The translations under genes and the position numbers were made by a program. The notes beneath the pieces are model-generated. The model had not been told where the DNA came from and did no database searches. It was given only the letters and a program-made list of their open reading frames with translations. Below, piece after piece: positions 1 through 64,000 of a DNA stretch of 64,000 bases. Origin of the DNA: an uncultured Clostridia bacterium. Lineage in GTDB: Bacteria > Bacillota > Clostridia > Christensenellales > Borkfalkiaceae. The stretch spans positions 1 to 64,000 of the forward strand of contig CALVXG010000009.1 of the NCBI GenBank assembly GCA_944368925.1. Direction: 5' to 3'. How positions within the stretch are numbered: position 1 is the first letter of the stretch; every line of letters starts with the position of its first letter.

Positions 1-1
1 T

Positions 2-88
2 GCGAGTGTGGTGAAACTGGCAGACGCGCTAGATTCAGGTTCTAGTGGGAGCGATCCCATGCAGGTTCAAGTCCTGTCACTCGCACCA
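2..88 (+). tRNA. tRNA-Leu (anticodon CAG)
   Basis: A class II tRNA fold is readable. The acceptor arm GCGAGTG pairs with CACTCGC, followed by discriminator A and an encoded CCA. A D-arm with GG, an anticodon loop TTCAGGT giving CAG, a long variable arm (GGGAGCGATCCC) and a TTC-containing T-arm follow. The long variable arm and the CAG anticodon identify leucine. It decodes CUG. Its promoter lies outside the window. Confidence 0.97.
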
Positions 89-117
89 TAGTGTGGCAAC
101 AAAAAAGATATTGCCTC

Positions 118-146
118 AAAAAACCTCGGTAAAACCGAGGTTTTTT
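118..146 (+). terminator. Rho-independent terminator after tRNA-Leu
   Basis: CCTCGGT pairs with ACCGAGG around an AAA loop. An A-run precedes the stem and six T follow it, so it can work in both directions. It lies about 30 bases after the tRNA CCA end. Confidence 0.85.
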
Positions 147-332
147 GCTGTTTTACGGCCAAAAGTGCCATTTTTTTGAAGATAATTTTTTTGTCAAAAC
201 ACGTGCATTTTTGTAGATATTTTTTCAGTAAAATTGAAGTGTGCCAGGAATTGAACTTAGATTGTAACAATATTTCTGACAAATTGAAAAAATATATAGA
301 AATTAAGCCATACTGAAGGAGAGGAAAACAGC

Positions 333-589
333 ATGGCTTATTCTTATAAATGCAGTATCGGTTTCGGATTAGTTTATGTTCCCGTCTCCCTTTATGCATC
401 CGTCAAATCGCAAGATGTCGGATTTAATAGGATTGATAAAAAGACGATGAGCAGGGTGAAATACAAAAAGACGTGTGAAGAAAGCAATGGCCGCGAGGTC
501 AAGCAGGATCCAAATTACATCTATGAAATGAAACTGGACGGCATTCGCTGTATATAGCCTATTTGGAAAAGGGGAAGGTAACGCTCCGC
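333..589 (+). pseudogene. Fused remnant: Ku N-terminus joined to LigD-type ATP-dependent DNA ligase fragment
   Basis: A good ribosome site (GGAGAGG) precedes ATG 333. The first ~58 codons match the start of bacterial Ku (MAYSYKCSIGFGLVYVPV, then a charged stretch with SRVKYKKTCE). The frame then passes directly into a ligase segment, YIYEMKLDGIRC, which carries the nucleotidyl-lysine motif of LigD-type ligases. A stop at 555-557 ends it, but adding two bases of frameshift (an extra TA near 551-554) restores IAYLEKGKVTL, the normal ligase continuation. Neither domain is complete, so no function remains. Both parents act in bacterial non-homologous end joining. Confidence 0.8.
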
Positions 590-738
590 CGCGCATGGCA
601 TACTATGTGGAATGCAGTACACGCATTTATCAGATCTAATTAAAATATGTCGCACCCGAGAACATCCACGTTTATTCCATTGATGAAGTTTTCATCGATA
701 TTACTTCATATCTGAAGACAACAGGACTTTCTGCTTAA
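589..738 (+). pseudogene. Remnant of Y-family DNA polymerase (UmuC/DinB type)
   Basis: The frame through ATG 595 reads PRMAYYVECSTRIYQI, a stop (TAA 637-639), then LKYVAPENIHVYSIDEVF and IDITSYL, ending at TAA 736. YSIDEVFID is the acidic catalytic-site signature of Y-family polymerases, and the preceding segment matches the normal spacing in UmuC-like proteins, so the internal TAA is a nonsense change (probably from a Tyr codon). Only about 48 codons of a ~400-residue gene survive. It abuts the Ku/ligase remnant directly. Confidence 0.75.
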
Positions 739-846
739 TCGCGTCGTATGCGTTAAGATTTGAGAAAGCAGAGAATCGAATTGTGTCGGAAGAGAGAGTA
801 GCTCTGTTTTGTGTAAAATTTTTAAAAGGGAAAATTGGAGGTGGGC

Positions 847-875
847 TTGCATTTTTCTGGCCGATAAGTTATAAT
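847..875 (+). promoter_or_regulatory. Sigma-A promoter for the membrane protein at 897
   Basis: TTGCAT (847-852), a 17-bp spacer and a perfect TATAAT (870-875), with the start codon 21 bases downstream and an AAGGAGAG ribosome site between. Confidence 0.8.
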
Positions 876-896
876 GACACCATAAAGGAGAGAAGC

Positions 897-1412
897 ATGG
901 AAAGAAAATCTTTTGAGAGAGGAACGGTTGTCGGCGGCGTGGTTCGGATTGTTATTTCCGTAGTGGCGGTCGTTGTCGCGGTTATTGTTATTCTGAACGC
1001 GATTCGTACGTGGGATCCGGAAGAAATGGCGGGAAAAATCTTTATGTGCGTCATCGGCGGCATCATGGTTATTTTTGCCGTTACGTTTTCAGTCTACGGA
1101 GTACAGATGATATTGAACGGTAAAAAATCTTTGGAAGTATCCAGAAAAGGTCATGAGGAACGAGGCAGGATTCTTGATCTTACGATCACGGAGGTTACGG
1201 AACACAACAACGGTGCGGTGAGCAGGTACAATGTTTACACACTGAAATTCGAGTATACGGACGATTCGGGGAATCTCTGCGAAAGTTCGGAACAGGTCAG
1301 CCCGAAAATCTACAAAAAATTGGAAGAGTTGCAGTTGGTGCCGATTCTTGTTTTGGGAGAAAGGGCGATCTTTGACAGGAAAAAGTTCGAGCAAGAGAAT
1401 TTTATGGAATAA
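897..1412 (+). CDS. Small two-helix membrane protein with a C-terminal soluble domain, DUF3592-like
   Basis: 171 residues starting at ATG 897. An upstream GTG in the same frame at 783 is rejected because promoter and ribosome site lie just before 897. Two hydrophobic helices are clear (about residues 14-36 and 50-72), followed by a charged linker and a ~95-residue beta-rich domain (LKFEYTDDSGN, ILVLGERAIFDRKKF). The layout resembles DUF3592-type membrane proteins, whose role is unknown. It stands alone, between pseudogenes and a convergent PHP gene. No catalytic motif was seen. Confidence 0.7.
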   Translation: MERKSFERGTVVGGVVRIVISVVAVVVAVIVILNAIRTWDPEEMAGKIFMCVIGGIMVIFAVTFSVYGVQMILNGKKSLEVSRKGHEERGRILDLTITEVTEHNNGAVSRYNVYTLKFEYTDDSGNLCESSEQVSPKIYKKLEELQLVPILVLGERAIFDRKKFEQENFME

Positions 1413-1447
1413 ACCAAATCTGCAAGGTTGTTTCAGACAAAATAAAG

Positions 1448-1484
1448 CGCCCGGCCGCATATATTTTTGCGGCCGGGCGTTCGT
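1448..1484. terminator. Bidirectional terminator between convergent genes
   Basis: An 11-bp perfect G/C-rich stem (1448-1458 with 1469-1479) around a 10-base loop, T-rich on both outer sides. It serves the membrane-protein gene and the converging PHP gene. Confidence 0.8.
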
Positions 1485-1495
1485 TGCATATTTTA

Positions 1496-2239
1496 TTATT
1501 TATGGTAATTTTTGCGAGCCTCTCTGTGCGGTTCCAGTAAAGACAGGAACAAAGGGACCGAGGTGTTTACGATAAGCTCTTCGGGGAACGCGCATTCACG
1601 TATTAAGGAAAGGGCGTACGTAAAATCGCCGATGTGTGCGGCTCCGTGGCTGTCCGAACCGAGCGAAACGTAAACACGCTTTTCTTTGCACAGCTTTAAC
1701 AGTTCGGCGTCCCGCGCTTTTGCGTCTCCGCGGTATCCGTGCGGATTCAGGGAAGCATTGTTCATTTCGATAATCGTGCCGAACCGTTTGCACGCATCGA
1801 CGAGCGCTTCCGCATGCAGAGGATATTTTTCGTCATCGGGGTGACCGACAATGTCGATACGGCCGCTCTCGATGGCGCGAAGAAATCCACGGGTATTCGT
1901 GTCGATATCGGCAGGCTTAAAGCAAGGCGGGTGCTGGCTGGCAATGACGATTACCATTTCAGCGAGAAGTTCGTCGCTCATGCCCAAAGCACCCGACTCA
2001 TTCATGACGTCGGCTTCCGTGCCGTAGAGGATTTCTACGCCGAAGCGTTTCTTTTCACAATATTTGAGGCCCCGGAAATAATTTTCCGTAGCCGAACCGG
2101 GTATCGAAGGGGAATGGTCGGTCACGCACAGGAGGCGGATGCTTTTCGCTTGTGCGGCGCGGGCCAGGTCCGTGATGGTATCCCGGGTAAAATGTCCGCT
2201 CGCGACTGTGTGCGAGTGGGTTTCGATGAGAATATTCAT
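1496..2239 (-). CDS. PHP-domain phosphoesterase, YcdX-like
   Basis: 247 residues. Metal-binding PHP motifs are in order: ETHSHTVASGH at residue 6 onward, VTDHSP near residue 40, YGTEAD, SQHPP, GHPD near 132, and SDSHG near 195. This is the YcdX class of trinuclear-metal phosphatases; the substrate is unknown. The metal ligands begin six residues after ATG, so a later start is not possible. The promoter -10 box ends six bases before ATG with no Shine-Dalgarno, implying a leaderless mRNA. Single-gene transcript. Confidence 0.88.
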   Translation of the reverse strand: MNILIETHSHTVASGHFTRDTITDLARAAQAKSIRLLCVTDHSPSIPGSATENYFRGLKYCEKKRFGVEILYGTEADVMNESGALGMSDELLAEMVIVIASQHPPCFKPADIDTNTRGFLRAIESGRIDIVGHPDDEKYPLHAEALVDACKRFGTIIEMNNASLNPHGYRGDAKARDAELLKLCKEKRVYVSLGSDSHGAAHIGDFTYALSLIRECAFPEELIVNTSVPLFLSLLEPHREARKNYHK

Positions 2240-2245
2240 GATTTG

Positions 2246-2275
2246 ATTATATACCTGTTTTATTCAAAAAACAAC
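2246..2275 (-). promoter_or_regulatory. Promoter of the PHP phosphoesterase gene, leaderless geometry
   Basis: On the minus strand: TTGTTT, a 17-bp spacer, a perfect TATAAT, then six bases (CAAATC) and the ATG. Transcription would start at about the A of ATG. No purine-rich ribosome site is present. Confidence 0.65.
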
Positions 2276-2312
2276 AATTTTGAATCAAAAAAAATAAAAA
2301 ATTTTAAATAAA

Positions 2313-2396
2313 CCACATAAAGCAACAAAAATTATACAACAAACCACAAAAAATTTTCAAAAAGGTGTTGACAATTGTGGCATCGCAGGTTATAAT
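2313..2396 (+). promoter_or_regulatory. Promoter 1 of the microcompartment locus with repeated CCACAA/TTGTGG half-sites
   Basis: Consensus TTGACA (2368-2373), 17 bp, and TATAAT (2391-2396). CCACAT at 2313, CCACAA at 2344 and the inverted TTGTGG at 2375 are each 31 bp apart start to start, about three helical turns. TTGTGG touches the -35 box, as expected for a repressor site. Promoter 2 (6637) carries TTGTGG at exactly the same place relative to its -35 box. The nearby DeoR-family gene is the likely regulator (inference). Confidence 0.75.
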
Positions 2397-2430
2397 AACT
2401 GTGAAAGAATTTAAAAAGGCGGAAAAGGTC

Positions 2431-4938
2431 ATGGCGAAATTTTATTCGGAAAAAATAGCGATGCGTGATCGTGTCGGAAGACTGAAAGAGAATCTTTACA
2501 AGAAGATGCCGGAGATAGAATCTGCGCGTGCCAGGCTGATAACGGAATCCTACAAGCAGACAGAAGGTGAGCCGATCATAACGCGGCGGGCCAAGGCGTT
2601 TTTGCATATTCTTCAGAATCTGCCCATAACGATCCGCGATGAGGAACTGATCGTCGGAAGTACGACGCTGGCTCCGCGCGGTTGTCAGACGTATCCTGAA
2701 TTTTCGTATGAGTGGCTGGAGTCGGAATTTGATACGGTAGCGACGCGTACGGCGGACCCGTTCTATATTGCCGATAATACGAAGCGCGAGATCGCGGAAG
2801 CGGACAAGTATTGGAAGGGGAAGACAACGAGCGAGCTTGCCACTTCTTATATGGCGCCGGAGACGATCCGTGCGATCGAGCACAACATTTTTACGCCCGG
2901 GAACTATTTCTATAACGGTGTCGGACACGTAACGGTGCATTATGACTGGGTATTGGCCGTCGGGTTCAGAGGAATCGCGGAAAAGGCGAAAAAAGCGCTT
3001 TTGGAAGAAAATTTTGGAGACGCCGATTATGCGCGCCGTTCGCATTTCCTGCAGGCGGTGATCATGAGCTGCGAAGCGGCGATCATTTATGCAAAGAGGT
3101 ATGCGGCTCTTGCGCGCGACATGGCTCTCAAGACGAGCGACGAGAAGCGCAAAGAGGAACTTTTGATGATCGCGCGCAACTGCGAGAACGTTCCGGAGAA
3201 CGGGGCGCGGAACTTCTGGGAAGCGTGCCAGTCTTTCTGGTTTGTGCAGCAGCTTTTGCAGATCGAGTCGAGCGGACATTCCATTTCTCCGGGAAGATTC
3301 GACCAATACATGTATCCTTATTATAAAAAAGATCTGGACGAAGGGGCGATCACGCGTGAAGATGCGCAGGAGCTGATCGACTGTATCTGGGTCAAGCTCA
3401 ACGATCTTAATAAGTGCCGTGATGCGGCGAGTGCGGAAGGATTTGCCGGATACAGCCTTTTCCAGAACCTGATCGTGGGCGGACAGAATGCCGACGGGTT
3501 GGACGTGACGAACGATCTTTCGTTCATGTGCATTACGGCGTCGCTGCATCTGCAGCTGCCGCAGCCTTCGCTGTCCATCCGTGTCTGGAACAACAGCCCG
3601 CACGAATTGCTGATGCATGCGGCCGAACTGACGCGCACGGGCGTAGGGCTGCCTGCTTATTACAACGACGAAGTGATCATTCCTTCGCTGATGAGCCGTG
3701 GGCTTACGTTGCAGGATGCGCGCGAATACAATATTATCGGCTGTGTCGAACCGCAGAAAGCGGGCAAGACGGAAGGCTGGCACGATGCGGCGTTCTTCAA
3801 TATGTGCCGCCCGCTGGAACTCGTATTTTCGGACGGTATGGACAAGGGCGAGCAGGTCGGTATCCATACGGGCGACGTGACGCAGATGAAGACGTTCGAA
3901 GAGTTCTACGACGCTTATAAAAAGCAGATGAATTACTGCATTTCGCTGCTCGTGAACGCGGACAACGCGATCGACGTCGCGCATGCGGAGCGGTGCCCGC
4001 TGCCTTTCCTTTCGGGAATGATCGAAGACTGCATCGGGCGCGGAAAGTCGGTGCAGGAAGGCGGCGCGATCTACAATTTCACGGGCCCGCAGGGCTTCGG
4101 TATTGCCAATATGGCCGATTCGCTGTACGCGATCAAGACGCTCGTGTATGACGAAAAGAAAGTCACGATGGCGGAATACAAGGAAGCGCTTCGCGAGAAT
4201 TACGGCAAAGGACTGGACTCGAAGAAAGCGGAAAAAGTTGTTGCGGAGGTCGTGAAAGAACTCAAAGCCGCAGGGAAGAACGTGACGGAAGCGGAAATCG
4301 CCGCGGCCGTATCGGCGCTTGTCGGCAGCAGCACGAAGTACGACAAACTTTTGGAAATGATCGAAAACGTTCCGAAGTTCGGCAACGATATCGAAGAGGT
4401 CGACGCGTTTGCACGCGACGTTGCGTACACCTATACGCGTCCTCTGGAAACATACAAGAATCCGCGCGGCGGGCATTTCCAGGCAGGGTTGTATCCTGTT
4501 TCTGCGAATGTTCCTTTGGGTGCGCAGACGGGCGCCACGCCGGACGGCAGGCTTGCCGGAAAACCTGTGGCGGACGGGGTTTCGCCTTCGGCGGGCAAGG
4601 ATGTGCACGGGCCGACGGCTGCGGCGAACTCGGTTGCGAGACTGGACCATTACATTGCATCGAACGGAACGCTGTTCAATCAGAAATTCCATCCTTCGGC
4701 ATTGAGCGGAAGGCAGGGACTGGAAAACTTTGTCGCGCTGATCCGTTCGTACTTTGATCAGAAGGGCAGTCATATGCAGTTCAATGTCGTGTCGAAAGAG
4801 ACTCTTCTCGACGCGCAGAAATATCCTGAAAAATACAAGCACCTCGTGGTGCGCGTAGCCGGCTACAGTGCGTTCTTTACGACGCTTTCGAGAAGCCTGC
4901 AGGATGACATTATTCATCGTACCGAACAGGGATTTTAA
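2431..4938 (+). CDS. B12-independent propanediol dehydratase, glycyl radical enzyme of the microcompartment
   Basis: 835 residues from ATG 2431; an in-frame GTG at 2365 lies inside the promoter and is rejected. The catalytic motif GCVEP places the thiyl cysteine at 438 and the general base at Glu440, the arrangement of diol dehydratases rather than pyruvate formate-lyase. The glycyl radical loop RVAGYSAFF puts the radical at Gly811. It would convert 1,2-propanediol to propionaldehyde in the compartment lumen. An unusual insertion of roughly 45 residues (about 594-640) carries an amphipathic helix like an encapsulation peptide. First gene of promoter 1; its activase follows 6 bases later. Confidence 0.93.
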   Translation: MAKFYSEKIAMRDRVGRLKENLYKKMPEIESARARLITESYKQTEGEPIITRRAKAFLHILQNLPITIRDEELIVGSTTLAPRGCQTYPEFSYEWLESEFDTVATRTADPFYIADNTKREIAEADKYWKGKTTSELATSYMAPETIRAIEHNIFTPGNYFYNGVGHVTVHYDWVLAVGFRGIAEKAKKALLEENFGDADYARRSHFLQAVIMSCEAAIIYAKRYAALARDMALKTSDEKRKEELLMIARNCENVPENGARNFWEACQSFWFVQQLLQIESSGHSISPGRFDQYMYPYYKKDLDEGAITREDAQELIDCIWVKLNDLNKCRDAASAEGFAGYSLFQNLIVGGQNADGLDVTNDLSFMCITASLHLQLPQPSLSIRVWNNSPHELLMHAAELTRTGVGLPAYYNDEVIIPSLMSRGLTLQDAREYNIIGCVEPQKAGKTEGWHDAAFFNMCRPLELVFSDGMDKGEQVGIHTGDVTQMKTFEEFYDAYKKQMNYCISLLVNADNAIDVAHAERCPLPFLSGMIEDCIGRGKSVQEGGAIYNFTGPQGFGIANMADSLYAIKTLVYDEKKVTMAEYKEALRENYGKGLDSKKAEKVVAEVVKELKAAGKNVTEAEIAAAVSALVGSSTKYDKLLEMIENVPKFGNDIEEVDAFARDVAYTYTRPLETYKNPRGGHFQAGLYPVSANVPLGAQTGATPDGRLAGKPVADGVSPSAGKDVHGPTAAANSVARLDHYIASNGTLFNQKFHPSALSGRQGLENFVALIRSYFDQKGSHMQFNVVSKETLLDAQKYPEKYKHLVVRVAGYSAFFTTLSRSLQDDIIHRTEQGF

Positions 4939-4944
4939 AATTTT

Positions 4945-5742
4945 ATGGCGGAAAATTATCTCGACACAAAAGGGAGAATCTTTGATATACAGAGATTTTC
5001 CATACACGACGGAAAAGGCATCCGCACGATCGTATTTCTGAAGGGGTGTGTGCTGCGCTGCAAATGGTGTTGCAATCCCGAATCGCAGGAATATAAAATC
5101 CAGACGATGATTGTGCAGGGAAAGCCGAAGATCATAGGGCAGGACATAACCGTCCGCGAAGTACTGGAAACGGTTGTGAAGGATCGCCCGTATTACCGTC
5201 GGAGCGGCGGGGGCATGACGCTTTCGGGCGGTGAGAGCCTTTGCCAGCCGGATTTTTGCGAGGCGCTTTTACGCGGAGCGAAGGAAGCGGGGCTTACGAC
5301 GGCAATGGAGAGTATGGCGTGTGCGGATTATTCGGTCATCGAGCGCATGCTGCCGTACCTGGATCAATATCTGATGGATATCAAACATACCGATCCGATG
5401 AAACATAAAGAATTCACCGGGCGGAGCAACGAACTGATGATGGAAAACGCGCGGAAAGTGGCGGAGAGCGGAATGACGGAGCTGATTATCCGTGTCCCTG
5501 TGATCCCTACGTTCAATGCGACGGAGGCGGAGATCGAAGGCATTGCAAAATTTGCGGCGTCTCTGCCCGGCGTGAAGAAATTGCATCTTCTGCCTTACCA
5601 TCGTCTGGGCCAGGATAAATACGAAGGCTTGGGAAGGCCTTACGAAATGAAGGACATCCTGCCTCCGAAAGCGGAAGAAATGCAGAAGCTGCTTCGTGCG
5701 GCCGAGCGCGTATCCGGGCTGGATTGCCAGATCGGAGGATGA
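4945..5742 (+). CDS. Glycyl-radical-enzyme activase, radical SAM
   Basis: 265 residues. The SAM-cluster motif is C35-x3-C39-x2-C42, with the GGE motif at TLSGGES. It abstracts hydrogen from Gly811 of the dehydratase encoded just upstream. Many activases of this family carry an eight-cysteine ferredoxin insert after the SAM cluster; here the corresponding segment is short and cysteine-free, so only one iron-sulfur cluster is expected. The stop codon overlaps the ribosome site of the next gene, so the two are translationally linked. Confidence 0.93.
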   Translation: MAENYLDTKGRIFDIQRFSIHDGKGIRTIVFLKGCVLRCKWCCNPESQEYKIQTMIVQGKPKIIGQDITVREVLETVVKDRPYYRRSGGGMTLSGGESLCQPDFCEALLRGAKEAGLTTAMESMACADYSVIERMLPYLDQYLMDIKHTDPMKHKEFTGRSNELMMENARKVAESGMTELIIRVPVIPTFNATEAEIEGIAKFAASLPGVKKLHLLPYHRLGQDKYEGLGRPYEMKDILPPKAEEMQKLLRAAERVSGLDCQIGG

Positions 5743-5746
5743 CGGT

Positions 5747-6127
5747 ATGGATCTGAATGACTTGATGAAGGACAGTGAGGGCAAACTGCGGATCGTGCAG
5801 GAACTGGTGCCCGGCAAACAGATCACGATCGCACATATCATTGCGAATCCGGACAAAATTCTGTATCAGAAACTGGGACTGGATCCCGCAGTAGATTACA
5901 GCAAGGCGGCGATCGGGATCGTGACGGTGAGTCCCGCGGAAACCGCGATCATTCTGGGCGACATTTCCATCAAATCTTCGGGAGTGGAGCTCGGCTTCGT
6001 GGACAGGTTCAGCGGCACACTGATCGTGACGGGTACGGTGTCGGAAGTGGATGCGGCGCTCGAAGCGCTGCTGGCGTACAGCCGCGACGTGCTCGGATTC
6101 GCCTGCTGCCCGATCACGAGAACGTAA
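5747..6127 (+). CDS. BMC-H shell protein, circularly permuted PduU/EutS type
   Basis: 126 residues from ATG 5747, with GGAGG at 5734-5738 overlapping the end of the activase gene. The sequence follows PduU/EutS from end to end (VPGKQITIAHIIANP, LGFVDRFSGTL, ending CPITRT). This permuted hexamer type has an N-terminal extension that forms a small beta-barrel over the pore. It sits apart from the other shell genes, in the first transcription unit with dehydratase and activase. Confidence 0.93.
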   Translation: MDLNDLMKDSEGKLRIVQELVPGKQITIAHIIANPDKILYQKLGLDPAVDYSKAAIGIVTVSPAETAIILGDISIKSSGVELGFVDRFSGTLIVTGTVSEVDAALEALLAYSRDVLGFACCPITRT

Positions 6128-6128
6128 A

Positions 6129-6632
6129 ATGCGTAAAATTGTTCTGATGGGTCGGACGGGCGCCGGGAAGACGACGCTGACCCAGGCTCTCAAAGGAGAA
6201 CACATCGTCTATAAAAAGACGCAGTATGTGAATTTTGAAGGAGCACTCATCGATACGCCCGGCGAATACGCCGAGACGAAGAGGCTCGGATATGCGCTGG
6301 CGCTGTACTCATACGAGGCAGACGTGGTAGGGCTTCTGTGTTCCTCGACGGAACCGTTTTCCTTATTCCCTCCGTGCGTGACTTGCATGGTAAATCGGGA
6401 AGTGGTCGGGATCGTCACCAAAACGGACGACCCGCACGGGAATCCCGAACGCGCCGCAGGCTGGCTCAGACTGGCCGGGTGCAAAAAAATATTTTTCGTA
6501 TCTTCCTATTCGGGCGAGGGTATCGCGGAAATCTTTGAATACCTCAAAGAGCCGGGCGACGTCTTGCCCTGGGAAGTGAAGTCAAACAAAAAACAACAAA
6601 AACTCACAAAAACTCAAAAAATTATAAAATAA
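6129..6632 (+). CDS. EutP/PduV-like small GTPase
   Basis: 167 residues from ATG 6129, one base after the PduU stop. P-loop GRTGAGKTT (residues 8-16), DTPGEY switch and TKTD base-recognition motif are all present. EutP/PduV proteins accompany microcompartments; PduV has been linked to compartment dynamics. The lysine-rich C-terminal tail (SNKKQQKLTKTQ) is encoded by the A-rich DNA that also serves as upstream region of promoter 2. Confidence 0.87.
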   Translation: MRKIVLMGRTGAGKTTLTQALKGEHIVYKKTQYVNFEGALIDTPGEYAETKRLGYALALYSYEADVVGLLCSSTEPFSLFPPCVTCMVNREVVGIVTKTDDPHGNPERAAGWLRLAGCKKIFFVSSYSGEGIAEIFEYLKEPGDVLPWEVKSNKKQQKLTKTQKIIK

Positions 6633-6665
6633 AATGTTGACTTTTGTGGGGTTGTGTTGTATAAT
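6604..6665 (+). promoter_or_regulatory. Promoter 2 of the microcompartment locus
   Basis: TTGACT (6637-6642), 17 bp, and TATAAT (6660-6665), starting five bases after the EutP stop. TTGTGG at 6644-6649 sits at the same distance from the -35 box as in promoter 1. An upstream TCACAA lies at 6604-6609 in similar A-rich context. It gives the aldolase-to-PduT block its own regulated transcript. Confidence 0.75.
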
Positions 6666-6712
6666 GTAATCGTAAATTAAAAAAATCAAAAAACCATACA
6701 GGAGATTTGAAG

Positions 6713-7516
6713 ATGGTAAACGAGTACGAGATCAAGAAAGAGATTTGCGACATCGGCAAACGTATTTACAACCGCGGAATGGTCGCTTCGAACGACGGCA
6801 ATATTTCCGTCAAACTGAACGATCACGAATTTCTCTGCACGCCTACGGGAGTGAGCAAGGGGTTCATGACGCCTGAATTCATCTGCAAAGTGAACGAGAA
6901 CGGTGAAGTTTTGCAGGCGAACAAGGGATTCAAACCTTCTTCGGAAATCAAGATGCACATGCGCGTCTATAAAGAGCGCCCGGACGTGAATTCGGTTGTA
7001 CACGCGCACCCGATGTATGCTACGTCGTTTGCGATCGCGGGGATTCCTCTGACGCAGCCGATCATGCCGGAAGCGGTCATTGCTCTCGGATGCGTACCGA
7101 TTGCGGAATACGGCACGCCTTCCACGGAAGAAATTCCGGACGCTGTTTCCAAGTATCTGCAGTATTTTGATGCGGTTCTGCTTGCGAACCACGGCGCTTT
7201 GGCGTATTCGGACACGCTTCTGAACGCGTACCACAAGATGGAATCCGTTGAATTCTATGCACAGCTTCTGTTCCTGTCCAAGCAGCTCGGCGGGCCGAAG
7301 GAACTTTCCAAAGAGCAGGTGGAGCGTCTGTATGAGATCCGCCGTAAGTTCGGAATGAAGGGCAAACATCCTGCAAACGTCTGCCTGAACGCGAAAGAGG
7401 GCAAACCCAGCTGCCATTCTTGCGGCGGCTGTGCTTCCAAGTCTGAAAGCGCATCTTCCGACTCCGATCTCGTAGCGGCGATCACGAAGAAAGTGATGCA
7501 GGAGCTCGGAATCTGA
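6713..7516 (+). CDS. L-fuculose-1-phosphate aldolase (class II) with C-terminal encapsulation peptide
   Basis: 267 residues from ATG 6713 (GGAG eight bases upstream; a TTG two codons earlier is less likely). The aldolase part has the catalytic Glu78 and zinc ligands His97, His99 and His160 (HAHP, NHGA). It would split L-fuculose-1-P (or L-rhamnulose-1-P) into DHAP and L-lactaldehyde. After the normal family end, a cysteine-rich linker (CHSCGGC) leads to DLVAAITKKVMQELGI, a typical amphipathic encapsulation helix, so the enzyme is expected in the compartment. This aldolase marks fucose/rhamnose GRM5-type loci. Confidence 0.93.
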   Translation: MVNEYEIKKEICDIGKRIYNRGMVASNDGNISVKLNDHEFLCTPTGVSKGFMTPEFICKVNENGEVLQANKGFKPSSEIKMHMRVYKERPDVNSVVHAHPMYATSFAIAGIPLTQPIMPEAVIALGCVPIAEYGTPSTEEIPDAVSKYLQYFDAVLLANHGALAYSDTLLNAYHKMESVEFYAQLLFLSKQLGGPKELSKEQVERLYEIRRKFGMKGKHPANVCLNAKEGKPSCHSCGGCASKSESASSDSDLVAAITKKVMQELGI

Positions 7517-7519
7517 AAA

Positions 7520-8011
7520 ATGGACGAGAAGCAGATATCCGTTCTTGTCGAAAAGATAGTCCGCGGCGCGAAAGGCGGAGAGGGATGCTGTAAAAAGCAT
7601 GCGATGACCCTGGAAAAGGCGCGCGCTCTTACGAAAATGGTGGAAGCGCGGGCCCGCGAAATGGGGGTGAACGCCGTGATCGCCGTTTCCGATGCGGGAG
7701 GAAATCCCGTCAGCGTCCAGTCGATGGACGGGGCCTATCTTGCGAGCTGGGACGTTGCACTGCAAAAGTCTTATACGGTCGTGGCGTTGAAAATGTCTAC
7801 GGCAAAACTTGCCGAGCTTGCGGCTCCCGGCGGGTCGCTGTACGGAATCCAGTTTACGAACCAGGGGAAGATCGTGATCTTCGGCGGCGGAGAACCGCTG
7901 GAGACGGACGGTAAGATCGTGGGCGGACTGGGCGTGAGCGGCGGAACCGCGGAGCAGGATACAGCGCTTGCGGCGTACGGCAGGCAGGTGTTTAAGGAGG
8001 TCGAATGTTGA
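7520..8011 (+). CDS. GlcG/HbpS-family protein (PduO C-terminal-like) with N-terminal targeting helix
   Basis: 163 residues. The first ~18 (EKQISVLVEKIVRGAKG) form an encapsulation-type helix; the rest is a GlcG/HbpS domain (MVEARAREMGVNAVIAVSD, GGGEPLETDGKIVGG, GVSGGTAEQD). Relatives bind haem or corrinoid-like cofactors, but the role in this compartment is not established. There is no PduO adenosyltransferase domain, which fits a B12-independent pathway. It overlaps the next start by seven bases. Confidence 0.85.
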   Translation: MDEKQISVLVEKIVRGAKGGEGCCKKHAMTLEKARALTKMVEARAREMGVNAVIAVSDAGGNPVSVQSMDGAYLASWDVALQKSYTVVALKMSTAKLAELAAPGGSLYGIQFTNQGKIVIFGGGEPLETDGKIVGGLGVSGGTAEQDTALAAYGRQVFKEVEC

Positions 8012-9390
8012 ACGAACAGTCCGTGCAGGACATTGTGAAAGAAGTAATAGCGAAGATGAGCCTCGGCGAGCAGACGCAGACGGGCATGGGTATTTTTACG
8101 GACATGAACGAAGCGATTGCGGCTGCAAAGAAAGCGCAGGCAGTGCTTCGCAGGATGTCGATGGATCAGCGTGAGAAGATCATTACGAAGATCCGTCAGA
8201 AGATAAACGAAAATGCGGAAACGCTTGCCCGTATGGCTGTGGACGAAACAGGAATGGGCAATGTCGGGCATAAAATCCTGAAAAACCGTTTGGTTGCAGA
8301 AAAGACGCCGGGCACGGAAGATATTACGACGGTTGCGTGGTCGGGAGACCGCGGGCTTACGCTCATCGAAATGGGCCCGTTCGGTGTGATCGGCGCGATC
8401 ACGCCCTGCACGAATCCGAGCGAAACAGTCCTTTGCAACAGCATCGGAATGATCGCGGGCGGCAACACGGTCGTGTTCAACGCGCACCCCGCGGCAATCA
8501 AGACGAGCAATTACGCTGTCCGTCTGGTAAACGAAGCGTGTGTGGAAGCGGGCGGCCCGGAAAATGTGGCTTGTTCGCTTGTCAAACCGACATTGCAGTC
8601 GAGCGAGATCATGATGAAGCATAAGGATATTCCGCTGATCGTAGCGACGGGCGGGCCCGGCGTGGTTACGGCGGTGCTTTCTTCGGGGAAACGCGGTATC
8701 GGCGCAGGCGCGGGCAACCCTCCCGTGGTTGTGGACGAAACGGCGGATATCCGCAAAGCAGCGCAGGACATCGTCAACGGCTGCACCTTCGACAACAATC
8801 TTCCCTGCATCGCAGAGAAGGAGATCGTCGCGGTGGACAGCATTGCGGACGAGCTGATGAATTACATGATCACGGAGCAGGGATGCTACCTGGCCAGCAA
8901 GGAAGTGCAGGATAAACTGGTAGCTACGGTGTTGACGCCGAAGGGACTGAACCGCAAATGCGTGGGCAGGAGCGCAAAAGTTCTGCTCGGTATGGTCGGC
9001 GTAGAGGTTTCGGACGATATCCGTTGCATCGTGTTCGAAGGCGAAAAAGAACATCCTCTGATTGCAACAGAGCTGATGATGCCGATTTTGGGAATGGTTC
9101 GTGCAAAAGATTTCGACGACGCGGTGGAGAAAGCAGTCTGGCTGGAACACGGCAACCGTCATTCGGCGCACATTCATTCCAAGAACGTCGACAATATTAC
9201 GAAATATGCAAAGGCGATCGATACGGCGATTCTGGTCAAAAACGGGCCGTCTTATGCGGCGATCGGGTTTGGCGGAGAGGGCTTCTGCACGTTTACAATT
9301 GCGAGCAGGACGGGCGAAGGTCTGACGTCTGCGGCAACGTTCACGAAGCGCCGCCGCTGTGTCATGAGCGACAGCCTGTGTATCCGCTGA
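8005..9390 (+). CDS. pduP: CoA-acylating propionaldehyde dehydrogenase, PduP type
   Basis: 461 residues from ATG 8005, with GGAGG just upstream in the end of the GlcG-like gene. The N-terminal helix NEQSVQDIVKEVIAKM is a luminal targeting peptide. The acylating aldehyde dehydrogenase fold follows, with catalytic Cys268 in NLPCIAEKE and a nucleotide-binding region (TGGPGVVTAVLSSGK). It would turn propionaldehyde, CoA and NAD+ into propionyl-CoA and NADH inside the shell. Product is used by PduL; NADH is recycled by the alcohol dehydrogenase. Confidence 0.93.
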   Translation: MLNEQSVQDIVKEVIAKMSLGEQTQTGMGIFTDMNEAIAAAKKAQAVLRRMSMDQREKIITKIRQKINENAETLARMAVDETGMGNVGHKILKNRLVAEKTPGTEDITTVAWSGDRGLTLIEMGPFGVIGAITPCTNPSETVLCNSIGMIAGGNTVVFNAHPAAIKTSNYAVRLVNEACVEAGGPENVACSLVKPTLQSSEIMMKHKDIPLIVATGGPGVVTAVLSSGKRGIGAGAGNPPVVVDETADIRKAAQDIVNGCTFDNNLPCIAEKEIVAVDSIADELMNYMITEQGCYLASKEVQDKLVATVLTPKGLNRKCVGRSAKVLLGMVGVEVSDDIRCIVFEGEKEHPLIATELMMPILGMVRAKDFDDAVEKAVWLEHGNRHSAHIHSKNVDNITKYAKAIDTAILVKNGPSYAAIGFGGEGFCTFTIASRTGEGLTSAATFTKRRRCVMSDSLCIR

Positions 9391-9407
9391 TGTAAGGAGA
9401 TAGAGAA

Positions 9408-10637
9408 ATGGATATCAACAATAAAAATATTGAAGAAATCGTCAGAAAGGTTCTCGAAGACATGACGGGCGGCGTCAAGAGCACGGCTTCGGCTGCTCCG
9501 GCCGCTGCGGCTTCGAGTGTAGCGAGCGGAACGATCCCGCAGAAAGCGCGCGTTGCGATGCTGGTTGAGAAAGAGAAATACGAGATCAGGGAATATCCTC
9601 TTCCTCCCGTCGGTGACGACGACATCCTCGTGAAGGTAGAAGGATGCGGCATCTGCGGTACGGATGCGCACGAATTCAAACGCGATCCTTTCAACCTGAT
9701 CCCTGTCGTGCTCGGACATGAAGGGACGGGCGAGATCGTCAAAATGGGTAAAAACGTCAAAAAAGACAGCGCCGGCAAAGATCTGAAACTGGGCGACAAA
9801 GTCGTTACGTGCATGATCTTCAAAGACAATCCCGACATCACGATGTTCGATCTGAACAAACAGAACGTGGGCGGCGCGGACGTGTACGGACTTCTTCCCG
9901 ATGACAACATTCACTTTAACGGCTGGTTCTCGGACTATCTGTTGGTGCGCGGCGGAAGCACGATCTTCAACGTAAGCGATCTGGATCTGTATTCGCGTAT
10001 CCTGATCGAACCCTGCGCGGTGCTCGTACATGCGGTAGAGCGTGCCAAGTCGACGGGGATCCTGCGTTTCAACAGCCGTGTCGTCGTGCAAGGCTGCGGC
10101 CCGATCGGACTCATCTGCATCGCGGTTCTGCGTACAATGGGTGTCGAGCATATTACGGCGGTGGACGGCGAAACGAAGCGTCTCGAGTTTGCGAAAAAGA
10201 TGGGCGCAGACAAGTCGGTCAACTTCAAAGAGTACAAAGGAATCGAGAACCTCGCGAAAGCGGTGGAAGATACCTTTGACGGGCATCCGGCTGACTTCGC
10301 GTTCCAGTGCACGGGGTCGCCTGCGGCGCATTCGAATATCTACAAATTCGTACGCAACGGCGGCGGTTTGTGCGAACTCGGATTCTTCATCAACGGCGGC
10401 GACGCGACGATCAACCCGCACTTCGACATCTGCGCGAAAGAGCTCACGATGGTCGGATCCTGGGTTTACACGCTCCGCGATTATGCGACGACGTTTGATT
10501 TCCTCAAACGTGCGAAAGGGATCGGCTTGCCGATGGATGAGCTGATCACGCATACTTTCCCGCTTGAGCAGATCAACGAAGCGCATCAGACGAACCTTCG
10601 CATGGAAGGATTGAAGATCGCGATCATCAATAAATAA
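9408..10637 (+). CDS. Zinc-type MDR alcohol dehydrogenase with N-terminal encapsulation peptide
   Basis: 409 residues. Layout: targeting helix (NNKNIEEIVRKVLEDM), Ala/Ser-rich linker (about 25-45), then a medium-chain dehydrogenase with catalytic zinc motif CGICGTD, GHEGTGE and a Rossmann segment GCGPIGL. The four cysteines of the structural zinc site are absent. It probably reduces propionaldehyde to propanol or lactaldehyde to propanediol with NADH in the lumen; sequence alone does not decide which. Confidence 0.88.
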   Translation: MDINNKNIEEIVRKVLEDMTGGVKSTASAAPAAAASSVASGTIPQKARVAMLVEKEKYEIREYPLPPVGDDDILVKVEGCGICGTDAHEFKRDPFNLIPVVLGHEGTGEIVKMGKNVKKDSAGKDLKLGDKVVTCMIFKDNPDITMFDLNKQNVGGADVYGLLPDDNIHFNGWFSDYLLVRGGSTIFNVSDLDLYSRILIEPCAVLVHAVERAKSTGILRFNSRVVVQGCGPIGLICIAVLRTMGVEHITAVDGETKRLEFAKKMGADKSVNFKEYKGIENLAKAVEDTFDGHPADFAFQCTGSPAAHSNIYKFVRNGGGLCELGFFINGGDATINPHFDICAKELTMVGSWVYTLRDYATTFDFLKRAKGIGLPMDELITHTFPLEQINEAHQTNLRMEGLKIAIINK

Positions 10638-10648
10638 GCAGGTAGATT

Positions 10649-10963
10649 ATGGCACAGGCAGTCGGTATTTTGGAAGTGTTTGGATTGGCAACGGCGTTCG
10701 TGGCTGCGGATGCGGGCTGTAAAGCGGCAGACGTGACGATAGAGCATTTCGACAAAAACAAACCTGGCAACGCGGATAAACTTCCGGTGCCGTTGATTGT
10801 CTGCATCAAATTCCGCGGCGATGTTGCGGCGGTGGAAGCGGCAATGGAAGCGGCGGCAAGCGCGGCGGAAGGTATTTCCGGCGTGGTCGATAAATTCATC
10901 ATAGCGAACCCGGAAGAGGGTACGGAAAAGATGCTTAAGCTGAACGCTTTTGATAAAAATTAA
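10649..10963 (+). CDS. BMC-H shell protein with an extended pore-side loop
   Basis: 104 residues with one BMC domain ([35 protein letters not shown], ending [11 protein letters not shown]). The segment between strand two and the Arg-Gly-Asp turn is longer than in PduA-like proteins ([16 protein letters not shown]), so the hexamer pore differs. First of four BMC-H genes in a row. Confidence 0.88.
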
Positions 10964-10991
10964 TTCGGATAAATTTCAGGAGGATAGAAAC

Positions 10992-11267
10992 ATGGCAAAG
11001 GAAGCATTGGGCATGATCGAGACGAGAGGCCTTGTGGCAGCGATCGAGGCAGCAGATGCAATGGTCAAAGCGGCGGAAGTTACTTTGATCGGAACGGAGA
11101 AGATCGGCAGCGGCTTGGTCAGCGTGATGGTGCGCGGCGACGTCGGCGCGGTGAACGCGGCGGTGGAAGCAGGCGCTAACAACGCGTCCAGACTGGGCGA
11201 ACTGGTTGCGAAACACGTAATTCCCCGTCCTCATGCAGACGTGGAAAAAATTCTTCCCAAACTGTAA
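10992..11267 (+). CDS. Major BMC-H shell protein, PduA-like (copy 1)
   Basis: 91 residues from ATG 10992 with AGGAGG upstream. Canonical hexameric shell protein with the KIGSG pore loop and [15 protein letters not shown]. It differs from the gene at 11692 at only about seven positions, pointing to recent duplication or gene conversion. Expected to tile the facets of the shell. Confidence 0.95.
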
Positions 11268-11291
11268 TAGAGTGGCAGGCCGGAGGCAACA

Positions 11292-11615
11292 ATGGGCAAA
11301 GCACTTGGTTTTATTGAAATATCCGGCGTGACCGCGGCGATCGACGCGCTCGACATCATGTTAAAGACGGCAGATGTCGAACTTGTGACTTGGGAAAGGA
11401 AGCTGGGCGGCAGGCTTGTCACTCTGATCGTAAGAGGCAGCGTGTCGGCGGTAACGGAAGCGGTGGAAGCGGCGGCTGCGGGTGCGATCAAGAAGCCTGT
11501 GGCGAAAGCGGTCATAGCGAATCCGCATTCCGAGACGGAGCGTCTGGTTGCGCTTTCCGCATCCAGACTGGCGAGAAAGAACGGAAAAGATGTTCCGATG
11601 GAACACGATACCTGA
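11292..11615 (+). CDS. BMC-H shell protein with short C-terminal extension
   Basis: 107 residues. One BMC domain (KALGFIEISGVTAAIDALD, VRGSVSAVTEAVEAA) with pore residues KLGGR instead of KIGSG. A basic/polar tail (ARKNGKDVPMEHDT) extends past the usual end. It sits between the two near-identical PduA-like genes. Confidence 0.9.
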   Translation: MGKALGFIEISGVTAAIDALDIMLKTADVELVTWERKLGGRLVTLIVRGSVSAVTEAVEAAAAGAIKKPVAKAVIANPHSETERLVALSASRLARKNGKDVPMEHDT

Positions 11616-11691
11616 TCCAATTTAAGCGAGCGTACGGGAAAACCGTAAGCAAATAAAATCAGTAAAATATCTCTGAAGGAGGAGAAAAGAA

Positions 11692-11973
11692 ATGTCATTC
11701 GAAGCATTGGGTATGATCGAAACGAGAGGTCTTGTTGCGGCGATCGAAGCAGCAGATGCTATGCTGAAAGCAGCGAACGTTACGTTGATCGGAACGGAAA
11801 AGATCGGCAGCGGCTTGGTCAGCGTGATGGTCAGAGGTGATGTCGGCGCGGTGAACGCAGCGGTGGAAGCAGGCGCTAACAATGCGTCCAAGCTCGGCGA
11901 ACTGGTTGCGAAACACGTGATCCCTCGTCCTCATTCTGACGTCGAGAAGATTCTTCCTACGCTCAACAAGTAA
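11692..11973 (+). CDS. Major BMC-H shell protein, PduA-like (copy 2)
   Basis: 93 residues, preceded by the strong ribosome site GGAGGAG. Nearly the same protein as at 10992, with the same KIGSG pore and changes only at scattered surface positions. A stable intercistronic hairpin lies about 30 bases downstream, which may protect or separate this abundant message from pduL. Confidence 0.95.
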
Positions 11974-12003
11974 TTGCGTAGTGAGAAATCGGGCAGCTTG
12001 AAT

Positions 12004-12037
12004 CCGCGTTCCGGAACATTTTATTTCCGGGGCGCGG
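12004..12037 (+). promoter_or_regulatory. Intercistronic RNA hairpin between shell gene and pduL
   Basis: CCGCG-TT-CCGGAA pairs with TTCCGG-GG-CGCGG (13 pairs counting two G-U), loop of eight bases. No T-run follows, so termination is unlikely; mRNA stabilisation or processing is more plausible. Confidence 0.5.
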
Positions 12038-12117
12038 CGGAAAGCGCAATATGCCGTGTCGGATGGCGCGGCAGGTTTTGTATTTAATTTTTCGGACAAT
12101 TCAGGAGGATGGCGGCA

Positions 12118-12759
12118 GTGGAACAGAGTACCATTGAAATGATTACGAGGCTTACGTTGCAGGCGTTGGAACAGCAACAGAATTCCGGAAGCGGATTTAT
12201 GGTACCGGTAGGAGTTTCGGCGCGTCACGTACATCTTACGCAGGAGCACGTAGAAGAGCTGTTCGGCAAAGGGCACGTATTGCACAAGAAAAAAGATCTT
12301 ATGGGCGGACAGTTTGCGGCGGAAGAGTGCGTAACGATTGTCGGATTGAAACTTCGTGCGATCGAAAATGTACGTGTGCTTGGGCCCTGCCGTAAAAATT
12401 CGCAGGTTGAAATTTCTGCGACGGATGCATTGAAGCTGGGTGTGAAGGCGCCTATCCGTGAATCGGGCAATATTGCCGGGAGCGCGCCGATCGCATTGGT
12501 CGGGCCGAAAGGGGCAATTTACCTGAAAGAGGGTTGCATTATTGCAAAGAGGCACATACACATGTCACCGGCGGATGCAGAGGCGGCAGGAGTGAAAGAC
12601 GGCGATGTTGTGTCTGTAAAAGCGGACAATGAGCGTGGTACGGTATTCAACCATGTTCAGATTCGTGTAGACAAGAGCTTTACGTTGGAAATGCATCTGG
12701 ATACAGATGAAGCCAATGCGGCAAAGATTTCGACGGGTTCTACCGTACGGATTCTGTAA
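12118..12759 (+). CDS. pduL: Phosphate propanoyltransferase PduL with N-terminal encapsulation peptide
   Basis: 213 residues if started at GTG 12118. An in-frame ATG at 12109 directly abuts AGGAGG (12103-12108), too close for initiation, whereas GTG has the ideal nine-base spacing. The targeting helix EQSTIEMITRLTLQALEQ is followed by two PduL half-domains with zinc motifs RHVHL and RHIHM. It converts propionyl-CoA and phosphate to propionyl-phosphate and CoA, recycling CoA in the lumen. No propionate kinase is in this window. Confidence 0.92.
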   Translation: MEQSTIEMITRLTLQALEQQQNSGSGFMVPVGVSARHVHLTQEHVEELFGKGHVLHKKKDLMGGQFAAEECVTIVGLKLRAIENVRVLGPCRKNSQVEISATDALKLGVKAPIRESGNIAGSAPIALVGPKGAIYLKEGCIIAKRHIHMSPADAEAAGVKDGDVVSVKADNERGTVFNHVQIRVDKSFTLEMHLDTDEANAAKISTGSTVRIL

Positions 12760-12777
12760 AGCCGGGGGAGTTCAGGA

Positions 12778-13041
12778 ATGATCATCGGAAAGGTTGTGGG
12801 CAGTGTCGTGTCCACGCGCAAGTGTGAAAATCTTGTCGGAAGCAAATTCATGATCGTGGAACCGATCCCGAGTTTAAAAGTGACGAACCGGATCGTGGCG
12901 ATCGATCAGATCGGTGCCGGTATCGGTGAGTTTGTCCTGGTAGCGCAGGGAAGTGCTGCACGTGTCGGCTGCGGCATGGACAGGGCTCCGGTAGATGCAG
13001 CAATCGTAGGTATTTTGGACGAAGGACAGAATTTGGAGTAA
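12778..13041 (+). CDS. EutN/CcmL-family pentameric vertex protein (BMC-P)
   Basis: 87 residues; the whole length fits the family (GKVVGSVVSTRK, LVAQGSAAR, DAAIVGILD). Pentamers cap the icosahedral vertices of the shell. It is the only BMC-P gene in the locus. Confidence 0.94.
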   Translation: MIIGKVVGSVVSTRKCENLVGSKFMIVEPIPSLKVTNRIVAIDQIGAGIGEFVLVAQGSAARVGCGMDRAPVDAAIVGILDEGQNLE

Positions 13042-13050
13042 TAGCAGACC

Positions 13051-14382
13051 ATGGAAATGAAAGAACTGGCCGCACTTTTGCAGAAGAGCGGCGTAGTCGG
13101 TGCGGGCGGTGCAGGCTTTCCTACATACGCAAAACTGGATGCCCGTGCGGAAACGATTATTATGAATTGCGCGGAGTGCGAGCCTTTGCTCAAACTTCAC
13201 AGGCAATTATTGGAGAAGTATGCGGATGAAATAGTTTCGGTATTCCATCTGGTCATGGAGACGGTGGGAGCCAAGGAAGCGATCATCGGCATTAAGAAGG
13301 CATACAAAGCGGCTATCAAGGCGCTGGAAGGCGTGCTTCCGAAGTATCCGGGCGTTCGGCTCGGCCTTTTGGACGAAGTCTATCCTGCGGGCGATGAAGT
13401 CGTTCTGATATATGAAGTCACGCATAAAGTTGTGCGCCCCGGCGGACTTCCGATCGAGTGCGGCGTGATCGTGTTCAACGTAGAGACGTTGTACAACCTG
13501 CATCGCGCATTGCACAAGAACGAGCCGGTCGTGGACAAACTTGTGAGCGTCGTTGCGGAAGTCAACAATCCCGTCACGGTGCGCATGCCTTTGGGTTCTA
13601 CGGTGGAAGAGGCCGTACAGCTTGCGGGCGGCGCAAAGGTAAAAGATCCGGTCTATTTTGTCGGCGGACCTATGATGGGGAACATTCTTCCCGGCACGGC
13701 TCCGATTACAAAGACGACGAACGCGATCCTCGTTTTGCCGCAGAATCACTTCCTTGTGGAGCGCAAGCGTGCGAAGACGGAGATCATGTTAAAGAGAGCG
13801 GCGGCGAGCTGCTGTCAGTGTACTATGTGTACGGATCTTTGTCCGCGTCATTTGCTCGGGCATCCGATCCAGCCGCATCTGTTCATGCGTGCGGCGACGT
13901 GCAAGGATGTACAGGATCCGAACATCTTCCTGGATACGTTTTTCTGCTGTTCGTGCGGTTTGTGCGAGTTGTATTCCTGCTTCCAGGGACTTTCGCCTCG
14001 TACGCTGATCACGACGTATAAAAACGGTCTGCGTGCAGCCGGGATCAAGGCTCCGCAGGTACAGGCGGCACCGGTTCAGCCGGAAAGAGAGCTGCGCAAG
14101 GCACCCATGAAGCGTCTTATGGCGCGGATCGATCTGACGAAATACGACGTTCCGGCTCCTTTGCAGGACGAATGTGTGAAAGTCAAGAGTGTCAAGATCC
14201 CGTTGCGCCAGCATATCGGGGCGCCGGCGGTATGTGCCGTCAAAGCCGGCGATATAGTAGAACGCGGGCAGGTAATCGCAAATCCTGCAAACGGTTTGAG
14301 CGTAGCGATTCATGCCTCTATTACGGGCAGGGTAAGAGAAGCGGACGCAAACAGCATAACGATAGACAGTACGGAGATTTGA
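13051..14382 (+). CDS. pduS: PduS-like RnfC-family flavin/iron-sulfur protein
   Basis: 443 residues. An RnfC/NuoF-like N-terminus has the glycine-rich motif GAGGAGFPTYAK (residues 17-28), then a SLBB-type region, two cysteine clusters near 250-305 (CCQCTMCTDLCPRH and CCSCGLCELYSC) for two 4Fe-4S centres, and a C-terminal barrel-sandwich domain. Likely shuttles electrons between NADH and the shell. The next gene encodes PduT, whose pore cysteine could pass electrons outward. In B12 systems PduS reduces cobalamin; here B12 is not used, so redox balancing is the better guess. Confidence 0.9.
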   Translation: MEMKELAALLQKSGVVGAGGAGFPTYAKLDARAETIIMNCAECEPLLKLHRQLLEKYADEIVSVFHLVMETVGAKEAIIGIKKAYKAAIKALEGVLPKYPGVRLGLLDEVYPAGDEVVLIYEVTHKVVRPGGLPIECGVIVFNVETLYNLHRALHKNEPVVDKLVSVVAEVNNPVTVRMPLGSTVEEAVQLAGGAKVKDPVYFVGGPMMGNILPGTAPITKTTNAILVLPQNHFLVERKRAKTEIMLKRAAASCCQCTMCTDLCPRHLLGHPIQPHLFMRAATCKDVQDPNIFLDTFFCCSCGLCELYSCFQGLSPRTLITTYKNGLRAAGIKAPQVQAAPVQPERELRKAPMKRLMARIDLTKYDVPAPLQDECVKVKSVKIPLRQHIGAPAVCAVKAGDIVERGQVIANPANGLSVAIHASITGRVREADANSITIDSTEI

Positions 14383-14383
14383 A

Positions 14384-14932
14384 ATGAGCAAAGCAATCGG
14401 AATGGCCGAATTTAAAACGGTATCTGCGGGCATTACGGCGGCAGACGCGATGGTCAAAACGGCGGATGTCGATGTGATCGAAGCGGAGACGGTATGTCCC
14501 GGCAAATATATAGTGATTATTACGGGTGAACTCAGTGCGGTGACTGCGTCCGTGGAAACGGCACGGACGTTGCACGGGTTGCATCTGATCGACAGTTTTG
14601 TCCTCGGAAATCCGGCGGATGAAATTTTCCCTGCAATATACGGTGCGACACACGTGGAGATCGTACAGTCTTTGGGTATTGTGGAGACGTACGATGCGGC
14701 GGCAATTATTGTTGCGGCGGATCAGGCAGCGAAAACGGCGGATGTATCGCTGGTTGAAATCCGTTTGGCGCGCGGCATGTGCGGAAAAAGCTATCTGTTG
14801 CTGACCGGAGAAGTCGCTGCGGTGGAAGCTGCGATAGCGCGCGCAGAAAAAGCGGTCGAGCCGCGCGGAATGTATCTTGACAGTTCCGTCATTGCCCGTC
14901 CCGATAAGAAAATCATCGATCAGATTTTGTAA
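14384..14932 (+). CDS. pduT: PduT-like tandem BMC-T trimer shell protein
   Basis: 182 residues with two BMC domains. Cys38 (EAETVC) is at the position that in PduT holds the pore 4Fe-4S cluster; a second cysteine (RGMCGK) lies in the matching loop of domain 2. It starts two bases after pduS ends, fitting a PduS-PduT electron conduit through the shell. Last gene before a hairpin terminator. Confidence 0.93.
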   Translation: MSKAIGMAEFKTVSAGITAADAMVKTADVDVIEAETVCPGKYIVIITGELSAVTASVETARTLHGLHLIDSFVLGNPADEIFPAIYGATHVEIVQSLGIVETYDAAAIIVAADQAAKTADVSLVEIRLARGMCGKSYLLLTGEVAAVEAAIARAEKAVEPRGMYLDSSVIARPDKKIIDQIL

Positions 14933-14939
14933 GACGAAC

Positions 14940-14980
14940 GGTTCGGTGCAGGCAATGTGCCGGACCTTTGTCGCTTTTTT
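14940..14980 (+). terminator. Probable terminator of the shell operon
   Basis: A 10-pair stem with three G-U pairs (14940-14949 with 14957-14966), seven-base loop, then TTTGTCGCTTTTTT. Moderate strength, so readthrough into the DeoR gene is possible. Confidence 0.5.
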
Positions 14981-15042
14981 CAGAAAGGCTATCTGCAGTC
15001 CGGGTCCGAGAGCGATGCGGGGAAGAAGAGAAGGGGGATATT

Positions 15043-15819
15043 ATGCTCGCTATAGAAAGGAGAAACGCCATATTGGCTGTATTACGGGAGGACAAACACG
15101 TCGTCGTCAGCGAATTGGCGCGCGCGTTTGAAGTTTCGGAAGAGACGGTACGGCGTGATCTGGACAAACTGGAAAAAGAAGGTTTGGTCGTCAAGACATA
15201 CGGAGGCGCTGTCATCAGCGAAAACAATTCGGCAGAACTTCCGTACGTCGTGCGCAAGAAAGCGAACGTCACGGCAAAGCAAAAGATTGCCGAGCTTGCC
15301 GCGAACATTATCTCGGACGGCGATACGCTGATCCTCGATGCAAGTTCGACGGCGGTTTTCATCGCGCAGAAAATCAAGAGCAAGAAAGACCTCACGCTCA
15401 TCACGAATTCCATTGAAGTGCTCATGGAATTGTCGGACGTGACGGGTTGGAAAATTTTGTCGACGGGCGGCCTTTTGAAAGAGCGTTCGTGTGCCTTGGT
15501 CGGTAACCAGGCAGAGGAATGCCTTTCCCGCTTTCATGTCGATAAAGCGTTCATTTCCTGCAAGGGCATGCATCCGGAACACGGATTTTCGGACAGTAGC
15601 GACATGCACGCCGCCGTCAAGAGGGCGATGATCCAGAGTGCTGCGCAGGTGTTTTTTGCGGTGGATTCTTCCAAATTCGGTAAATTATCGCTGACGACGA
15701 TCAGCAATTTTGAAGGGGTGGAAGCGGTCATTACCGATCAGAAACCGAGTGCCGAGTGGGAGCGGATCTTTGCCGCCAACGACGTGGAATGTCTTTATCC
15801 GGAGGGCGAAAATGTCTGA
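15043..15819 (+). CDS. DeoR-family transcriptional regulator, probable regulator of the microcompartment
   Basis: 258 residues from ATG 15043 (GAAGGGGG upstream; the frame is open further upstream without a ribosome site). The N-terminal winged HTH is clear (RRNAILAVLREDKHVVVSE, VSEETVRRDLDKLEKEG), followed by the DeoR sugar-phosphate sensor domain (DGDTLILDASSTAVFIAQ). These repressors usually bind a phosphorylated sugar; fuculose-1-P or a related intermediate is the likely inducer (inference). Overlaps the ParA gene by eight bases. Candidate operators are the TTGTGG/CCACAA sites at both promoters. Confidence 0.9.
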   Translation: MLAIERRNAILAVLREDKHVVVSELARAFEVSEETVRRDLDKLEKEGLVVKTYGGAVISENNSAELPYVVRKKANVTAKQKIAELAANIISDGDTLILDASSTAVFIAQKIKSKKDLTLITNSIEVLMELSDVTGWKILSTGGLLKERSCALVGNQAEECLSRFHVDKAFISCKGMHPEHGFSDSSDMHAAVKRAMIQSAAQVFFAVDSSKFGKLSLTTISNFEGVEAVITDQKPSAEWERIFAANDVECLYPEGENV

Positions 15820-16597
15820 AACGAAAGTGATCTGTTTTGCGAACAATAAAGGCGGCAGCGGAAAATCTACCACCTGTTCGAACGTCGGATATTTTTTAGC
15901 CGATTCCGGGCGCAAAGTCTTATTGATCGACGGAGACATGCAGCTGAACTTGTCGCTTGCCTTTTTTGACGAAGAAAAGGTCCTTGCAATGGCGGGAAGT
16001 GAAAAAAATCTGTTCAACGCAATCAAGAAGCAGGACGATCTGACCGATTATGTGGTTTCGACGGGCTATCCGAATCTGGATATCGTTCCGTCGTCCACCT
16101 TGATGAGCTCGATCGAGTTTGAATTGTTTTCCAAGTGGCAGCGGGAGTATATTCTGAAAAAATGCCTGCAAAAGCTCAAAGAAAGCAATCGCTATGATTT
16201 TATCCTGATCGATTCACCGCCTACATTGGGAGGCTGGGTGATGAATATCCTGGCGGCCTCCGATTATTTGATCGTGCCTGTGGAAGCGAGCCCTTGGGGT
16301 CTGTTCGGACTTTCCAATTTGTTTGAATTTTTGTCCGAAGCGAAGGGGATCGCACCGCAACTGGAAGTGGCCGGGATCGCCGTAACCAAAGTAGACGGCA
16401 GAAAAAATTATTTTAAACAAACGATGGAAACGCTGCACGAATTGCCTGCTCATTTATTTGAAACGTGTATCCACACGGACAGCAACATTGAATGGGCGCA
16501 GGACAACAGCAAACCGGTCGGAAAATACCGCAGAAGTTCGCGCAGCAGCAAAGAATATCAGATGTTAACGGAGGAGATCGAAAAAGTATGCCGATAG
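15812..16597 (+). CDS. ParA/MinD-family ATPase, candidate microcompartment-positioning protein
   Basis: 261 residues from ATG 15812. Deviant Walker A NNKGGSGKSTT (residues ~11-21) with the signature lysine, Walker A' DGDMQLNLS, and Walker B ILIDSPPTLGG. Not next to chromosomal parS/rnp genes; instead it is embedded in the microcompartment locus and overlaps the DeoR regulator upstream. ParA relatives (McdA) position carboxysomes on the nucleoid, so a similar role for this shell is proposed. The next gene, with a ParB-like domain, overlaps its end. Confidence 0.85.
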   Translation: MSETKVICFANNKGGSGKSTTCSNVGYFLADSGRKVLLIDGDMQLNLSLAFFDEEKVLAMAGSEKNLFNAIKKQDDLTDYVVSTGYPNLDIVPSSTLMSSIEFELFSKWQREYILKKCLQKLKESNRYDFILIDSPPTLGGWVMNILAASDYLIVPVEASPWGLFGLSNLFEFLSEAKGIAPQLEVAGIAVTKVDGRKNYFKQTMETLHELPAHLFETCIHTDSNIEWAQDNSKPVGKYRRSSRSSKEYQMLTEEIEKVCR

Positions 16598-17058
16598 GAA
16601 GTGCAAGCATTCGCCGTGCGTCGGGTGCGATGAACAAAACGGAAAAGAAGGCGGAAAAAGCAGCGTTTGCGGTGCAGACCGCTCTCGCAGATGTATCGAT
16701 CGATAAAATTACGGGTGTGTTGCCGCAGGCGCCGGAAGCTTTGGTCAAATCGATGAAAAAGTACGGCCAGATGGTTCCCATAGCTTTGCTTTCGGACGGT
16801 GAAAAATTCCGTGTTTTGGAAGGATTCTGCAGAATAGCAGCCGCAAAGGCGTGCGGCATGACCGAAATCAAAGCGATTGTCCTTTCTTTGGAAGGAAGCG
16901 GCGTTACGGGCGCGAAAAAGGATCTTACAGCCGTTTATAAAGAGACGGTTGCCGCCTCTGAGATTGCAGTAGCGGCGGCAGAGCATGACTCTATTCACGA
17001 AGAAAAATTCAAAGCGGCACGCTCTGTCGGAAGCGATCTTCCCGATTATCTGCTGTAA
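16588..17058 (+). CDS. Small ParB N-domain-like protein, putative partner of the ParA ATPase
   Basis: 156 residues from ATG 16588 (GGAGGAG in the end of the ParA gene). N-terminal basic segment (SASIRRASG), then a helix, then a ParB/sulfiredoxin-like core at about 42-110 (ALVKSMKKYGQMVPIAL, FRVLEGFCRIAAAKACG) with the GxxR/RxxAAK pattern of ParB N-domains. No helix-turn-helix or C-terminal ParB dimer domain is present, so parS binding is unlikely. The C-terminus ends SDLPDYLL. As the co-translated partner it may stimulate ParA ATPase and link it to the shell (inference). Confidence 0.65.
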   Translation: MPIGSASIRRASGAMNKTEKKAEKAAFAVQTALADVSIDKITGVLPQAPEALVKSMKKYGQMVPIALLSDGEKFRVLEGFCRIAAAKACGMTEIKAIVLSLEGSGVTGAKKDLTAVYKETVAASEIAVAAAEHDSIHEEKFKAARSVGSDLPDYLL

Positions 17059-17118
17059 GTTACACGAATATCGAATACACGAGGCGGAAGCTGAGCTTTT
17101 GCCGAAAGAGAGTTAGGC

Positions 17119-18261
17119 ATGAAAAGTTTTGATATAAAGACAAAAATATATTTTGGTGACAATGCCATAGACCGCTTGCGCGAACTTCCTTACAAGAAAA
17201 TAATGATCGTGACTGACAAATTCTTTTCGGGCAGCAGTATGTTGCGTATCGTCACGCAGCCATTGAGCGAGTCCAACAAGGAATTTCGTGTCTTTAACGA
17301 TGTCGTTCCCGATCCGCCGATTGACAAAATTGTAGTAGGCGTCAAGGCGGTATTGGAATACAAACCCGATTGTCTGATTGCGGTCGGGGGCGGTTCCGTC
17401 ATCGATTCCGCAAAGGCCATCCGCGAGTTTGCCAATCGTATGCACGAATCTAAAATCGCGTTGGTTGCAATTCCTACGACGAGCGGTACCGGTTCGGAAG
17501 TTACGTCTTTTTCCGTAATTACGGATCCGATTCACCATATCAAATATCCGCTTGTTTCGGACACTATGCTTCCGGAAGAAGCGATCCTCGACGAAGATCT
17601 GGTCAAGAGCGTCCCGCCGAATGTTACGGCCGATACGGGTATGGACGTGCTGACGCACGCGATTGAGGCGTATACGAGCATCAATAACAATGAATTTTCG
17701 GCAGCGCTTGCGGAAAAGGCGATTGAAATTTGCGGGGCATTCCTGCTTCGCGCGTATTTGGACGGAAATGACTGGCACGCGCGCAGAAAGATGCACGTTG
17801 CATCTTGCCTTGCGGGTCTCGCATTCAATTCCGCGTCGCTTGGTCTCAACCACGGTATGGCGCATCAGATCGGTGCGAATTTCCATATCGCGCACGGTCG
17901 TGCAAACGCGATGCTTTTGCCGCACATTATCGAGTTTAACAGCGGCATCAACATTCATTCACGCAGCCAGAAAGAGTACCCGAAACAGGTTGAAAAGTAC
18001 GTTTCCATCGCGCGTCTGTTGGGACTGCAAAACTTCAACACGATCACGACGGTTCGGGCCCTGGTCAACTGGATCCAGTTCATGAACAAGGAAATGAATA
18101 TTCCTTTGTCCATATCGCAGATGGGCAATATTCCCGAAATGGAATACCGCTCCAAGATCCCGCAGATGGCAGAAGCCGCGCTTGCGGATGCTTGTACGGC
18201 AACCAATCCGAAAGTTCCTACTAAAGCAGATGTAATGCGTATCTATGAGGAGCTTTGGTGA
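17119..18261 (+). CDS. Iron-dependent alcohol dehydrogenase, PduQ/FucO-like
   Basis: 380 residues, group III dehydrogenase. GGGSVIDSAK nucleotide loop, TSGTGSEVT, and metal ligands around DVLTHAIEAY and GLNHGMAHQIG. It may reduce lactaldehyde to 1,2-propanediol (FucO role) or propionaldehyde to propanol (PduQ role). It lacks an obvious encapsulation helix, in contrast to the zinc-type enzyme at 9408, so a cytosolic role such as lactaldehyde reduction is plausible. Ends with a clear terminator. Confidence 0.9.
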   Translation: MKSFDIKTKIYFGDNAIDRLRELPYKKIMIVTDKFFSGSSMLRIVTQPLSESNKEFRVFNDVVPDPPIDKIVVGVKAVLEYKPDCLIAVGGGSVIDSAKAIREFANRMHESKIALVAIPTTSGTGSEVTSFSVITDPIHHIKYPLVSDTMLPEEAILDEDLVKSVPPNVTADTGMDVLTHAIEAYTSINNNEFSAALAEKAIEICGAFLLRAYLDGNDWHARRKMHVASCLAGLAFNSASLGLNHGMAHQIGANFHIAHGRANAMLLPHIIEFNSGINIHSRSQKEYPKQVEKYVSIARLLGLQNFNTITTVRALVNWIQFMNKEMNIPLSISQMGNIPEMEYRSKIPQMAEAALADACTATNPKVPTKADVMRIYEELW

Positions 18262-18301
18262 GCAATATAACATACACAGTTTTCATCCTCTTGAAAACTC
18301 T

Positions 18302-18334
18302 AAAAACGAGGCGGGTTCCGTCTCGTTTTTTATT
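18302..18334 (+). terminator. Terminator ending the microcompartment locus
   Basis: ACGAGGCGG pairs with CCGTCTCGT (one G-U) around GTT, followed by six T. Confidence 0.85.
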
Positions 18335-18485
18335 TGGACAAAATGCGGCCTCGTTTCTAAAATTTTGTAAATCTGTCGCTCATATGCTGTATTCCATACA
18401 CGGCGACTTTGCTTCTGTCAGAATTAATTCGGACAGAAATTTGCAAAAAAAAGAAGGGAAAACGACACAAATATTTGATAAATGA

Positions 18486-18514
18486 TTGCGTTTTTCTTTG
18501 CAATTTATTATAAT
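18486..18514 (+). promoter_or_regulatory. Promoter of the GH20 gene
   Basis: TTGCGT (18486-18491), 17 bp, TATAAT (18509-18514). The rest of the gap from 18335 holds no recognisable gene. Confidence 0.75.
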
Positions 18515-18573
18515 CATTGGTAGTGAAAGAATTTTCTTCCGAGGCAGAAAGATCGGAAAACGGAGGTTGGACT

Positions 18574-20172
18574 TTGAAGAAGATCAAAAGGCTGGGTGTC
18601 ATGCTCGATTGCTCGCGCGGAGCAGTATATAAGGTAGAAGCGCTAAAAAAATACATAGACGTGCTTGCGAAAATGGGGTATAAATCTCTGCAGCTTTATA
18701 CAGAAGATACGTATGAAGTCGAAGGGGAGCCGTATTTCGGATACCTTCGTGGGCGTTATTCTGCCGACGAATTGCGTGAATTGGATGCTTATGCGCAGGC
18801 GAAGGGGATCGAGCTTGTTCCGTGTATTCAGACGCTGGCACATTTGGCCGGGGCACTGCGTTGGCCGGAATATTATTCCTGCACCGACGTTGACGACATC
18901 TTGCTTGCGGGGGATGAGCGGACTTATACTTTGATCGAGAATATGTTCCGCTCCTGTGCTGCTTGTTTTACCAGCCGAAATATCAATATAGGCATGGACG
19001 AGGCGCATATGGTAGGGCTTGGAAAGTATCTTGATCAGCACGGATATACAAATCGAACGGATATTTTGAAAAAACATTTGGAACGGGTTTGCGCGATCGC
19101 CGAAAAATATGGCTTCAAACCTATGATATGGTCGGACATGTTCTTCCGTTTGGCCAATCATGGAGAGTACTATGTCACGCATAATTCGGCAAAAATGGGG
19201 AATGTGGAAGTTCCGAAGAATCTTCGTCTCATTTACTGGGATTATTACAGCCAGGATTTTGCGCATTACGATGCGATGCTCAAAGCGCACAAGCAGCTTG
19301 TTTCCGATCCGCTTTTTGCGGGCGGCGCCTGGACGTGGGCAGGGTTTGTTCCGCACAACAAATTCAGCATCAAGGCCAACACAGCGGCGATGCGCGCATG
19401 CGCGGAAAACGGAATCAAAGAAGTGCTGATCACGGTTTGGAAGGATGACGGCTCGGAAAGTTCCCTTTGGAGCAACTTGCCTGCGCTTTGGAGTGCGGCC
19501 GAGAATGCGCGCGGAAATTTTGATGAAGCGAAGATCGCCGTCGGATTTTATAAAAAATTTCGGATTTCTATGGCAGATTTTCTTCTTTTGGATGCTCCCG
19601 AAGGTTCGCAGGACGCTACAAAAGTAAGTACAGAGACGAAATATTTGCTCTACAACGACCCGTTTTTGGGTATTTTCGACAAGACGGTAAGCATGGATGA
19701 TCCGAAAAAATTTGCGAAGTTGGCGGAGCAGCTTCATGCGTTGTCAAAAGGAAAATTCGGATATGTATTCAAGACGATCGCAGATCTTTGCTTTGTGCTG
19801 GAAAAGAAGTGCGATCTCGGGGTCAGATTGCGTAAAGCGTATCGTCAAAAAGATACGGCTATGCTTGCCGGGATCGTAAGCGATCTGAAAGAGACGGAAA
19901 AGCGTGTTGCCCGATTCGCGCTTTCTTTTGAGTCGCAATGGATGAAAGAATGCAAGCCGTTCGGGTTTGAGAAGCACGATATCCGCTTGGGCGGATTGTT
20001 GCGCAGGCTGGCGCATTGCCGTCGCGTCGTGGAAGAGTATTTAAGCGGGAAACGCGCCTGCATCGAAGAACTCGAAGAAGATATTCTACTCGTTTCAAGA
20101 GATGCGAAAGAGGGCGAGCCGATATGTTTTAACGATTGGCTGTACAACGCAATGATAAAGCCCCGCTTTTAG
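18574..20172 (+). CDS. GH20-family beta-N-acetylhexosaminidase, cytosolic
   Basis: 532 residues. The start is TTG 18574, seven bases after GGAGG (18562-18566); an upstream TTG at 18517 lies two bases from the -10 box and is rejected. The TIM barrel begins at once (GVMLDCSRGAV, MGYKSLQLYTEDTYE). The catalytic Asp-Glu pair is in NIGMDEAHMVG, with WSDMFFR and WTWAGF aromatic pocket strands later. No signal peptide, so it acts on imported oligosaccharides, releasing GlcNAc or GalNAc. Neighbours (beta-galactosidase, GalT, GalE) fit lacto-N-biose or N-acetyllactosamine breakdown. Confidence 0.85.
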   Translation: MKKIKRLGVMLDCSRGAVYKVEALKKYIDVLAKMGYKSLQLYTEDTYEVEGEPYFGYLRGRYSADELRELDAYAQAKGIELVPCIQTLAHLAGALRWPEYYSCTDVDDILLAGDERTYTLIENMFRSCAACFTSRNINIGMDEAHMVGLGKYLDQHGYTNRTDILKKHLERVCAIAEKYGFKPMIWSDMFFRLANHGEYYVTHNSAKMGNVEVPKNLRLIYWDYYSQDFAHYDAMLKAHKQLVSDPLFAGGAWTWAGFVPHNKFSIKANTAAMRACAENGIKEVLITVWKDDGSESSLWSNLPALWSAAENARGNFDEAKIAVGFYKKFRISMADFLLLDAPEGSQDATKVSTETKYLLYNDPFLGIFDKTVSMDDPKKFAKLAEQLHALSKGKFGYVFKTIADLCFVLEKKCDLGVRLRKAYRQKDTAMLAGIVSDLKETEKRVARFALSFESQWMKECKPFGFEKHDIRLGGLLRRLAHCRRVVEEYLSGKRACIEELEEDILLVSRDAKEGEPICFNDWLYNAMIKPRF

Positions 20173-20181
20173 GAGTAATAC

Positions 20182-20640
20182 ATGATTCGCGTTTTGTTTG
20201 TGTGTTTGGGAAATATATGCAGATCGCCTATGGGAGAATTTATCATGAAAGACAAAGCCCAAAAAGGCGGATGGGATTTACAGGTCGCATCGGCGGGAAC
20301 GAGTGCAGAGGAAGAAGGAAGTCCCGTATATCCTCCCGCCCGAAGAGAACTTGCCTTACACGGGATCGGGTGTGAAGGCAAGAGGGCGGCAGTACTCAAA
20401 AAGTAAGATTATAAAATGTATGATTACATTTTATGTATGGAAAGCAGCAACAAGCGAAGTGCCGAGCGAATTTTCGGCGGAGATCCCGATAAGAAAGTGT
20501 TTCGGCTTTTAGATTTTTCGGATTCACCCAAGGATATCGCAGATCCTTGGTATACGCGTGATTTTAAGACGGCTTACCGTGAAATTGAGACAGGGATCGA
20601 GTGTTTTTTGCGCTTTCTGTCGCAAAGAGATCTACTTTAA
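20182..20640 (+). pseudogene. Low-molecular-weight protein-tyrosine phosphatase with in-frame stop
   Basis: Codons 1-74 carry the intact P-loop (CLGNICRS, residues 8-15). TAA at 20404-20406 interrupts the frame. The same frame continues without any shift: DYKMYDYILCMESSN, then DIADPWY with the general-acid aspartate, ending at TAA 20638. The stop replaces one residue in the conserved K-x-DY segment. No ribosome site precedes the ATG at 20416. A single nonsense mutation in an otherwise well-kept gene suggests recent inactivation, strain variation or sequence error. It starts nine bases after the GH20 stop. Confidence 0.8.
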
Positions 20641-20652
20641 AACGCTTTAAGC

Positions 20653-20678
20653 CGTTTCCCTTGTATATAAGGGAAACG
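20653..20678 (+). terminator. Hairpin after the broken phosphatase gene
   Basis: Perfect 10-bp stem (CGTTTCCCTT with AAGGGAAACG), six-base loop. No strong T-run follows, so it may be an mRNA end-protecting hairpin rather than a classical terminator. Confidence 0.45.
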
Positions 20679-20802
20679 TATGCGATTCCTTCCATATTTT
20701 GCTGAGGCATAGATTTGGCAGTTTATTATCTGCTATTTCCGAGAATAGGAAGGATAAGCCAGTGACAGATTCTTTATTGATTCTGTCAGAGACGATCTTG
20801 AA

Positions 20803-20846
20803 GCAAATCAGCGTGCCGCGAAACTATTCGCGGCACGCTGATTTGC
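20803..20846. repeat. Perfect 20-bp inverted repeat with 4-base loop
   Basis: Arms 20803-20822 and 20827-20846 pair without mismatch around ACTA. A weaker inverted repeat (TGACAGA at 20763, TCTGTCA at 20782) lies just upstream. The gap 20641-21073 holds these hairpins and the beta-galactosidase promoter, and no gene that I recognise. Confidence 0.85.
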
Positions 20847-21011
20847 ATATATTAAAAAACCTGTTCCTTGTCTTGGGTTGAATGCTGTGCGGATTTCAAA
20901 TTATCAAAGCCGAAAAAACTTTGGCTTAGACTCTTAAAAAATTTTATGAAGTTGCGGGAAAACGGTATGGCAAGAGGAAGAAGTTTTGTGACCTTTTGTC
21001 AAGCACTTGCA

Positions 21012-21043
21012 AAATGCAAGTTTCCGTGCTAAAATAATTCCCG
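21012..21043 (+). promoter_or_regulatory. Beta-galactosidase promoter with overlapping palindrome
   Basis: TTGCAA, 17 bp, TAAAAT. The palindrome CTTGCA-AAA-TGCAAG covers the -35 box and is a candidate operator. Confidence 0.65.
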
Positions 21044-21046
21044 TAA

Positions 21047-23935
<2,889 letters not shown>

Positions 23936-23950
23936 ATCGTATAGTATAAG

Positions 23951-24009
23951 AAGTTATCCGCTTTTCTGTAATACGATAACTTGACGCGCGCATTGAATAG
24001 AATTATAAT
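23951..24009 (+). promoter_or_regulatory. galT promoter with upstream inverted repeat
   Basis: TTGACG (23981-23986), 17 bp, TATAAT (24004-24009). AAGTTATC (23951) and GATAACTT (23975) form an inverted repeat that runs into the -35 box, with ATCGTAT/ATACGAT (23936, 23971) as a second pair. Could be operator or end of the lacZ transcript. Confidence 0.6.
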
Positions 24010-24054
24010 GATATAGAAAGCAAAAGAGTGGTAGAACCAATAAAAGGAGTGGAC

Positions 24055-25593
24055 ATGGACGGAGAATTACTCGTCGAACGATTGCTAGAATATGCGAAAC
24101 TCAATCTGCATCTCGATGAAAGGGATGTTATCTATATGAGGAATGTTCTGCTGGCAAAATTCGACTTGCCAGCGGCGTATGAAGGCAAGGCCGAAACGGA
24201 AGACATCAAAGAGATGGATATTCCCGACAAACTGAACGCGGAAATTACGGAATATGCTTTGGAGAAAGGGCTTACGGAAGAAGCGGAAGCAGAGCGGTAT
24301 TGTGCGGGAATTTGGGGAATGCTTACGCCGCTGCCTTCGAAGATCAACGAGGAATTTTATCGTCTGAAAAACGAGCAGGGCGGCCAGGCCGCTTGTGATT
24401 ACCTTTACGGAATTTCCGTAAAAAACGGTTATATCCAGAAAACGGCGATTGCGCGGAATTTAAAATGGGAATACCCGGACGGAAAGAACACGCTGGAAAT
24501 TACGGTCAATCTTTCCAAACCGGAGAAGAACAACAAAGATATCGCAAAATTGCTTACCCAGCCGCAATCGGTGAAATATCCGATGTGCGCCCTTTGCAAG
24601 GAGAATGAAGGGTTCGAGGGGAGCGGAAATCACCCGCCACGTCAGAATATCCGTACGGTCAAAATGACCCTCGGCGGAGAAAAATGGTTTATGCAGTATT
24701 CGCCTTATGCCTATTATGACGAGCATTGCATTGCGATCTCCGAAAACCATACTCCCATGCGCAGCGATGCCACGACCGTCGCGAAGCTGATGGATTTTGT
24801 CGACATATTGCCCAATTATTCGATCGGTAGCAATGCGGCATTGCCGATCGTAGGCGGTTCTATTTTGAACCACGAGCATTTTCAAGGCGGGAAGCATCGT
24901 ATGCCCATGCACCGTGCAGGCATCAGAGCGGCGTTTTCGTCTTCAGAATTTCCGCAGTTAAAGATCGGAATTTTGGATTGGTACAACAGCGGAATCCGTA
25001 TCGAAGGGAAAGATCGGGAAGCCGTCGCAGCGTTTGCTGCAAGGGTGATCGAAGAGTGGAAGAAATTTTCCTGTCCGGAATGCGAAATTTTGGCTGAAAC
25101 GGACAATGTTCCGCACAATGCGTGCTCGCCGATCTGCGTCAAAGAGGGAGATAAATACATTTTCACGGTTCTGCTTCGAAACAACCGCACGAACGAGCAG
25201 TATCCGGACGGAATTTTTCACGTGCACCCCGAGCATCTGAATATCAAGAGCGAGGGGATCGGCCTGATCGAAGCGATGGGTTTGTTTATTTTGCCGGGAC
25301 GGCTGAAACGCCAGCTGGATGCCATCGAAAATATACTCTGCGGCGCCGTGCCGTATGAGCGGGATAAAATCGCGGCAAAGGAAAATGATTTGTACGTGCA
25401 CAGGTTTATGATCGAAAAACTTGTCGCGGAAGGTTTAAGCAAGACAAAAGAAGACGCACACAAGCGCGTTGAAACGTTCGTAGGGAAAACCTGCGCGGCG
25501 ATCCTCGATAATACGGCGGTCTTCAAGAGGAACGAAGCGGGCGAAAAGGGTTTCCGCGCATTCATGAGCAAATTAAATTTGAGCGAGGTCTGA
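24055..25593 (+). CDS. galT: UDP-glucose-hexose-1-phosphate uridylyltransferase, class II GalT
   Basis: 512 residues from ATG 24055 (AAAGGAG five bases upstream). It is the long Gram-positive GalT type, with GSNAALPIVGGSILNHEHF (active-site region) and FHVHPEHLNIK. It exchanges UMP between UDP-glucose and galactose-1-P. No galactokinase is in the window, so galactose-1-P must come from a distant kinase or a phosphorylase. galE follows one base after the stop. Confidence 0.93.
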   Translation: MDGELLVERLLEYAKLNLHLDERDVIYMRNVLLAKFDLPAAYEGKAETEDIKEMDIPDKLNAEITEYALEKGLTEEAEAERYCAGIWGMLTPLPSKINEEFYRLKNEQGGQAACDYLYGISVKNGYIQKTAIARNLKWEYPDGKNTLEITVNLSKPEKNNKDIAKLLTQPQSVKYPMCALCKENEGFEGSGNHPPRQNIRTVKMTLGGEKWFMQYSPYAYYDEHCIAISENHTPMRSDATTVAKLMDFVDILPNYSIGSNAALPIVGGSILNHEHFQGGKHRMPMHRAGIRAAFSSSEFPQLKIGILDWYNSGIRIEGKDREAVAAFAARVIEEWKKFSCPECEILAETDNVPHNACSPICVKEGDKYIFTVLLRNNRTNEQYPDGIFHVHPEHLNIKSEGIGLIEAMGLFILPGRLKRQLDAIENILCGAVPYERDKIAAKENDLYVHRFMIEKLVAEGLSKTKEDAHKRVETFVGKTCAAILDNTAVFKRNEAGEKGFRAFMSKLNLSEV

Positions 25594-25594
25594 T

Positions 25595-26626
25595 ATGAAA
25601 ACGATTCTTGTAACGGGCGGAGCCGGGTACATCGGCAGCCATACATGTATTGAACTGATAAAAGCGGGTTATGATGTGGTCATCGTCGACAATCTGTCCA
25701 ACAGCAAGCGCGAAGCGGTGCGCCGTGTCGAAAAAATAGTCGGACGGAAAATGCCGTTTTATGTGGACGACATTTTGGACGCAGCCGCACTCGATCGGAT
25801 TTTTACGGAAAACCGGATCGATGCCGTCATCAATTTCGCAGGGCTTAAAGCGGTAGGGGAAAGCTGTGAAAAACCCCTGGAATATTATCACAACAATATT
25901 ACGGGCATGCTCGTCCTGTTGGAAGCGATGCGACGCCATAATTGCAAAAATCTCGTCTTTTCTTCTTCGGCGACCGTCTACGGTAAACCCGCCAGCGTTC
26001 CGATCCGTGAAGATTTCCCTCTTTCGGCTACAAACCCGTACGGCAGAACGAAATTGTTTATCGAAGAGATCCTGCAAGACGTCTATAAAGCGGATCATTC
26101 TTTCAATATCGCGATCCTGCGCTACTTCAATCCGATCGGTGCACACGAATCCGGTTTGATCGGCGAGGACCCGAACGGAATTCCGAACAATCTTTGCCCG
26201 TATATTACTAAAGTTGCTGTTGGCAAACTTGACAAAGTCCATGTTTTCGGAAATGACTACCCGACGCCGGACGGTACAGGCGTCCGCGATTATATCCATG
26301 TCGTAGATTTGGCGGAAGGGCACGTCTGCGCGCTCAAAAAACTGTTTGAAAACAGCGGACTCTATACGGTCAATCTCGGTACGGGCACAGGTTACAGCGT
26401 CTTGCAGATTATTCATGCTTTTTCCAAGGCGCTCGGGAAAGAGATCCCTTACGATTTTTCACCCCGCCGCGCCGGCGACATCGCCGAATGCTACGCAGAC
26501 CCTTCGCTCGCGGAAAAGCTCATCGGTTTCCGCACAAAAAAGACGCTCGACGATATGTGCAGGGACGCATTGAATTTCCAGATGAAGAATCCGGACGGCT
26601 ATCCCGACGATGATGAACAGAATTAA
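25595..26626 (+). CDS. galE: UDP-glucose 4-epimerase
   Basis: 343 residues. Rossmann motif TGGAGYIGSHTC (7-18), catalytic Ser/Thr region SSSATVYG, and NPYGRTK with the catalytic Tyr-x3-Lys. Interconverts UDP-galactose and UDP-glucose; extended-SDR members may also act on UDP-GlcNAc/GalNAc. Co-transcribed with galT, ending in a strong terminator. Confidence 0.96.
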   Translation: MKTILVTGGAGYIGSHTCIELIKAGYDVVIVDNLSNSKREAVRRVEKIVGRKMPFYVDDILDAAALDRIFTENRIDAVINFAGLKAVGESCEKPLEYYHNNITGMLVLLEAMRRHNCKNLVFSSSATVYGKPASVPIREDFPLSATNPYGRTKLFIEEILQDVYKADHSFNIAILRYFNPIGAHESGLIGEDPNGIPNNLCPYITKVAVGKLDKVHVFGNDYPTPDGTGVRDYIHVVDLAEGHVCALKKLFENSGLYTVNLGTGTGYSVLQIIHAFSKALGKEIPYDFSPRRAGDIAECYADPSLAEKLIGFRTKKTLDDMCRDALNFQMKNPDGYPDDDEQN

Positions 26627-26633
26627 ATTTTAA

Positions 26634-26672
26634 AAAGCCGCGGCGCATACTTTTGCGCCGCGGCTTTCTCGA
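26634..26672 (+). terminator. Terminator after galE
   Basis: 14-bp stem AAAGCCGCGGCGCA with TGCGCCGCGGCTTT around a seven-base loop. Confidence 0.88.
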
Positions 26673-26824
26673 TATAAAGAATCCGACAATCGCAGCGCAC
26701 GATAGTTTGCGAGGTTTATGCGCGTAAAGGAAAATTTAAGAAACCATCCCGCTTCCCAAAAAACGACAACTCAGATTTCTTTAAACTGCGTAAGCATTTT
26801 CTATGCCGAAAGGTATTCAATCTC

Positions 26825-26853
26825 TTGCAATTTATCCTGAATTTTGCTAAAAT
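26825..26853 (+). promoter_or_regulatory. lysA promoter
   Basis: TTGCAA (26825-26830), 17 bp, TAAAAT (26848-26853). The leader is too short for a lysine riboswitch. Confidence 0.65.
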
Positions 26854-26876
26854 ATTTTTTGAAAGAGGTAACGACA

Positions 26877-28202
26877 ATGAACTTTAGAGATACTTTGAAA
26901 GTGAATGGCAAAGGCCATTTGGAAATCGGCGGAGCGGATACTGTGGAACTTGCCGAAAAATTCGGCACGCCGTTGTACGTACTGGACGAACAATACATAC
27001 GCGACATGTGTTCGGTGTATCGCGATACGATTCGGCAAGACTACGACGGAAACGGAATCGTGCTGTATGCTTCGAAAGCTTTGTCCTGTCTTGCTATGTA
27101 TAAGATTGCTGAGTCGGAGAATATTGGCGTTGACGTGGTTTCCGGCGGCGAACTTTTTACGGCACTGCGCGCAGGTTTCCCTGCGGAAAAAATCTACATG
27201 CACGGCAACAATAAACTTCCGCAAGAACTCGAATTTGCTTTGGATCACAATGTCGGCACGATCGTAGTGGATGCCTATTCGGAAATCGATTTGCTCGACG
27301 GACTGTGCGCACAGAAGAATAAGGTACAGAATATCCTTATCAGGATCAACCCCGGTGTAGAAGCGCACACGCATCGCTTTATTCAAACGGCAAAAACCGA
27401 CAGTAAATTCGGCTTTTCCGTCGCAGACGGCGCCGCGATGAAAATAACGGAATACGCCCTTTCGAAAAAGAATTTAAAACTTGAAGGATATCATTGCCAT
27501 ATCGGTTCGCAGATCTTCGAAATGCAGTCCTTTGTTCTGGCGGTTGACAAGATGCTTGCTTTTATGGCGGCCGTCAAGGAAAACCTGCATTTTGAAGCGT
27601 CCGTACTGAATCTCGGAGGCGGTTACGGAATCTGGTATACGGACGAAGATCCGCAATTAAAAACAGAAGATTACGCGGGTTATCTGAAAACGGTGATCGC
27701 CGAGTTGAAACAGAAGTCGCAGGAATATGGTTTGAAACGCCCGTATCTCGTGATCGAACCGGGCAGATCCATTGTCGGAGAGGCGGGGATCACCCTGTAT
27801 ACGGTCGGCACCGTCAAAGATATTCCGGGCATTAAGAAATATGTGGCGGTAGACGGCGGTATGTTCGACAATCCGCGCTACGCCTTATACCAGGCAAAAT
27901 ATACGGCTATACTCGCAAACAGAGCGAACGAAAAAGCGACCGAGACGGTCAGCGTCGCGGGAAAATGCTGTGAAAGCGGCGATATTGTATGCGCCAATGT
28001 CAGTTTGCCGCAGGCACATAGCGGAGACATTTTGGCTGTCTTGTCAACGGGCGCCTATAACTATTCGATGGCGAGCAACTATAACAGAAACCTGATTCCG
28101 CCGATCGTGTTGGTCAAAGACGGGAAAGGGGAATACATCGTGAAACCGCAGACGTACGAAGATCTTGTGCGTAACGACGTGATTCCCGAGCGGTTGAAAT
28201 AA
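26877..28202 (+). CDS. lysA: Diaminopimelate decarboxylase
   Basis: 441 residues from ATG 26877 with AGAGGT upstream. PLP-dependent alanine-racemase-fold decarboxylase: YASKAL carries the PLP lysine, LNLGGGYGIWY and EPGRSIVG bind phosphate, and CCESGD carries the second-domain catalytic Cys. Last step of lysine synthesis. Single-gene unit with its own promoter and terminator. Confidence 0.95.
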   Translation: MNFRDTLKVNGKGHLEIGGADTVELAEKFGTPLYVLDEQYIRDMCSVYRDTIRQDYDGNGIVLYASKALSCLAMYKIAESENIGVDVVSGGELFTALRAGFPAEKIYMHGNNKLPQELEFALDHNVGTIVVDAYSEIDLLDGLCAQKNKVQNILIRINPGVEAHTHRFIQTAKTDSKFGFSVADGAAMKITEYALSKKNLKLEGYHCHIGSQIFEMQSFVLAVDKMLAFMAAVKENLHFEASVLNLGGGYGIWYTDEDPQLKTEDYAGYLKTVIAELKQKSQEYGLKRPYLVIEPGRSIVGEAGITLYTVGTVKDIPGIKKYVAVDGGMFDNPRYALYQAKYTAILANRANEKATETVSVAGKCCESGDIVCANVSLPQAHSGDILAVLSTGAYNYSMASNYNRNLIPPIVLVKDGKGEYIVKPQTYEDLVRNDVIPERLK

Positions 28203-28215
28203 TATCGGATTTACG

Positions 28216-28255
28216 GACGAAAGAAGACGAGGATCGACCTTCTTTCGTCTTTTTT
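28216..28255 (+). terminator. Terminator after lysA
   Basis: Stem GACGAAAGAAG with CTTCTTTCGTC followed by six T. Confidence 0.88.
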
Positions 28256-28293
28256 CTTATATTTCAAAATCTGCATATTTGCTTGCGTTTGTC

Positions 28294-28322
28294 TTGATTT
28301 TTTCGGACAATTATAGTATAAT
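28294..28322 (+). promoter_or_regulatory. Promoter with leaderless geometry before the site-2 protease gene
   Basis: TTGATT (28294-28299), 17 bp, perfect TATAAT (28317-28322), then six bases TTTAAC and ATG 28329. No Shine-Dalgarno fits between. Confidence 0.7.
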
Positions 28323-28328
28323 TTTAAC

Positions 28329-29039
28329 ATGAATCAACTTATTTTTGATTTTTTGCGGTTGCTCGCAAGTTTGCTTGCGGTGGCGGTCGTGCTGAGCTTG
28401 CACGAATTTGCACACGCATTCGTTGCATACAAAAGCGGAGATCCGACCCCGAAGTATGCGGGCAGGCTGACCTTAAATCCGATGCGCCATTTTGACATTT
28501 TGGGGTTAGTGCTTTTCGCGTTTGCGGGATTCGGCTGGGCAAAACCGGTACCCATCAACCCGAATAATTTTACGCATTATAAGAGGGGACTCACACTTAC
28601 GGCGATAGCGGGTGTCGTCACGAATTATTTATCGGCGTTTCTTTTTTACCCGCTTCTTTTGGTTGTGCTCAATTATTTAAGTACACCGTTTATTGCGCTC
28701 GATACATTTTTGTATCACTTTTTCATTTTGCTTTATACGTATTCACTGGCTTTTTGCGTCTTTAATCTGATACCCCTTCCGCCTTTGGACGGCTGGCGGG
28801 TCGTGCAGGCCGTGAACCGCAAACGCGGAAGAGTGTATCACTTTTTTGAACAGTACGGATATATCATTTTATTGGTGCTGATCGGCATACATTTCCTGGT
28901 CGGTATTTTGAGCAATTACGCGATATTTTCGCTTGCCGCCACGATTTTCGGGTATATCGATATATTGGGATATATAATGGAATTTGTCACGTATATTGCT
29001 TCAAAACCGATTACTTTATTATGGGGGCTCGTTTTTTAA
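28329..29039 (+). CDS. Site-2-type intramembrane zinc metalloprotease (peptidase M50 family)
   Basis: 236 residues, about six membrane helices. HEFAH (residues 25-29) gives two zinc ligands and the catalytic Glu; NLIPLPPLDGWR supplies the third ligand (Asp). Length and layout match the short M50 rhomboid-neighbour type found before scpAB in Clostridia. Substrate unknown. Its stop overlaps the scpA start. Confidence 0.9.
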   Translation: MNQLIFDFLRLLASLLAVAVVLSLHEFAHAFVAYKSGDPTPKYAGRLTLNPMRHFDILGLVLFAFAGFGWAKPVPINPNNFTHYKRGLTLTAIAGVVTNYLSAFLFYPLLLVVLNYLSTPFIALDTFLYHFFILLYTYSLAFCVFNLIPLPPLDGWRVVQAVNRKRGRVYHFFEQYGYIILLVLIGIHFLVGILSNYAIFSLAATIFGYIDILGYIMEFVTYIASKPITLLWGLVF

Positions 29040-29830
29040 TGGCTAAAGATCCTGCTGAAAATTTTGAATCCGTAGTTGATTACACCACAGTTCTGGATAA
29101 CTTTGAAGGGCCCCTGGATTTACTTTTGTTTTTGATTAAACAAGAGCAGATTGAAATTAAGGATGTTTTTGTCTCGAAGGTTACGGAACAATTCCTTGAT
29201 TATATGAAAGGGCTGCCTTATATTGATATCGACAAGGCGAGCGAATATTTGAGCATTGCATCGACGATTCTCGAGATCAAAGCCAAGAGCTTGGTTCCTG
29301 CGATTGTAGAGCCGGAAACGGACGAAGAAGATGCGGAATCTGTTCTTATACGTGCGTTGGAAGAATACAAGATGCTCAAAGAGGAGAGCGCCAAGTTAAA
29401 AGAATTGGAAACGATCGGCTATTATTACAAAGAACCCGACAAGAACGTCGGCGAAGCAAAGATTGTCTATAAAGATTTTAACCTGGAGGGCCTGCTGAAA
29501 GCGTTTACCGATCTCATGCTTCGCCAGGAAGCCAGACTGCGCGACGAAGGTGTACAGCGTGAGATCCCGAAAGACGTATATACGATTCCGGACCGTGCCG
29601 CCTATATCTGTGAGACGGTCAACGAGAGGGGCGAGGTTGCATTTGACGAATTGTTTTCGGCACATTCGGGCCGCAGCGAGATCATCACGACGTTTCAGGC
29701 GCTTTTGGAATTGCTGAAACATCAGTATATCAAAGTTGAACAAAGCGCGACGTTCGATAAAATAATTATAAAATACAATCCGGATCGGACCGAGGAGGAG
29801 AATTTTGGAGATTTTGGAGAACTTGAGTAA
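29039..29830 (+). CDS. scpA: Segregation and condensation protein A (kleisin)
   Basis: 263 residues from ATG 29039, overlapping the previous TAA by one base. N-terminal FEGPLDLLLFLIKQEQIEI is the ScpA hallmark that binds the SMC neck; the C-terminal winged helix contacts the SMC head. Acts with ScpB and SMC in chromosome segregation. Overlaps scpB. Confidence 0.95.
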   Translation: MAKDPAENFESVVDYTTVLDNFEGPLDLLLFLIKQEQIEIKDVFVSKVTEQFLDYMKGLPYIDIDKASEYLSIASTILEIKAKSLVPAIVEPETDEEDAESVLIRALEEYKMLKEESAKLKELETIGYYYKEPDKNVGEAKIVYKDFNLEGLLKAFTDLMLRQEARLRDEGVQREIPKDVYTIPDRAAYICETVNERGEVAFDELFSAHSGRSEIITTFQALLELLKHQYIKVEQSATFDKIIIKYNPDRTEEENFGDFGELE

Positions 29831-30539
29831 TATACTGGAAAGTATACTCTTCGTATCGGGAAATCCGGTACCCATTGAAATTATAGCCGAAAAATTGGGC
29901 GTTAGCGATAAAGATATCAAAGACGCCGCAAAAGTTTTGCAGGAGCGCTATGCGGAAAAAGGCGGCTTACGGCTGTTGTCTTTCAACAAAAAATTGCAGC
30001 TGTCCAGTAATCCCGAATACAAGGATTATGTATCTTCCGTATTAAACCCGATCAAGGAACGGGAATTTACGCGCACGATTTTGGAATGTTCCGCAATTAT
30101 AGCCTACAAACAGCCCATAACGAAAGGGGAGCTGGAAGCCTTGCGCGGATTGAACTGTGATTATGCGATCCATACGTTGTTGGAACTTAAAATGATCGAG
30201 CCTGTCGGAAGAAAAGACGCCGTAGGAAGGCCAATCCTGTATGCGACAACCGATAACTTTTTAAAACGTTTCCGCTTGAACAGCATTGAAGATCTTCCCG
30301 ATTACGACACGCTTATGGAGAGCATCGCAAAACTTCACGGTGACGAGCCGGATTCATACCTCTATGCAAACAATGTCTACGTGGATCATGATGCAGAGGT
30401 GCCGCAGGAAGCGGAGCAGACATCAGAAGCTTCGTCCGAAAAAGGTAAGAATGTTACGAAAGCGTCTTCTGAATCTGATTCCGATCTTCCCGATTTCTTG
30501 AAAGATCTTTCGGAAGATGAAATTATTAAAATTGAATGA
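29805..30539 (+). CDS. scpB: Segregation and condensation protein B
   Basis: 244 residues starting at TTG 29805 within the end of scpA; AGGAGG six bases upstream supports this non-ATG start. Two winged-helix domains (ESILFVSGNPVP, AIIAYKQPITKGELEALRG, VGRKDAVGRPILY) followed by an acidic, low-complexity tail of ~55 residues. Regulatory subunit of the SMC complex. Confidence 0.94.
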   Translation: MEILENLSNILESILFVSGNPVPIEIIAEKLGVSDKDIKDAAKVLQERYAEKGGLRLLSFNKKLQLSSNPEYKDYVSSVLNPIKEREFTRTILECSAIIAYKQPITKGELEALRGLNCDYAIHTLLELKMIEPVGRKDAVGRPILYATTDNFLKRFRLNSIEDLPDYDTLMESIAKLHGDEPDSYLYANNVYVDHDAEVPQEAEQTSEASSEKGKNVTKASSESDSDLPDFLKDLSEDEIIKIE

Positions 30540-30548
30540 TTTTCAAAC

Positions 30549-30587
30549 AAAAACCGCGCTTTTCTTATACAAAAGCGCGGTTTTTTT
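30549..30587 (+). terminator. Terminator after scpB
   Basis: AACCGCGCTTTT pairs with AAAAGCGCGGTT, followed by seven T in total. Confidence 0.9.
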
Positions 30588-30590
30588 GCT

Positions 30591-30617
30591 ATTCACGAAG
30601 TATTATGTTATACATAT
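30591..30617 (-). repeat. 27-bp intergenic element, copy 1 (downstream of hflX)
   Basis: On the minus strand it carries TATGT-N3-ACATA followed by ATACTTCG. Same family as 31856, 37091 and 49736. It lies between the scpB terminator and the hflX stop codon. Confidence 0.75.
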
Positions 30618-30624
30618 TTCGATA

Positions 30625-31845
30625 TTAATTTAGGAAAGATTGGAATCGTGACAGATAAATTTTCTGCACGCGTGCTGATACGGTAATCGACTCATCGTTG
30701 TATTGAACTGATTTTTCGTCCAAAAAATTTCTGAGTTTGTTATAGCTTCCGATTTGTGTATAGGGAATCGTAAGTACAACATCGGAGAATTGCGACTGAA
30801 AAAACTGTAATATTTTATTCTTCAGATTTTCGATTCCCAGATTCTGACGAGCGGATATAAAGATACAGCCTGCAGGATAGGCGTCAAAATTTTGTAAAGA
30901 CTCGCTCTTGTTCATGACGATCAGATAAGGTATCTGTTTATCGAGCTCGCGCAAGGTTTCAAGTGTCGTGTCCAGTTGCATCTGGTAATCGCTCGTAGCG
31001 TCGCACACAATCAGGGCAAGGTCGCAATTCAGAGCACTTTCAAGCGTCGAATGAAACGCCGAAATCAGATTGTGGGGCAGTTCACGCAGAAACCCTACGG
31101 TATCCGTAAGCAAAAAATCGCTTCCGTCAATGGTAAATTTCCTTGAAGTGGTATCCAATGTTGCAAACAATCGGTTTTCTGCGTAGACGTCCGATTTCGT
31201 CAATAGATTTAATAAAGTCGACTTGCCCGTATTCGTGTATCCGATCAGCGAAATAGATTTAATGCCGTCTTTTTTGCGACGGTAAGCGACCAGCGATCGG
31301 GTCGATTCGATCTGACGAAGTTTTTCTTCCAGGTACGCGATCCGCACGCGGATTTTGCGCCGATCTGTTTCCAACTTTGTTTCCCCGGGGCCACGTGTAC
31401 CGATCCCGCCCCCGAGACGGGAGAGCCCTTCGCCTTTTCCTTTCAGCCGCGGATACATATATTTCAGCTGCGCCAATTCAACTTGAAGTTTTCCCTCATT
31501 GCTCTTGGCGTTCCTCGCGAAGATCGCAAGGATCAAAGTCGTGCGGTCTATAACTTTTTTATCGTCCAACGCCGCGGAAATATTTAAGGTTTGAGAAGGG
31601 GATAATTCTCCGTTAAAGAGTGTGGTGACATCCAAATCTTTTAAACGTTTTCTGAGTTCCTCTAATTTTCCGTAGCCGATATAGGTTGCTGGATTCACTT
31701 CGCGTATCTTTTGATAGATCGTACCCGCATAGACCGCTCCAGAGCTTTCGATCAATGAAACGGCTTCCTCCTGCAGATTTTTATAGGTTTCATCAAGGAT
31801 TGGTTGTATAATGTAAATTTTTTCAATATAAGTTTCTGAATCCAT
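30625..31845 (-). CDS. hflX: Ribosome-associated GTPase HflX
   Basis: 406 residues. N-terminal HflX domain with PATYIGYGKLEEL and FARNAKSNEGKLQVELAQL, glycine-rich linker (RLGGGIGTRGPGETKLE), then a G domain with GYTNTGKSTLLN, DTVGF and NKSE. HflX splits stalled or hibernating ribosomes. The 27-bp element lies just outside both ends of the gene. No clear ribosome site precedes ATG. Confidence 0.94.
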   Translation of the reverse strand: MDSETYIEKIYIIQPILDETYKNLQEEAVSLIESSGAVYAGTIYQKIREVNPATYIGYGKLEELRKRLKDLDVTTLFNGELSPSQTLNISAALDDKKVIDRTTLILAIFARNAKSNEGKLQVELAQLKYMYPRLKGKGEGLSRLGGGIGTRGPGETKLETDRRKIRVRIAYLEEKLRQIESTRSLVAYRRKKDGIKSISLIGYTNTGKSTLLNLLTKSDVYAENRLFATLDTTSRKFTIDGSDFLLTDTVGFLRELPHNLISAFHSTLESALNCDLALIVCDATSDYQMQLDTTLETLRELDKQIPYLIVMNKSESLQNFDAYPAGCIFISARQNLGIENLKNKILQFFQSQFSDVVLTIPYTQIGSYNKLRNFLDEKSVQYNDESITVSARVQKIYLSRFQSFLN

Positions 31846-31855
31846 AATTTTTAAT

Positions 31856-31882
31856 GTTTACGATGTACTATGTCAGACGTAA
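31856..31882 (-). repeat. 27-bp intergenic element, copy 2 (upstream of hflX)
   Basis: Most diverged copy: TACGT-N3-ACATA followed by GTACATCG on the minus strand. It fills the gap between the recombinase stop and the hflX start, in the same orientation as copy 1. Confidence 0.65.
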
Positions 31883-31883
31883 A

Positions 31884-32942
31884 TTAATTCTCCGGCTTTA
31901 AATTTTCACGTAGCCGTACCTTACCCGCAACGCTACGGCGTGCATCTTCACTGATAGCCGCATAATGTTTTTTCGTTGTGTTGACGTCTTTATGTCCGAG
32001 AACGTCGGCAACGACGTAAATATCGTTTGTTTCCCGATAAAGCTGCGTGCCATACGTTGCACGCAACTTATGGGGCGATATCTTTTTTAAAGGAGATACT
32101 ATGCGGCTGTATTTTTTTACTAAATTTTCTACGGCGCGAACGCTGATGCGCTTCATCTGTAACGACAAAAACAGCGCATGCTCATTTTCGGGCGTATTTT
32201 TATCGTCTTCTTTATAGGCCATATAGCGAGCAAGTGCGTCCGCAACTTCTTCAGAAAAGTATAAGATTGCCTTATTGCCGCCTTTTCGTGTCACAACAAA
32301 ACTGTTCGCCGTAAAATCGATGTCTTCATTGTTCAAACCGACCAGTTCGCTGATACGTATCCCTGTCCCTAAAAACAAAGTTAAAATCGCTATGTCTCGG
32401 ATCTTTGTGTGTTCGTGATAGGCTCGCTGTTGCGGCGTCATACCGGTGCCGGATTCTGCACAATTTAAAAGATCGGACACTTCGTTTACTTCCAGGCGGA
32501 TAATTTCTTTCTCGTGCAGTTTCGGCATGGAGACCTTAGCCGCATTATCGACAGATATTTTGTCATGGCGGAAAAAATATCGGTAGAGGGCGCGTACAGA
32601 CGATAATTTACGCGCCTTAGCGCGCTCATTGCAACTCTCAGTGTTTCCGTTAAACTCGTAATGTCCCAAAAAACTCAAAAATCGCTCGATATCCGTACTC
32701 TTGACCGATTCCAAATCTTGCAATGTCAGATCGCGCACGCTTTTGTTACGGAAACATTTTTTTACTAAAAAATAAAAGAAAATGCGCAAATCGTATGCAT
32801 AATTCAGTCTCGTTAAAGTACTTGTCTGATTTTCAATTCCGATAAAATAATCTTCCGCAAACGGCGGCAATTCTTCTTTCAAATATTCTATTTTTTCTAA
32901 ATTTTTTAGGTTCCTGTCTTGATAATAATCTTTCGTTCTCAT
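31884..32942 (-). CDS. Tyrosine recombinase, XerC/XerD-like
   Basis: 352 residues from ATG 32942. SAM-like N-terminal DNA-binding domain (YDLRIFFYFLVKKCF), then the catalytic domain with Arg in GTGIRISELVGL, HKLRATYGTQLY, LGHKDVNTTKKHY with the nucleophile Tyr. Could be the chromosome-dimer recombinase or an orphan integrase; no phage or element genes are beside it. The -10 box ends six bases before ATG with no ribosome site, so a leaderless mRNA is likely. Confidence 0.88.
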   Translation of the reverse strand: MRTKDYYQDRNLKNLEKIEYLKEELPPFAEDYFIGIENQTSTLTRLNYAYDLRIFFYFLVKKCFRNKSVRDLTLQDLESVKSTDIERFLSFLGHYEFNGNTESCNERAKARKLSSVRALYRYFFRHDKISVDNAAKVSMPKLHEKEIIRLEVNEVSDLLNCAESGTGMTPQQRAYHEHTKIRDIAILTLFLGTGIRISELVGLNNEDIDFTANSFVVTRKGGNKAILYFSEEVADALARYMAYKEDDKNTPENEHALFLSLQMKRISVRAVENLVKKYSRIVSPLKKISPHKLRATYGTQLYRETNDIYVVADVLGHKDVNTTKKHYAAISEDARRSVAGKVRLRENLKPEN

Positions 32943-32948
32943 ACAAAT

Positions 32949-32977
32949 ATTATACAGCAAACCCCAAAAAAACGCAA
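32949..32977 (-). promoter_or_regulatory. Leaderless promoter of the recombinase gene
   Basis: Minus strand: TTGCGT, 17 bp, perfect TATAAT (32954 down to 32949), six bases ATTTGT, then ATG 32942. Confidence 0.7.
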
Positions 32978-34157
32978 GAGGCTAAAATAGATTGATGCAA
33001 TATCTCTAACGAGTGGAAAATTTCTTTTTTCAATCAAAACACAATTACAAAAAATGATTTCGGCCGTTTATAAATATTCAGCGCGGAAAGACAAAGTAAT
33101 TTAATCAATATTTCCTGAAAATGTCCGTGAACCGCTGCAGGGGAGGAATTCACGCATAAGATAGAAGTAAGTGTTTCTCTGCAACTCTGCTAAATTATCG
33201 CAAATAAGTTTAGTCTTATCAAATAAGGATCTTAAAATCGTATTGCGAAAAACAGCATAAAACAGCAAGTAGGTCGCTTATATGACTCGGTGAAACAGTA
33301 AAATCAACTGCGAGGCAAAAGCTCTGAAAACTGTAAGCAAGCGATTTGCTTGATAGCGCTGTCAATCAAGCTCACAAAGAGGATATTCATTCAAAAGCTC
33401 CGGTACTATGAAAACTATGAAGCAGCCAAAGCGAACGTGCTGCCGTTTAAAGTGAATAAAGCATTATTGCTGTTTAACGATAAAAGGCAGCTTGCGTTGC
33501 AGCATCAATTCCAGGCGCAGAATGGCTATGTAAGATATGTCTGGATCCTGAACCGGCTGCCGAAAGATCACTATGACACACGGCATTTCCATAAGGTAGT
33601 GTACGGTGAACCTGCTCCGACAAGAAAACGTTAAATATTTATTTTGCGCAGAGATATAGGGGAATCCAGGATTTAAGCCTGTTTGAGGACACTTTAATCT
33701 ATGCGTAAAACACGACTTTTACGCATAAATATGCCAAAAATCACAAATATTAAATAATTTTTAAACAATTTGAGGCAAAAATCGAAAATCGCAGCGAATT
33801 TCAAAATCAAATTTCAAATCAAAACGATCAGATAAAAAGAATTTGCCAATTTCTTTTAGAGAAAACAGATTACAATTAGTTTATAAGCTATTTGATTGAT
33901 GAGTTAATACTATAAAATCAGATTAAATTAGAACGCCGGGCATTTACATGGCTGGCATTTTATTTTTTAATTATTGATTAAAACGTAAGTTGAATACATC
34001 GCTCATTGAGTTTGTGTTTTACAGGCTTCCAACTTAAACTGATTAAACAACTTAAACAATAAAACTGCTGAAAGGCCTATAAATTGCCTCAATTTAGTTC
34101 AGATTTTAGACAAAATAAGGCCTATAAAAAAATCCCTCTCAGACGATTTGAGACAGA
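32978..34157. other. Gene-poor AT-rich interval
   Basis: About 1.2 kb without a convincing gene. The one long frame (33350-33634, plus, 94 codons, TTG start, no ribosome site) reads with plausible composition (ENYEAAKANVLPFKVNKAL, GYVRYVWILNRLPKDHY) but I do not recognise it; it may be a decayed mobile gene. A 12-bp direct repeat (AAGGCCTATAAA) occurs at 34072 and 34117. A hairpin with T-run at 33934-33972 resembles a plus-strand terminator. Confidence 0.5.
33934..33972 (+). terminator. Terminator-like hairpin in the gene-poor interval
   Basis: GCCGGGCAT/ATGGCTGGC (one mismatch, one G-U) with loop TTAC, then a T-rich tail. No clear gene precedes it, so a small RNA or gene remnant could end here. 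Confidence 0.4.
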
Positions 34158-34159
34158 AT

Positions 34160-34210
34160 AAAAAAACAGAAGAGTCCCGTTTTTTTATCGTTTCAAGTGA
34201 ACTCTTCTGT
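34160..34210 (-). terminator. Terminator of the protease gene pair
   Basis: ACAGAAGAGT and ACTCTTCTGT pair around a 25-base loop, followed on the minus strand by six or more T. It is about 30 bases beyond the protease stop. Confidence 0.65.
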
Positions 34211-34242
34211 GCAAATCAGATCTTTTTTGTTTTTTGACTGAT

Positions 34243-36090
34243 TCAGACTTTCGTATACGATATGTTTAATTTTTGCAGATAATCAATGGCAATTTGTGAC
34301 GGTATGGCAAAGCTGATATTCTCGTAGCCGAGGTCTGTTACGGCTTCTCCCGAAAGCCCCAGCGTATTGATTCCTACAACCCTTCCCAAAGCATCAAATA
34401 AAGCTCCTCCGGAATTTCCTGAATTGATGGGACAGTCCATCTGGATCATATTATAACCATAATCACTGTAATAAGCAGAAAAATTCGGATCGGAAACAAT
34501 GCCCGTTGTAATGGAAACGCCGTAACCCAACGCGTTTCCGACAGCAAATACGCGTCCGCCTTTGTTGGGCAATTTTTCAGCCAATACGCAGGCTTCCGGG
34601 AATCCACTGCTCACTGTTTTTCCTTCCAAAGTTAATTGTCCCAAAGCATCTTCAAAATAAAATGAATTTTTGAATTTCAATATGGCCAAATCCAAATCAC
34701 CGTCTTTATGTTGCGAAACAACTTCCATCGGGAACAATAAAAACTTTTTTGTAAGTTCTCCGTATTCAAAAGCATCACATGTACCTTGCTCAAAAATTCC
34801 GTAAACATAAATGCCGCTCGTATCTACTTTGGAATTTGCAAGTTTTCCTTCCGATTGATTCGTTCCAGCAAGTTTATTTATGACATGAAGATTTGTCAAA
34901 ACATATCCATCCTTATTGATTAAAAACCCGGAGCCTTCCGAAATCATCGGATTCGTACTTCCGAGCCACGAAGATTGTTCGGAATACACAACGATTTTCA
35001 AGCATTTTTTGAAACTAAAGTCAGCAATTCCCCGAGCCGAAAGAGACGCATTCTGTGTAATGATTTCGGAAGCAGCCATAATAACTTTATTGGACGAACT
35101 TTCCGAAACAACAAAATAATCATCGCTCCCGTAAGGATGCCTCAAATCCAAATTCATAAGAATTTTCGCAACACGATCGGATGAGTTTATCAGCGAATCA
35201 GCATTTAATATCACATTTTCAGACTGAGCCGCCTCAGATTCCGAAAATTGGTACTCCACCCCATGCTCGTGCAAAAAATCACACAAATAAGACGACGGCG
35301 TCGCAAAAGTGATTCCGATGGGTGAATTATCCTTGTACATCATCGTCTCGTTGACTTTTCGGTTGATCATCCCTACGACCTGTCCCTGTGCGTTAAACAA
35401 CGGCGCGCCTTGATTTCCTTCGTTTGATGTCAGTCCCGTCTGAATCAGATATTGCACAGATTCATCAAAAAACATTTGTCCATCCGAAAAATAAAACCCG
35501 GAACCATGTGAATTATTCGGATCGGAGACAATATTCGCGTCAAACATACCGTCTAAATATTTGCCGTCTTCAAGCGCGATCGATGCAATCGAAAAACACC
35601 CGTCCCCGTATTCAAGCGAGTTGTCGTTTGTAAACGTAACTTCACTCGGCAAAACCGTCTCCGAAACATCTGCTTTTATAAGCGCAATGTCTGAATTAAG
35701 AGCGGCATGATTCCCGAATACCGAGAATCCGTCATAATCCAGCAAAACAGCATCAACGCTCGTATGGTCGGAAAAAATGACCTTCGATGAAGTCGTCCGA
35801 CTCTCGTCAAAAAGCGAACTCGACGTAAGCACGTATCCTTCTTTGGCATTTACGATATAACCCGTCCCTACGGCACTGTCCTGAGTCAAAACCGTTACGA
35901 CAGCATCCTTTACCGTTTGATACAATAAAGTATAATCTGTGTCTGCGTTTGCAGAAGTAATCGTTTCCGAAACTTCCTGCGATTGCAACAGTGAATCAGT
36001 ATGCTGCCTTTCGGACTGCATACTGCAAGCGGACATCATGCCGACGGTAAGAACAAGCAGCAAACTTATTAAATTTAAAATCTTTCTCAT
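34243..36090 (-). CDS. Lipoprotein with two trypsin-like domains, first degenerate, second intact (S1C/HtrA-like)
   Basis: 615 residues. Lipobox at VGMMSAC. Domain 1 (about 55-270) has the fold landmarks but lost the triad: GYVLTSSSLF has Ser in place of His, and EGNQGAPLF has Gln in place of the nucleophile Ser, though the Asp (NSDIALIK) remains. Domain 2 (about 330-610) keeps all three: GYVLTNLHV, DLDLAILK, and NSGNSGGALF. No PDZ domain. Probably a surface-anchored envelope protease whose first domain regulates or binds substrate (inference). A 27-base gap separates it from the related gene upstream. Confidence 0.85.
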   Translation of the reverse strand: MRKILNLISLLLVLTVGMMSACSMQSERQHTDSLLQSQEVSETITSANADTDYTLLYQTVKDAVVTVLTQDSAVGTGYIVNAKEGYVLTSSSLFDESRTTSSKVIFSDHTSVDAVLLDYDGFSVFGNHAALNSDIALIKADVSETVLPSEVTFTNDNSLEYGDGCFSIASIALEDGKYLDGMFDANIVSDPNNSHGSGFYFSDGQMFFDESVQYLIQTGLTSNEGNQGAPLFNAQGQVVGMINRKVNETMMYKDNSPIGITFATPSSYLCDFLHEHGVEYQFSESEAAQSENVILNADSLINSSDRVAKILMNLDLRHPYGSDDYFVVSESSSNKVIMAASEIITQNASLSARGIADFSFKKCLKIVVYSEQSSWLGSTNPMISEGSGFLINKDGYVLTNLHVINKLAGTNQSEGKLANSKVDTSGIYVYGIFEQGTCDAFEYGELTKKFLLFPMEVVSQHKDGDLDLAILKFKNSFYFEDALGQLTLEGKTVSSGFPEACVLAEKLPNKGGRVFAVGNALGYGVSITTGIVSDPNFSAYYSDYGYNMIQMDCPINSGNSGGALFDALGRVVGINTLGLSGEAVTDLGYENISFAIPSQIAIDYLQKLNISYTKV

Positions 36091-36117
36091 GACAATTCTC
36101 GTTTTTATCCTGCGGTA

Positions 36118-37068
36118 TTAGTTCAGCTCAACGGAAATAGCACATTCCGTTGCTGCTTGCTGCACAAAAGCACGGATCAGGTCGGTGCCCTGAATAAATG
36201 AAACATGTTTTAAATAATCGGACGACTCCGCTGCGCCGTACGTCGCTTTTTGAAATATCATTCCGAGGATCTTGCCCTCCTTGTCAAAAACAGCCCCTCC
36301 AATCATCTCGGAATTAATCGGCGCCGTAACGACAGAGAAAGCATATTTCCCTCCCGAAAATTGAATCGGCGTTACAGCATCGGAATATGTATCGGACAGA
36401 AAACCTGCCGTAATCGTTAAGCGGATATCTTTGAAAGCAGTATGACTCTTCGGATTTTCTACCATGATATTGGCCAAAGAATTGCCGACAGCGGCGCAGG
36501 CAGTTCCTGTAACGAGCCTGTCATTAAAAAATTCTCCCGTAAACTGAAAACCTTTTTCCGAATCAGACTTCTGCACGTCAGAATAATAATAAAACGTGTC
36601 GTAAAACCGAAACAGCGACAACCCGCAATCCGAGTCATGATAAACATATTCTATTTTATAATGTGTCGAATCTTGGTAAACATCCGAAAGCACGGCATAG
36701 GTTTCGATTGCCTTTCCGTTGTAAGTTCTGCCGCCTTTGTACACTTCCATGTTATACGCAAGGTCGGTTGTCAAGATATAGCCTTCATCATTTAATATAA
36801 TCCCGGAACAGGCATACGACAATAAATATGTTTTATTCGAAGAAACGACATTTCCCGTCGCCAAGATCGTAACAACGCACGCTGATTGTTCATCAGCGAT
36901 TTTCTCTGAAAATTCTGCCTCGCCGAATTCCCATGCGGATGATTGCAAAAATTCTTTGTAAACATTTTTCGGTGCCCGCTTCACAACATAAAATAAATTA
37001 CAAGCCGACAAAAGCAAAGTTGCCGACAGCAAAAGCCAGAGACTGAGTATGAAACAGATTTTTTTCAT
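36118..37068 (-). CDS. Lipoprotein with a trypsin-like pseudoprotease domain
   Basis: 316 residues with lipobox LLLSAC. The chymotrypsin-like fold is recognisable by GYILTTDLAY (Leu/Asp where His-Val is normal), DSDCGLSLFRF (Asp strand) and APINSEMIGGAVF, where the nucleophile Ser of GNSGG is Ile. The catalytic His and Ser are both missing, so it should be inactive. Likely a partner or decoy of the active lipoprotein encoded just downstream. A 27-bp element lies 22 bases upstream of the start. Confidence 0.78.
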   Translation of the reverse strand: MKKICFILSLWLLLSATLLLSACNLFYVVKRAPKNVYKEFLQSSAWEFGEAEFSEKIADEQSACVVTILATGNVVSSNKTYLLSYACSGIILNDEGYILTTDLAYNMEVYKGGRTYNGKAIETYAVLSDVYQDSTHYKIEYVYHDSDCGLSLFRFYDTFYYYSDVQKSDSEKGFQFTGEFFNDRLVTGTACAAVGNSLANIMVENPKSHTAFKDIRLTITAGFLSDTYSDAVTPIQFSGGKYAFSVVTAPINSEMIGGAVFDKEGKILGMIFQKATYGAAESSDYLKHVSFIQGTDLIRAFVQQAATECAISVELN

Positions 37069-37090
37069 TTAGTATACCAAATCCATCAAA

Positions 37091-37117
37091 TTATGTTTGA
37101 CATAATACTTCGCAAAT
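37091..37117 (+). repeat. 27-bp intergenic element, copy 3
   Basis: TTATGT-TTG-ACATAA (perfect 6-3-6 palindrome) followed by TACTTCGCAAAT. It fills the gap between the pseudoprotease start and the GH13 stop. Confidence 0.8.
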
Positions 37118-37119
37118 TG

Positions 37120-38925
37120 CTAAATATTATATTTATTACTTAAAATAGAACACGACCTCGGCAATACGGTAAATTTGTTCTCGACTACCTCTTCCTGTAA
37201 AAGCTCGTACAATTTACCTTGAAACGATAAATCGAATTTGTTGCAGCCGCGATTTACACAAACGACGACCACCTCATCTTTCTCCCTTCTTTCATAGATA
37301 AGACAATTCAGATCGGCAAAGATTTCTTTGTATTCGCTCTCTTTAAAAACTTTGTAGTTGTATCGGATTTGCGAAAGTTTTTCATAATAAGCCAACAGAT
37401 CCTCGTCTTTGTTATCCCACTCAAACGGGTACCTGCAAAAAGGATCGGAATACCCTTCCATCCCGATTTCGTCTCCATAATAGATACAGGGATTCCCCGG
37501 TAAAGTATAAAGGAGTGTCGCAGCCACTTTTAGCCGTTCAACCGCAAGTTTACGCACTTCGGGATTCATCGCGGTCACAGACATTTCCTCTTTCGTATTC
37601 GCACGCACCTCACCGAAAGCCGTCAATATTCTCACTGTGTCGTGTGTGCCCAAAATGCTCATCAGAGAGTCCAGCACAATTTTCGGATAATTATCCCGAA
37701 GCATGGCGATCGTCTGTCGAAGTGCGGTTGTGTCGTTCGTGAGAATATAATTCAGTATCGCGTCTTTCAGAGGATAATTCATGACAGAATCCAGTTCAGA
37801 GCCTTGAAAATAGCGACGCCTCTTGCTGTATGCTATCTTGTTGGAAGCATCCTCCCAAACCTCCCCCAAAACGAGAGCATCGGGGTTGGAGCTCTTTACG
37901 GCCGCGCGTATTTTTTCAATAAATTCATCCGGCAGCTCGTCGGCAACGTCTAACCGAAACCCCGCCAGGTCATATTTTAGCCAATATTTTAAAACGCCGT
38001 TTGCGCCCGTTATAAAATCGATGTAGGACGGACAGTCTTCGTTGACGGCAGGGAGATTGTCGATTCCCCACCAAGAATCATACTTGTTCGGAAATTCCGT
38101 GAAATTATACCAGGCATAGTACTTCGAATCTTTCGATTGATAGGCCCCTACCTCGTCATATCTGCCGTATTTATTGAAATAGCGGCTGTCATCTCCCGTG
38201 TGATTAAAAACGCCGTCAAGCATTATTTTTATGTTTCGGGCCTTGCATTCCTTGACAAGATATGCAAAATCTTCCTCCGTACCCAGCATCGGATCAATCT
38301 TGAGATAGTCGCCCGTATCGTAGCGATGGTTGGAATACGCCTGAAAAATCGGATTCAGATAGATGACGCTCACGTGGAGTTTTTCGAGATAATCCAATTT
38401 TGCGGCGATCCCGCGCAGGTTGCCTCCGAAAAAATCATTGTTGAGCACTTTCCCTTGCGAATTCATTCTGAATTCCGGCTTCTCATGCCAATCTGCATGC
38501 AGCCATTTCCCCTCGCCAACCGTCACATCGCCTTGACGAAAAAAACGATCGGGGAAAATCTGATACATAATCCCACCTTTAAACCATTCGGGCGTAGAAA
38601 AATTTTCCGAATAAATTAAAATCTGGTAGTAATGAATTTGCTCGCCGAATGCAAGATTGCGGAATTTTCCGCAGCTTGCTGTCTTGTCCCCGATTTTAAA
38701 ATAATAAAAATACAATCCCGGCTCGCTGAGAGACAGTTCGATTGTCCACCCTTGCCCCGTTTCCCGCATACGCAACGATTGAGCCTCGCCCTCATCCCTT
38801 TTGAGGATGAGAAAACAAGGCTCAAAACAATTGCCGAATACTGTAAGAACAAATACGTCCTTTTGTTTAATCCCGCCTGTAATGCTTTTGCATGTTTTAT
38901 CCAAGGGATTATAGTAAATATTCAT
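37120..38925 (-). CDS. GH13 alpha-amylase family enzyme, neopullulanase/maltodextrinase-like
   Basis: 601 residues from ATG 38925; the frame is open further upstream but that part overlaps glgP. N-terminal beta-sandwich (about 1-115), then the GH13 barrel: DGVFNHTG, GFRLDVADELP (nucleophile Asp), VLGEVWED (acid/base Glu), LGTHDTVR. No signal peptide, so it trims alpha-glucan or maltodextrin in the cytosol, fitting its place two bases after glgP in the glycogen operon. Confidence 0.88.
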   Translation of the reverse strand: MNIYYNPLDKTCKSITGGIKQKDVFVLTVFGNCFEPCFLILKRDEGEAQSLRMRETGQGWTIELSLSEPGLYFYYFKIGDKTASCGKFRNLAFGEQIHYYQILIYSENFSTPEWFKGGIMYQIFPDRFFRQGDVTVGEGKWLHADWHEKPEFRMNSQGKVLNNDFFGGNLRGIAAKLDYLEKLHVSVIYLNPIFQAYSNHRYDTGDYLKIDPMLGTEEDFAYLVKECKARNIKIMLDGVFNHTGDDSRYFNKYGRYDEVGAYQSKDSKYYAWYNFTEFPNKYDSWWGIDNLPAVNEDCPSYIDFITGANGVLKYWLKYDLAGFRLDVADELPDEFIEKIRAAVKSSNPDALVLGEVWEDASNKIAYSKRRRYFQGSELDSVMNYPLKDAILNYILTNDTTALRQTIAMLRDNYPKIVLDSLMSILGTHDTVRILTAFGEVRANTKEEMSVTAMNPEVRKLAVERLKVAATLLYTLPGNPCIYYGDEIGMEGYSDPFCRYPFEWDNKDEDLLAYYEKLSQIRYNYKVFKESEYKEIFADLNCLIYERREKDEVVVVCVNRGCNKFDLSFQGKLYELLQEEVVENKFTVLPRSCSILSNKYNI

Positions 38926-38927
38926 GA

Positions 38928-41363
38928 TCAGACTTTCAATGATTTCAGTTTCCAGATGTTTTCGGCATATTCTTTGATGCTTCTGTCCGCCGAGAAGATG
39001 CCTGCATTTGCAATGTTGTTCAACGAGATCTTGGCCCATGCGGCTTTATCCGTCGCATAGAGATTCTTGACTTTTTGCTGGGTGACGGCATACGATTCGA
39101 AGTCAGCCATACACATGTAAGGATCCGCAACGGGTGCTCCCGTGAGCAGGTAATTTGCCATATCCGAGAAAGATTCTCCGTTGAAACCGCGGATCAACAT
39201 TTCAATAATTTTGCGCAGACGATCGTTCTGATTGTAGTAAAGACTGGAATTGTAGCCTTTTTGCCACATCTCCTCTACTTCGTTCGCGCGCAGACCGAAG
39301 ATAAATATATTGTCTTCGCCGACTGCTTCGCTCATTTCAACATTTGCCCCGTCGAGCGTTCCGATCGTGATCGCGCCGTTGATCATAAATTTCATATTGC
39401 CCGTGCCGCTGGCTTCTTTGCCTGCCAAGGAAATCTGTTCGCTGACTTCACTGGCGGGCATCAGTTTTTCTGCCATCGTCACATTGTAATCTTCCATATA
39501 AACGACATTCAGTTTTTCGCGGATCTTGGGGTCTTTTCTGATTTCTTCCGCGAGGAAACAAATCAATTTAATGATCTGCTTTGCGCGCAGATATCCCGGA
39601 GCCGCTTTTGCTCCGAAAATAAAGGTCTGCGGAACAACATCTTTATTCGGATCGTCACGCAAATCGGAATACAGTGAGATGATATTCATTACATTCAGAA
39701 GCTGACGCTTGTATTCGTGCATACGTTTGGCCTGCACGTCGAACACCGTATTCGGGTCGATGACAAAACCGCTCTTTTTGTATGCATACTCCGCAAACTG
39801 GCGCTTCTTTAATTGTTTGATTTCTGTCAGACGATGAAGGACGCTCTTATCGTTTTCAAATTTCTTGAAGTTGATCAGTTCCGACGCGTTCTTGACATAC
39901 CCGTCGCCGATACAATCGTTGAGCAGCGCACTCAGTTCCGGATTGGACTGACAGAGCCAGCGCCTGTGCGCGATGCCATTCGTGACGTTCGTAAACTTAT
40001 CCGGCCATAATTGATAGAAACCGTTGAAAAGTTCTTTTTTGATGATCTCGCTGTGCAACGCAGACACGCCGTTGACGCTGTGCGAACCGACGACGCAAAG
40101 GTTTGCCATGCGCACCTGCCCGTTGGAAAGGATCGCCATGCTGTCGATCAGCTGATGCTGCCCGGGATAGCGGTTCCACAAATCGTTGCAGAATCTGCGG
40201 TTGATCTCCTTGATGATCATATGGATTCTGGGCAGACGGCGCGCAATCAGATCTTCCTGCCAGGTTTCGAGCGCTTCCGGCATGACCGTGTGGTTGGTAT
40301 ACGCAAACACGGATGTCGTGATATTCCACGCGTCGTCCCATGTAAAGCCGTTCTCGTCCATCAAAAGACGCATCAGCTCGGGAATGGCAAGCGCGGGGTG
40401 CGTGTCGTTGATATGGATGGCTGCCTGCTGCGGCAGCAAATTCAACGGCCCGTAGCGGTGTTTGTGATCGTTAATAATATTCTGCAAAGACGCCGAGACG
40501 AGGAAATACTGCTGTTTTAAGCGCAAAGATTTTCCCTCATAATGATCGTCCGCAGGATACAATACTTTGCTGATCACTTCCGCTTCGTTCTCTTCCTGCA
40601 TGCAGCGCAGGTAATCACCCTGCGAGAAAAGTTTCATGTCGAAGCGGGAAATGTTTCTTGCTCGCCACAAACGCAGGACAGAAACCGCCTCACAGTCTTT
40701 TCCCGAGATCATCATGTCGTATGCGACCGCTTCCACTTCCTTATAGCCGCCGTATGTGACCTGCAAACCGTTTTCCGACCAGTTCTCTTTGACCCAGCCG
40801 TCAAATTTTACCGTGCAGGACTTATCGCTCCTCTGCGTGAGCCACACTTCGCCGCCCGGAAGCCAGATATCCGGAAGTTCGGTCTGCCACCCGTCCACTA
40901 TTTTTTGTTTGAACAGGCCGTAATCGTAGCGGATGGAATACCCCATCGCGGGATAGTTTCCCGTCGCGAGCGCATCCATAAAACACGCCGCGAGACGGCC
41001 AAGTCCTCCGTTTCCGAGCCCTGCGTCCGGCTCCTGCTCATAGAGATCTTCCAAAGTCAGTCCGAAATACTTCAACGCGTTTTCGTATTCTTCCGCAAGC
41101 CCTAAGTTGTATACGTTGTTTTTTAAGGATCTGCCAAGCAAAAATTCCATACAGAGATAATAGACGCGCTTGCCCTTTTTGCTCTTCATTACCTTATGGA
41201 ACTGCTGCCGCTTCTCCAAGAGAATGTCGCGGACGCTCATGACAACCGCTTTATAGATCTGATCCTTCGTAGCTTCTTTCGGAGATACCCCGAAATAGCG
41301 GGACAGCTTCCCCTCGATCAGCAACCGTACTTCCTTTTCGGTAATGCTTTTTGTACTGCTCAT
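38928..41363 (-). CDS. glgP: Glycogen/maltodextrin phosphorylase
   Basis: 811 residues, full family length. N-terminal GRSLKNNVYNLG and GNGGLGRLAACFMDAL, PLP-lysine motif EASGTGNMKFMINGA near residue 650. Releases glucose-1-P from glycogen. Preceded by AGGAGC nine bases before ATG and 18 bases after glgA. Confidence 0.96.
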   Translation of the reverse strand: MSSTKSITEKEVRLLIEGKLSRYFGVSPKEATKDQIYKAVVMSVRDILLEKRQQFHKVMKSKKGKRVYYLCMEFLLGRSLKNNVYNLGLAEEYENALKYFGLTLEDLYEQEPDAGLGNGGLGRLAACFMDALATGNYPAMGYSIRYDYGLFKQKIVDGWQTELPDIWLPGGEVWLTQRSDKSCTVKFDGWVKENWSENGLQVTYGGYKEVEAVAYDMMISGKDCEAVSVLRLWRARNISRFDMKLFSQGDYLRCMQEENEAEVISKVLYPADDHYEGKSLRLKQQYFLVSASLQNIINDHKHRYGPLNLLPQQAAIHINDTHPALAIPELMRLLMDENGFTWDDAWNITTSVFAYTNHTVMPEALETWQEDLIARRLPRIHMIIKEINRRFCNDLWNRYPGQHQLIDSMAILSNGQVRMANLCVVGSHSVNGVSALHSEIIKKELFNGFYQLWPDKFTNVTNGIAHRRWLCQSNPELSALLNDCIGDGYVKNASELINFKKFENDKSVLHRLTEIKQLKKRQFAEYAYKKSGFVIDPNTVFDVQAKRMHEYKRQLLNVMNIISLYSDLRDDPNKDVVPQTFIFGAKAAPGYLRAKQIIKLICFLAEEIRKDPKIREKLNVVYMEDYNVTMAEKLMPASEVSEQISLAGKEASGTGNMKFMINGAITIGTLDGANVEMSEAVGEDNIFIFGLRANEVEEMWQKGYNSSLYYNQNDRLRKIIEMLIRGFNGESFSDMANYLLTGAPVADPYMCMADFESYAVTQQKVKNLYATDKAAWAKISLNNIANAGIFSADRSIKEYAENIWKLKSLKV

Positions 41364-41381
41364 TTTCAGCTCCTAACGTAT

Positions 41382-43013
41382 TTATTTCAACATTTCCCCG
41401 TAAATCTTTTCGTATTCTTTTGCCGAACGTTGCCAGCTGAAATCTACCGACATCACGCGTTTTACAAGTTCCGGCCAAAAATCTTTGTTGTAATAGCAAT
41501 TAATTGCTTCGCGTATCACATACAACATATCATATGCGTTGTAGTTTGCAAAAGTAAACCCGTTTCCTCCGTTGCCGACAGGTTTAATGCTGTCATACAG
41601 GCCGCCCGTCTCGCGCACGATCGGCACAGTTCCGTACCGGCTCGCGATCATCTGCGACAGGCCGCAAGGCTCCGACTTCGAAGGCATAAGGAACAGATCC
41701 GCGCCCGAATATATTTTTCGGGAAAGATCGGGATTAAAGGCAATGACGGTCACAAGTTTTCCGACATACCTTCTCGAAAGGTCTGTAAAATAATTTTCAT
41801 AGGCAGAATCGCCCTTCCCAAGGATTATGACCTGAACATCCTGCCTCAATACCTCCTCGATGACCGTACGTACAAGATCGAGCCCTTTGTGCGAAACGAG
41901 ACGCGAGATCAGGGCAATGACGGGCGTATCCGGTTTTACGGGAAGATTGAACATCTTCTGCAGCTCTTCTTTGCATTTTTTCTTGGGAGCAATGTTATCG
42001 GCGGAATAGTTTGCAAACACCGAAGGGTCTGTCGCAGGATTGTACGAATCGGTATCGATTCCGTTCAGAATCCCGAATAATTTAAATTCGTTGCGGCGGA
42101 CGATCGCCTCCAAGCCATGCGCATAGAACGGGTCCTTGATCTCCTGCGCATAATGCGGGCTGACCGTCGAAAACTTTTCGCTGCACTCGATCGCCGCTTT
42201 CATAAGGTTAATGCACTTATTGTATTCGAGAAGATATTTCCACGTATTGGAAATACCGAAAAGATCCTCAAGGATATCCAGCGAATATTTCCCTTGGTAT
42301 TCTATGTTATGAATGGTAAACAGCGAACGGATAAACTGGTATTCCGGGCGGAAACAGTAGATCGTTTTCAGATAGATAGAAGCCAGCGCAGCCTGCCAGT
42401 CATGGCAATGCAGGATGTCGGGATAGAAATTCAGAAACGGCATGATCTCCATGACGCTGCGGCAAAAGAATGCAAAACGTTCGCCGTCGTCGTAGTAGCC
42501 GTAGCAGCCGGGGCGCTTGAAATAGTATTCGTTGTCGATGAAATAGTATGTGACGTTGTTCACTTCATAGCTGAAGATTCCGCAATACTGATTCCGCCAC
42601 GCCAGCGGAACAAAAATATTTCCGAGGTATTTGAATTTGTTCCGATATTCCCAAGAGATATCCGAATAGAGCGGAATCACGACGCGGACGTCGAAATCTT
42701 CGTTGACTGCGACCGCCTTTGAAAGAGATCCGATCACTTCCGCAAGCCCGCCCGTTGCAATGAAAGGAGTTGCTTCCGACGCTACAAACAAAATCTTCTT
42801 CTTTGGAGTTACCGTAATCAGAGGAGCTTCCTCCTGCGCCGAAACGATTTCCTGCGGCTGAGACAGTTCTTTTGCGGCCTCTTTCGGTTTATCGGCACTC
42901 TTGCGGGTGCTTTTTTTCTTTACTTCGGATGCCGCACCAGGCTGCGTAACGACCGTATCCACCGTTTCGGAATCCGTTGCAGCCTGTACGTTCTTCTTTG
43001 CTTTTGCAGGCAT
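41382..43013 (-). CDS. glgA: Glycogen synthase (ADP-glucose), GT5, with disordered N-terminal extension
   Basis: 543 residues. The first ~70 are Ala/Lys/Glu/Ser-rich and low complexity, absent from typical GlgA. The catalytic part starts at KKILFVASEATPF. The ADP-glucose loop reads ATGGLAEV where the classical motif is KTGGL, so the usual lysine is Ala. The C-terminal EPCGLSQMIASRYG nucleotide-sugar motif is intact. Transfers glucose from ADP-glucose to glycogen. Inside the glg operon, 28 bases after glgD. Confidence 0.92.
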   Translation of the reverse strand: MPAKAKKNVQAATDSETVDTVVTQPGAASEVKKKSTRKSADKPKEAAKELSQPQEIVSAQEEAPLITVTPKKKILFVASEATPFIATGGLAEVIGSLSKAVAVNEDFDVRVVIPLYSDISWEYRNKFKYLGNIFVPLAWRNQYCGIFSYEVNNVTYYFIDNEYYFKRPGCYGYYDDGERFAFFCRSVMEIMPFLNFYPDILHCHDWQAALASIYLKTIYCFRPEYQFIRSLFTIHNIEYQGKYSLDILEDLFGISNTWKYLLEYNKCINLMKAAIECSEKFSTVSPHYAQEIKDPFYAHGLEAIVRRNEFKLFGILNGIDTDSYNPATDPSVFANYSADNIAPKKKCKEELQKMFNLPVKPDTPVIALISRLVSHKGLDLVRTVIEEVLRQDVQVIILGKGDSAYENYFTDLSRRYVGKLVTVIAFNPDLSRKIYSGADLFLMPSKSEPCGLSQMIASRYGTVPIVRETGGLYDSIKPVGNGGNGFTFANYNAYDMLYVIREAINCYYNKDFWPELVKRVMSVDFSWQRSAKEYEKIYGEMLK

Positions 43014-43041
43014 AGATAAAAATCCTCCTTCTCAAATTATA

Positions 43042-44148
43042 TCAAATCATGGTTCCCTTTGCAAGGAAATACGGCTGAATTTCACACCCGGACAGATTTC
43101 TGTTATCGCGGATAACGACGTTCTTGTCCGTGATGACGCAATTCAGCTTGACCCCTTCCCCGATCACCGTATCCTGCATGATGATCGAGTTTCGGACAAC
43201 CGTCCCTTTTCCGACCTTTACGCCGCGGAACAAGATGCTGTTTTCGACGGCGCCTTCCACGACACAGCCGTCGGACACAAGCGAGTTTTTCACGAGCGCC
43301 CCAAAGCCATACTTTGAAGGCGCGGAATCTCTTACTTTCGTATAGATATCACGGGCGCCGAACAGTTCGTCGCGGACGGACTTATTGAGCAGCTCCATGT
43401 TATGTTTAAAATACGAACCGAGCGAATCGATGGTCGCATGATAACCGGTAAAATCGTAGGAATAAACTTTAAAGCTCTTGAGGTTTTGTAAGATCACGTC
43501 TTCGCGGAAACTTTTGTATCCGTGCGCAATGGAATCATTGATGATATTCAACAAAAATTTCCGTCCCAATATCATAATATTCGTATAATAGCGGATGACA
43601 CCGCTCGGACGGGTATTAAATTCAATGTCGGTCACACGGCCCGTTTCATCCGAGCAAACCACGGTATACGAAGAAAAATTTACAAGCTCTTCGGGATGAC
43701 ATACCAGCGTGATGTCCGCCTGTTTTGATTCGTGGTAATCGATTATTTCCGAAAAATCCATGCGGTAAACGCCGTCGCAGTCACACAGGATCACATAATC
43801 CTCATTTCGGCGGTTGAGGAATCCCGTTATGCTCTTCAATGCTTCCAGGCGGTTCTTATAAAGGCCGTTGTTGTCGATGGCGCCGAACGGAGGCAGAAGC
43901 ACCAGCCCCCCGGACTTTCTGGCAAGATCCCAGTCCTTGCCGCTCCCAAGATGGTCCAAAAGAGACTGATAATTGTTTTTTGTGATGATCCCGACGGTCG
44001 TGACCCCCGAATTGACAAGGTTGGAAAGCGCGAAATCGATCAGACGGTAGCGCCCGCCGTAAGGAAGCGAACCCATCGTGCGCTGACGGGAAAGCTCCGG
44101 AACGTTTTCATCATGAATATTTGAAAAAATTACTCCTACCGCTGACAT
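43042..44148 (-). CDS. glgD: Glucose-1-phosphate adenylyltransferase regulatory-type subunit
   Basis: 368 residues. Nucleotidyltransferase fold (LPYGGRYRLIDFALSNLVNSG) with C-terminal left-handed beta-helix, but the GGxGxRL loop at the N-terminus is replaced (VIFSNIHDENVPELSR), as in GlgD subunits of Firmicutes that modulate GlgC. Start codon directly abuts the glgC stop. Confidence 0.94.
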   Translation of the reverse strand: MSAVGVIFSNIHDENVPELSRQRTMGSLPYGGRYRLIDFALSNLVNSGVTTVGIITKNNYQSLLDHLGSGKDWDLARKSGGLVLLPPFGAIDNNGLYKNRLEALKSITGFLNRRNEDYVILCDCDGVYRMDFSEIIDYHESKQADITLVCHPEELVNFSSYTVVCSDETGRVTDIEFNTRPSGVIRYYTNIMILGRKFLLNIINDSIAHGYKSFREDVILQNLKSFKVYSYDFTGYHATIDSLGSYFKHNMELLNKSVRDELFGARDIYTKVRDSAPSKYGFGALVKNSLVSDGCVVEGAVENSILFRGVKVGKGTVVRNSIIMQDTVIGEGVKLNCVITDKNVVIRDNRNLSGCEIQPYFLAKGTMI

Positions 44149-45354
44149 TTATGCTTCCTCCCCGCTTTCAATATTTTTATCGACGATCGATCCCGCCGCA
44201 ACTTTTGCTTTCTTGCCTACGACGATCTTTCTTCCCAAAACGGCGATCCCTTTCGCGTCCGCCTTATCTTCCCCGATTGTGGCGCCTTCCTCGACAATTA
44301 CGTCTTCATCTATGATTGAATAATTTACCGTCGCACCTTTCCTGATTATGGTACCGCTCATGATGACACTGTCCTTAACGAGGGCTCCTTCTTCCACAAC
44401 CACATTGCTGGAAAGCACGGAATTTTCTACCGTGCCGTAAATCTCGCTGCCAAGGGCCAGCATCGAGTTGGTGACGATCGCCTTCTCGCCCTGGTATTCC
44501 GGAGGGGCCAAAGGATTCCTTGAATGTATTTTCCACGCGGTGTCCGATACGTCGAAAGCGGGAGTTTCTCCCAAAAGATCCATATTTGCTTCCCACAAGG
44601 AAGAGATTGTCCCCACGTCTTTCCAATACCCGTCGAAACGATAGGCAAACATGCGCTCGCCCGCATTCAGCATGGCAGGAAGCACGTTCTTACCGAAATC
44701 TTTGGAAGAATCGGGGTTCTCGTCGTCCTCCTCCAGATATTTATACATTTTTTCCGCCGTGAAGATGTAAACGCCCATCGATGCGAGATTACTCTTCGGC
44801 TGCTTGGGTTTTTCCTCGAACTCATAGATGGAATCGTCTTCGCGCGTATTCAGAATACCGAACCTGGAAGCCTCTTTCAAAGGCACTTCGATGGCGGCGA
44901 TCGTGCAATCTGCATTGTTATCTATGTGCGCGCGCAGCATTTTGCTGTAATCCATCTTATAGATATGGTCACCGGACAGGATCAGAACATATTCGGGGTT
45001 GTACATCTTTATAAAATTGAGGTTCTGATAAATGGCATTCGCCGTACCCTCATACCACGCCGATTTGGATTTCTTCTGATAAGGCGAAAGGACGTGCACT
45101 CCCCCAAAATTTCTGTCCAGATCCCAGGGTTGTCCGTTACCGATGTACTCGTTCAGAACAAGCGGCTGGTATTGCGTAAGCACTCCCACCGTATCAATTC
45201 CGGAATTGATACAGTTGGATAAAGGGAAATCAATAATTCTGTACTTTGCCCCGAACGGGACGGCAGGCTTCGCGATATTGTTGGTCAGCGCATACAGGCG
45301 GCTGCCTTGTCCACCGGCCAGCAGCATGGCTACACACTCTTTTTTTCTTTGCAT
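44149..45354 (-). CDS. glgC: Glucose-1-phosphate adenylyltransferase catalytic subunit
   Basis: 401 residues from ATG 45354, with GGGGG upstream; the upstream open frame to 45447 has no ribosome site. [14 protein letters not shown] is the catalytic loop, and [11 protein letters not shown] and [10 protein letters not shown] are conserved substrate loops. Makes ADP-glucose from ATP and glucose-1-P, the committed step in glycogen synthesis. Confidence 0.96.
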
Positions 45355-45419
45355 ATCAAACCCCCAAAAATTTGTTTTATAATAAAATACTTTATCTTTC
45401 CCTGTCTTATGACTGCCTA

Positions 45420-47297
45420 TTACAGAATTTTTTGCAAATACACGCACGTCAGCTTCGGCAATTCGATTTTTATGGAATATTCTTTTCCGTGACTCGGCTT
45501 GCGTTCCGTATTAAAGATGCGTTTTCCCATCGCACCTTCGCCGCCGAATTTCGGATGATCCGTATTAAACACGACTTTGTATTTTCCCTTCGGGACACCC
45601 AACCTGTAATTTTCGGCCTTCGTCCCCGAAAAATTGATCACGACCAGATAACTTTCCCCTTTTCTGTCCCTCCGCATATAAGCAACGATATTTCTGTCCG
45701 CGTCGTTCGGCGCCATCCACTCAAAGCCGTCCCACGAATCTTCGATTTCATAGAACGCGGGCGTATCACAATAGAAATGATTCAGCGCCGCGTTCATGTC
45801 CGATAATTTTTGATGCAAAGGATATTCTTTCAGGAAAAATTCCTGTCCCGTTTTGTAATTCCATTCGTCAAACTGCCCGAATTCACACCCCATAAAAATC
45901 AACTTCTTCCCGGGGTGTGACATCATGTATCCCATAAAAGCGCGCAGGTTGGCAAACTTTTCTTCGTATGTTCCCGGCATCTTGTTGATCAGCGAGCGCT
46001 TCCCGTATACCACTTCATCGTGCGAGATCGGCAATACATAGTTTTCCGTGAACGCGTACATCATCGCAAAAGTCAGTTTGTTATGGTTCCCTTTTCGGAA
46101 ATACGGATCGGTCTGCATATAATCCAGCACGTCGTTCATCCAGCCCATGTTCCATTTGAAATTGAATCCCAACCCGCCTACGTCGACCGGCTTGGTCACC
46201 AGCGGCCACGCCGTGGATTCCTCCGCGATCATGAGCGCGTCCGGAAATTCGGAAAACACCGTCGTATTCAGCCGCTGCAAAAATTCGATGGCTTCCAGAT
46301 TTTTGTTCTCGCCGTATTTGTTCGGGATCCACTCACCGGGCCGCTTGTCATAATCTAAATACAACATCGAAGCGACCGCATCCACACGCAATCCGTCGAT
46401 ATGAAATTTATCGAAAAAGAAAACCGCGTTGGAAATCAGAAAAGATAGTACTTCGTTTCTTCCGTAATCGAATCGTCTTGTCCCCCAGCTCTTGTGCTCC
46501 TGCCTGTCCCATTGCGAACTCTCGTACAGAGGCTGTCCGTCAAACTCGTACAAACCGTGTGCGTCTTTCGGGAAATGCGCGGGAACCCAGTCCATGATAA
46601 CGCCGATATCGTTCCTGTGGCAGGCATCTACCAACCGCATAAAATCATGCGGCGTGCCCAGCCTCGACGTGATCGCATAATACCCCGTCACCTGATACCC
46701 CCACGATCCGTCGTACGGGTATTCACACAAAGGCATAAATTCCACGTGCGTATAACCCATCTCTTTCAGATACGGGATCAGTTCCTCGGCCAGCTTGTTG
46801 AAATCAAAATAATTTCCGTCCGCATACTGCCGCCAGGACAAGGCATTCATTTCATAAATATTCATGGGCGAAGAATAAATATTCCTCTTTTTGCGCCTGG
46901 TCATGTATTCGCGGTCCGCCCACTTGTACCCCTCTAAATCATACGTCTTGGACGCCGTCTTCGAAGGGGTCTCCGCATGAAACGCGTAAGGATCAGCCTT
47001 GTACAAAAAACGGCCGTCCTTCGTGCGGATACAATATTTATATACGGAAAACCCTTTCAGCCCATCGATTTTCAGCTCAAACGTCTCGCCGTCCAGCAAA
47101 CGAACCATCTTGTTCGCGTCGGGATCCCAATCATTAAAATCGCCGACTACGGATACTTCCTCCGCATGCGGCGCCCAGACACGAAACAAAAACCCGCGGC
47201 GGCCTCCCTCTTTGAACGGGTGCGCCCCAAAAAAATCATATGCCTTGTAATTCTTGCCGTGATGAAAAACATATAAGGGAAAATCCACCGTCTGCAT
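45420..47297 (-). CDS. glgB: 1,4-alpha-glucan branching enzyme (GH13)
   Basis: 625 residues. CBM48 near the N-terminus ([20 protein letters not shown]), GH13 barrel with [19 protein letters not shown] (nucleophile), AEESTAWP (acid/base) and [10 protein letters not shown], then the C-terminal all-beta domain. Adds alpha-1,6 branches. First gene of the glg operon; GGAGG eight bases before ATG and a consensus promoter upstream. Confidence 0.95.
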
Positions 47298-47338
47298 TTT
47301 GTTCCTCCGTCTCCAGAATTTTTCCTGTTTGCTTTAAT

Positions 47339-47367
47339 ATTATACTATATCCTTTACATATTTTCAA
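47339..47367 (-). promoter_or_regulatory. Promoter of the glycogen operon
   Basis: Minus strand: TTGAAA, 17 bp, TATAAT, then a ~35-base leader with GGAGG before glgB. Confidence 0.8.
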
Positions 47368-48209
47368 TAGTTCGTCGAAAATAATTCCTGTTTTTTCGCC
47401 GTTTTGTGAATTTAAATCATGAATCAGTATCAACCTTTTCATAATTCGCTCCAAGAATGCAAATCATTCACAAAAGCAACAATTTTACATATTTTGTCGA
47501 ATAATCAAATAATTTTGAAAAAATTCAGAGAAAAATGTTGCCGAAGTTAGAAAATTTGTCACAACGAGAAAAATGTTGTAATGCAAGAGCATAATTTCCA
47601 TACAAGAAACTTTCTGTCAAATACCGATACTTTGCGGGACATCTTGTGCGTGTGATAAAATCCGTAATGATTCGCAATTGCAAATACACGTTCGATCAGT
47701 TCGCAGCCCGCAAGCCAGTTTTCCCTGCAGCCCTTCAAGTCCGCAAAACATCACTGCATCCCAATAGTTACGAAGCTTCCTTTTCGGCGCTATTTTACGA
47801 TCCGTTTCATACACCCATATCCATTCACTTCGAGCAATGCCTTTCCGTTTCGATCCGTCGCTCTTGATGTCATCGACGGCACGCGGGCCCGCATATGCTC
47901 CGAACGATTGATCGCATATTTTCCATTCTTACAATTAAATTTTATCCTTCGCGGATACGAAGATCATGATTTGCTAAAATCTGAAATTGCAAATACCGCC
48001 CCGGTAATATTTTACTAAGATTTTTTCTGTCGTTAAAACGTGTTCAGCTTTATTCTCCCAATCTTTTTTATATTCGTATAATCGTTTTTATCTGCTTACA
48101 ACTTTTATCCATCCCTTCCCTTTGTTATAATCATTTCACCGACAGACTTTATAACAGTCCTTTCGCTCATTACAAGAATACTCTTGCTATCGGATACGAA
48201 TATACAATA

Positions 48210-48245
48210 GGCAGCAACCCGCTTTTGCGGGTTGCTGCCTTCCTA
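48210..48245. terminator. Strong hairpin, terminator-like
   Basis: 13-bp perfect stem (GGCAGCAACCCGC with GCGGGTTGCTGCC) around TTTT. No gene ends nearby, so it may terminate a small RNA. Confidence 0.55.
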
Positions 48246-48458
48246 ATTTATAGCAATCAACAAAACGTGCTTTGATCAAAGGCAAAACACCGATTCTTCA
48301 AGACTCAAAAGATTATACCTTACTATTTTTGCTCACCAATATACAGACAAATCTCCAATCGTATAAACCGGCCTTATTGCCATGCCATAATAAACAAACC
48401 ATCCGGTTTAATAACCGTTTTTTATTTTAACTAATTTATGTTAAACAGAAAAGCGCAT

Positions 48459-48504
48459 AAAATGCCGACTGCCGTTCAGAAAACCAAACGGCAGTCGGCA
48501 TTTT
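48459..48504. terminator. Bidirectional hairpin terminator downstream of the alpha/beta hydrolase
   Basis: 18-bp perfect stem (48459-48476 with 48487-48504), ten-base loop, four T at either outer end. About 180 bases beyond the hydrolase stop. Confidence 0.65.
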
Positions 48505-48680
48505 GCTCTGAAAACAAAAGAAAAAATATTTTCTGGCGCAATCAGACAAAAAATACAAACACGTTTCTTTGTTCCGATACAAAAATATGTAACTGTGTTC
48601 GCCGCAAGTAATGCGGCCGTTAATGCTACAAAACAGGCAAAATTACAGCCAATACCTGTTTTACAAAATTTATCAAAATC

Positions 48681-49715
48681 TTATTCCGTAAATTTTTTGC
48701 AAAAATCGACAATCAATTTCATAACAGCTGGATCTTCCTGCATGATTTTCGGATAATCGATCTGCGCATACATTCTGATTGCCTGCTCCTTATCTTTCGG
48801 GAACATTTTTGCAATTTCCCCGAACGTGCGGTACATCTCCTGTTCCGCCTCTTCCGTCAGATAAACGTTGTGCCCCTTTTCTTTATAAGAAATAAACGTC
48901 ACGTTTTCTTTTCCTGATACGGCACACTTTATTTTTTCACCGTTATTCGGATAAAACACGGTTTTATCTTTCTCTCCGTAAAGCAAAAGCGTCGGTTTAT
49001 CCGATACACAAAGGGAGCGGATGCTGTTTTTATTTGCATGCTTTCCGTATTTGATCCGATTTATAAGCAAAAGTCCGGGAACAAACAAGCGCCAGTAAAA
49101 CCGTGCCCGCCCGTTGTGTGCCTGTTTTGCCGCTGTCTGCGCCATGACAGCAGCGCCTCCGATAAAACCGCACATGGCGACAACGCCGCGCACCCACGGA
49201 TCATCGGAAGAATTCATGACAGAAAATCCGCCCCAGGAATGCCCCACCAGGACGCATCCGCCGAATTTCCTTAAAGCGGTGTGCTCTTTGGCAAAACGGA
49301 TCGCATGCCGAAGATCGATAGGCCCTTGGTCAAATCCTCCGAAATATTTTCCGCCGCTCGCCATACACCCCGTTCCGTCATACGCCAAAACGGCGAATCC
49401 CGCCTGTGCCAGCGTGTTGATTTCCGTCGTATATGAAAGATGACCGGCACCGTATCCATGTGAAAATATTGCAAGTGCACGAGGAGCCGCAATTTTAGAA
49501 GTATAGATAAAACCTCGCAAAATCTGCCCTTTATCCGATGGGAATGAAACCTCTTCCGCACGCAATCCGTCAAAATCTTCTGCGGTAAAATATTTCAGAT
49601 TCGGGTTCCCATCATAACGGCGGTGAAAGTATTTTTTATCGGCCACAACAGCGACCAGCGTGAGTGCGGCAACCGCCAAAACAAAAACTCCCAAAATGAT
49701 GATTAATCCAAGCAT
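48681..49715 (-). CDS. Membrane-anchored alpha/beta hydrolase
   Basis: 344 residues. One N-terminal membrane helix (about 3-25), then an alpha/beta hydrolase with nucleophile elbow GHSWGG, oxyanion segment FSHGYGAGHL, Asp in LLLYGEKDKTVFYP and His in EKGHNVYL. Resembles the clostridial family of monoacylglycerol-lipase-like serine hydrolases; substrate unknown. AAAGGAG ribosome site. The 27-bp element sits 20 bases upstream of ATG. Confidence 0.85.
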   Translation of the reverse strand: MLGLIIILGVFVLAVAALTLVAVVADKKYFHRRYDGNPNLKYFTAEDFDGLRAEEVSFPSDKGQILRGFIYTSKIAAPRALAIFSHGYGAGHLSYTTEINTLAQAGFAVLAYDGTGCMASGGKYFGGFDQGPIDLRHAIRFAKEHTALRKFGGCVLVGHSWGGFSVMNSSDDPWVRGVVAMCGFIGGAAVMAQTAAKQAHNGRARFYWRLFVPGLLLINRIKYGKHANKNSIRSLCVSDKPTLLLYGEKDKTVFYPNNGEKIKCAVSGKENVTFISYKEKGHNVYLTEEAEQEMYRTFGEIAKMFPKDKEQAIRMYAQIDYPKIMQEDPAVMKLIVDFCKKFTE

Positions 49716-49735
49716 AACATCTCCTTTTTATCGAT

Positions 49736-49762
49736 ATATGTGTAACATAGTACTTCGCAAAT
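49736..49762 (+). repeat. 27-bp intergenic element, copy 4
   Basis: ATATGT-GTA-ACATA followed by GTACTTCGCAAAT, between the divergent hydrolase and SH3-NlpC genes. The last 12 bases match copy 3 exactly. Confidence 0.8.
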
Positions 49763-49845
49763 GGTTATAAAATGTATTTTTAACAAATTTTTTGCATTGA
49801 TTTATTGAATAATTTTTGATAATATATACCTCGGAGGAAACAAAG

Positions 49846-50739
49846 ATGAAAAAATTATCGATTGAATTTATCTCAATGATGTTAGCTGTAGTGCTCTTGA
49901 TTGCCAGCTCGTTGGCGCTCATCATCCCTACCGCTATACAAGCTGGATCGGACGGAGGGGTTTCAGATGGAGTTGTCGTCCCCGGAACTCCCCCAGAAAA
50001 TGAAGATATTGAAGACGAAGAAAACACACAACCCGAAGAAAATCTGCCGGAAGATACGACGGAACCGCCGGAAGACATTCCCTCCATCGAACCAGTGCAA
50101 AGCGCAATATACGCGAGAGCAAAGGTAAACGGACTGAATCTTCGAAGCGGCCCCGGCTCCAACTACGCGTCGCTCGGATATATCAATGCAGGCGACATGG
50201 TAATCCTGCAAGCCAAAGAAGGTGCTTGGTACCGCACGAATTATAAAAATAAGACCGCGTACATAAGCGCAAGTTCTGCCTATACCGAGCCGTTTGAGAT
50301 CGCGGCCTCCGACAATGAAATTATAGAAAAAGTTATCGAAGAAGGCCTGCAGCTTCTCGGATTCCCCTATGTCTATGGAGCCATTCGCTATCATGACGGT
50401 ACGGGTAAAAAGCTGAGTAACTTTGATCCGACGAAATACGATTGCTCTTCTTTGATGCAATATATTTTCTATCACGGAGCCAACGTGCACCTGAACATGA
50501 CGACGCGCACACAGGTCAAGCAAGGAACATTCGTCCCAAAGTCCGACTTGAAGCGCGGAGATCTGATGTTCTTCACTAATTCTTCGCGTTATAACAACAA
50601 AGGCGTGGAACGGATCGGGCACGTAGCGCTGTATCTCGGCGATAATTACATTTTGCATACAGCGTCAGATTACGCTGTCATTGAGGAAATCAGCACGCAG
50701 CGTTGGGGTTATTACATTGAAACGAGGCGTCTTGTCTGA
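49846..50739 (+). CDS. Secreted SH3b-NlpC/P60 cell-wall endopeptidase
   Basis: 297 residues from ATG 49846 with CGGAGG upstream. Signal peptide/anchor (LAVVLLIASSLALIIPTAIQA), an acidic proline-rich spacer (about 45-85), an SH3b domain (VNGLNLRSGPGSNY), then NlpC/P60 with Cys in YDCSSLMQ and His in RIGHVALYLG. Cleaves D-Glu-meso-DAP type links in peptidoglycan stem peptides. Likely in daughter-cell separation or wall turnover. Confidence 0.92.
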   Translation: MKKLSIEFISMMLAVVLLIASSLALIIPTAIQAGSDGGVSDGVVVPGTPPENEDIEDEENTQPEENLPEDTTEPPEDIPSIEPVQSAIYARAKVNGLNLRSGPGSNYASLGYINAGDMVILQAKEGAWYRTNYKNKTAYISASSAYTEPFEIAASDNEIIEKVIEEGLQLLGFPYVYGAIRYHDGTGKKLSNFDPTKYDCSSLMQYIFYHGANVHLNMTTRTQVKQGTFVPKSDLKRGDLMFFTNSSRYNNKGVERIGHVALYLGDNYILHTASDYAVIEEISTQRWGYYIETRRLV

Positions 50740-50750
50740 CGGTTTACTGA

Positions 50751-50793
50751 AAAAATCGGCGGTTTTTTTAAAAATCTTGCCGATTTTTTAATT
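50751..50793 (+). terminator. Terminator after the NlpC/P60 gene
   Basis: AAAAATCGGC pairs with GCCGATTTTT across an 18-base loop, followed by T-rich sequence. Confidence 0.7.
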
Positions 50794-50886
50794 TTACCCC
50801 ACAAAACTATTTTATTCTTGCAAAGAATATGATATAATAATGATTATAAAATATTCGGGATTCCCGACGGGAGGTTATTTATTTCT

Positions 50887-52227
50887 ATGGGCGACGCTGC
50901 CCCATTATTGCTAGCAATTGTCGTACTTTTGCTTTTATCCGGTTTCTTTTCTTCTATGGAAACCGCATATTCGTGCGTAAACAAATTAAAACTGAAAACC
51001 ATGATTGCGAACGGCAACACGCGTGCGGAAAAAGTTTTGAAACTTGCCGAGAACTATGACAATCTTATTTCCACGATTTTGGTCGGAAACAACATCGTCA
51101 ACATTACATCGACTTCGTTGGCAGGTTTGTTCTTTGCAATGATTATCGTGAACAACACGAGCCTGGCGGCCACGGTATCGACCGTTGTAGCGACGGTAGC
51201 GGTTTTGATTTTCGGCGAAATCACACCGAAGATGATGGCAAAAGTTTATCCGGACAGGTTTGCCATGATAGGTTATCCCCTTTTAAAGCTGTTCTCGTAC
51301 ATTCTTTGGCCGATCAATATGATCTTTGCGGGATACAAATTCATCCTTTCCAAAATTTTCAAGTTGAAAAACGAGGAAGTTGTTACCGAGGATGAGATCA
51401 TCACGATGGTCGAAGAGGCGCGTGAAGACGGCACATTGAAGCAAGACGAATCCAAACTTATCCGTTCCGTCATAGACTTTGACGATCTGGAGGTCGGCGA
51501 TATTCTTGTTCCCCGCGTCAACATTCAGGCGATCGATATCAATACGCCGTTTAACGAGATCAAGGAAACGTTCCGCACGACCGGGTTTTCAAGATTGCCG
51601 GTATACAAGGACACGATCGATACCATTGTCGGAATATTGCACGAAAAAGATTTCTTTTTTGCTTATCTGAACAATGAAAAAGATCTGCATTCTGCCCTGC
51701 ATGAAGTCACGTATACGACGGAGCACGTCAAGATCGGTACGCTGTTGAAACAGCTGCAGAGCAAAAAGACGCATATGGCGATCGTTTTGGACGAATACGG
51801 CGGCACGCTCGGCATCATAACGTTGGAAGACATTTTGGAAGAGCTTGTCGGTGAAATTTGGGACGAACACGATTCGGAAGTCAATTATTTTACCAAATTA
51901 TCCGAAGACACGATTCTTGCAAACGGCGAAGCCGATCTTTCCGATTTCTTCCACTATTGCGGGATCGACGTAGACGAATACGAGTACGATGCGAACACGC
52001 TCAGCGGCTGGGTTATCGAGCAACTCGGAGAAATCCCTCATGAAGGCGAAAAGTTCCGCTTTGAGAATCTTTCCATTGAGATCACGCGTGCAACCGAGAA
52101 AAAAGTACTGCAGGTAAAAGTTACCAAAGTGTCCGAAGAACCTTCGTCCGAAAAGGATAAGAACGAAAAAAAATCAAAATCGGATTCAGAGAACGACGTT
52201 CCCAAAATAACAAAAGAATCTGTGTAA
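50887..52227 (+). CDS. CNNM/CorC-family transporter-associated protein (DUF21, CBS pair, CorC_HlyC)
   Basis: 446 residues. N-terminal DUF21 membrane domain (about 1-175, four helices; FFSSMETAYSCVN), two CBS repeats (about 200-330; LVPRVNIQAIDI, TIVGILHEKDFF, DEYGGTLGIITLEDIL), and a C-terminal CorC_HlyC domain. Family members are linked to Mg2+ export or resistance. Highly charged tail. Confidence 0.92.
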   Translation: MGDAAPLLLAIVVLLLLSGFFSSMETAYSCVNKLKLKTMIANGNTRAEKVLKLAENYDNLISTILVGNNIVNITSTSLAGLFFAMIIVNNTSLAATVSTVVATVAVLIFGEITPKMMAKVYPDRFAMIGYPLLKLFSYILWPINMIFAGYKFILSKIFKLKNEEVVTEDEIITMVEEAREDGTLKQDESKLIRSVIDFDDLEVGDILVPRVNIQAIDINTPFNEIKETFRTTGFSRLPVYKDTIDTIVGILHEKDFFFAYLNNEKDLHSALHEVTYTTEHVKIGTLLKQLQSKKTHMAIVLDEYGGTLGIITLEDILEELVGEIWDEHDSEVNYFTKLSEDTILANGEADLSDFFHYCGIDVDEYEYDANTLSGWVIEQLGEIPHEGEKFRFENLSIEITRATEKKVLQVKVTKVSEEPSSEKDKNEKKSKSDSENDVPKITKESV

Positions 52228-52262
52228 TGTTTTTGATAAATAAGTCATCAAATCAAATATAC

Positions 52263-52298
52263 AAATCGCAGTCTGCCGCAGGCAGACTGCGATTTTTT
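52263..52298 (+). terminator. Terminator after the CorC-family gene
   Basis: CGCAGTCTGCC pairs with GGCAGACTGCG around GCA, with A-run before and six T after. Confidence 0.88.
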
Positions 52299-52345
52299 GT
52301 ACGCCATATCCACTCAACGTTTTGCGAATGCTTCTTTTTGATAAA

Positions 52346-52380
52346 GTATAAAAAGTGCCTGCGCTTGCAGGCACTTTTTT
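52346..52380. terminator. Terminator at the end of the HD-domain gene
   Basis: AAAAGTGCCTGC pairs with GCAGGCACTTTT around GCTT. It abuts the minus-strand stop codon and can also stop plus-strand readthrough. Confidence 0.8.
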
Positions 52381-53059
52381 AAAGCAACCGAACATCGTTG
52401 ATGATCAACGCAAATTTCCAACCCAGAAAATCAGCCGCACGCCTGCTCAACTGCATCCTTTTAAAGTAAATTTCAAAATAATCCATCACGGGACACTTAT
52501 CCGTATCGATAATGATATTTAAAATAATTTCACCGGTTCCTCTGTTGACCGTGATTCCGGACTTTTCAGCTGCAAGATTGACCCTGTCGTGAATATTCAG
52601 GTTTCCCCAGTTCTCGATACGCATCAGCGTTGTATTCGAGCGCACTCTGGATTTATGCACGTCCGCCTTATCCGCGATGATCAAAGCCGCCGTGACGTCG
52701 CTCACAGGCAATCCCTGGTTCTCGTCATGGTTTCCGATGGCCATCATGATCGCCGCCGCGTCGCGATAGTCCATTCCCATGCGGGTTAAGATCTTGTAAG
52801 CGAGAAGCGCTCCGCTCTGCGCGTGGTCTTCCCTGTTCACACTGTTGCCTATGTCATGCAGATATCCCGCAATTTTCGCAAGCTCTATGCGATGCTCGTC
52901 TGCACCGATCTGTTCCAGAATATCTCCCGCCCATTTGCTGACGATGCTCGAATGGCGAACCGAATGTTCGGTAAAACCGAGCGCTTCGATCTGGCTTTCC
53001 GCCATGTACATGATCGCCTTTACTTCCTCGTCGTTCTTGACGTCTGCAACCGTAATCAA
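52379..53059 (-). CDS. HD-domain phosphohydrolase
   Basis: 226 residues. HD motif residues are in order: TEHSVRHS, GYLHDIGN, NHDE, and IADKADV. The HD fold covers about 30-140; the rest is a beta-rich C-terminal part with no known match. Family members hydrolyse phosphomonoesters or (p)ppGpp/cyclic nucleotides; substrate unknown. Starts three bases after pfkB, so same transcript. Confidence 0.86.
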   Translation of the reverse strand: MITVADVKNDEEVKAIMYMAESQIEALGFTEHSVRHSSIVSKWAGDILEQIGADEHRIELAKIAGYLHDIGNSVNREDHAQSGALLAYKILTRMGMDYRDAAAIMMAIGNHDENQGLPVSDVTAALIIADKADVHKSRVRSNTTLMRIENWGNLNIHDRVNLAAEKSGITVNRGTGEIILNIIIDTDKCPVMDYFEIYFKRMQLSRRAADFLGWKFALIINDVRLL

Positions 53060-53062
53060 AAA

Positions 53063-53986
53063 TCAAATCTCCTCTATTGTCAGATTCGAGTATATTTCGT
53101 CGTATTTTTCTTTGGTAAACGAAATGCGCCCGAAGGTCGTGACCGTTGCCGTTCCCGCAGCAACGCCCGCCCGCAGAATCTCTTCCAATGAAGCACCCTG
53201 TTCGAGCATCATAGCCGCCGCGGCGACCATGCCGTCTCCCGCACCGACCGTGGAATTGATCGCCACATTGATGCTCTTACAGAAATAATTCTTCGTGCCG
53301 TCCGTAATAATGGCTCCCTTTTTGCCCAACGAAAGCAAAACCCTCTTCGCGCCTTTGTCCAACAACGCATAGCAACCTTTCAAAAGATCGTCGCGGGTTT
53401 TGAACTCTGTCTTTAACGTATGTTCAAGCTCATCGCGATTCGGCTTGACGAGGTCAAGGTCAGTCTGCAACGCGGCAAGCAAACGCGGGCCTTCCGTATC
53501 GGCAATTTTCAACGTCTGCGGAGCGGCTACCGAAAAAAGTTTCTGATAATATTCACTTTCCACGCCCTGCGGCAAACTCCCGGAAATCACCATCACATTG
53601 CTGCTCTTAGATAAAGTCGCTACAAGCTCGATCAATTCCGCCTGCTTATTCCCGCTGATACACTCGCCGACGTCATTTACTTCCGTAAGCATAGATTTAT
53701 TATCGATAAACTTATAATTCTCACGCACGCGCCCTTTGTTCCAGACAAAAACGCTCGGTACACCTTCACGATCCAAAGCCTGCTCAAACAAAGAACCGTT
53801 TTCATTGTACATAAAACCGGTAGCGTGGCTCTTGCCCTTTAACCGCGCAACACCGATCGCAACATTCAAAGCCGCGCCCGTAAAGCTCAAAGTTTTATTT
53901 TTAACGTGATTCATCTTGCCGACATTGAGAGAATCGACTTCAATTGTCACATCCGTGCAAGGGTTCAAACAGACTGTCAGGATCAT
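53063..53986 (-). CDS. 1-phosphofructokinase-type PfkB sugar kinase
   Basis: 307 residues if started at ATG 53986 (ATCGGAG upstream). PfkB family: LTVCLNPCTDVTIEV start typical of 1-phosphofructokinase/tagatose-6-P kinase, and catalytic base loop NSTVGAGDGMVAA. Phosphorylates fructose-1-P or a similar sugar phosphate. The frame stays open to an ATG at 54073, only five bases after a consensus -10 box, so an extended leaderless form with 29 extra residues is also possible. Confidence 0.87.
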   Translation of the reverse strand: MILTVCLNPCTDVTIEVDSLNVGKMNHVKNKTLSFTGAALNVAIGVARLKGKSHATGFMYNENGSLFEQALDREGVPSVFVWNKGRVRENYKFIDNKSMLTEVNDVGECISGNKQAELIELVATLSKSSNVMVISGSLPQGVESEYYQKLFSVAAPQTLKIADTEGPRLLAALQTDLDLVKPNRDELEHTLKTEFKTRDDLLKGCYALLDKGAKRVLLSLGKKGAIITDGTKNYFCKSINVAINSTVGAGDGMVAAAAMMLEQGASLEEILRAGVAAGTATVTTFGRISFTKEKYDEIYSNLTIEEI

Positions 53987-54078
53987 TTTATTTCTCCGAT
54001 TTTTTGTTTTGCATGAGCACACCGAAAGGCGTTTATAACCGCCAGTTTTGACTGTATGCTCGTATTTTTCCATATTTA

Positions 54079-54107
54079 ATTATATTACATATTCGGCAGA
54101 ATTTCAA
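54079..54107 (-). promoter_or_regulatory. Promoter of the pfkB-HD pair
   Basis: Minus strand: TTGAAA, 17 bp, TATAAT. A perfect 7-4-7 inverted repeat (TCAAGTT-GTTT-AACTTGA, 54169-54186) lies about 60 bases upstream and is a candidate operator. Confidence 0.75.
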
Positions 54108-54253
54108 GCCAATATTTAAAATATTTTGTATTTTTTTGATCTTTTCGGATCGTTTAATATGCAAACCGTCAAGTTGTTTAACTTGATTTACAAAAAATCC
54201 TTTATAAAAGGGCATTTTCGCGGTTTTTAGTGAAAATTCGTGCAGATTGCGAT

Positions 54254-54284
54254 AAAAAAAGCGGTTCGTTGCCGAACCGCTTTT
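54254..54284 (-). terminator. Terminator after pfkA
   Basis: GCGGTTCG pairs with CGAACCGC around four bases, flanked by A/T runs giving seven T on the minus strand. Confidence 0.88.
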
Positions 54285-54286
54285 AG

Positions 54287-55249
54287 TTACATGGAAATCA
54301 TCTGCAATGTCTCGTAAAGCTCGTAATTAAATTTCTTTTTCATGCTGACTGCTTCGATAATATCCATATCGATGATTTCGTTCTTATGGATTCCAACGAC
54401 GCGGTTGCCGATCCCGTCTTTCAAAAGACGAACGGCCTTATTGCCGAATTGCGCTGCCAACATGCGGTCTGCCATCGACGGCGAGCCGCCGCGCTGGACG
54501 TGTCCGATTGTCGTACCACGCACGGTATACGTCGTCATCGCCTGCAATTTTTTGGAAAACTCATCGGCCGTAGAGACGCCTTCCGCCAGAACAATGATGT
54601 TGCTGTGCTTTCCGTTTGCGCGGCTGCGGTTGATGCGCATGACAACATCTTCCATATCATAAGCGATCTCGGGAACGATAATGATTTCCGCACCGCTCGC
54701 AATGCCCGAATACAGAGCGATGTCGCCGCAACGGCGCCCCATCACTTCCACAACGCTGATACGCTCGTGCGAAGTCATCGTATCGCGAAGTTTGTTGATG
54801 ATATCCAGGCATGTATTGACGGACGTGTCAAAACCAAGCGTATAATCGGTATATTCCAAGTCGTTGTCGATCGTTCCGGGAATGCCGATGGTCGGAATCC
54901 CGTATTCTTCGCTCAAGCATTTCGCACCGCGGAAAGAGCCGTCTCCGCCGATCACGACCAGTCCTTCGATGCCGCGGTTATTCAACGTCTTGACCGCTTG
55001 CTTCTGACCTTCCACCGTATACATTTCCACACAACGGGCTGTTCTGAGCATCGTGCCGCCGCGCTGTACAATATCGGAAACGCTGCGCATTTCCATTTCA
55101 ACCATATCGTCGTTGATGAGCCCGGAATATCCCTGACGGATCCCGAAAATCTCCATCCCGAAATATTTGGCGGTTCTGACCACCGCACGGATACATGCGT
55201 TCATGCCGGGAGCGTCGCCGCCGCTCGTCAATACACCAATTCGTTTCAT
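54287..55249 (-). CDS. pfkA: ATP-dependent 6-phosphofructokinase
   Basis: 320 residues from ATG 55249 (GGAGGA upstream). TSGGDAPGMNAC nucleotide loop, GGDGSFRGA, catalytic GIPGTIDND, and VEVMGRRCGD. Gly in GGDG marks the ATP- rather than pyrophosphate-dependent form. Glycolytic control step. Confidence 0.96.
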   Translation of the reverse strand: MKRIGVLTSGGDAPGMNACIRAVVRTAKYFGMEIFGIRQGYSGLINDDMVEMEMRSVSDIVQRGGTMLRTARCVEMYTVEGQKQAVKTLNNRGIEGLVVIGGDGSFRGAKCLSEEYGIPTIGIPGTIDNDLEYTDYTLGFDTSVNTCLDIINKLRDTMTSHERISVVEVMGRRCGDIALYSGIASGAEIIIVPEIAYDMEDVVMRINRSRANGKHSNIIVLAEGVSTADEFSKKLQAMTTYTVRGTTIGHVQRGGSPSMADRMLAAQFGNKAVRLLKDGIGNRVVGIHKNEIIDMDIIEAVSMKKKFNYELYETLQMISM

Positions 55250-55374
55250 AACTATCCTCCAAACAAGCAAAACTCGTAAACTTGCACTTTTTATCGATCC
55301 GACTGCACTTTTATTATATCAAATTAAGCAGAAAATTAAAACAATTCCGCACAAATAAAAAAACTATGCTTATT

Positions 55375-55391
55375 TGTTAGAATTTCTAACA
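55375..55391. promoter_or_regulatory. 17-bp perfect palindrome between dnaE and pfkA
   Basis: TGTTAGAA-T-TTCTAACA. It lies upstream of an extended -10 box (TGATATAAT, minus strand, near 55320) that probably serves pfkA. Candidate regulator site; it could also be the end of the dnaE transcript. Confidence 0.5.
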
Positions 55392-55409
55392 TTTTTTGTC
55401 AATCTTCAA

Positions 55410-58400
55410 TCAAACCTGGACAATATCTTTATCCGTCAGATACAAGTACAGTTCACCACGCAGTCCCCTGCAATCGTTGACGTGATCCATACGATAACAT
55501 TTCGAGCCGCGCTTTATCTTTACAACGGCATTACCGTTTCCGTACTGATCGAACATGGATACGAGATCGTCAAACTCCTCTTCTGTCAGATTGCTGGCGT
55601 TGAGCCAAAGTGCATGCTCTTTCGGACGTACAGGTTTCGCCGACTCCTGCGTCTCTCCCCCTGCAACGCTTCCGCCGACGTGTTCCTGCATCTTGTCGAG
55701 TATAATGACGGGAGCTTTTTCTTCGTCCAACTGCATTTTCCCGGAAAGCAAAACCACTTTGTCCGCCGTAACCAACGACTTAATTTTGTCATATACATTC
55801 GGAAAGGCGACACACTCGATGCTGCCATACAGATCTTCGACGGAGATAAACGCCATCGTGGATCCGGAGCGGGTATTTATTCTTTTATAAGAACCGATGA
55901 TCCCGCCCATTGTAACGGTTGCCCCGTCGGTGAGTTCGGGATAGGTCTTATGCCCGTCTTCGTCCTCTTCGAAATTCTGAAGTTTCAGACAGGAGAACGT
56001 GCAGTCTTTAAAATCGCCGGAATACTTCTCAAACGGATGCCCGCTGACATATACGCCCAAAACCGCCTTTTCCTTGGCGAGTTTTTCACTCGTCTCCATT
56101 TCGGGAACATTCGGATATTCTATATCCGTGTTGTCCTCTTCAATGATATCCCCGAACAGGCTCATCTGCATGCTCTGTTTCTGCTTGGAAATCTTGTTGG
56201 CGCGATCCAAAACGCTCTCGTAAATGAGAAGAAGCTGCGCACGGTTGACGCCGAAGCAATCGAAGCCGCCCGCACAGATCAAGCCTTCCAGCATGCGCTT
56301 ATTCAGGAAAGGCGCACAGCGGAATACGAAATCGGGGAAATTTTTGAATTCTCCGTGTTCTTCGCGTTCTTTTATAATAGAATGCGTCGCATTCACGCCC
56401 ACACCTTTCAGCGCGCTCAACCCGAAACGCACGCCGTTGCCCTGCACCGAAAAATAGGTCTTGCTCTTGTTGACGTCCGGCTGCAAAACAAGAATATTCT
56501 TCTCTTTGAGATAGACAATGTATTTGGAAACTTCGTCGATTTTGTCGATACGATTGTTCAGGATCGCCGCAAGAAATTCTTTCGGATAGAAACGTTTCAG
56601 ATACGCCGTACGGTACGCGAGCACGGCGTAGCAGGTCGCGTGCGCCTTGTTGAACGCATAGCTTGCAAAGCTCTCCATATCGCCGAAAATCTTCGCGGCA
56701 ACTTCCTTGGGAATACCGCGGCTGACGGCTCCTTCGATGTTTCCGCCGTCCTTGATGTTTCCGAAAATAAATTTATCCTTCTGCGCCATCAGTTCGGCTT
56801 TGTTCTTTTTACCCATGGCACGGCGGACGAGGTCTGCCTGTCCGAGCGAGAAGCCTGCAAGATCCTGGAAGATCTGCATGACTTGTTCCTGGTACACGAT
56901 AACGCCGTACGTGATCTTTAAAATGTGTTCCAGAAGCGGCGTATCGTATTTGACTTTGGAAGGATTCAGCTTGTTTTCGATGTATGTGGGAATATACGCC
57001 ATCGGGCCGGGGCGATACAGCGCAACGCCTGCGATGATATCTTCCAGGCACCCGGGTTTGAGCTCCTTCATGAACTTCTTCATGCCGCCTTGCTCGAGCT
57101 GGAACACGGCGTCCGTATCGCCCTCCGAAATCAGCTCGTACGCCTCCTTGTTGTCGTAACCGATCTCATCCCAGTCAATGACGCGCCCCGTGTCTTCCTG
57201 TATATAATCGCACGCCTTTTTGATATCCGTCAAAGTCGTCAGCGCCAAAAAGTCCATTTTGAGCATACCGATCGACTCGACCTCTTTCATATTGAACTGG
57301 GTGGTAATATCTTCGCCGTTTCGTGAAAGCGGAACATTGTCCGCAATCGGTTTGCGGCAGATCACGACGCCCGCCGCGTGCATCGAAGTATTGCGCGGCA
57401 TGCCTTCCAGCTTCAGCGCCATATCGATGACGCGCCGCAGCTGCTCGTCCGTTTCGTAAAGCTGAATAAAATCGTTGTTTCGCTTTTTCTCCTGCTCGTC
57501 GATCTTTTTCTCGATCTCGATGCGCTTTTCTTCGTCTGTCTCGGCGGCTGCCTTATCTTTCAGACCCTGAATATTCCACCCCAGAAGCTCGCTGATCGTC
57601 GACTTCCCGTCCATCAGTTTCGTGACGCGATCTGTCTCCGAATATGGCACGCGCAGTACTCTGCCAACGTCCTTAATTGCGGCTTTCGAAGCCAAAGTAC
57701 CGAACGTGACGATCTGTGCCACGTTTTCGGGATGATATTTTTTCCGGACGTATTCGATCGTCTCGGGTCTGCGCTCGTTACAAAAGTCTACGTCGAAATC
57801 CGGCATCGTCACACGGTCAGGATTCAAAAACCGCTCGAAGAACAGATCGTATTTCAAGGGGTCGATATCCGTGATCCCGATCGCGTATGCAACGATACTG
57901 GCAGCACCGCTTCCGCGCCCCGGCCCGACCGGTATGCCGCGCGATTTCGACCACTGAATAAAGTCCATGACGATCAGATAATATTCCGCAAAGCCCATGC
58001 CCAAGATGATTCCGAGCTCGTAGTCGGCTCGCTTTTTCACGGCGTCCGTGATCTCTCCGTATCGGCGTTTGAGCCCTTCCCACGTCAATTTCGTCAGATA
58101 ATCTTTCGGGTCGGAACCGTCTTCGGGCGTGTACCCGGGGATCAGAGATTTATCTTTGATCGGATCTCCGTTGTCCTTCAGATCGAAACAAGGCTCTTCA
58201 TTGCACTTTTGCGCTATCACGAGGGTGTTGCTGATCGCCTCGGGAACGTACGAGAAAAGCTCCGCCATCTCTTCCGGCGTCTTCAAATAAAATTCGTGCG
58301 TATCAAACTTCATGCGCTTGGGATCGTCGATTGTCTTCTTTGTCTGAATGCAGAGCAGTACGTCCTGCATCTCCCAATCTTCTTTGCGGATATAATGCAC

Positions 58401-59006
58401 GTCGTTCGTCGCCACAGGTTGGATGCCGCACTCTTTCGCAAGCTGCAACAAGAGCGGCAAAACACGCCGCTGTTCTTCGATCCCGTGATCCTGGATCTCA
58501 ATATAGAAATCTTCGCCGAACATTTCTTTCAGTTCCAGCGCCGTTTTCTTCGCGCCCTCGTAATCACCGCGCAAAAGAAGTTTCGGTATGCGCCCCGCAA
58601 GACACGCCGACAGGCACACCAATCCCTCCGTATGCTCGCGCAGCGTCTTGTAATCCACGCGCGGCTTATAGTAGAACCCGTCCACATAGGCGATGGAATC
58701 CAATTTGACCAGGTTTTTATATCCTTTCTTGTTCTTTGCCAAAAGAATCAGGTGCTCAAATTCGCTGGTATTGTTTTTGACGTGCAGATCCTGCGTCATG
58801 TACAGTTCGCATCCGATGATCGCCTGAATATTGTTCTTGCGGCATTGCTCTGCAAACTGAAGCGTCGCATACATATTCCCGTGGTCCGTGATTGCAATCG
58901 CCTTGATATTGTTTTTCACGCAATGCGATATCAGCTCCTTGACCTTGCAGGCGCCGTCAAGCAGACTGTATTCCGTATGAAGATGCAAATGTACAAATTC
59001 AGCCAT
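55410..59006 (-). CDS. dnaE: DNA polymerase III alpha subunit, DnaE1 type
   Basis: 1198 residues from ATG 59006 (GAGG upstream). N-terminal PHP domain (HLHLHTEYSLLDGA), polymerase core with PDFDVDFCNERR catalytic aspartates and GPGRGSGAAS, helix-hairpin-helix, then an OB-fold domain (about 1000-1080). Essential replicative polymerase subunit in the usual clostridial whiA-dnaE-pfkA order. Confidence 0.97.
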   Translation of the reverse strand: MAEFVHLHLHTEYSLLDGACKVKELISHCVKNNIKAIAITDHGNMYATLQFAEQCRKNNIQAIIGCELYMTQDLHVKNNTSEFEHLILLAKNKKGYKNLVKLDSIAYVDGFYYKPRVDYKTLREHTEGLVCLSACLAGRIPKLLLRGDYEGAKKTALELKEMFGEDFYIEIQDHGIEEQRRVLPLLLQLAKECGIQPVATNDVHYIRKEDWEMQDVLLCIQTKKTIDDPKRMKFDTHEFYLKTPEEMAELFSYVPEAISNTLVIAQKCNEEPCFDLKDNGDPIKDKSLIPGYTPEDGSDPKDYLTKLTWEGLKRRYGEITDAVKKRADYELGIILGMGFAEYYLIVMDFIQWSKSRGIPVGPGRGSGAASIVAYAIGITDIDPLKYDLFFERFLNPDRVTMPDFDVDFCNERRPETIEYVRKKYHPENVAQIVTFGTLASKAAIKDVGRVLRVPYSETDRVTKLMDGKSTISELLGWNIQGLKDKAAAETDEEKRIEIEKKIDEQEKKRNNDFIQLYETDEQLRRVIDMALKLEGMPRNTSMHAAGVVICRKPIADNVPLSRNGEDITTQFNMKEVESIGMLKMDFLALTTLTDIKKACDYIQEDTGRVIDWDEIGYDNKEAYELISEGDTDAVFQLEQGGMKKFMKELKPGCLEDIIAGVALYRPGPMAYIPTYIENKLNPSKVKYDTPLLEHILKITYGVIVYQEQVMQIFQDLAGFSLGQADLVRRAMGKKNKAELMAQKDKFIFGNIKDGGNIEGAVSRGIPKEVAAKIFGDMESFASYAFNKAHATCYAVLAYRTAYLKRFYPKEFLAAILNNRIDKIDEVSKYIVYLKEKNILVLQPDVNKSKTYFSVQGNGVRFGLSALKGVGVNATHSIIKEREEHGEFKNFPDFVFRCAPFLNKRMLEGLICAGGFDCFGVNRAQLLLIYESVLDRANKISKQKQSMQMSLFGDIIEEDNTDIEYPNVPEMETSEKLAKEKAVLGVYVSGHPFEKYSGDFKDCTFSCLKLQNFEEDEDGHKTYPELTDGATVTMGGIIGSYKRINTRSGSTMAFISVEDLYGSIECVAFPNVYDKIKSLVTADKVVLLSGKMQLDEEKAPVIILDKMQEHVGGSVAGGETQESAKPVRPKEHALWLNASNLTEEEFDDLVSMFDQYGNGNAVVKIKRGSKCYRMDHVNDCRGLRGELYLYLTDKDIVQV

Positions 59007-59100
59007 GTATATCCTCGTCTCTTCTCTTAGGTTTGTGATAAATGCTCCGCACGATTGTGCGGAGCCGCAAAAGGGAATCTTAAAACTTCCGAAACTATTT

Positions 59101-59352
59101 TCAGAGTTTTCCGATAAAGTCGGCGATCGCACGCACCGCCGCTGCGCTGTCGGGCCCTTCCGCCCGCACCGTATATTCGTCCCCTTTCAAAAATTTCATA
59201 GAAAGCAATCCGATAATGCTCTTCGCATTGGCACGCTTGGATCCGTCTTCGAAAATAATCTCACTCTTAAATTTTCCCGCTTCAAAGACAATCCTCTGCG
59301 CATCGTACGCATTGTACGTATCCTTATGATATACAAAAGTCCTCTTGTCCAT
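59101..59352 (-). CDS. crh: Crh-like HPr-family protein lacking the active-site histidine
   Basis: 83 residues. The HPr fold is clear in FEAGKFKSEI and ANAKSIIGLLS. The regulatory serine (Ser45 here, Ser46 of HPr) is retained, but the GxHARPA active site is replaced by YNAYDAQ, so His15 and Arg17 are gone. It cannot carry PTS phosphate but can be phosphorylated by HprK, which is encoded at 63184. In Bacillus the His-less Crh also lies just downstream of whiA, matching this position. Ribosome site GGAGG is inside the end of whiA. Confidence 0.85.
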   Translation of the reverse strand: MDKRTFVYHKDTYNAYDAQRIVFEAGKFKSEIIFEDGSKRANAKSIIGLLSMKFLKGDEYTVRAEGPDSAAAVRAIADFIGKL

Positions 59353-59357
59353 GATAA

Positions 59358-60317
59358 TTATTCCTCCGATTGTTCGCCGGCAATTTTGATAAGTCTGCGC
59401 AATCTGTGATTGAGACAGCTTTTTGAAACATTCAACCGCTCCGCAAGCTCTTTGAGCGAAGCTTCTTTATCCGCCAGACGCGCCGCCGCGGTTTCTTTCA
59501 GCGCCGCATCCAGCCCGTCCAACTCTCCCCTCTCTTTTAATTTTTCAATCGCACGAATCTGCCGCACCGACGCGAGCACGCTCTTGTCAAAATTTTTCTG
59601 CATGCAGTTCGCAATGCGGTTGATCTGATTCTTCTCGTCTTTCTGCGCCGCCAGTTCATCCAACTTCGCGAGCGAATTTTCCGCTCCGACCAGCGCCAGA
59701 AAATCTGAAATGCTTTCCCTGCTCTTTAAATAAACGACGTTCGTACCCTTCCGCGCCACGCACTTGGCAAGAATTTCATACTGCGCAAGAATACCGCAAA
59801 AATCTTCGGCCGCCGCTTTTCCCGAAAAAACGATCTCCAAATGATACCCCGATCTTGCGTCTTCCATTTTGGGGAGCATGCAACTGCCGCTTCCTAAAAA
59901 TGCGCCGATCACGTACGCACGTTTACAGCATTCGTTTTCGACAAGATACGGATCAATGCCGAAATTAAAGCCGATATCTTCATCCTTGCGCTCCGCGATC
60001 CCGAGTTCCGTCAAAATATAGAGTGACTTTTCGGACAGGCATTGAAAAACAAGGCGGTTTCGACCATTTCGCACATCTTCCGATGCCTGCACCACTTTCC
60101 ACTCTGCACCGAACACGTCTTCCAAAAGCCCTATAATAAACTCTGCGACTTCCTCGCTCTCCGTCGTGAATTCGAAACCGATCAGAGTTCCACGGCGCAA
60201 AATACTGCCCGTCGTCCGTAAAAAAGCAGAAAGAGCAGCCGTCTTACAACAGGCATTTTCCAGCCCCCTGCGGATCAATTCGCGCTTAATCTCACGCGTA
60301 AAATTCCCCTTTGCCAC
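59358..60317 (-). CDS. whiA: DNA-binding regulator WhiA
   Basis: 319 residues if started at GTG 60317, one base after the PHP stop; the longer upstream frame overlaps the PHP gene and is rejected. N-terminal LAGLIDADG-like homing-endonuclease fold without catalytic residues (CCKTAALSAFLRTTGSI), C-terminal HTH (SLKELAERLNVSKSCLNHR). Affects cell division and chromosome segregation in Gram-positives. The usual rapZ and yvcK neighbours are missing between PHP and whiA. Confidence 0.9.
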   Translation of the reverse strand: MAKGNFTREIKRELIRRGLENACCKTAALSAFLRTTGSILRRGTLIGFEFTTESEEVAEFIIGLLEDVFGAEWKVVQASEDVRNGRNRLVFQCLSEKSLYILTELGIAERKDEDIGFNFGIDPYLVENECCKRAYVIGAFLGSGSCMLPKMEDARSGYHLEIVFSGKAAAEDFCGILAQYEILAKCVARKGTNVVYLKSRESISDFLALVGAENSLAKLDELAAQKDEKNQINRIANCMQKNFDKSVLASVRQIRAIEKLKERGELDGLDAALKETAAARLADKEASLKELAERLNVSKSCLNHRLRRLIKIAGEQSEE

Positions 60318-60318
60318 T

Positions 60319-61095
60319 TTACAAATTTCTCTCTTTAAATTCTCTGAAACGGAAATGCGGAAACTTTCCGTCAATGTTGGCGATCTGTGAATGCGGTATC
60401 TCCACGCGCTCCAACAACTTGTCCACAAGCTGCGTATCGCCGACTCTATCCACGGAATGCGCATCCGAATCGATCAGAAATTGTACGCCCGTATCTCGTA
60501 TTTTTGCGACCTCTTCGTCCGTCAGATGCACCTTCTTCGAATTGAGTTCGATATACGTACCGTAATCCCGCGCCGCTTTCGCTACTTCCACGACGTCACA
60601 GAACGACTGATAATTCAGATGCGTGATCACGTCGATCGGATTTTTTTTGATCGCATTGATATAGGCGTTCGTGTTGTAACGGATCAGACTTTGCGAAGGT
60701 TTGCTGTGCATCGTGGTATGCCAGGAATTGAGCATCAGCAGATACCAAAAATCACGAAAACGCGTAAAACGCACAAAGCGGTGAATGCCCATCAGAAAGA
60801 CGTCAAAATCTTTGTAATCTTTCGGCTGAAGATCTGTGCGGCCCTCTTCGTCGCAAAGATTCGCTTCCGTGCCGACATACACGGGGATACCCGTCCGGGC
60901 GGAGGCATTCCTGCAATCCGTGATGAGCTGCGGCATGCGCTCGTGTCTCAATCCGAAAGCCAACTGTTCAAACCCGTGATCGGTGATCGCTATTTCTTTC
61001 AACCCGATCTCTTTGGCGCGCATCGCGTTCTCCAGGACGGTACCTTTTCCGTGGCTGTACAATGTATGTGTATGATAATCACCCGTCAGAAGCAT
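60319..61095 (-). CDS. PHP-domain phosphoesterase (hprK-murB-whiA cluster type)
   Basis: 258 residues. PHP metal motifs DYHTHTLYSHGKG, ITDHGFEQ, YVGTEAN, THLNY, and IDSDAHS. A conserved clostridial gene of this cluster, proposed to act in phosphoester cleavage; substrate unknown. Its start lies 17 bases inside the end of murB. Confidence 0.88.
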   Translation of the reverse strand: MLLTGDYHTHTLYSHGKGTVLENAMRAKEIGLKEIAITDHGFEQLAFGLRHERMPQLITDCRNASARTGIPVYVGTEANLCDEEGRTDLQPKDYKDFDVFLMGIHRFVRFTRFRDFWYLLMLNSWHTTMHSKPSQSLIRYNTNAYINAIKKNPIDVITHLNYQSFCDVVEVAKAARDYGTYIELNSKKVHLTDEEVAKIRDTGVQFLIDSDAHSVDRVGDTQLVDKLLERVEIPHSQIANIDGKFPHFRFREFKERNL

Positions 61096-61987
61096 CTGTA
61101 AAATCTCCTATGTAACGGATCTCCTCCGTAAGCAACTTCCCCGTCTGCGAAAAAACTTCTTTCTTTATCCGCAAAATCAGCGAACGGTATTCTTCGGCCG
61201 TCGCAGATGAATCGTTTATGATAAAATTCGCGTGCTTCTCGGATACGACCGCTCCGCCGCAGCGCAATCCTTTCAGTCCGCAGTCTTCGATCAGTTTCCC
61301 TGCGGAAAGATCCGGCAAATTTTTGAAAACACATCCGAGGCTTCTGCCCTTTGGCAGTACGCTTCTCTTTTTCAAAATTTCCCTGTACTTTTTCCGCACG
61401 CTATCTTCGTCCGACTTTTTTACACGCAAAGCACAGCCGAGCAAAACCGCATCTTCGTGCATGAAGCGGCTGTCTTTATAAGCATAGCCGCACTCGCGCG
61501 CCGAAAGACGGACGCGCCGTCCCGACAGCAAAACGTCGGCATACTGTAAAACGCTTTGGATATAACAATTCTGCGCGCCCGCGTTCATGAACAGGATCCC
61601 GCCCATGGTCGCCGGGATTCCCGCCAGAAACTCCAATCCGCCCAAACCGTTTTGCGTGGCAACCGCCAAAACTTTCCCGACCGTAGCGCCGCACTCCGCA
61701 TACAGCAACCCGCCTTGCACTGACACGGCATTCGCCTTTTTCGTACAGACTGCGGTGCCGTAAAATCCGCAATCCGAAACAAGAATATTGCTTCCGTTCC
61801 CGAGAACAAAATACGGAATTTTCTTTTCCTTTAAAAAACAGACCGCATCGGCAAGCTGCCCTGCATTTGGCGGGTAAATTCCCAGCGACGCACAACCGCC
61901 GATCCCGACCGTCGTATGCCTTTTAAAGGAAAACGGAGCCTCTGTTTCCGCCGCGGGAAAGCGCGCCGTAAAATCTGTAAAATCCAT
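61079..61987 (-). CDS. murB: UDP-N-acetylenolpyruvoylglucosamine reductase
   Basis: 302 residues from ATG 61987 (AGGAGA upstream; the frame runs on to 62053 but covers the promoter). FAD-binding loops KRHTTVGIGG and LGNGSNILVSD, LEFLAGIPATMGG, KGRSLGCVFKN with the proton-donating Ser region, and the final EEIRYIGDF. Second step of peptidoglycan precursor synthesis. Confidence 0.94.
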   Translation of the reverse strand: MDFTDFTARFPAAETEAPFSFKRHTTVGIGGCASLGIYPPNAGQLADAVCFLKEKKIPYFVLGNGSNILVSDCGFYGTAVCTKKANAVSVQGGLLYAECGATVGKVLAVATQNGLGGLEFLAGIPATMGGILFMNAGAQNCYIQSVLQYADVLLSGRRVRLSARECGYAYKDSRFMHEDAVLLGCALRVKKSDEDSVRKKYREILKKRSVLPKGRSLGCVFKNLPDLSAGKLIEDCGLKGLRCGGAVVSEKHANFIINDSSATAEEYRSLILRIKKEVFSQTGKLLTEEIRYIGDFTDASDG

Positions 61988-62002
61988 GTTCTGCTTTCTC
62001 CT

Positions 62003-62031
62003 ATTATACAGCAAATTCCCTTTTTTTACAA
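62003..62031 (-). promoter_or_regulatory. Promoter of the murB-PHP-whiA-crh block
   Basis: Minus strand: TTGTAA, 17 bp, TATAAT. GGAGA begins one base after the -10 box, so most of the ribosome site would precede the expected transcript start, leaving a leader of only about nine bases. Confidence 0.7.
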
Positions 62032-62033
62032 TG

Positions 62034-63032
62034 CTATTGCAGGAAATTTTCAAAATTTTTTGCGCCGTTTTTGTCTCCCTTCAGTGCCGCCGAAGCACAG
62101 CGCCGCAGCTCCTGCTGCTTTTCTTCGGACAGCCACGCGCTGACCGTATGCCGAACTTCCCCTTTTTCGGCGCCGTCCATGATTTTTTCCGAAGAACCGT
62201 ACACGTCGTAGAAGGCGCTCAACATACCGATTTTCGTAAGTTTTGTCTGTGTCTCTTCGGACAGCAGGCAGTACAAAAAATCCATGCAAGCCGCATACGT
62301 TTCGGCGTCCGCCGAACATACCCCGATATATTGCCACAAGTCACAAAACTCTTGTATCGGTACCGCTTCAACATTAAAATTTCGCGTGCGGAAACGGCTG
62401 ACATCCCGCTGCGTTCCGATCATGAATTCGTATTTCCCGTTGATAAAATCTACATATGCCCGCACGGACGGTTGCACGGGAATCTCACCCGACACCCCGT
62501 ATTCGTATGCGGCCGCTTCTGCCAGCGCCGTCCCACCCGAACTGACGACCGTATTTTCGGCCGAAGCGCGCGAAAAATCTCCGTCTTTTCCGAACAGAAA
62601 ATAGTTTCCGCGGCACCATGGCACGGCGTACGTCTGTCCGTTCATGGAGGCCGCCTGAAAAGTATATTTTTCAAGCGGCAGCACGATTTCAGCCGCTGCA
62701 CCGAAATACGTGCCGAAAGAAATCATATCCGGAATGTTCCCTTCCGAAATGGCTCGTTGTGCGCTATCGGAAGAATACACCGTGACCAGCACGTAGCGAC
62801 CGTACTTCTTTTCATACTCTTTTGCGGCGGAAGATAAAAAATCTGCCCTTGAGCCGATCCCGCCCTCAAACGAATCGATATGCCATAGACGCAAAATTCC
62901 CTTCGGTGCCGCAGGCTCGTGATGGCTCTGCGCGTTCAAAGCTGGATATGCAAAAACAGCGGAAAATACCACGATAAGGGCAAGTAAACAGCAAAAAATC
63001 GGTATTCGGATTTTTCTGAGGAAGTTTTTCAT
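62034..63032 (-). CDS. Orphan extracellular solute-binding protein, family 1 type
   Basis: 332 residues from ATG 63032. N-terminal membrane/signal segment (IPIFCCLLALIVVFSAVFA) without a clear lipobox. Then a periplasmic-binding fold reading LRLWHIDSFEGGIGSRADFL, SSAAKEYEKKYGRYV, PDMISFGTY and YAVPWCRGNYFLF, typical of carbohydrate ABC binding proteins. No permease or ATPase genes are near. It stands between hprK and murB. A -10-like TACAAT lies five bases before ATG, with no fitting ribosome site. Confidence 0.78.
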   Translation of the reverse strand: MKNFLRKIRIPIFCCLLALIVVFSAVFAYPALNAQSHHEPAAPKGILRLWHIDSFEGGIGSRADFLSSAAKEYEKKYGRYVLVTVYSSDSAQRAISEGNIPDMISFGTYFGAAAEIVLPLEKYTFQAASMNGQTYAVPWCRGNYFLFGKDGDFSRASAENTVVSSGGTALAEAAAYEYGVSGEIPVQPSVRAYVDFINGKYEFMIGTQRDVSRFRTRNFNVEAVPIQEFCDLWQYIGVCSADAETYAACMDFLYCLLSEETQTKLTKIGMLSAFYDVYGSSEKIMDGAEKGEVRHTVSAWLSEEKQQELRRCASAALKGDKNGAKNFENFLQ

Positions 63033-63126
63033 ACAATATTGTATTGAATACCTTTCAAAATAATGACGCCCCATTCCTGTCTGTCCGACACTTATACTTC
63101 CCCGATAGCATTTTTGCGTGAAAACA

Positions 63127-63173
63127 GCAAGGCGCCGCGAACGGATAAAATCTGTTCGCGGCGCCTTGCTTTA
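63127..63173 (-). terminator. Terminator after hprK
   Basis: 16-bp perfect G/C-rich stem (63127-63142 with 63154-63169), 11-base loop, moderate T-rich tail on the minus strand. Confidence 0.82.
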
Positions 63174-63183
63174 TAAAAATAAT

Positions 63184-64000
63184 CTATCTTCCGATCGTAC
63201 GCCCGATCAATTCCTGCGCGGCGTCGTATCCCATGCTCTTGAGTCTGAAATTTCGTGCGGCAACCTCGATAATGATCGACAGGTTGCGCCCGGGCTTGAC
63301 GGGAATGGTATGCTTCATGACCTTGCAGCCGAGGATCGTCTCATATTGCGTCCCCTCGCCCAGGCGGTCATATTCCTTTCCGTCCACCCAGTTTTCAAGC
63401 TCCATGACAAGCTCGATATCCTTTTCGTTCAATATCGAACCGGAACCGTACATATTCTTGATATTGATAATGCCGATCCCGCGAAGTTCCATAAAATAAC
63501 GGATCGTTTCGGGAGAGGTACCCACCAGGGAATCGGAAACGCGCTTCACGATCACACTGTCGTCCGCAACCAAACGATGCCCGCGCTTGATAAGCTCCAT
63601 AGCCGTCTCGCTCTTACCGACACCGCTGTGTCCCGTGATCAGTATGCCGACACCCGAAACGTCCATCAGTACGCCGTGCATCGTGATCGAAGGTGCAAGC
63701 CGCTTGTTCAGGTAAAAGAACAAGTCGTTCATGAGCGCGGTCGTCACCTTGTCCGTACGCAGAATCGGAACGCCGGTGAGTCTTGCTTCCTCGATGATCT
63801 CCTGCAAGACGGGCAAATCCCTTGAAAAAATCAGACACGGAATTTCTTTGTACGACAGCAACGTTCTTATTCTGTCCCGGCGAATCTCAGGATCCAAATC
63901 ACGCAGATATTCATACTCCGCATTGCCGAATACCTGAATTCTCGTCGAATCAAAATATTTGAAATAGCCGCCAAGTTGCAACCCGGGCCGCGTCACACTA
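63184..64000 (-). CDS. hprK: HPr kinase/phosphorylase (5' end cut by window edge)
   Basis: About 272 residues are visible; the normal N-terminus (~35-40 residues) lies beyond position 64000. Walker A GHSGVGKSE, then VADDSV and the HprK signature with GIGIINIKNMYGSGSI. It phosphorylates the regulatory serine of HPr/Crh in response to glycolytic state and removes it by phosphorolysis. Its likely target, the Crh-like protein, is encoded ~4 kb downstream. Confidence 0.94.
   Translation of the reverse strand, partial: SVTRPGLQLGGYFKYFDSTRIQVFGNAEYEYLRDLDPEIRRDRIRTLLSYKEIPCLIFSRDLPVLQEIIEEARLTGVPILRTDKVTTALMNDLFFYLNKRLAPSITMHGVLMDVSGVGILITGHSGVGKSETAMELIKRGHRLVADDSVIVKRVSDSLVGTSPETIRYFMELRGIGIINIKNMYGSGSILNEKDIELVMELENWVDGKEYDRLGEGTQYETILGCKVMKHTIPVKPGRNLSIIIEVAARNFRLKSMGYDAAQELIGRTIGR

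Follow-up and report, generated by a model that had tools for sequence, protein, structure and literature searches.

What does a ParA-family ATPase do among the shell proteins and enzymes of a catabolic microcompartment? The question is raised by a 64,000-nucleotide stretch of DNA from an uncultured Clostridia bacterium (the window), in which a ParA/MinD-family gene and a gene for a small ParB-like protein, here called the adaptor, lie within a glycyl radical microcompartment operon (Table 1). A sequence-only reading took the pair as a candidate for positioning a catabolic shell by means of a ParB-derived adaptor, a solution different from the McdAB system of carboxysomes and apparently undescribed. 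The analyses presented here support the candidate function and redraw its relation to McdAB.

Table 1 Features of the window discussed in the text
Feature	Position	Strand	Basis
Glycyl radical enzyme (GRE), presumed 1,2-propanediol dehydratase	2365..4938	+	PF02901 5.2e-251, PF01228 1.5e-36
Shell and core genes: four BMC-H, PduL, EutN, PduS-like, PduT-like	10649..14932	+	
DeoR-family regulator, start chosen by analyst (about 15043)	15043..15819	+	PF00455 2.2e-51, PF08220 4.3e-17
ParA/MinD-family ATPase, 261 aa, McdA-like, shell-associated subfamily	15812..16597	+	PF13614, subfamily bit-score gap, ten-member alignment
Adaptor, 156 aa: N-terminal motif, ParB/Srx-like core, C-terminal tail	16588..17058	+	Profiles, fold prediction
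Adaptor N-terminal motif MPIGSASIRRASGAM, proposed ParA-binding peptide	16588..16632	+	Family motif; role inferred from excerpts of PMC12204374 and PMC12462528
Adaptor core resembling ParB_N/sulfiredoxin (about aa 30-110), lacking the CTP-binding motifs	16675..16917	+	
Adaptor C-terminal SDLPDYLL, proposed shell-docking tail	17032..17055	+	Role inferred from excerpts of PMC11321042
Iron-containing alcohol dehydrogenase (Fe-ADH)	17119..18261	+	PF00465 8.2e-42

Gene content of the window operon

Both ORFs are present at 15812-17058, as first reported, and overlap by 10 nt. The ATPase has a deviant Walker A motif (KGGSGKST) and matches PF13614 in Pfam with E 3.2e-51. The pair lies at the end of the operon, and its proposed place between a DeoR regulator and the last pathway enzyme is borne out by Pfam matches for DeoR upstream and Fe-ADH downstream. 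Shell and GRE genes span 2365-14932, and the operon also encodes an activase, a EutS-like shell protein, PduV/EutP, a class II aldolase-like protein, an HbpS/PduO-like protein, an aldehyde dehydrogenase and a zinc-containing alcohol dehydrogenase (Zn-ADH). Matches to PF00936, PF03319, PF06130, PF10662 and PF02901 exceed the Pfam cut-offs; the PduS-like and PduT-like assignments score under their NCBIfam cut-offs, and several NCBIfam names in the operon, including the aldolase-like one, likewise rest on sub-cut-off scores. By gene content, the operon fits a GRM5-like type, the fucose/rhamnose type, as excerpts of PMC6325248 describe it: GRE, activase, class II aldolase-like protein (pfam00596 in that description), Zn-ADH and homologues of PduS and PduT are present, with the aldolase, PduS-like and PduT-like matches below cut-off. 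The same source and the same gene content make 1,2-propanediol the presumed substrate of the GRE.

The pair was rejected as a chromosomal ParAB system: the genome's own ParAB is encoded on another contig (C7), and its ParA is 34% identical to that of the window. ORFs at 29021-30539 of the window resemble the segregation and condensation proteins ScpA and ScpB, by eye only.

A ParB-like core in the adaptor

The core of the adaptor is confirmed as ParB/sulfiredoxin (Srx)-like by sequence and predicted fold. Family profiles match below their cut-offs, with 16.4 bits (E 0.0097) for Pfam PF02195 (cut-off 26.3) and 23.5 bits (E 3.9e-5) for TIGR00180 (NCBIfam cut-off 58.45). The adaptor also matches the sequence of a solved ParB structure (E 3.6e-4), ParB-length ORFs of the same order (best E 3.9e-6), a hidden Markov model (HMM) built from 26 presumed ParB ORFs (8e-11) and, in profile-profile comparison, ParB at a probability of 98.6% over 85 columns. 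The partner at locus L091 reaches only 0.0013 with the same HMM. The 26 ORFs were selected by the pattern GE[RK]R, whose occurrence in them is therefore not informative; at least L016 and L028 look wrong-frame by eye, three (L016, L024 and L028) were later excluded, and 9 of the remaining 23 were used in the profile-profile comparison and the core tree.

An AlphaFold2 model of the adaptor, built from 16 sequences, has a mean pLDDT of 69.5, with 79-85 in blocks of residues 31-100; an N-terminal helix (residues 5-15, pLDDT 54-64) and the C-terminal region are predicted at low confidence. Foldseek searches with this model place Myxococcus xanthus ParB first (1.6e-5) and PadC second (2.9e-5; 6ryk), with sulfiredoxins lower down (6.1e-4 and weaker). 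Structure prediction, proposed earlier as a check, thus yields a ParB fold, and the sequence tests and Foldseek concur on an N-domain-like core lacking the remainder of ParB. The similarity covers the ParB N-domain only and stops near residue 110 of 156; neither a helix-turn-helix (HTH) nor a C-terminal dimer domain was found, nor any other family in Pfam, NCBIfam and profile-profile searches. GERR and ENxxR are the CTP-binding motifs of ParB. These motifs and [QN]PR are absent from all 16 core-bearing partners, and a CTP switch is therefore not expected in the adaptor core; at the GERR positions the G and R are kept in place.

Conserved ends and two kinds of middle in the partner family

ParA was searched for in two overlapping genome samples, one from the order (297) and one from the class (391). 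Ten genomes besides that of the window encode a ParA at 309-391 bits and 54-71% identity, and every other ParA match listed scores at most 154 bits, leaving a sharp gap to this subfamily. A scan of named genomes gave 519 ParA relatives. Partners were analysed in 90 loci, comprising 10 from the order and class samples and the best 80 of the 519. A partner gene lies directly downstream of ParA in 74 of the 90 loci, usually overlapping it by 14 nt (41) or 10 nt (23); 73 of these partners are complete, and that of L125 is truncated where its contig stops. The ParAs of the other 16 loci, one of which runs off its contig, have no adjoining partner, and none was found in their locus sequence. Partners encoded away from ParA were sought by a pattern in 22 whole genomes; the badly specified pattern matched none of them, not even the window genome or the controls L108, L109, L111, L134 and G188.

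The 73 complete partners share the N-terminal consensus M-x-[VIL]-G-K-x-S-I-x-R and, with few exceptions, the C-terminal consensus [LMV]-P-x-[YFHW]-L-L. Partners were picked by an N-terminal pattern with M1 and G4 fixed and residue classes at positions 3, 7 and 8. Although both features lay outside this pattern, R10 is found in 73 of the 74 picks and the C-terminal end likewise in 73, the exception (L166) being a chance ORF. Lysine occupies position 5 in 62 of the 74 picks, and serine in the window adaptor. The tail pattern [LMV]Px[YFHW]L[LMW], also present in the window, is missing from all 6155 other ORFs of at least 60 aa in the same loci (6228 ORFs with the 73 partners included). The residue at -3 is Tyr in 60, His in 6, Phe in 4 and Trp in 3 of the 73 partners, Tyr or Phe therefore in 64, and in the window it is Y154 of 156. 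In 72 of 75 rows, a set that includes the chance ORF, the first 20 residues carry a net charge of +1 or more.

Between these ends, 58 of the 73 complete partners have a middle without a detectable ParB core, and 15, plus the window adaptor, hold one. The core was accordingly rejected as the defining trait of the family, of which it is an optional part; the ends are better conserved than the core. Pooled, the 58 core-less middles consist of A, K, E, T and P to 72%, with 47 aromatics in 4831 residues; taken singly, these five residues reach half of the sequence in 54 of 58. Both the conserved ends and the prevalence of relatives without a core go beyond the sequence-only reading. The N-terminal ends also resemble ParB over a short stretch, with an early [LIM]G[KR]G in 18 of the 26 ORFs taken as ParB and M.[VIL]G[KR][GAES] in 58 of 75 partner rows, a likeness that may reflect descent or convergence.

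Several further features of these loci were observed. A second motif resembling I[HQ]E.KF lies just N-terminal to the tail in 8 of the 58 partners of linker type and in 12 of the 17 other rows (L166 included). At L090:6905-7420, a EutP/PduV-like protein directly upstream of ParA ends in ...LDVWLL, resembling the adaptor tail; this type of ending is absent from the 14 other EutP tails inspected. In ten loci (L117, L135, L143, L151, L156, L162, L167, L169, L170 and L177) the place of the adaptor after ParA is taken by an AraC-like ORF of about 320 aa, identified by eye, and the ParAs of these loci form one group in the ParA tree together with those of L164 and L166. L088 (genome G012) and L089 (G040) have a ParA without an adjoining adaptor and shell genes elsewhere in the genome; the ParA of L088 lies immediately upstream of genes resembling miaB, mutS and mutL by eye. 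The ParA of the closest named relative has an early in-frame stop (L098:1877-1954), from assembly error or decay.

Association with shell genes

BMC shell genes occur in 29 of the 297 order-sample genomes, including all nine that encode a ParA of the subfamily (Fisher 2.3e-10 by genome, 3.7e-5 by genus); 20 of the 29 are without this ParA. The link spans four families and holds within two genera: the window genome has both ParA and shells and its congener G296 neither (genus g1), and G188 has both and G210 neither (genus g101). A genome-wide check of 61 named loci and two class genomes was shell-positive throughout (63/63; 50/50 and 13/13), and the remaining 19 named loci contain shell genes within the locus itself. 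The background of 29 in 297 applies to the order sample. ParA similarity was the criterion for the 80 named loci, which are skewed to Blautia and its kin, so these counts are not independent.

Shell genes lie within the locus sequence examined in 26 of 90 loci (14 of the 51 longer than 20 kb), and 64 show none. The 16 core-bearing members have shell genes close by in 11 loci and the window; in L097, L119, L121 and L165 they are not in the locus but elsewhere in the genome. The pair, whose hosts include the named gut species Blautia wexlerae and B. schinkii, stands apart from shell genes at L109, L111 and L134, all Blautia loci. It goes with shells even where these are encoded elsewhere in the genome. 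The earlier proposal to gauge the pair by its nearness to BMC genes thus has a divided outcome, since the pair lies mostly away from BMC loci but every genome checked is shell-positive. Inside BMC loci it comes after DeoR, Fe-ADH or EutP depending on lineage, and therefore moves as a unit.

The strongest competing explanation gives the pair another cargo (an element, a DNA locus or another protein complex) and attributes its association with shells to shared ancestry or habitat. It would account for the 64 loci with no shell gene in their sequence, for nine inspected loci in which the pair lies among unrelated genes and for the ParB fold of some members, but it agrees poorly with a link that spans four families and holds within two genera, with the different upstream neighbours in BMC loci of different lineages and with an adaptor that has no HTH. 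No match to the adaptor was found in plasmids or phages and none to ParA in plasmids at E 1e-50; a plasmid or phage system was rejected on these grounds, and the plasmid origin that the earlier reading had named as a counter-indication did not materialize. We regard positioning of another cargo as unlikely.

Proposed function

The pair probably positions bacterial microcompartments in the manner of McdAB, here with a ParB-cored adaptor, because a partner directly follows ParA in most loci (74/90), the partners have conserved ends and the link to shells holds at the level of the genome. The McdA-like ParA would dimerize with ATP and bind the nucleoid, and the basic N-terminal end of the adaptor (M-x-[VIL]-G-K-x-S-I-x-R) would bind the ParA dimer and trigger ATP hydrolysis. 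The tail (P-x-[YF]-L-L) would dock on shells, which could then track ParA across the nucleoid, keep apart and partition at division. The ParB/Srx core, its CTP switch presumably lost, may act as a spacer or an additional docking surface. Points against this reading are the 16 ParAs without an adjoining partner, the 64 loci that show no shell gene, the 20 shell-positive order genomes that have no ParA of the subfamily and the scores of the window ParA, which are higher for other ParAs than for McdA. The pair is compact and its two motifs are short, so these roles are addressable by single-residue changes.

A variant with a smaller probability than that of another cargo holds that the pair chiefly stops shells from clustering, through condensate control by a lysine-rich linker, and does not space them evenly. 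The linkers are indeed rich in lysine and alanine, and McdB forms condensates (excerpts of PMC11321042), but the conserved ParA points to an ATP-driven step; sequence alone cannot separate the two. Least probable is a regulatory or maintenance role for the compartment pathway, with the ParB-fold protein as a nucleotide or redox sensor or sulfiredoxin-like factor and ParA as its switch: the pair adjoins DeoR and enzymes and the adaptor model also matches sulfiredoxins, but 58 of 73 complete partners have no ParB core, GERR and ENxxR are missing from 16 of 16 cores, and the ends are conserved better than the core.

Origin of the ParB core

The ParB cores of the adaptors group together against nine ParBs (support 99/98) in a tree of 83 columns with two long branches. 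The ParAs of core-bearing pairs were rejected as one clade (p-AU 0.009), and several changes are needed on the ParA tree, in which the bootstrap had not settled, the outgroup branch is long and the root is unsure. One origin of the core followed by several losses would be the simplest reading of these trees, and partner exchange is a possible alternative. We tentatively suggest, as a possible history, that in these Firmicutes a ParB gave rise to the McdB-like adaptors by shedding its DNA-binding, dimer and CTP parts and acquiring a shell-docking tail. The core would then have been worn away several times to a disordered linker, and the window adaptor and its kin would represent an intermediate stage, with the pair serving shells encoded elsewhere. 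If so, window-type adaptors would connect chromosome partition and organelle positioning, and the ParB core, if ancestral, would reveal the origin of one class of McdB-like adaptors.

Comparison with known systems

The pair resembles McdAB of alpha- and beta-carboxysomes in its ParA-family ATPase and small downstream partner with a basic N-terminal end and a C-terminal aromatic residue. Unlike McdAB, it belongs to catabolic shells, and the window ParA has a higher score against other ParAs (100.8 bits) than against McdA in the PDB (59.6 bits). Carboxysome McdB has an invariant C-terminal Trp, whereas Trp stands at -3 in only 3 of 73 partners here, so these are not carboxysome McdB proteins. 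Some partners carry a ParB/Srx core, whereas McdB of S. elongatus has no identifiable ParB similarity according to excerpts of PMC6328274. In the available text of the respective papers, residues 1-20 of McdB are both required and enough for binding McdA (PMC12204374, preprint), and a C-terminal aromatic docks McdB on the carboxysome (PMC11321042).

McdB-like proteins of PDU and GRM shells have Tyr or Phe among their last five residues (Basalla 2024; excerpts of PMC11321042), as the window adaptor does with Y154. Compared by description only, the partner family is probably the same as these proteins or overlaps with them; the ParB core, the N-terminal consensus and pairs away from BMC loci were not found in the excerpted description. 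The view that the pair is a different solution from McdAB is not borne out in that form, as the partners show an McdB-like plan of basic N-terminal end, low-complexity middle and C-terminal aromatic. McdB-like proteins near PDU and GRM loci were reportedly described by MacCready in 2020. Passages of PMC8262871 and PMC11321042 already report McdAB-like pairs near PDU and GRM loci, and passages of PMC8262871 and PMC13052382 report McdA- and McdB-like genes in BMC operons; ParA is named among BMC ancillary genes in PMC4207490, as far as its excerpts go. What seems new, and is as much of the claim of an undescribed system as survives, is the ParB-cored adaptor and the link to distant shells: open-licence literature, consulted partly as excerpts, yielded no description of either, and nothing on Blautia together with McdA. 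The terms microcompartment, McdB, carboxysome and organelle do not occur in the main text of a 2025 survey of ParB folds (PMC12704722), as excerpted, and the Pfam gathering cut-off for PF02195, applied in one of the survey's searches, is not reached by the window adaptor. Salmonella Pdu shells are unaffected by McdAB, ParA or MinD (excerpts of PMC12866334), and a 2025 review, in its available part, expects new positioning strategies from non-carboxysome shells (PMC13052382).

The N-domains of chromosomal ParB, Noc and KorB share the ParB/Srx fold with the adaptor, and 18 of the 26 ORFs taken as ParB resemble the partners in their N-terminal [LIM]G[KR]G, but the HTH, dimer domain, GERR and ENxxR of these proteins are all absent from the adaptor. 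In chromosomal ParBs, an N-terminal motif that combines aliphatic with basic residues binds ParA (excerpts of PMC12462528). PadC of M. xanthus, in the accessible text of PMC5703909, combines a ParB-like domain with a long disordered region and binds ParA and a protein scaffold; its scaffold, however, is bactofilin, its task chromosome segregation and its disordered part N-terminal. On that description, PadC offers an earlier example of a ParB-like adaptor joining ParA to a protein scaffold.
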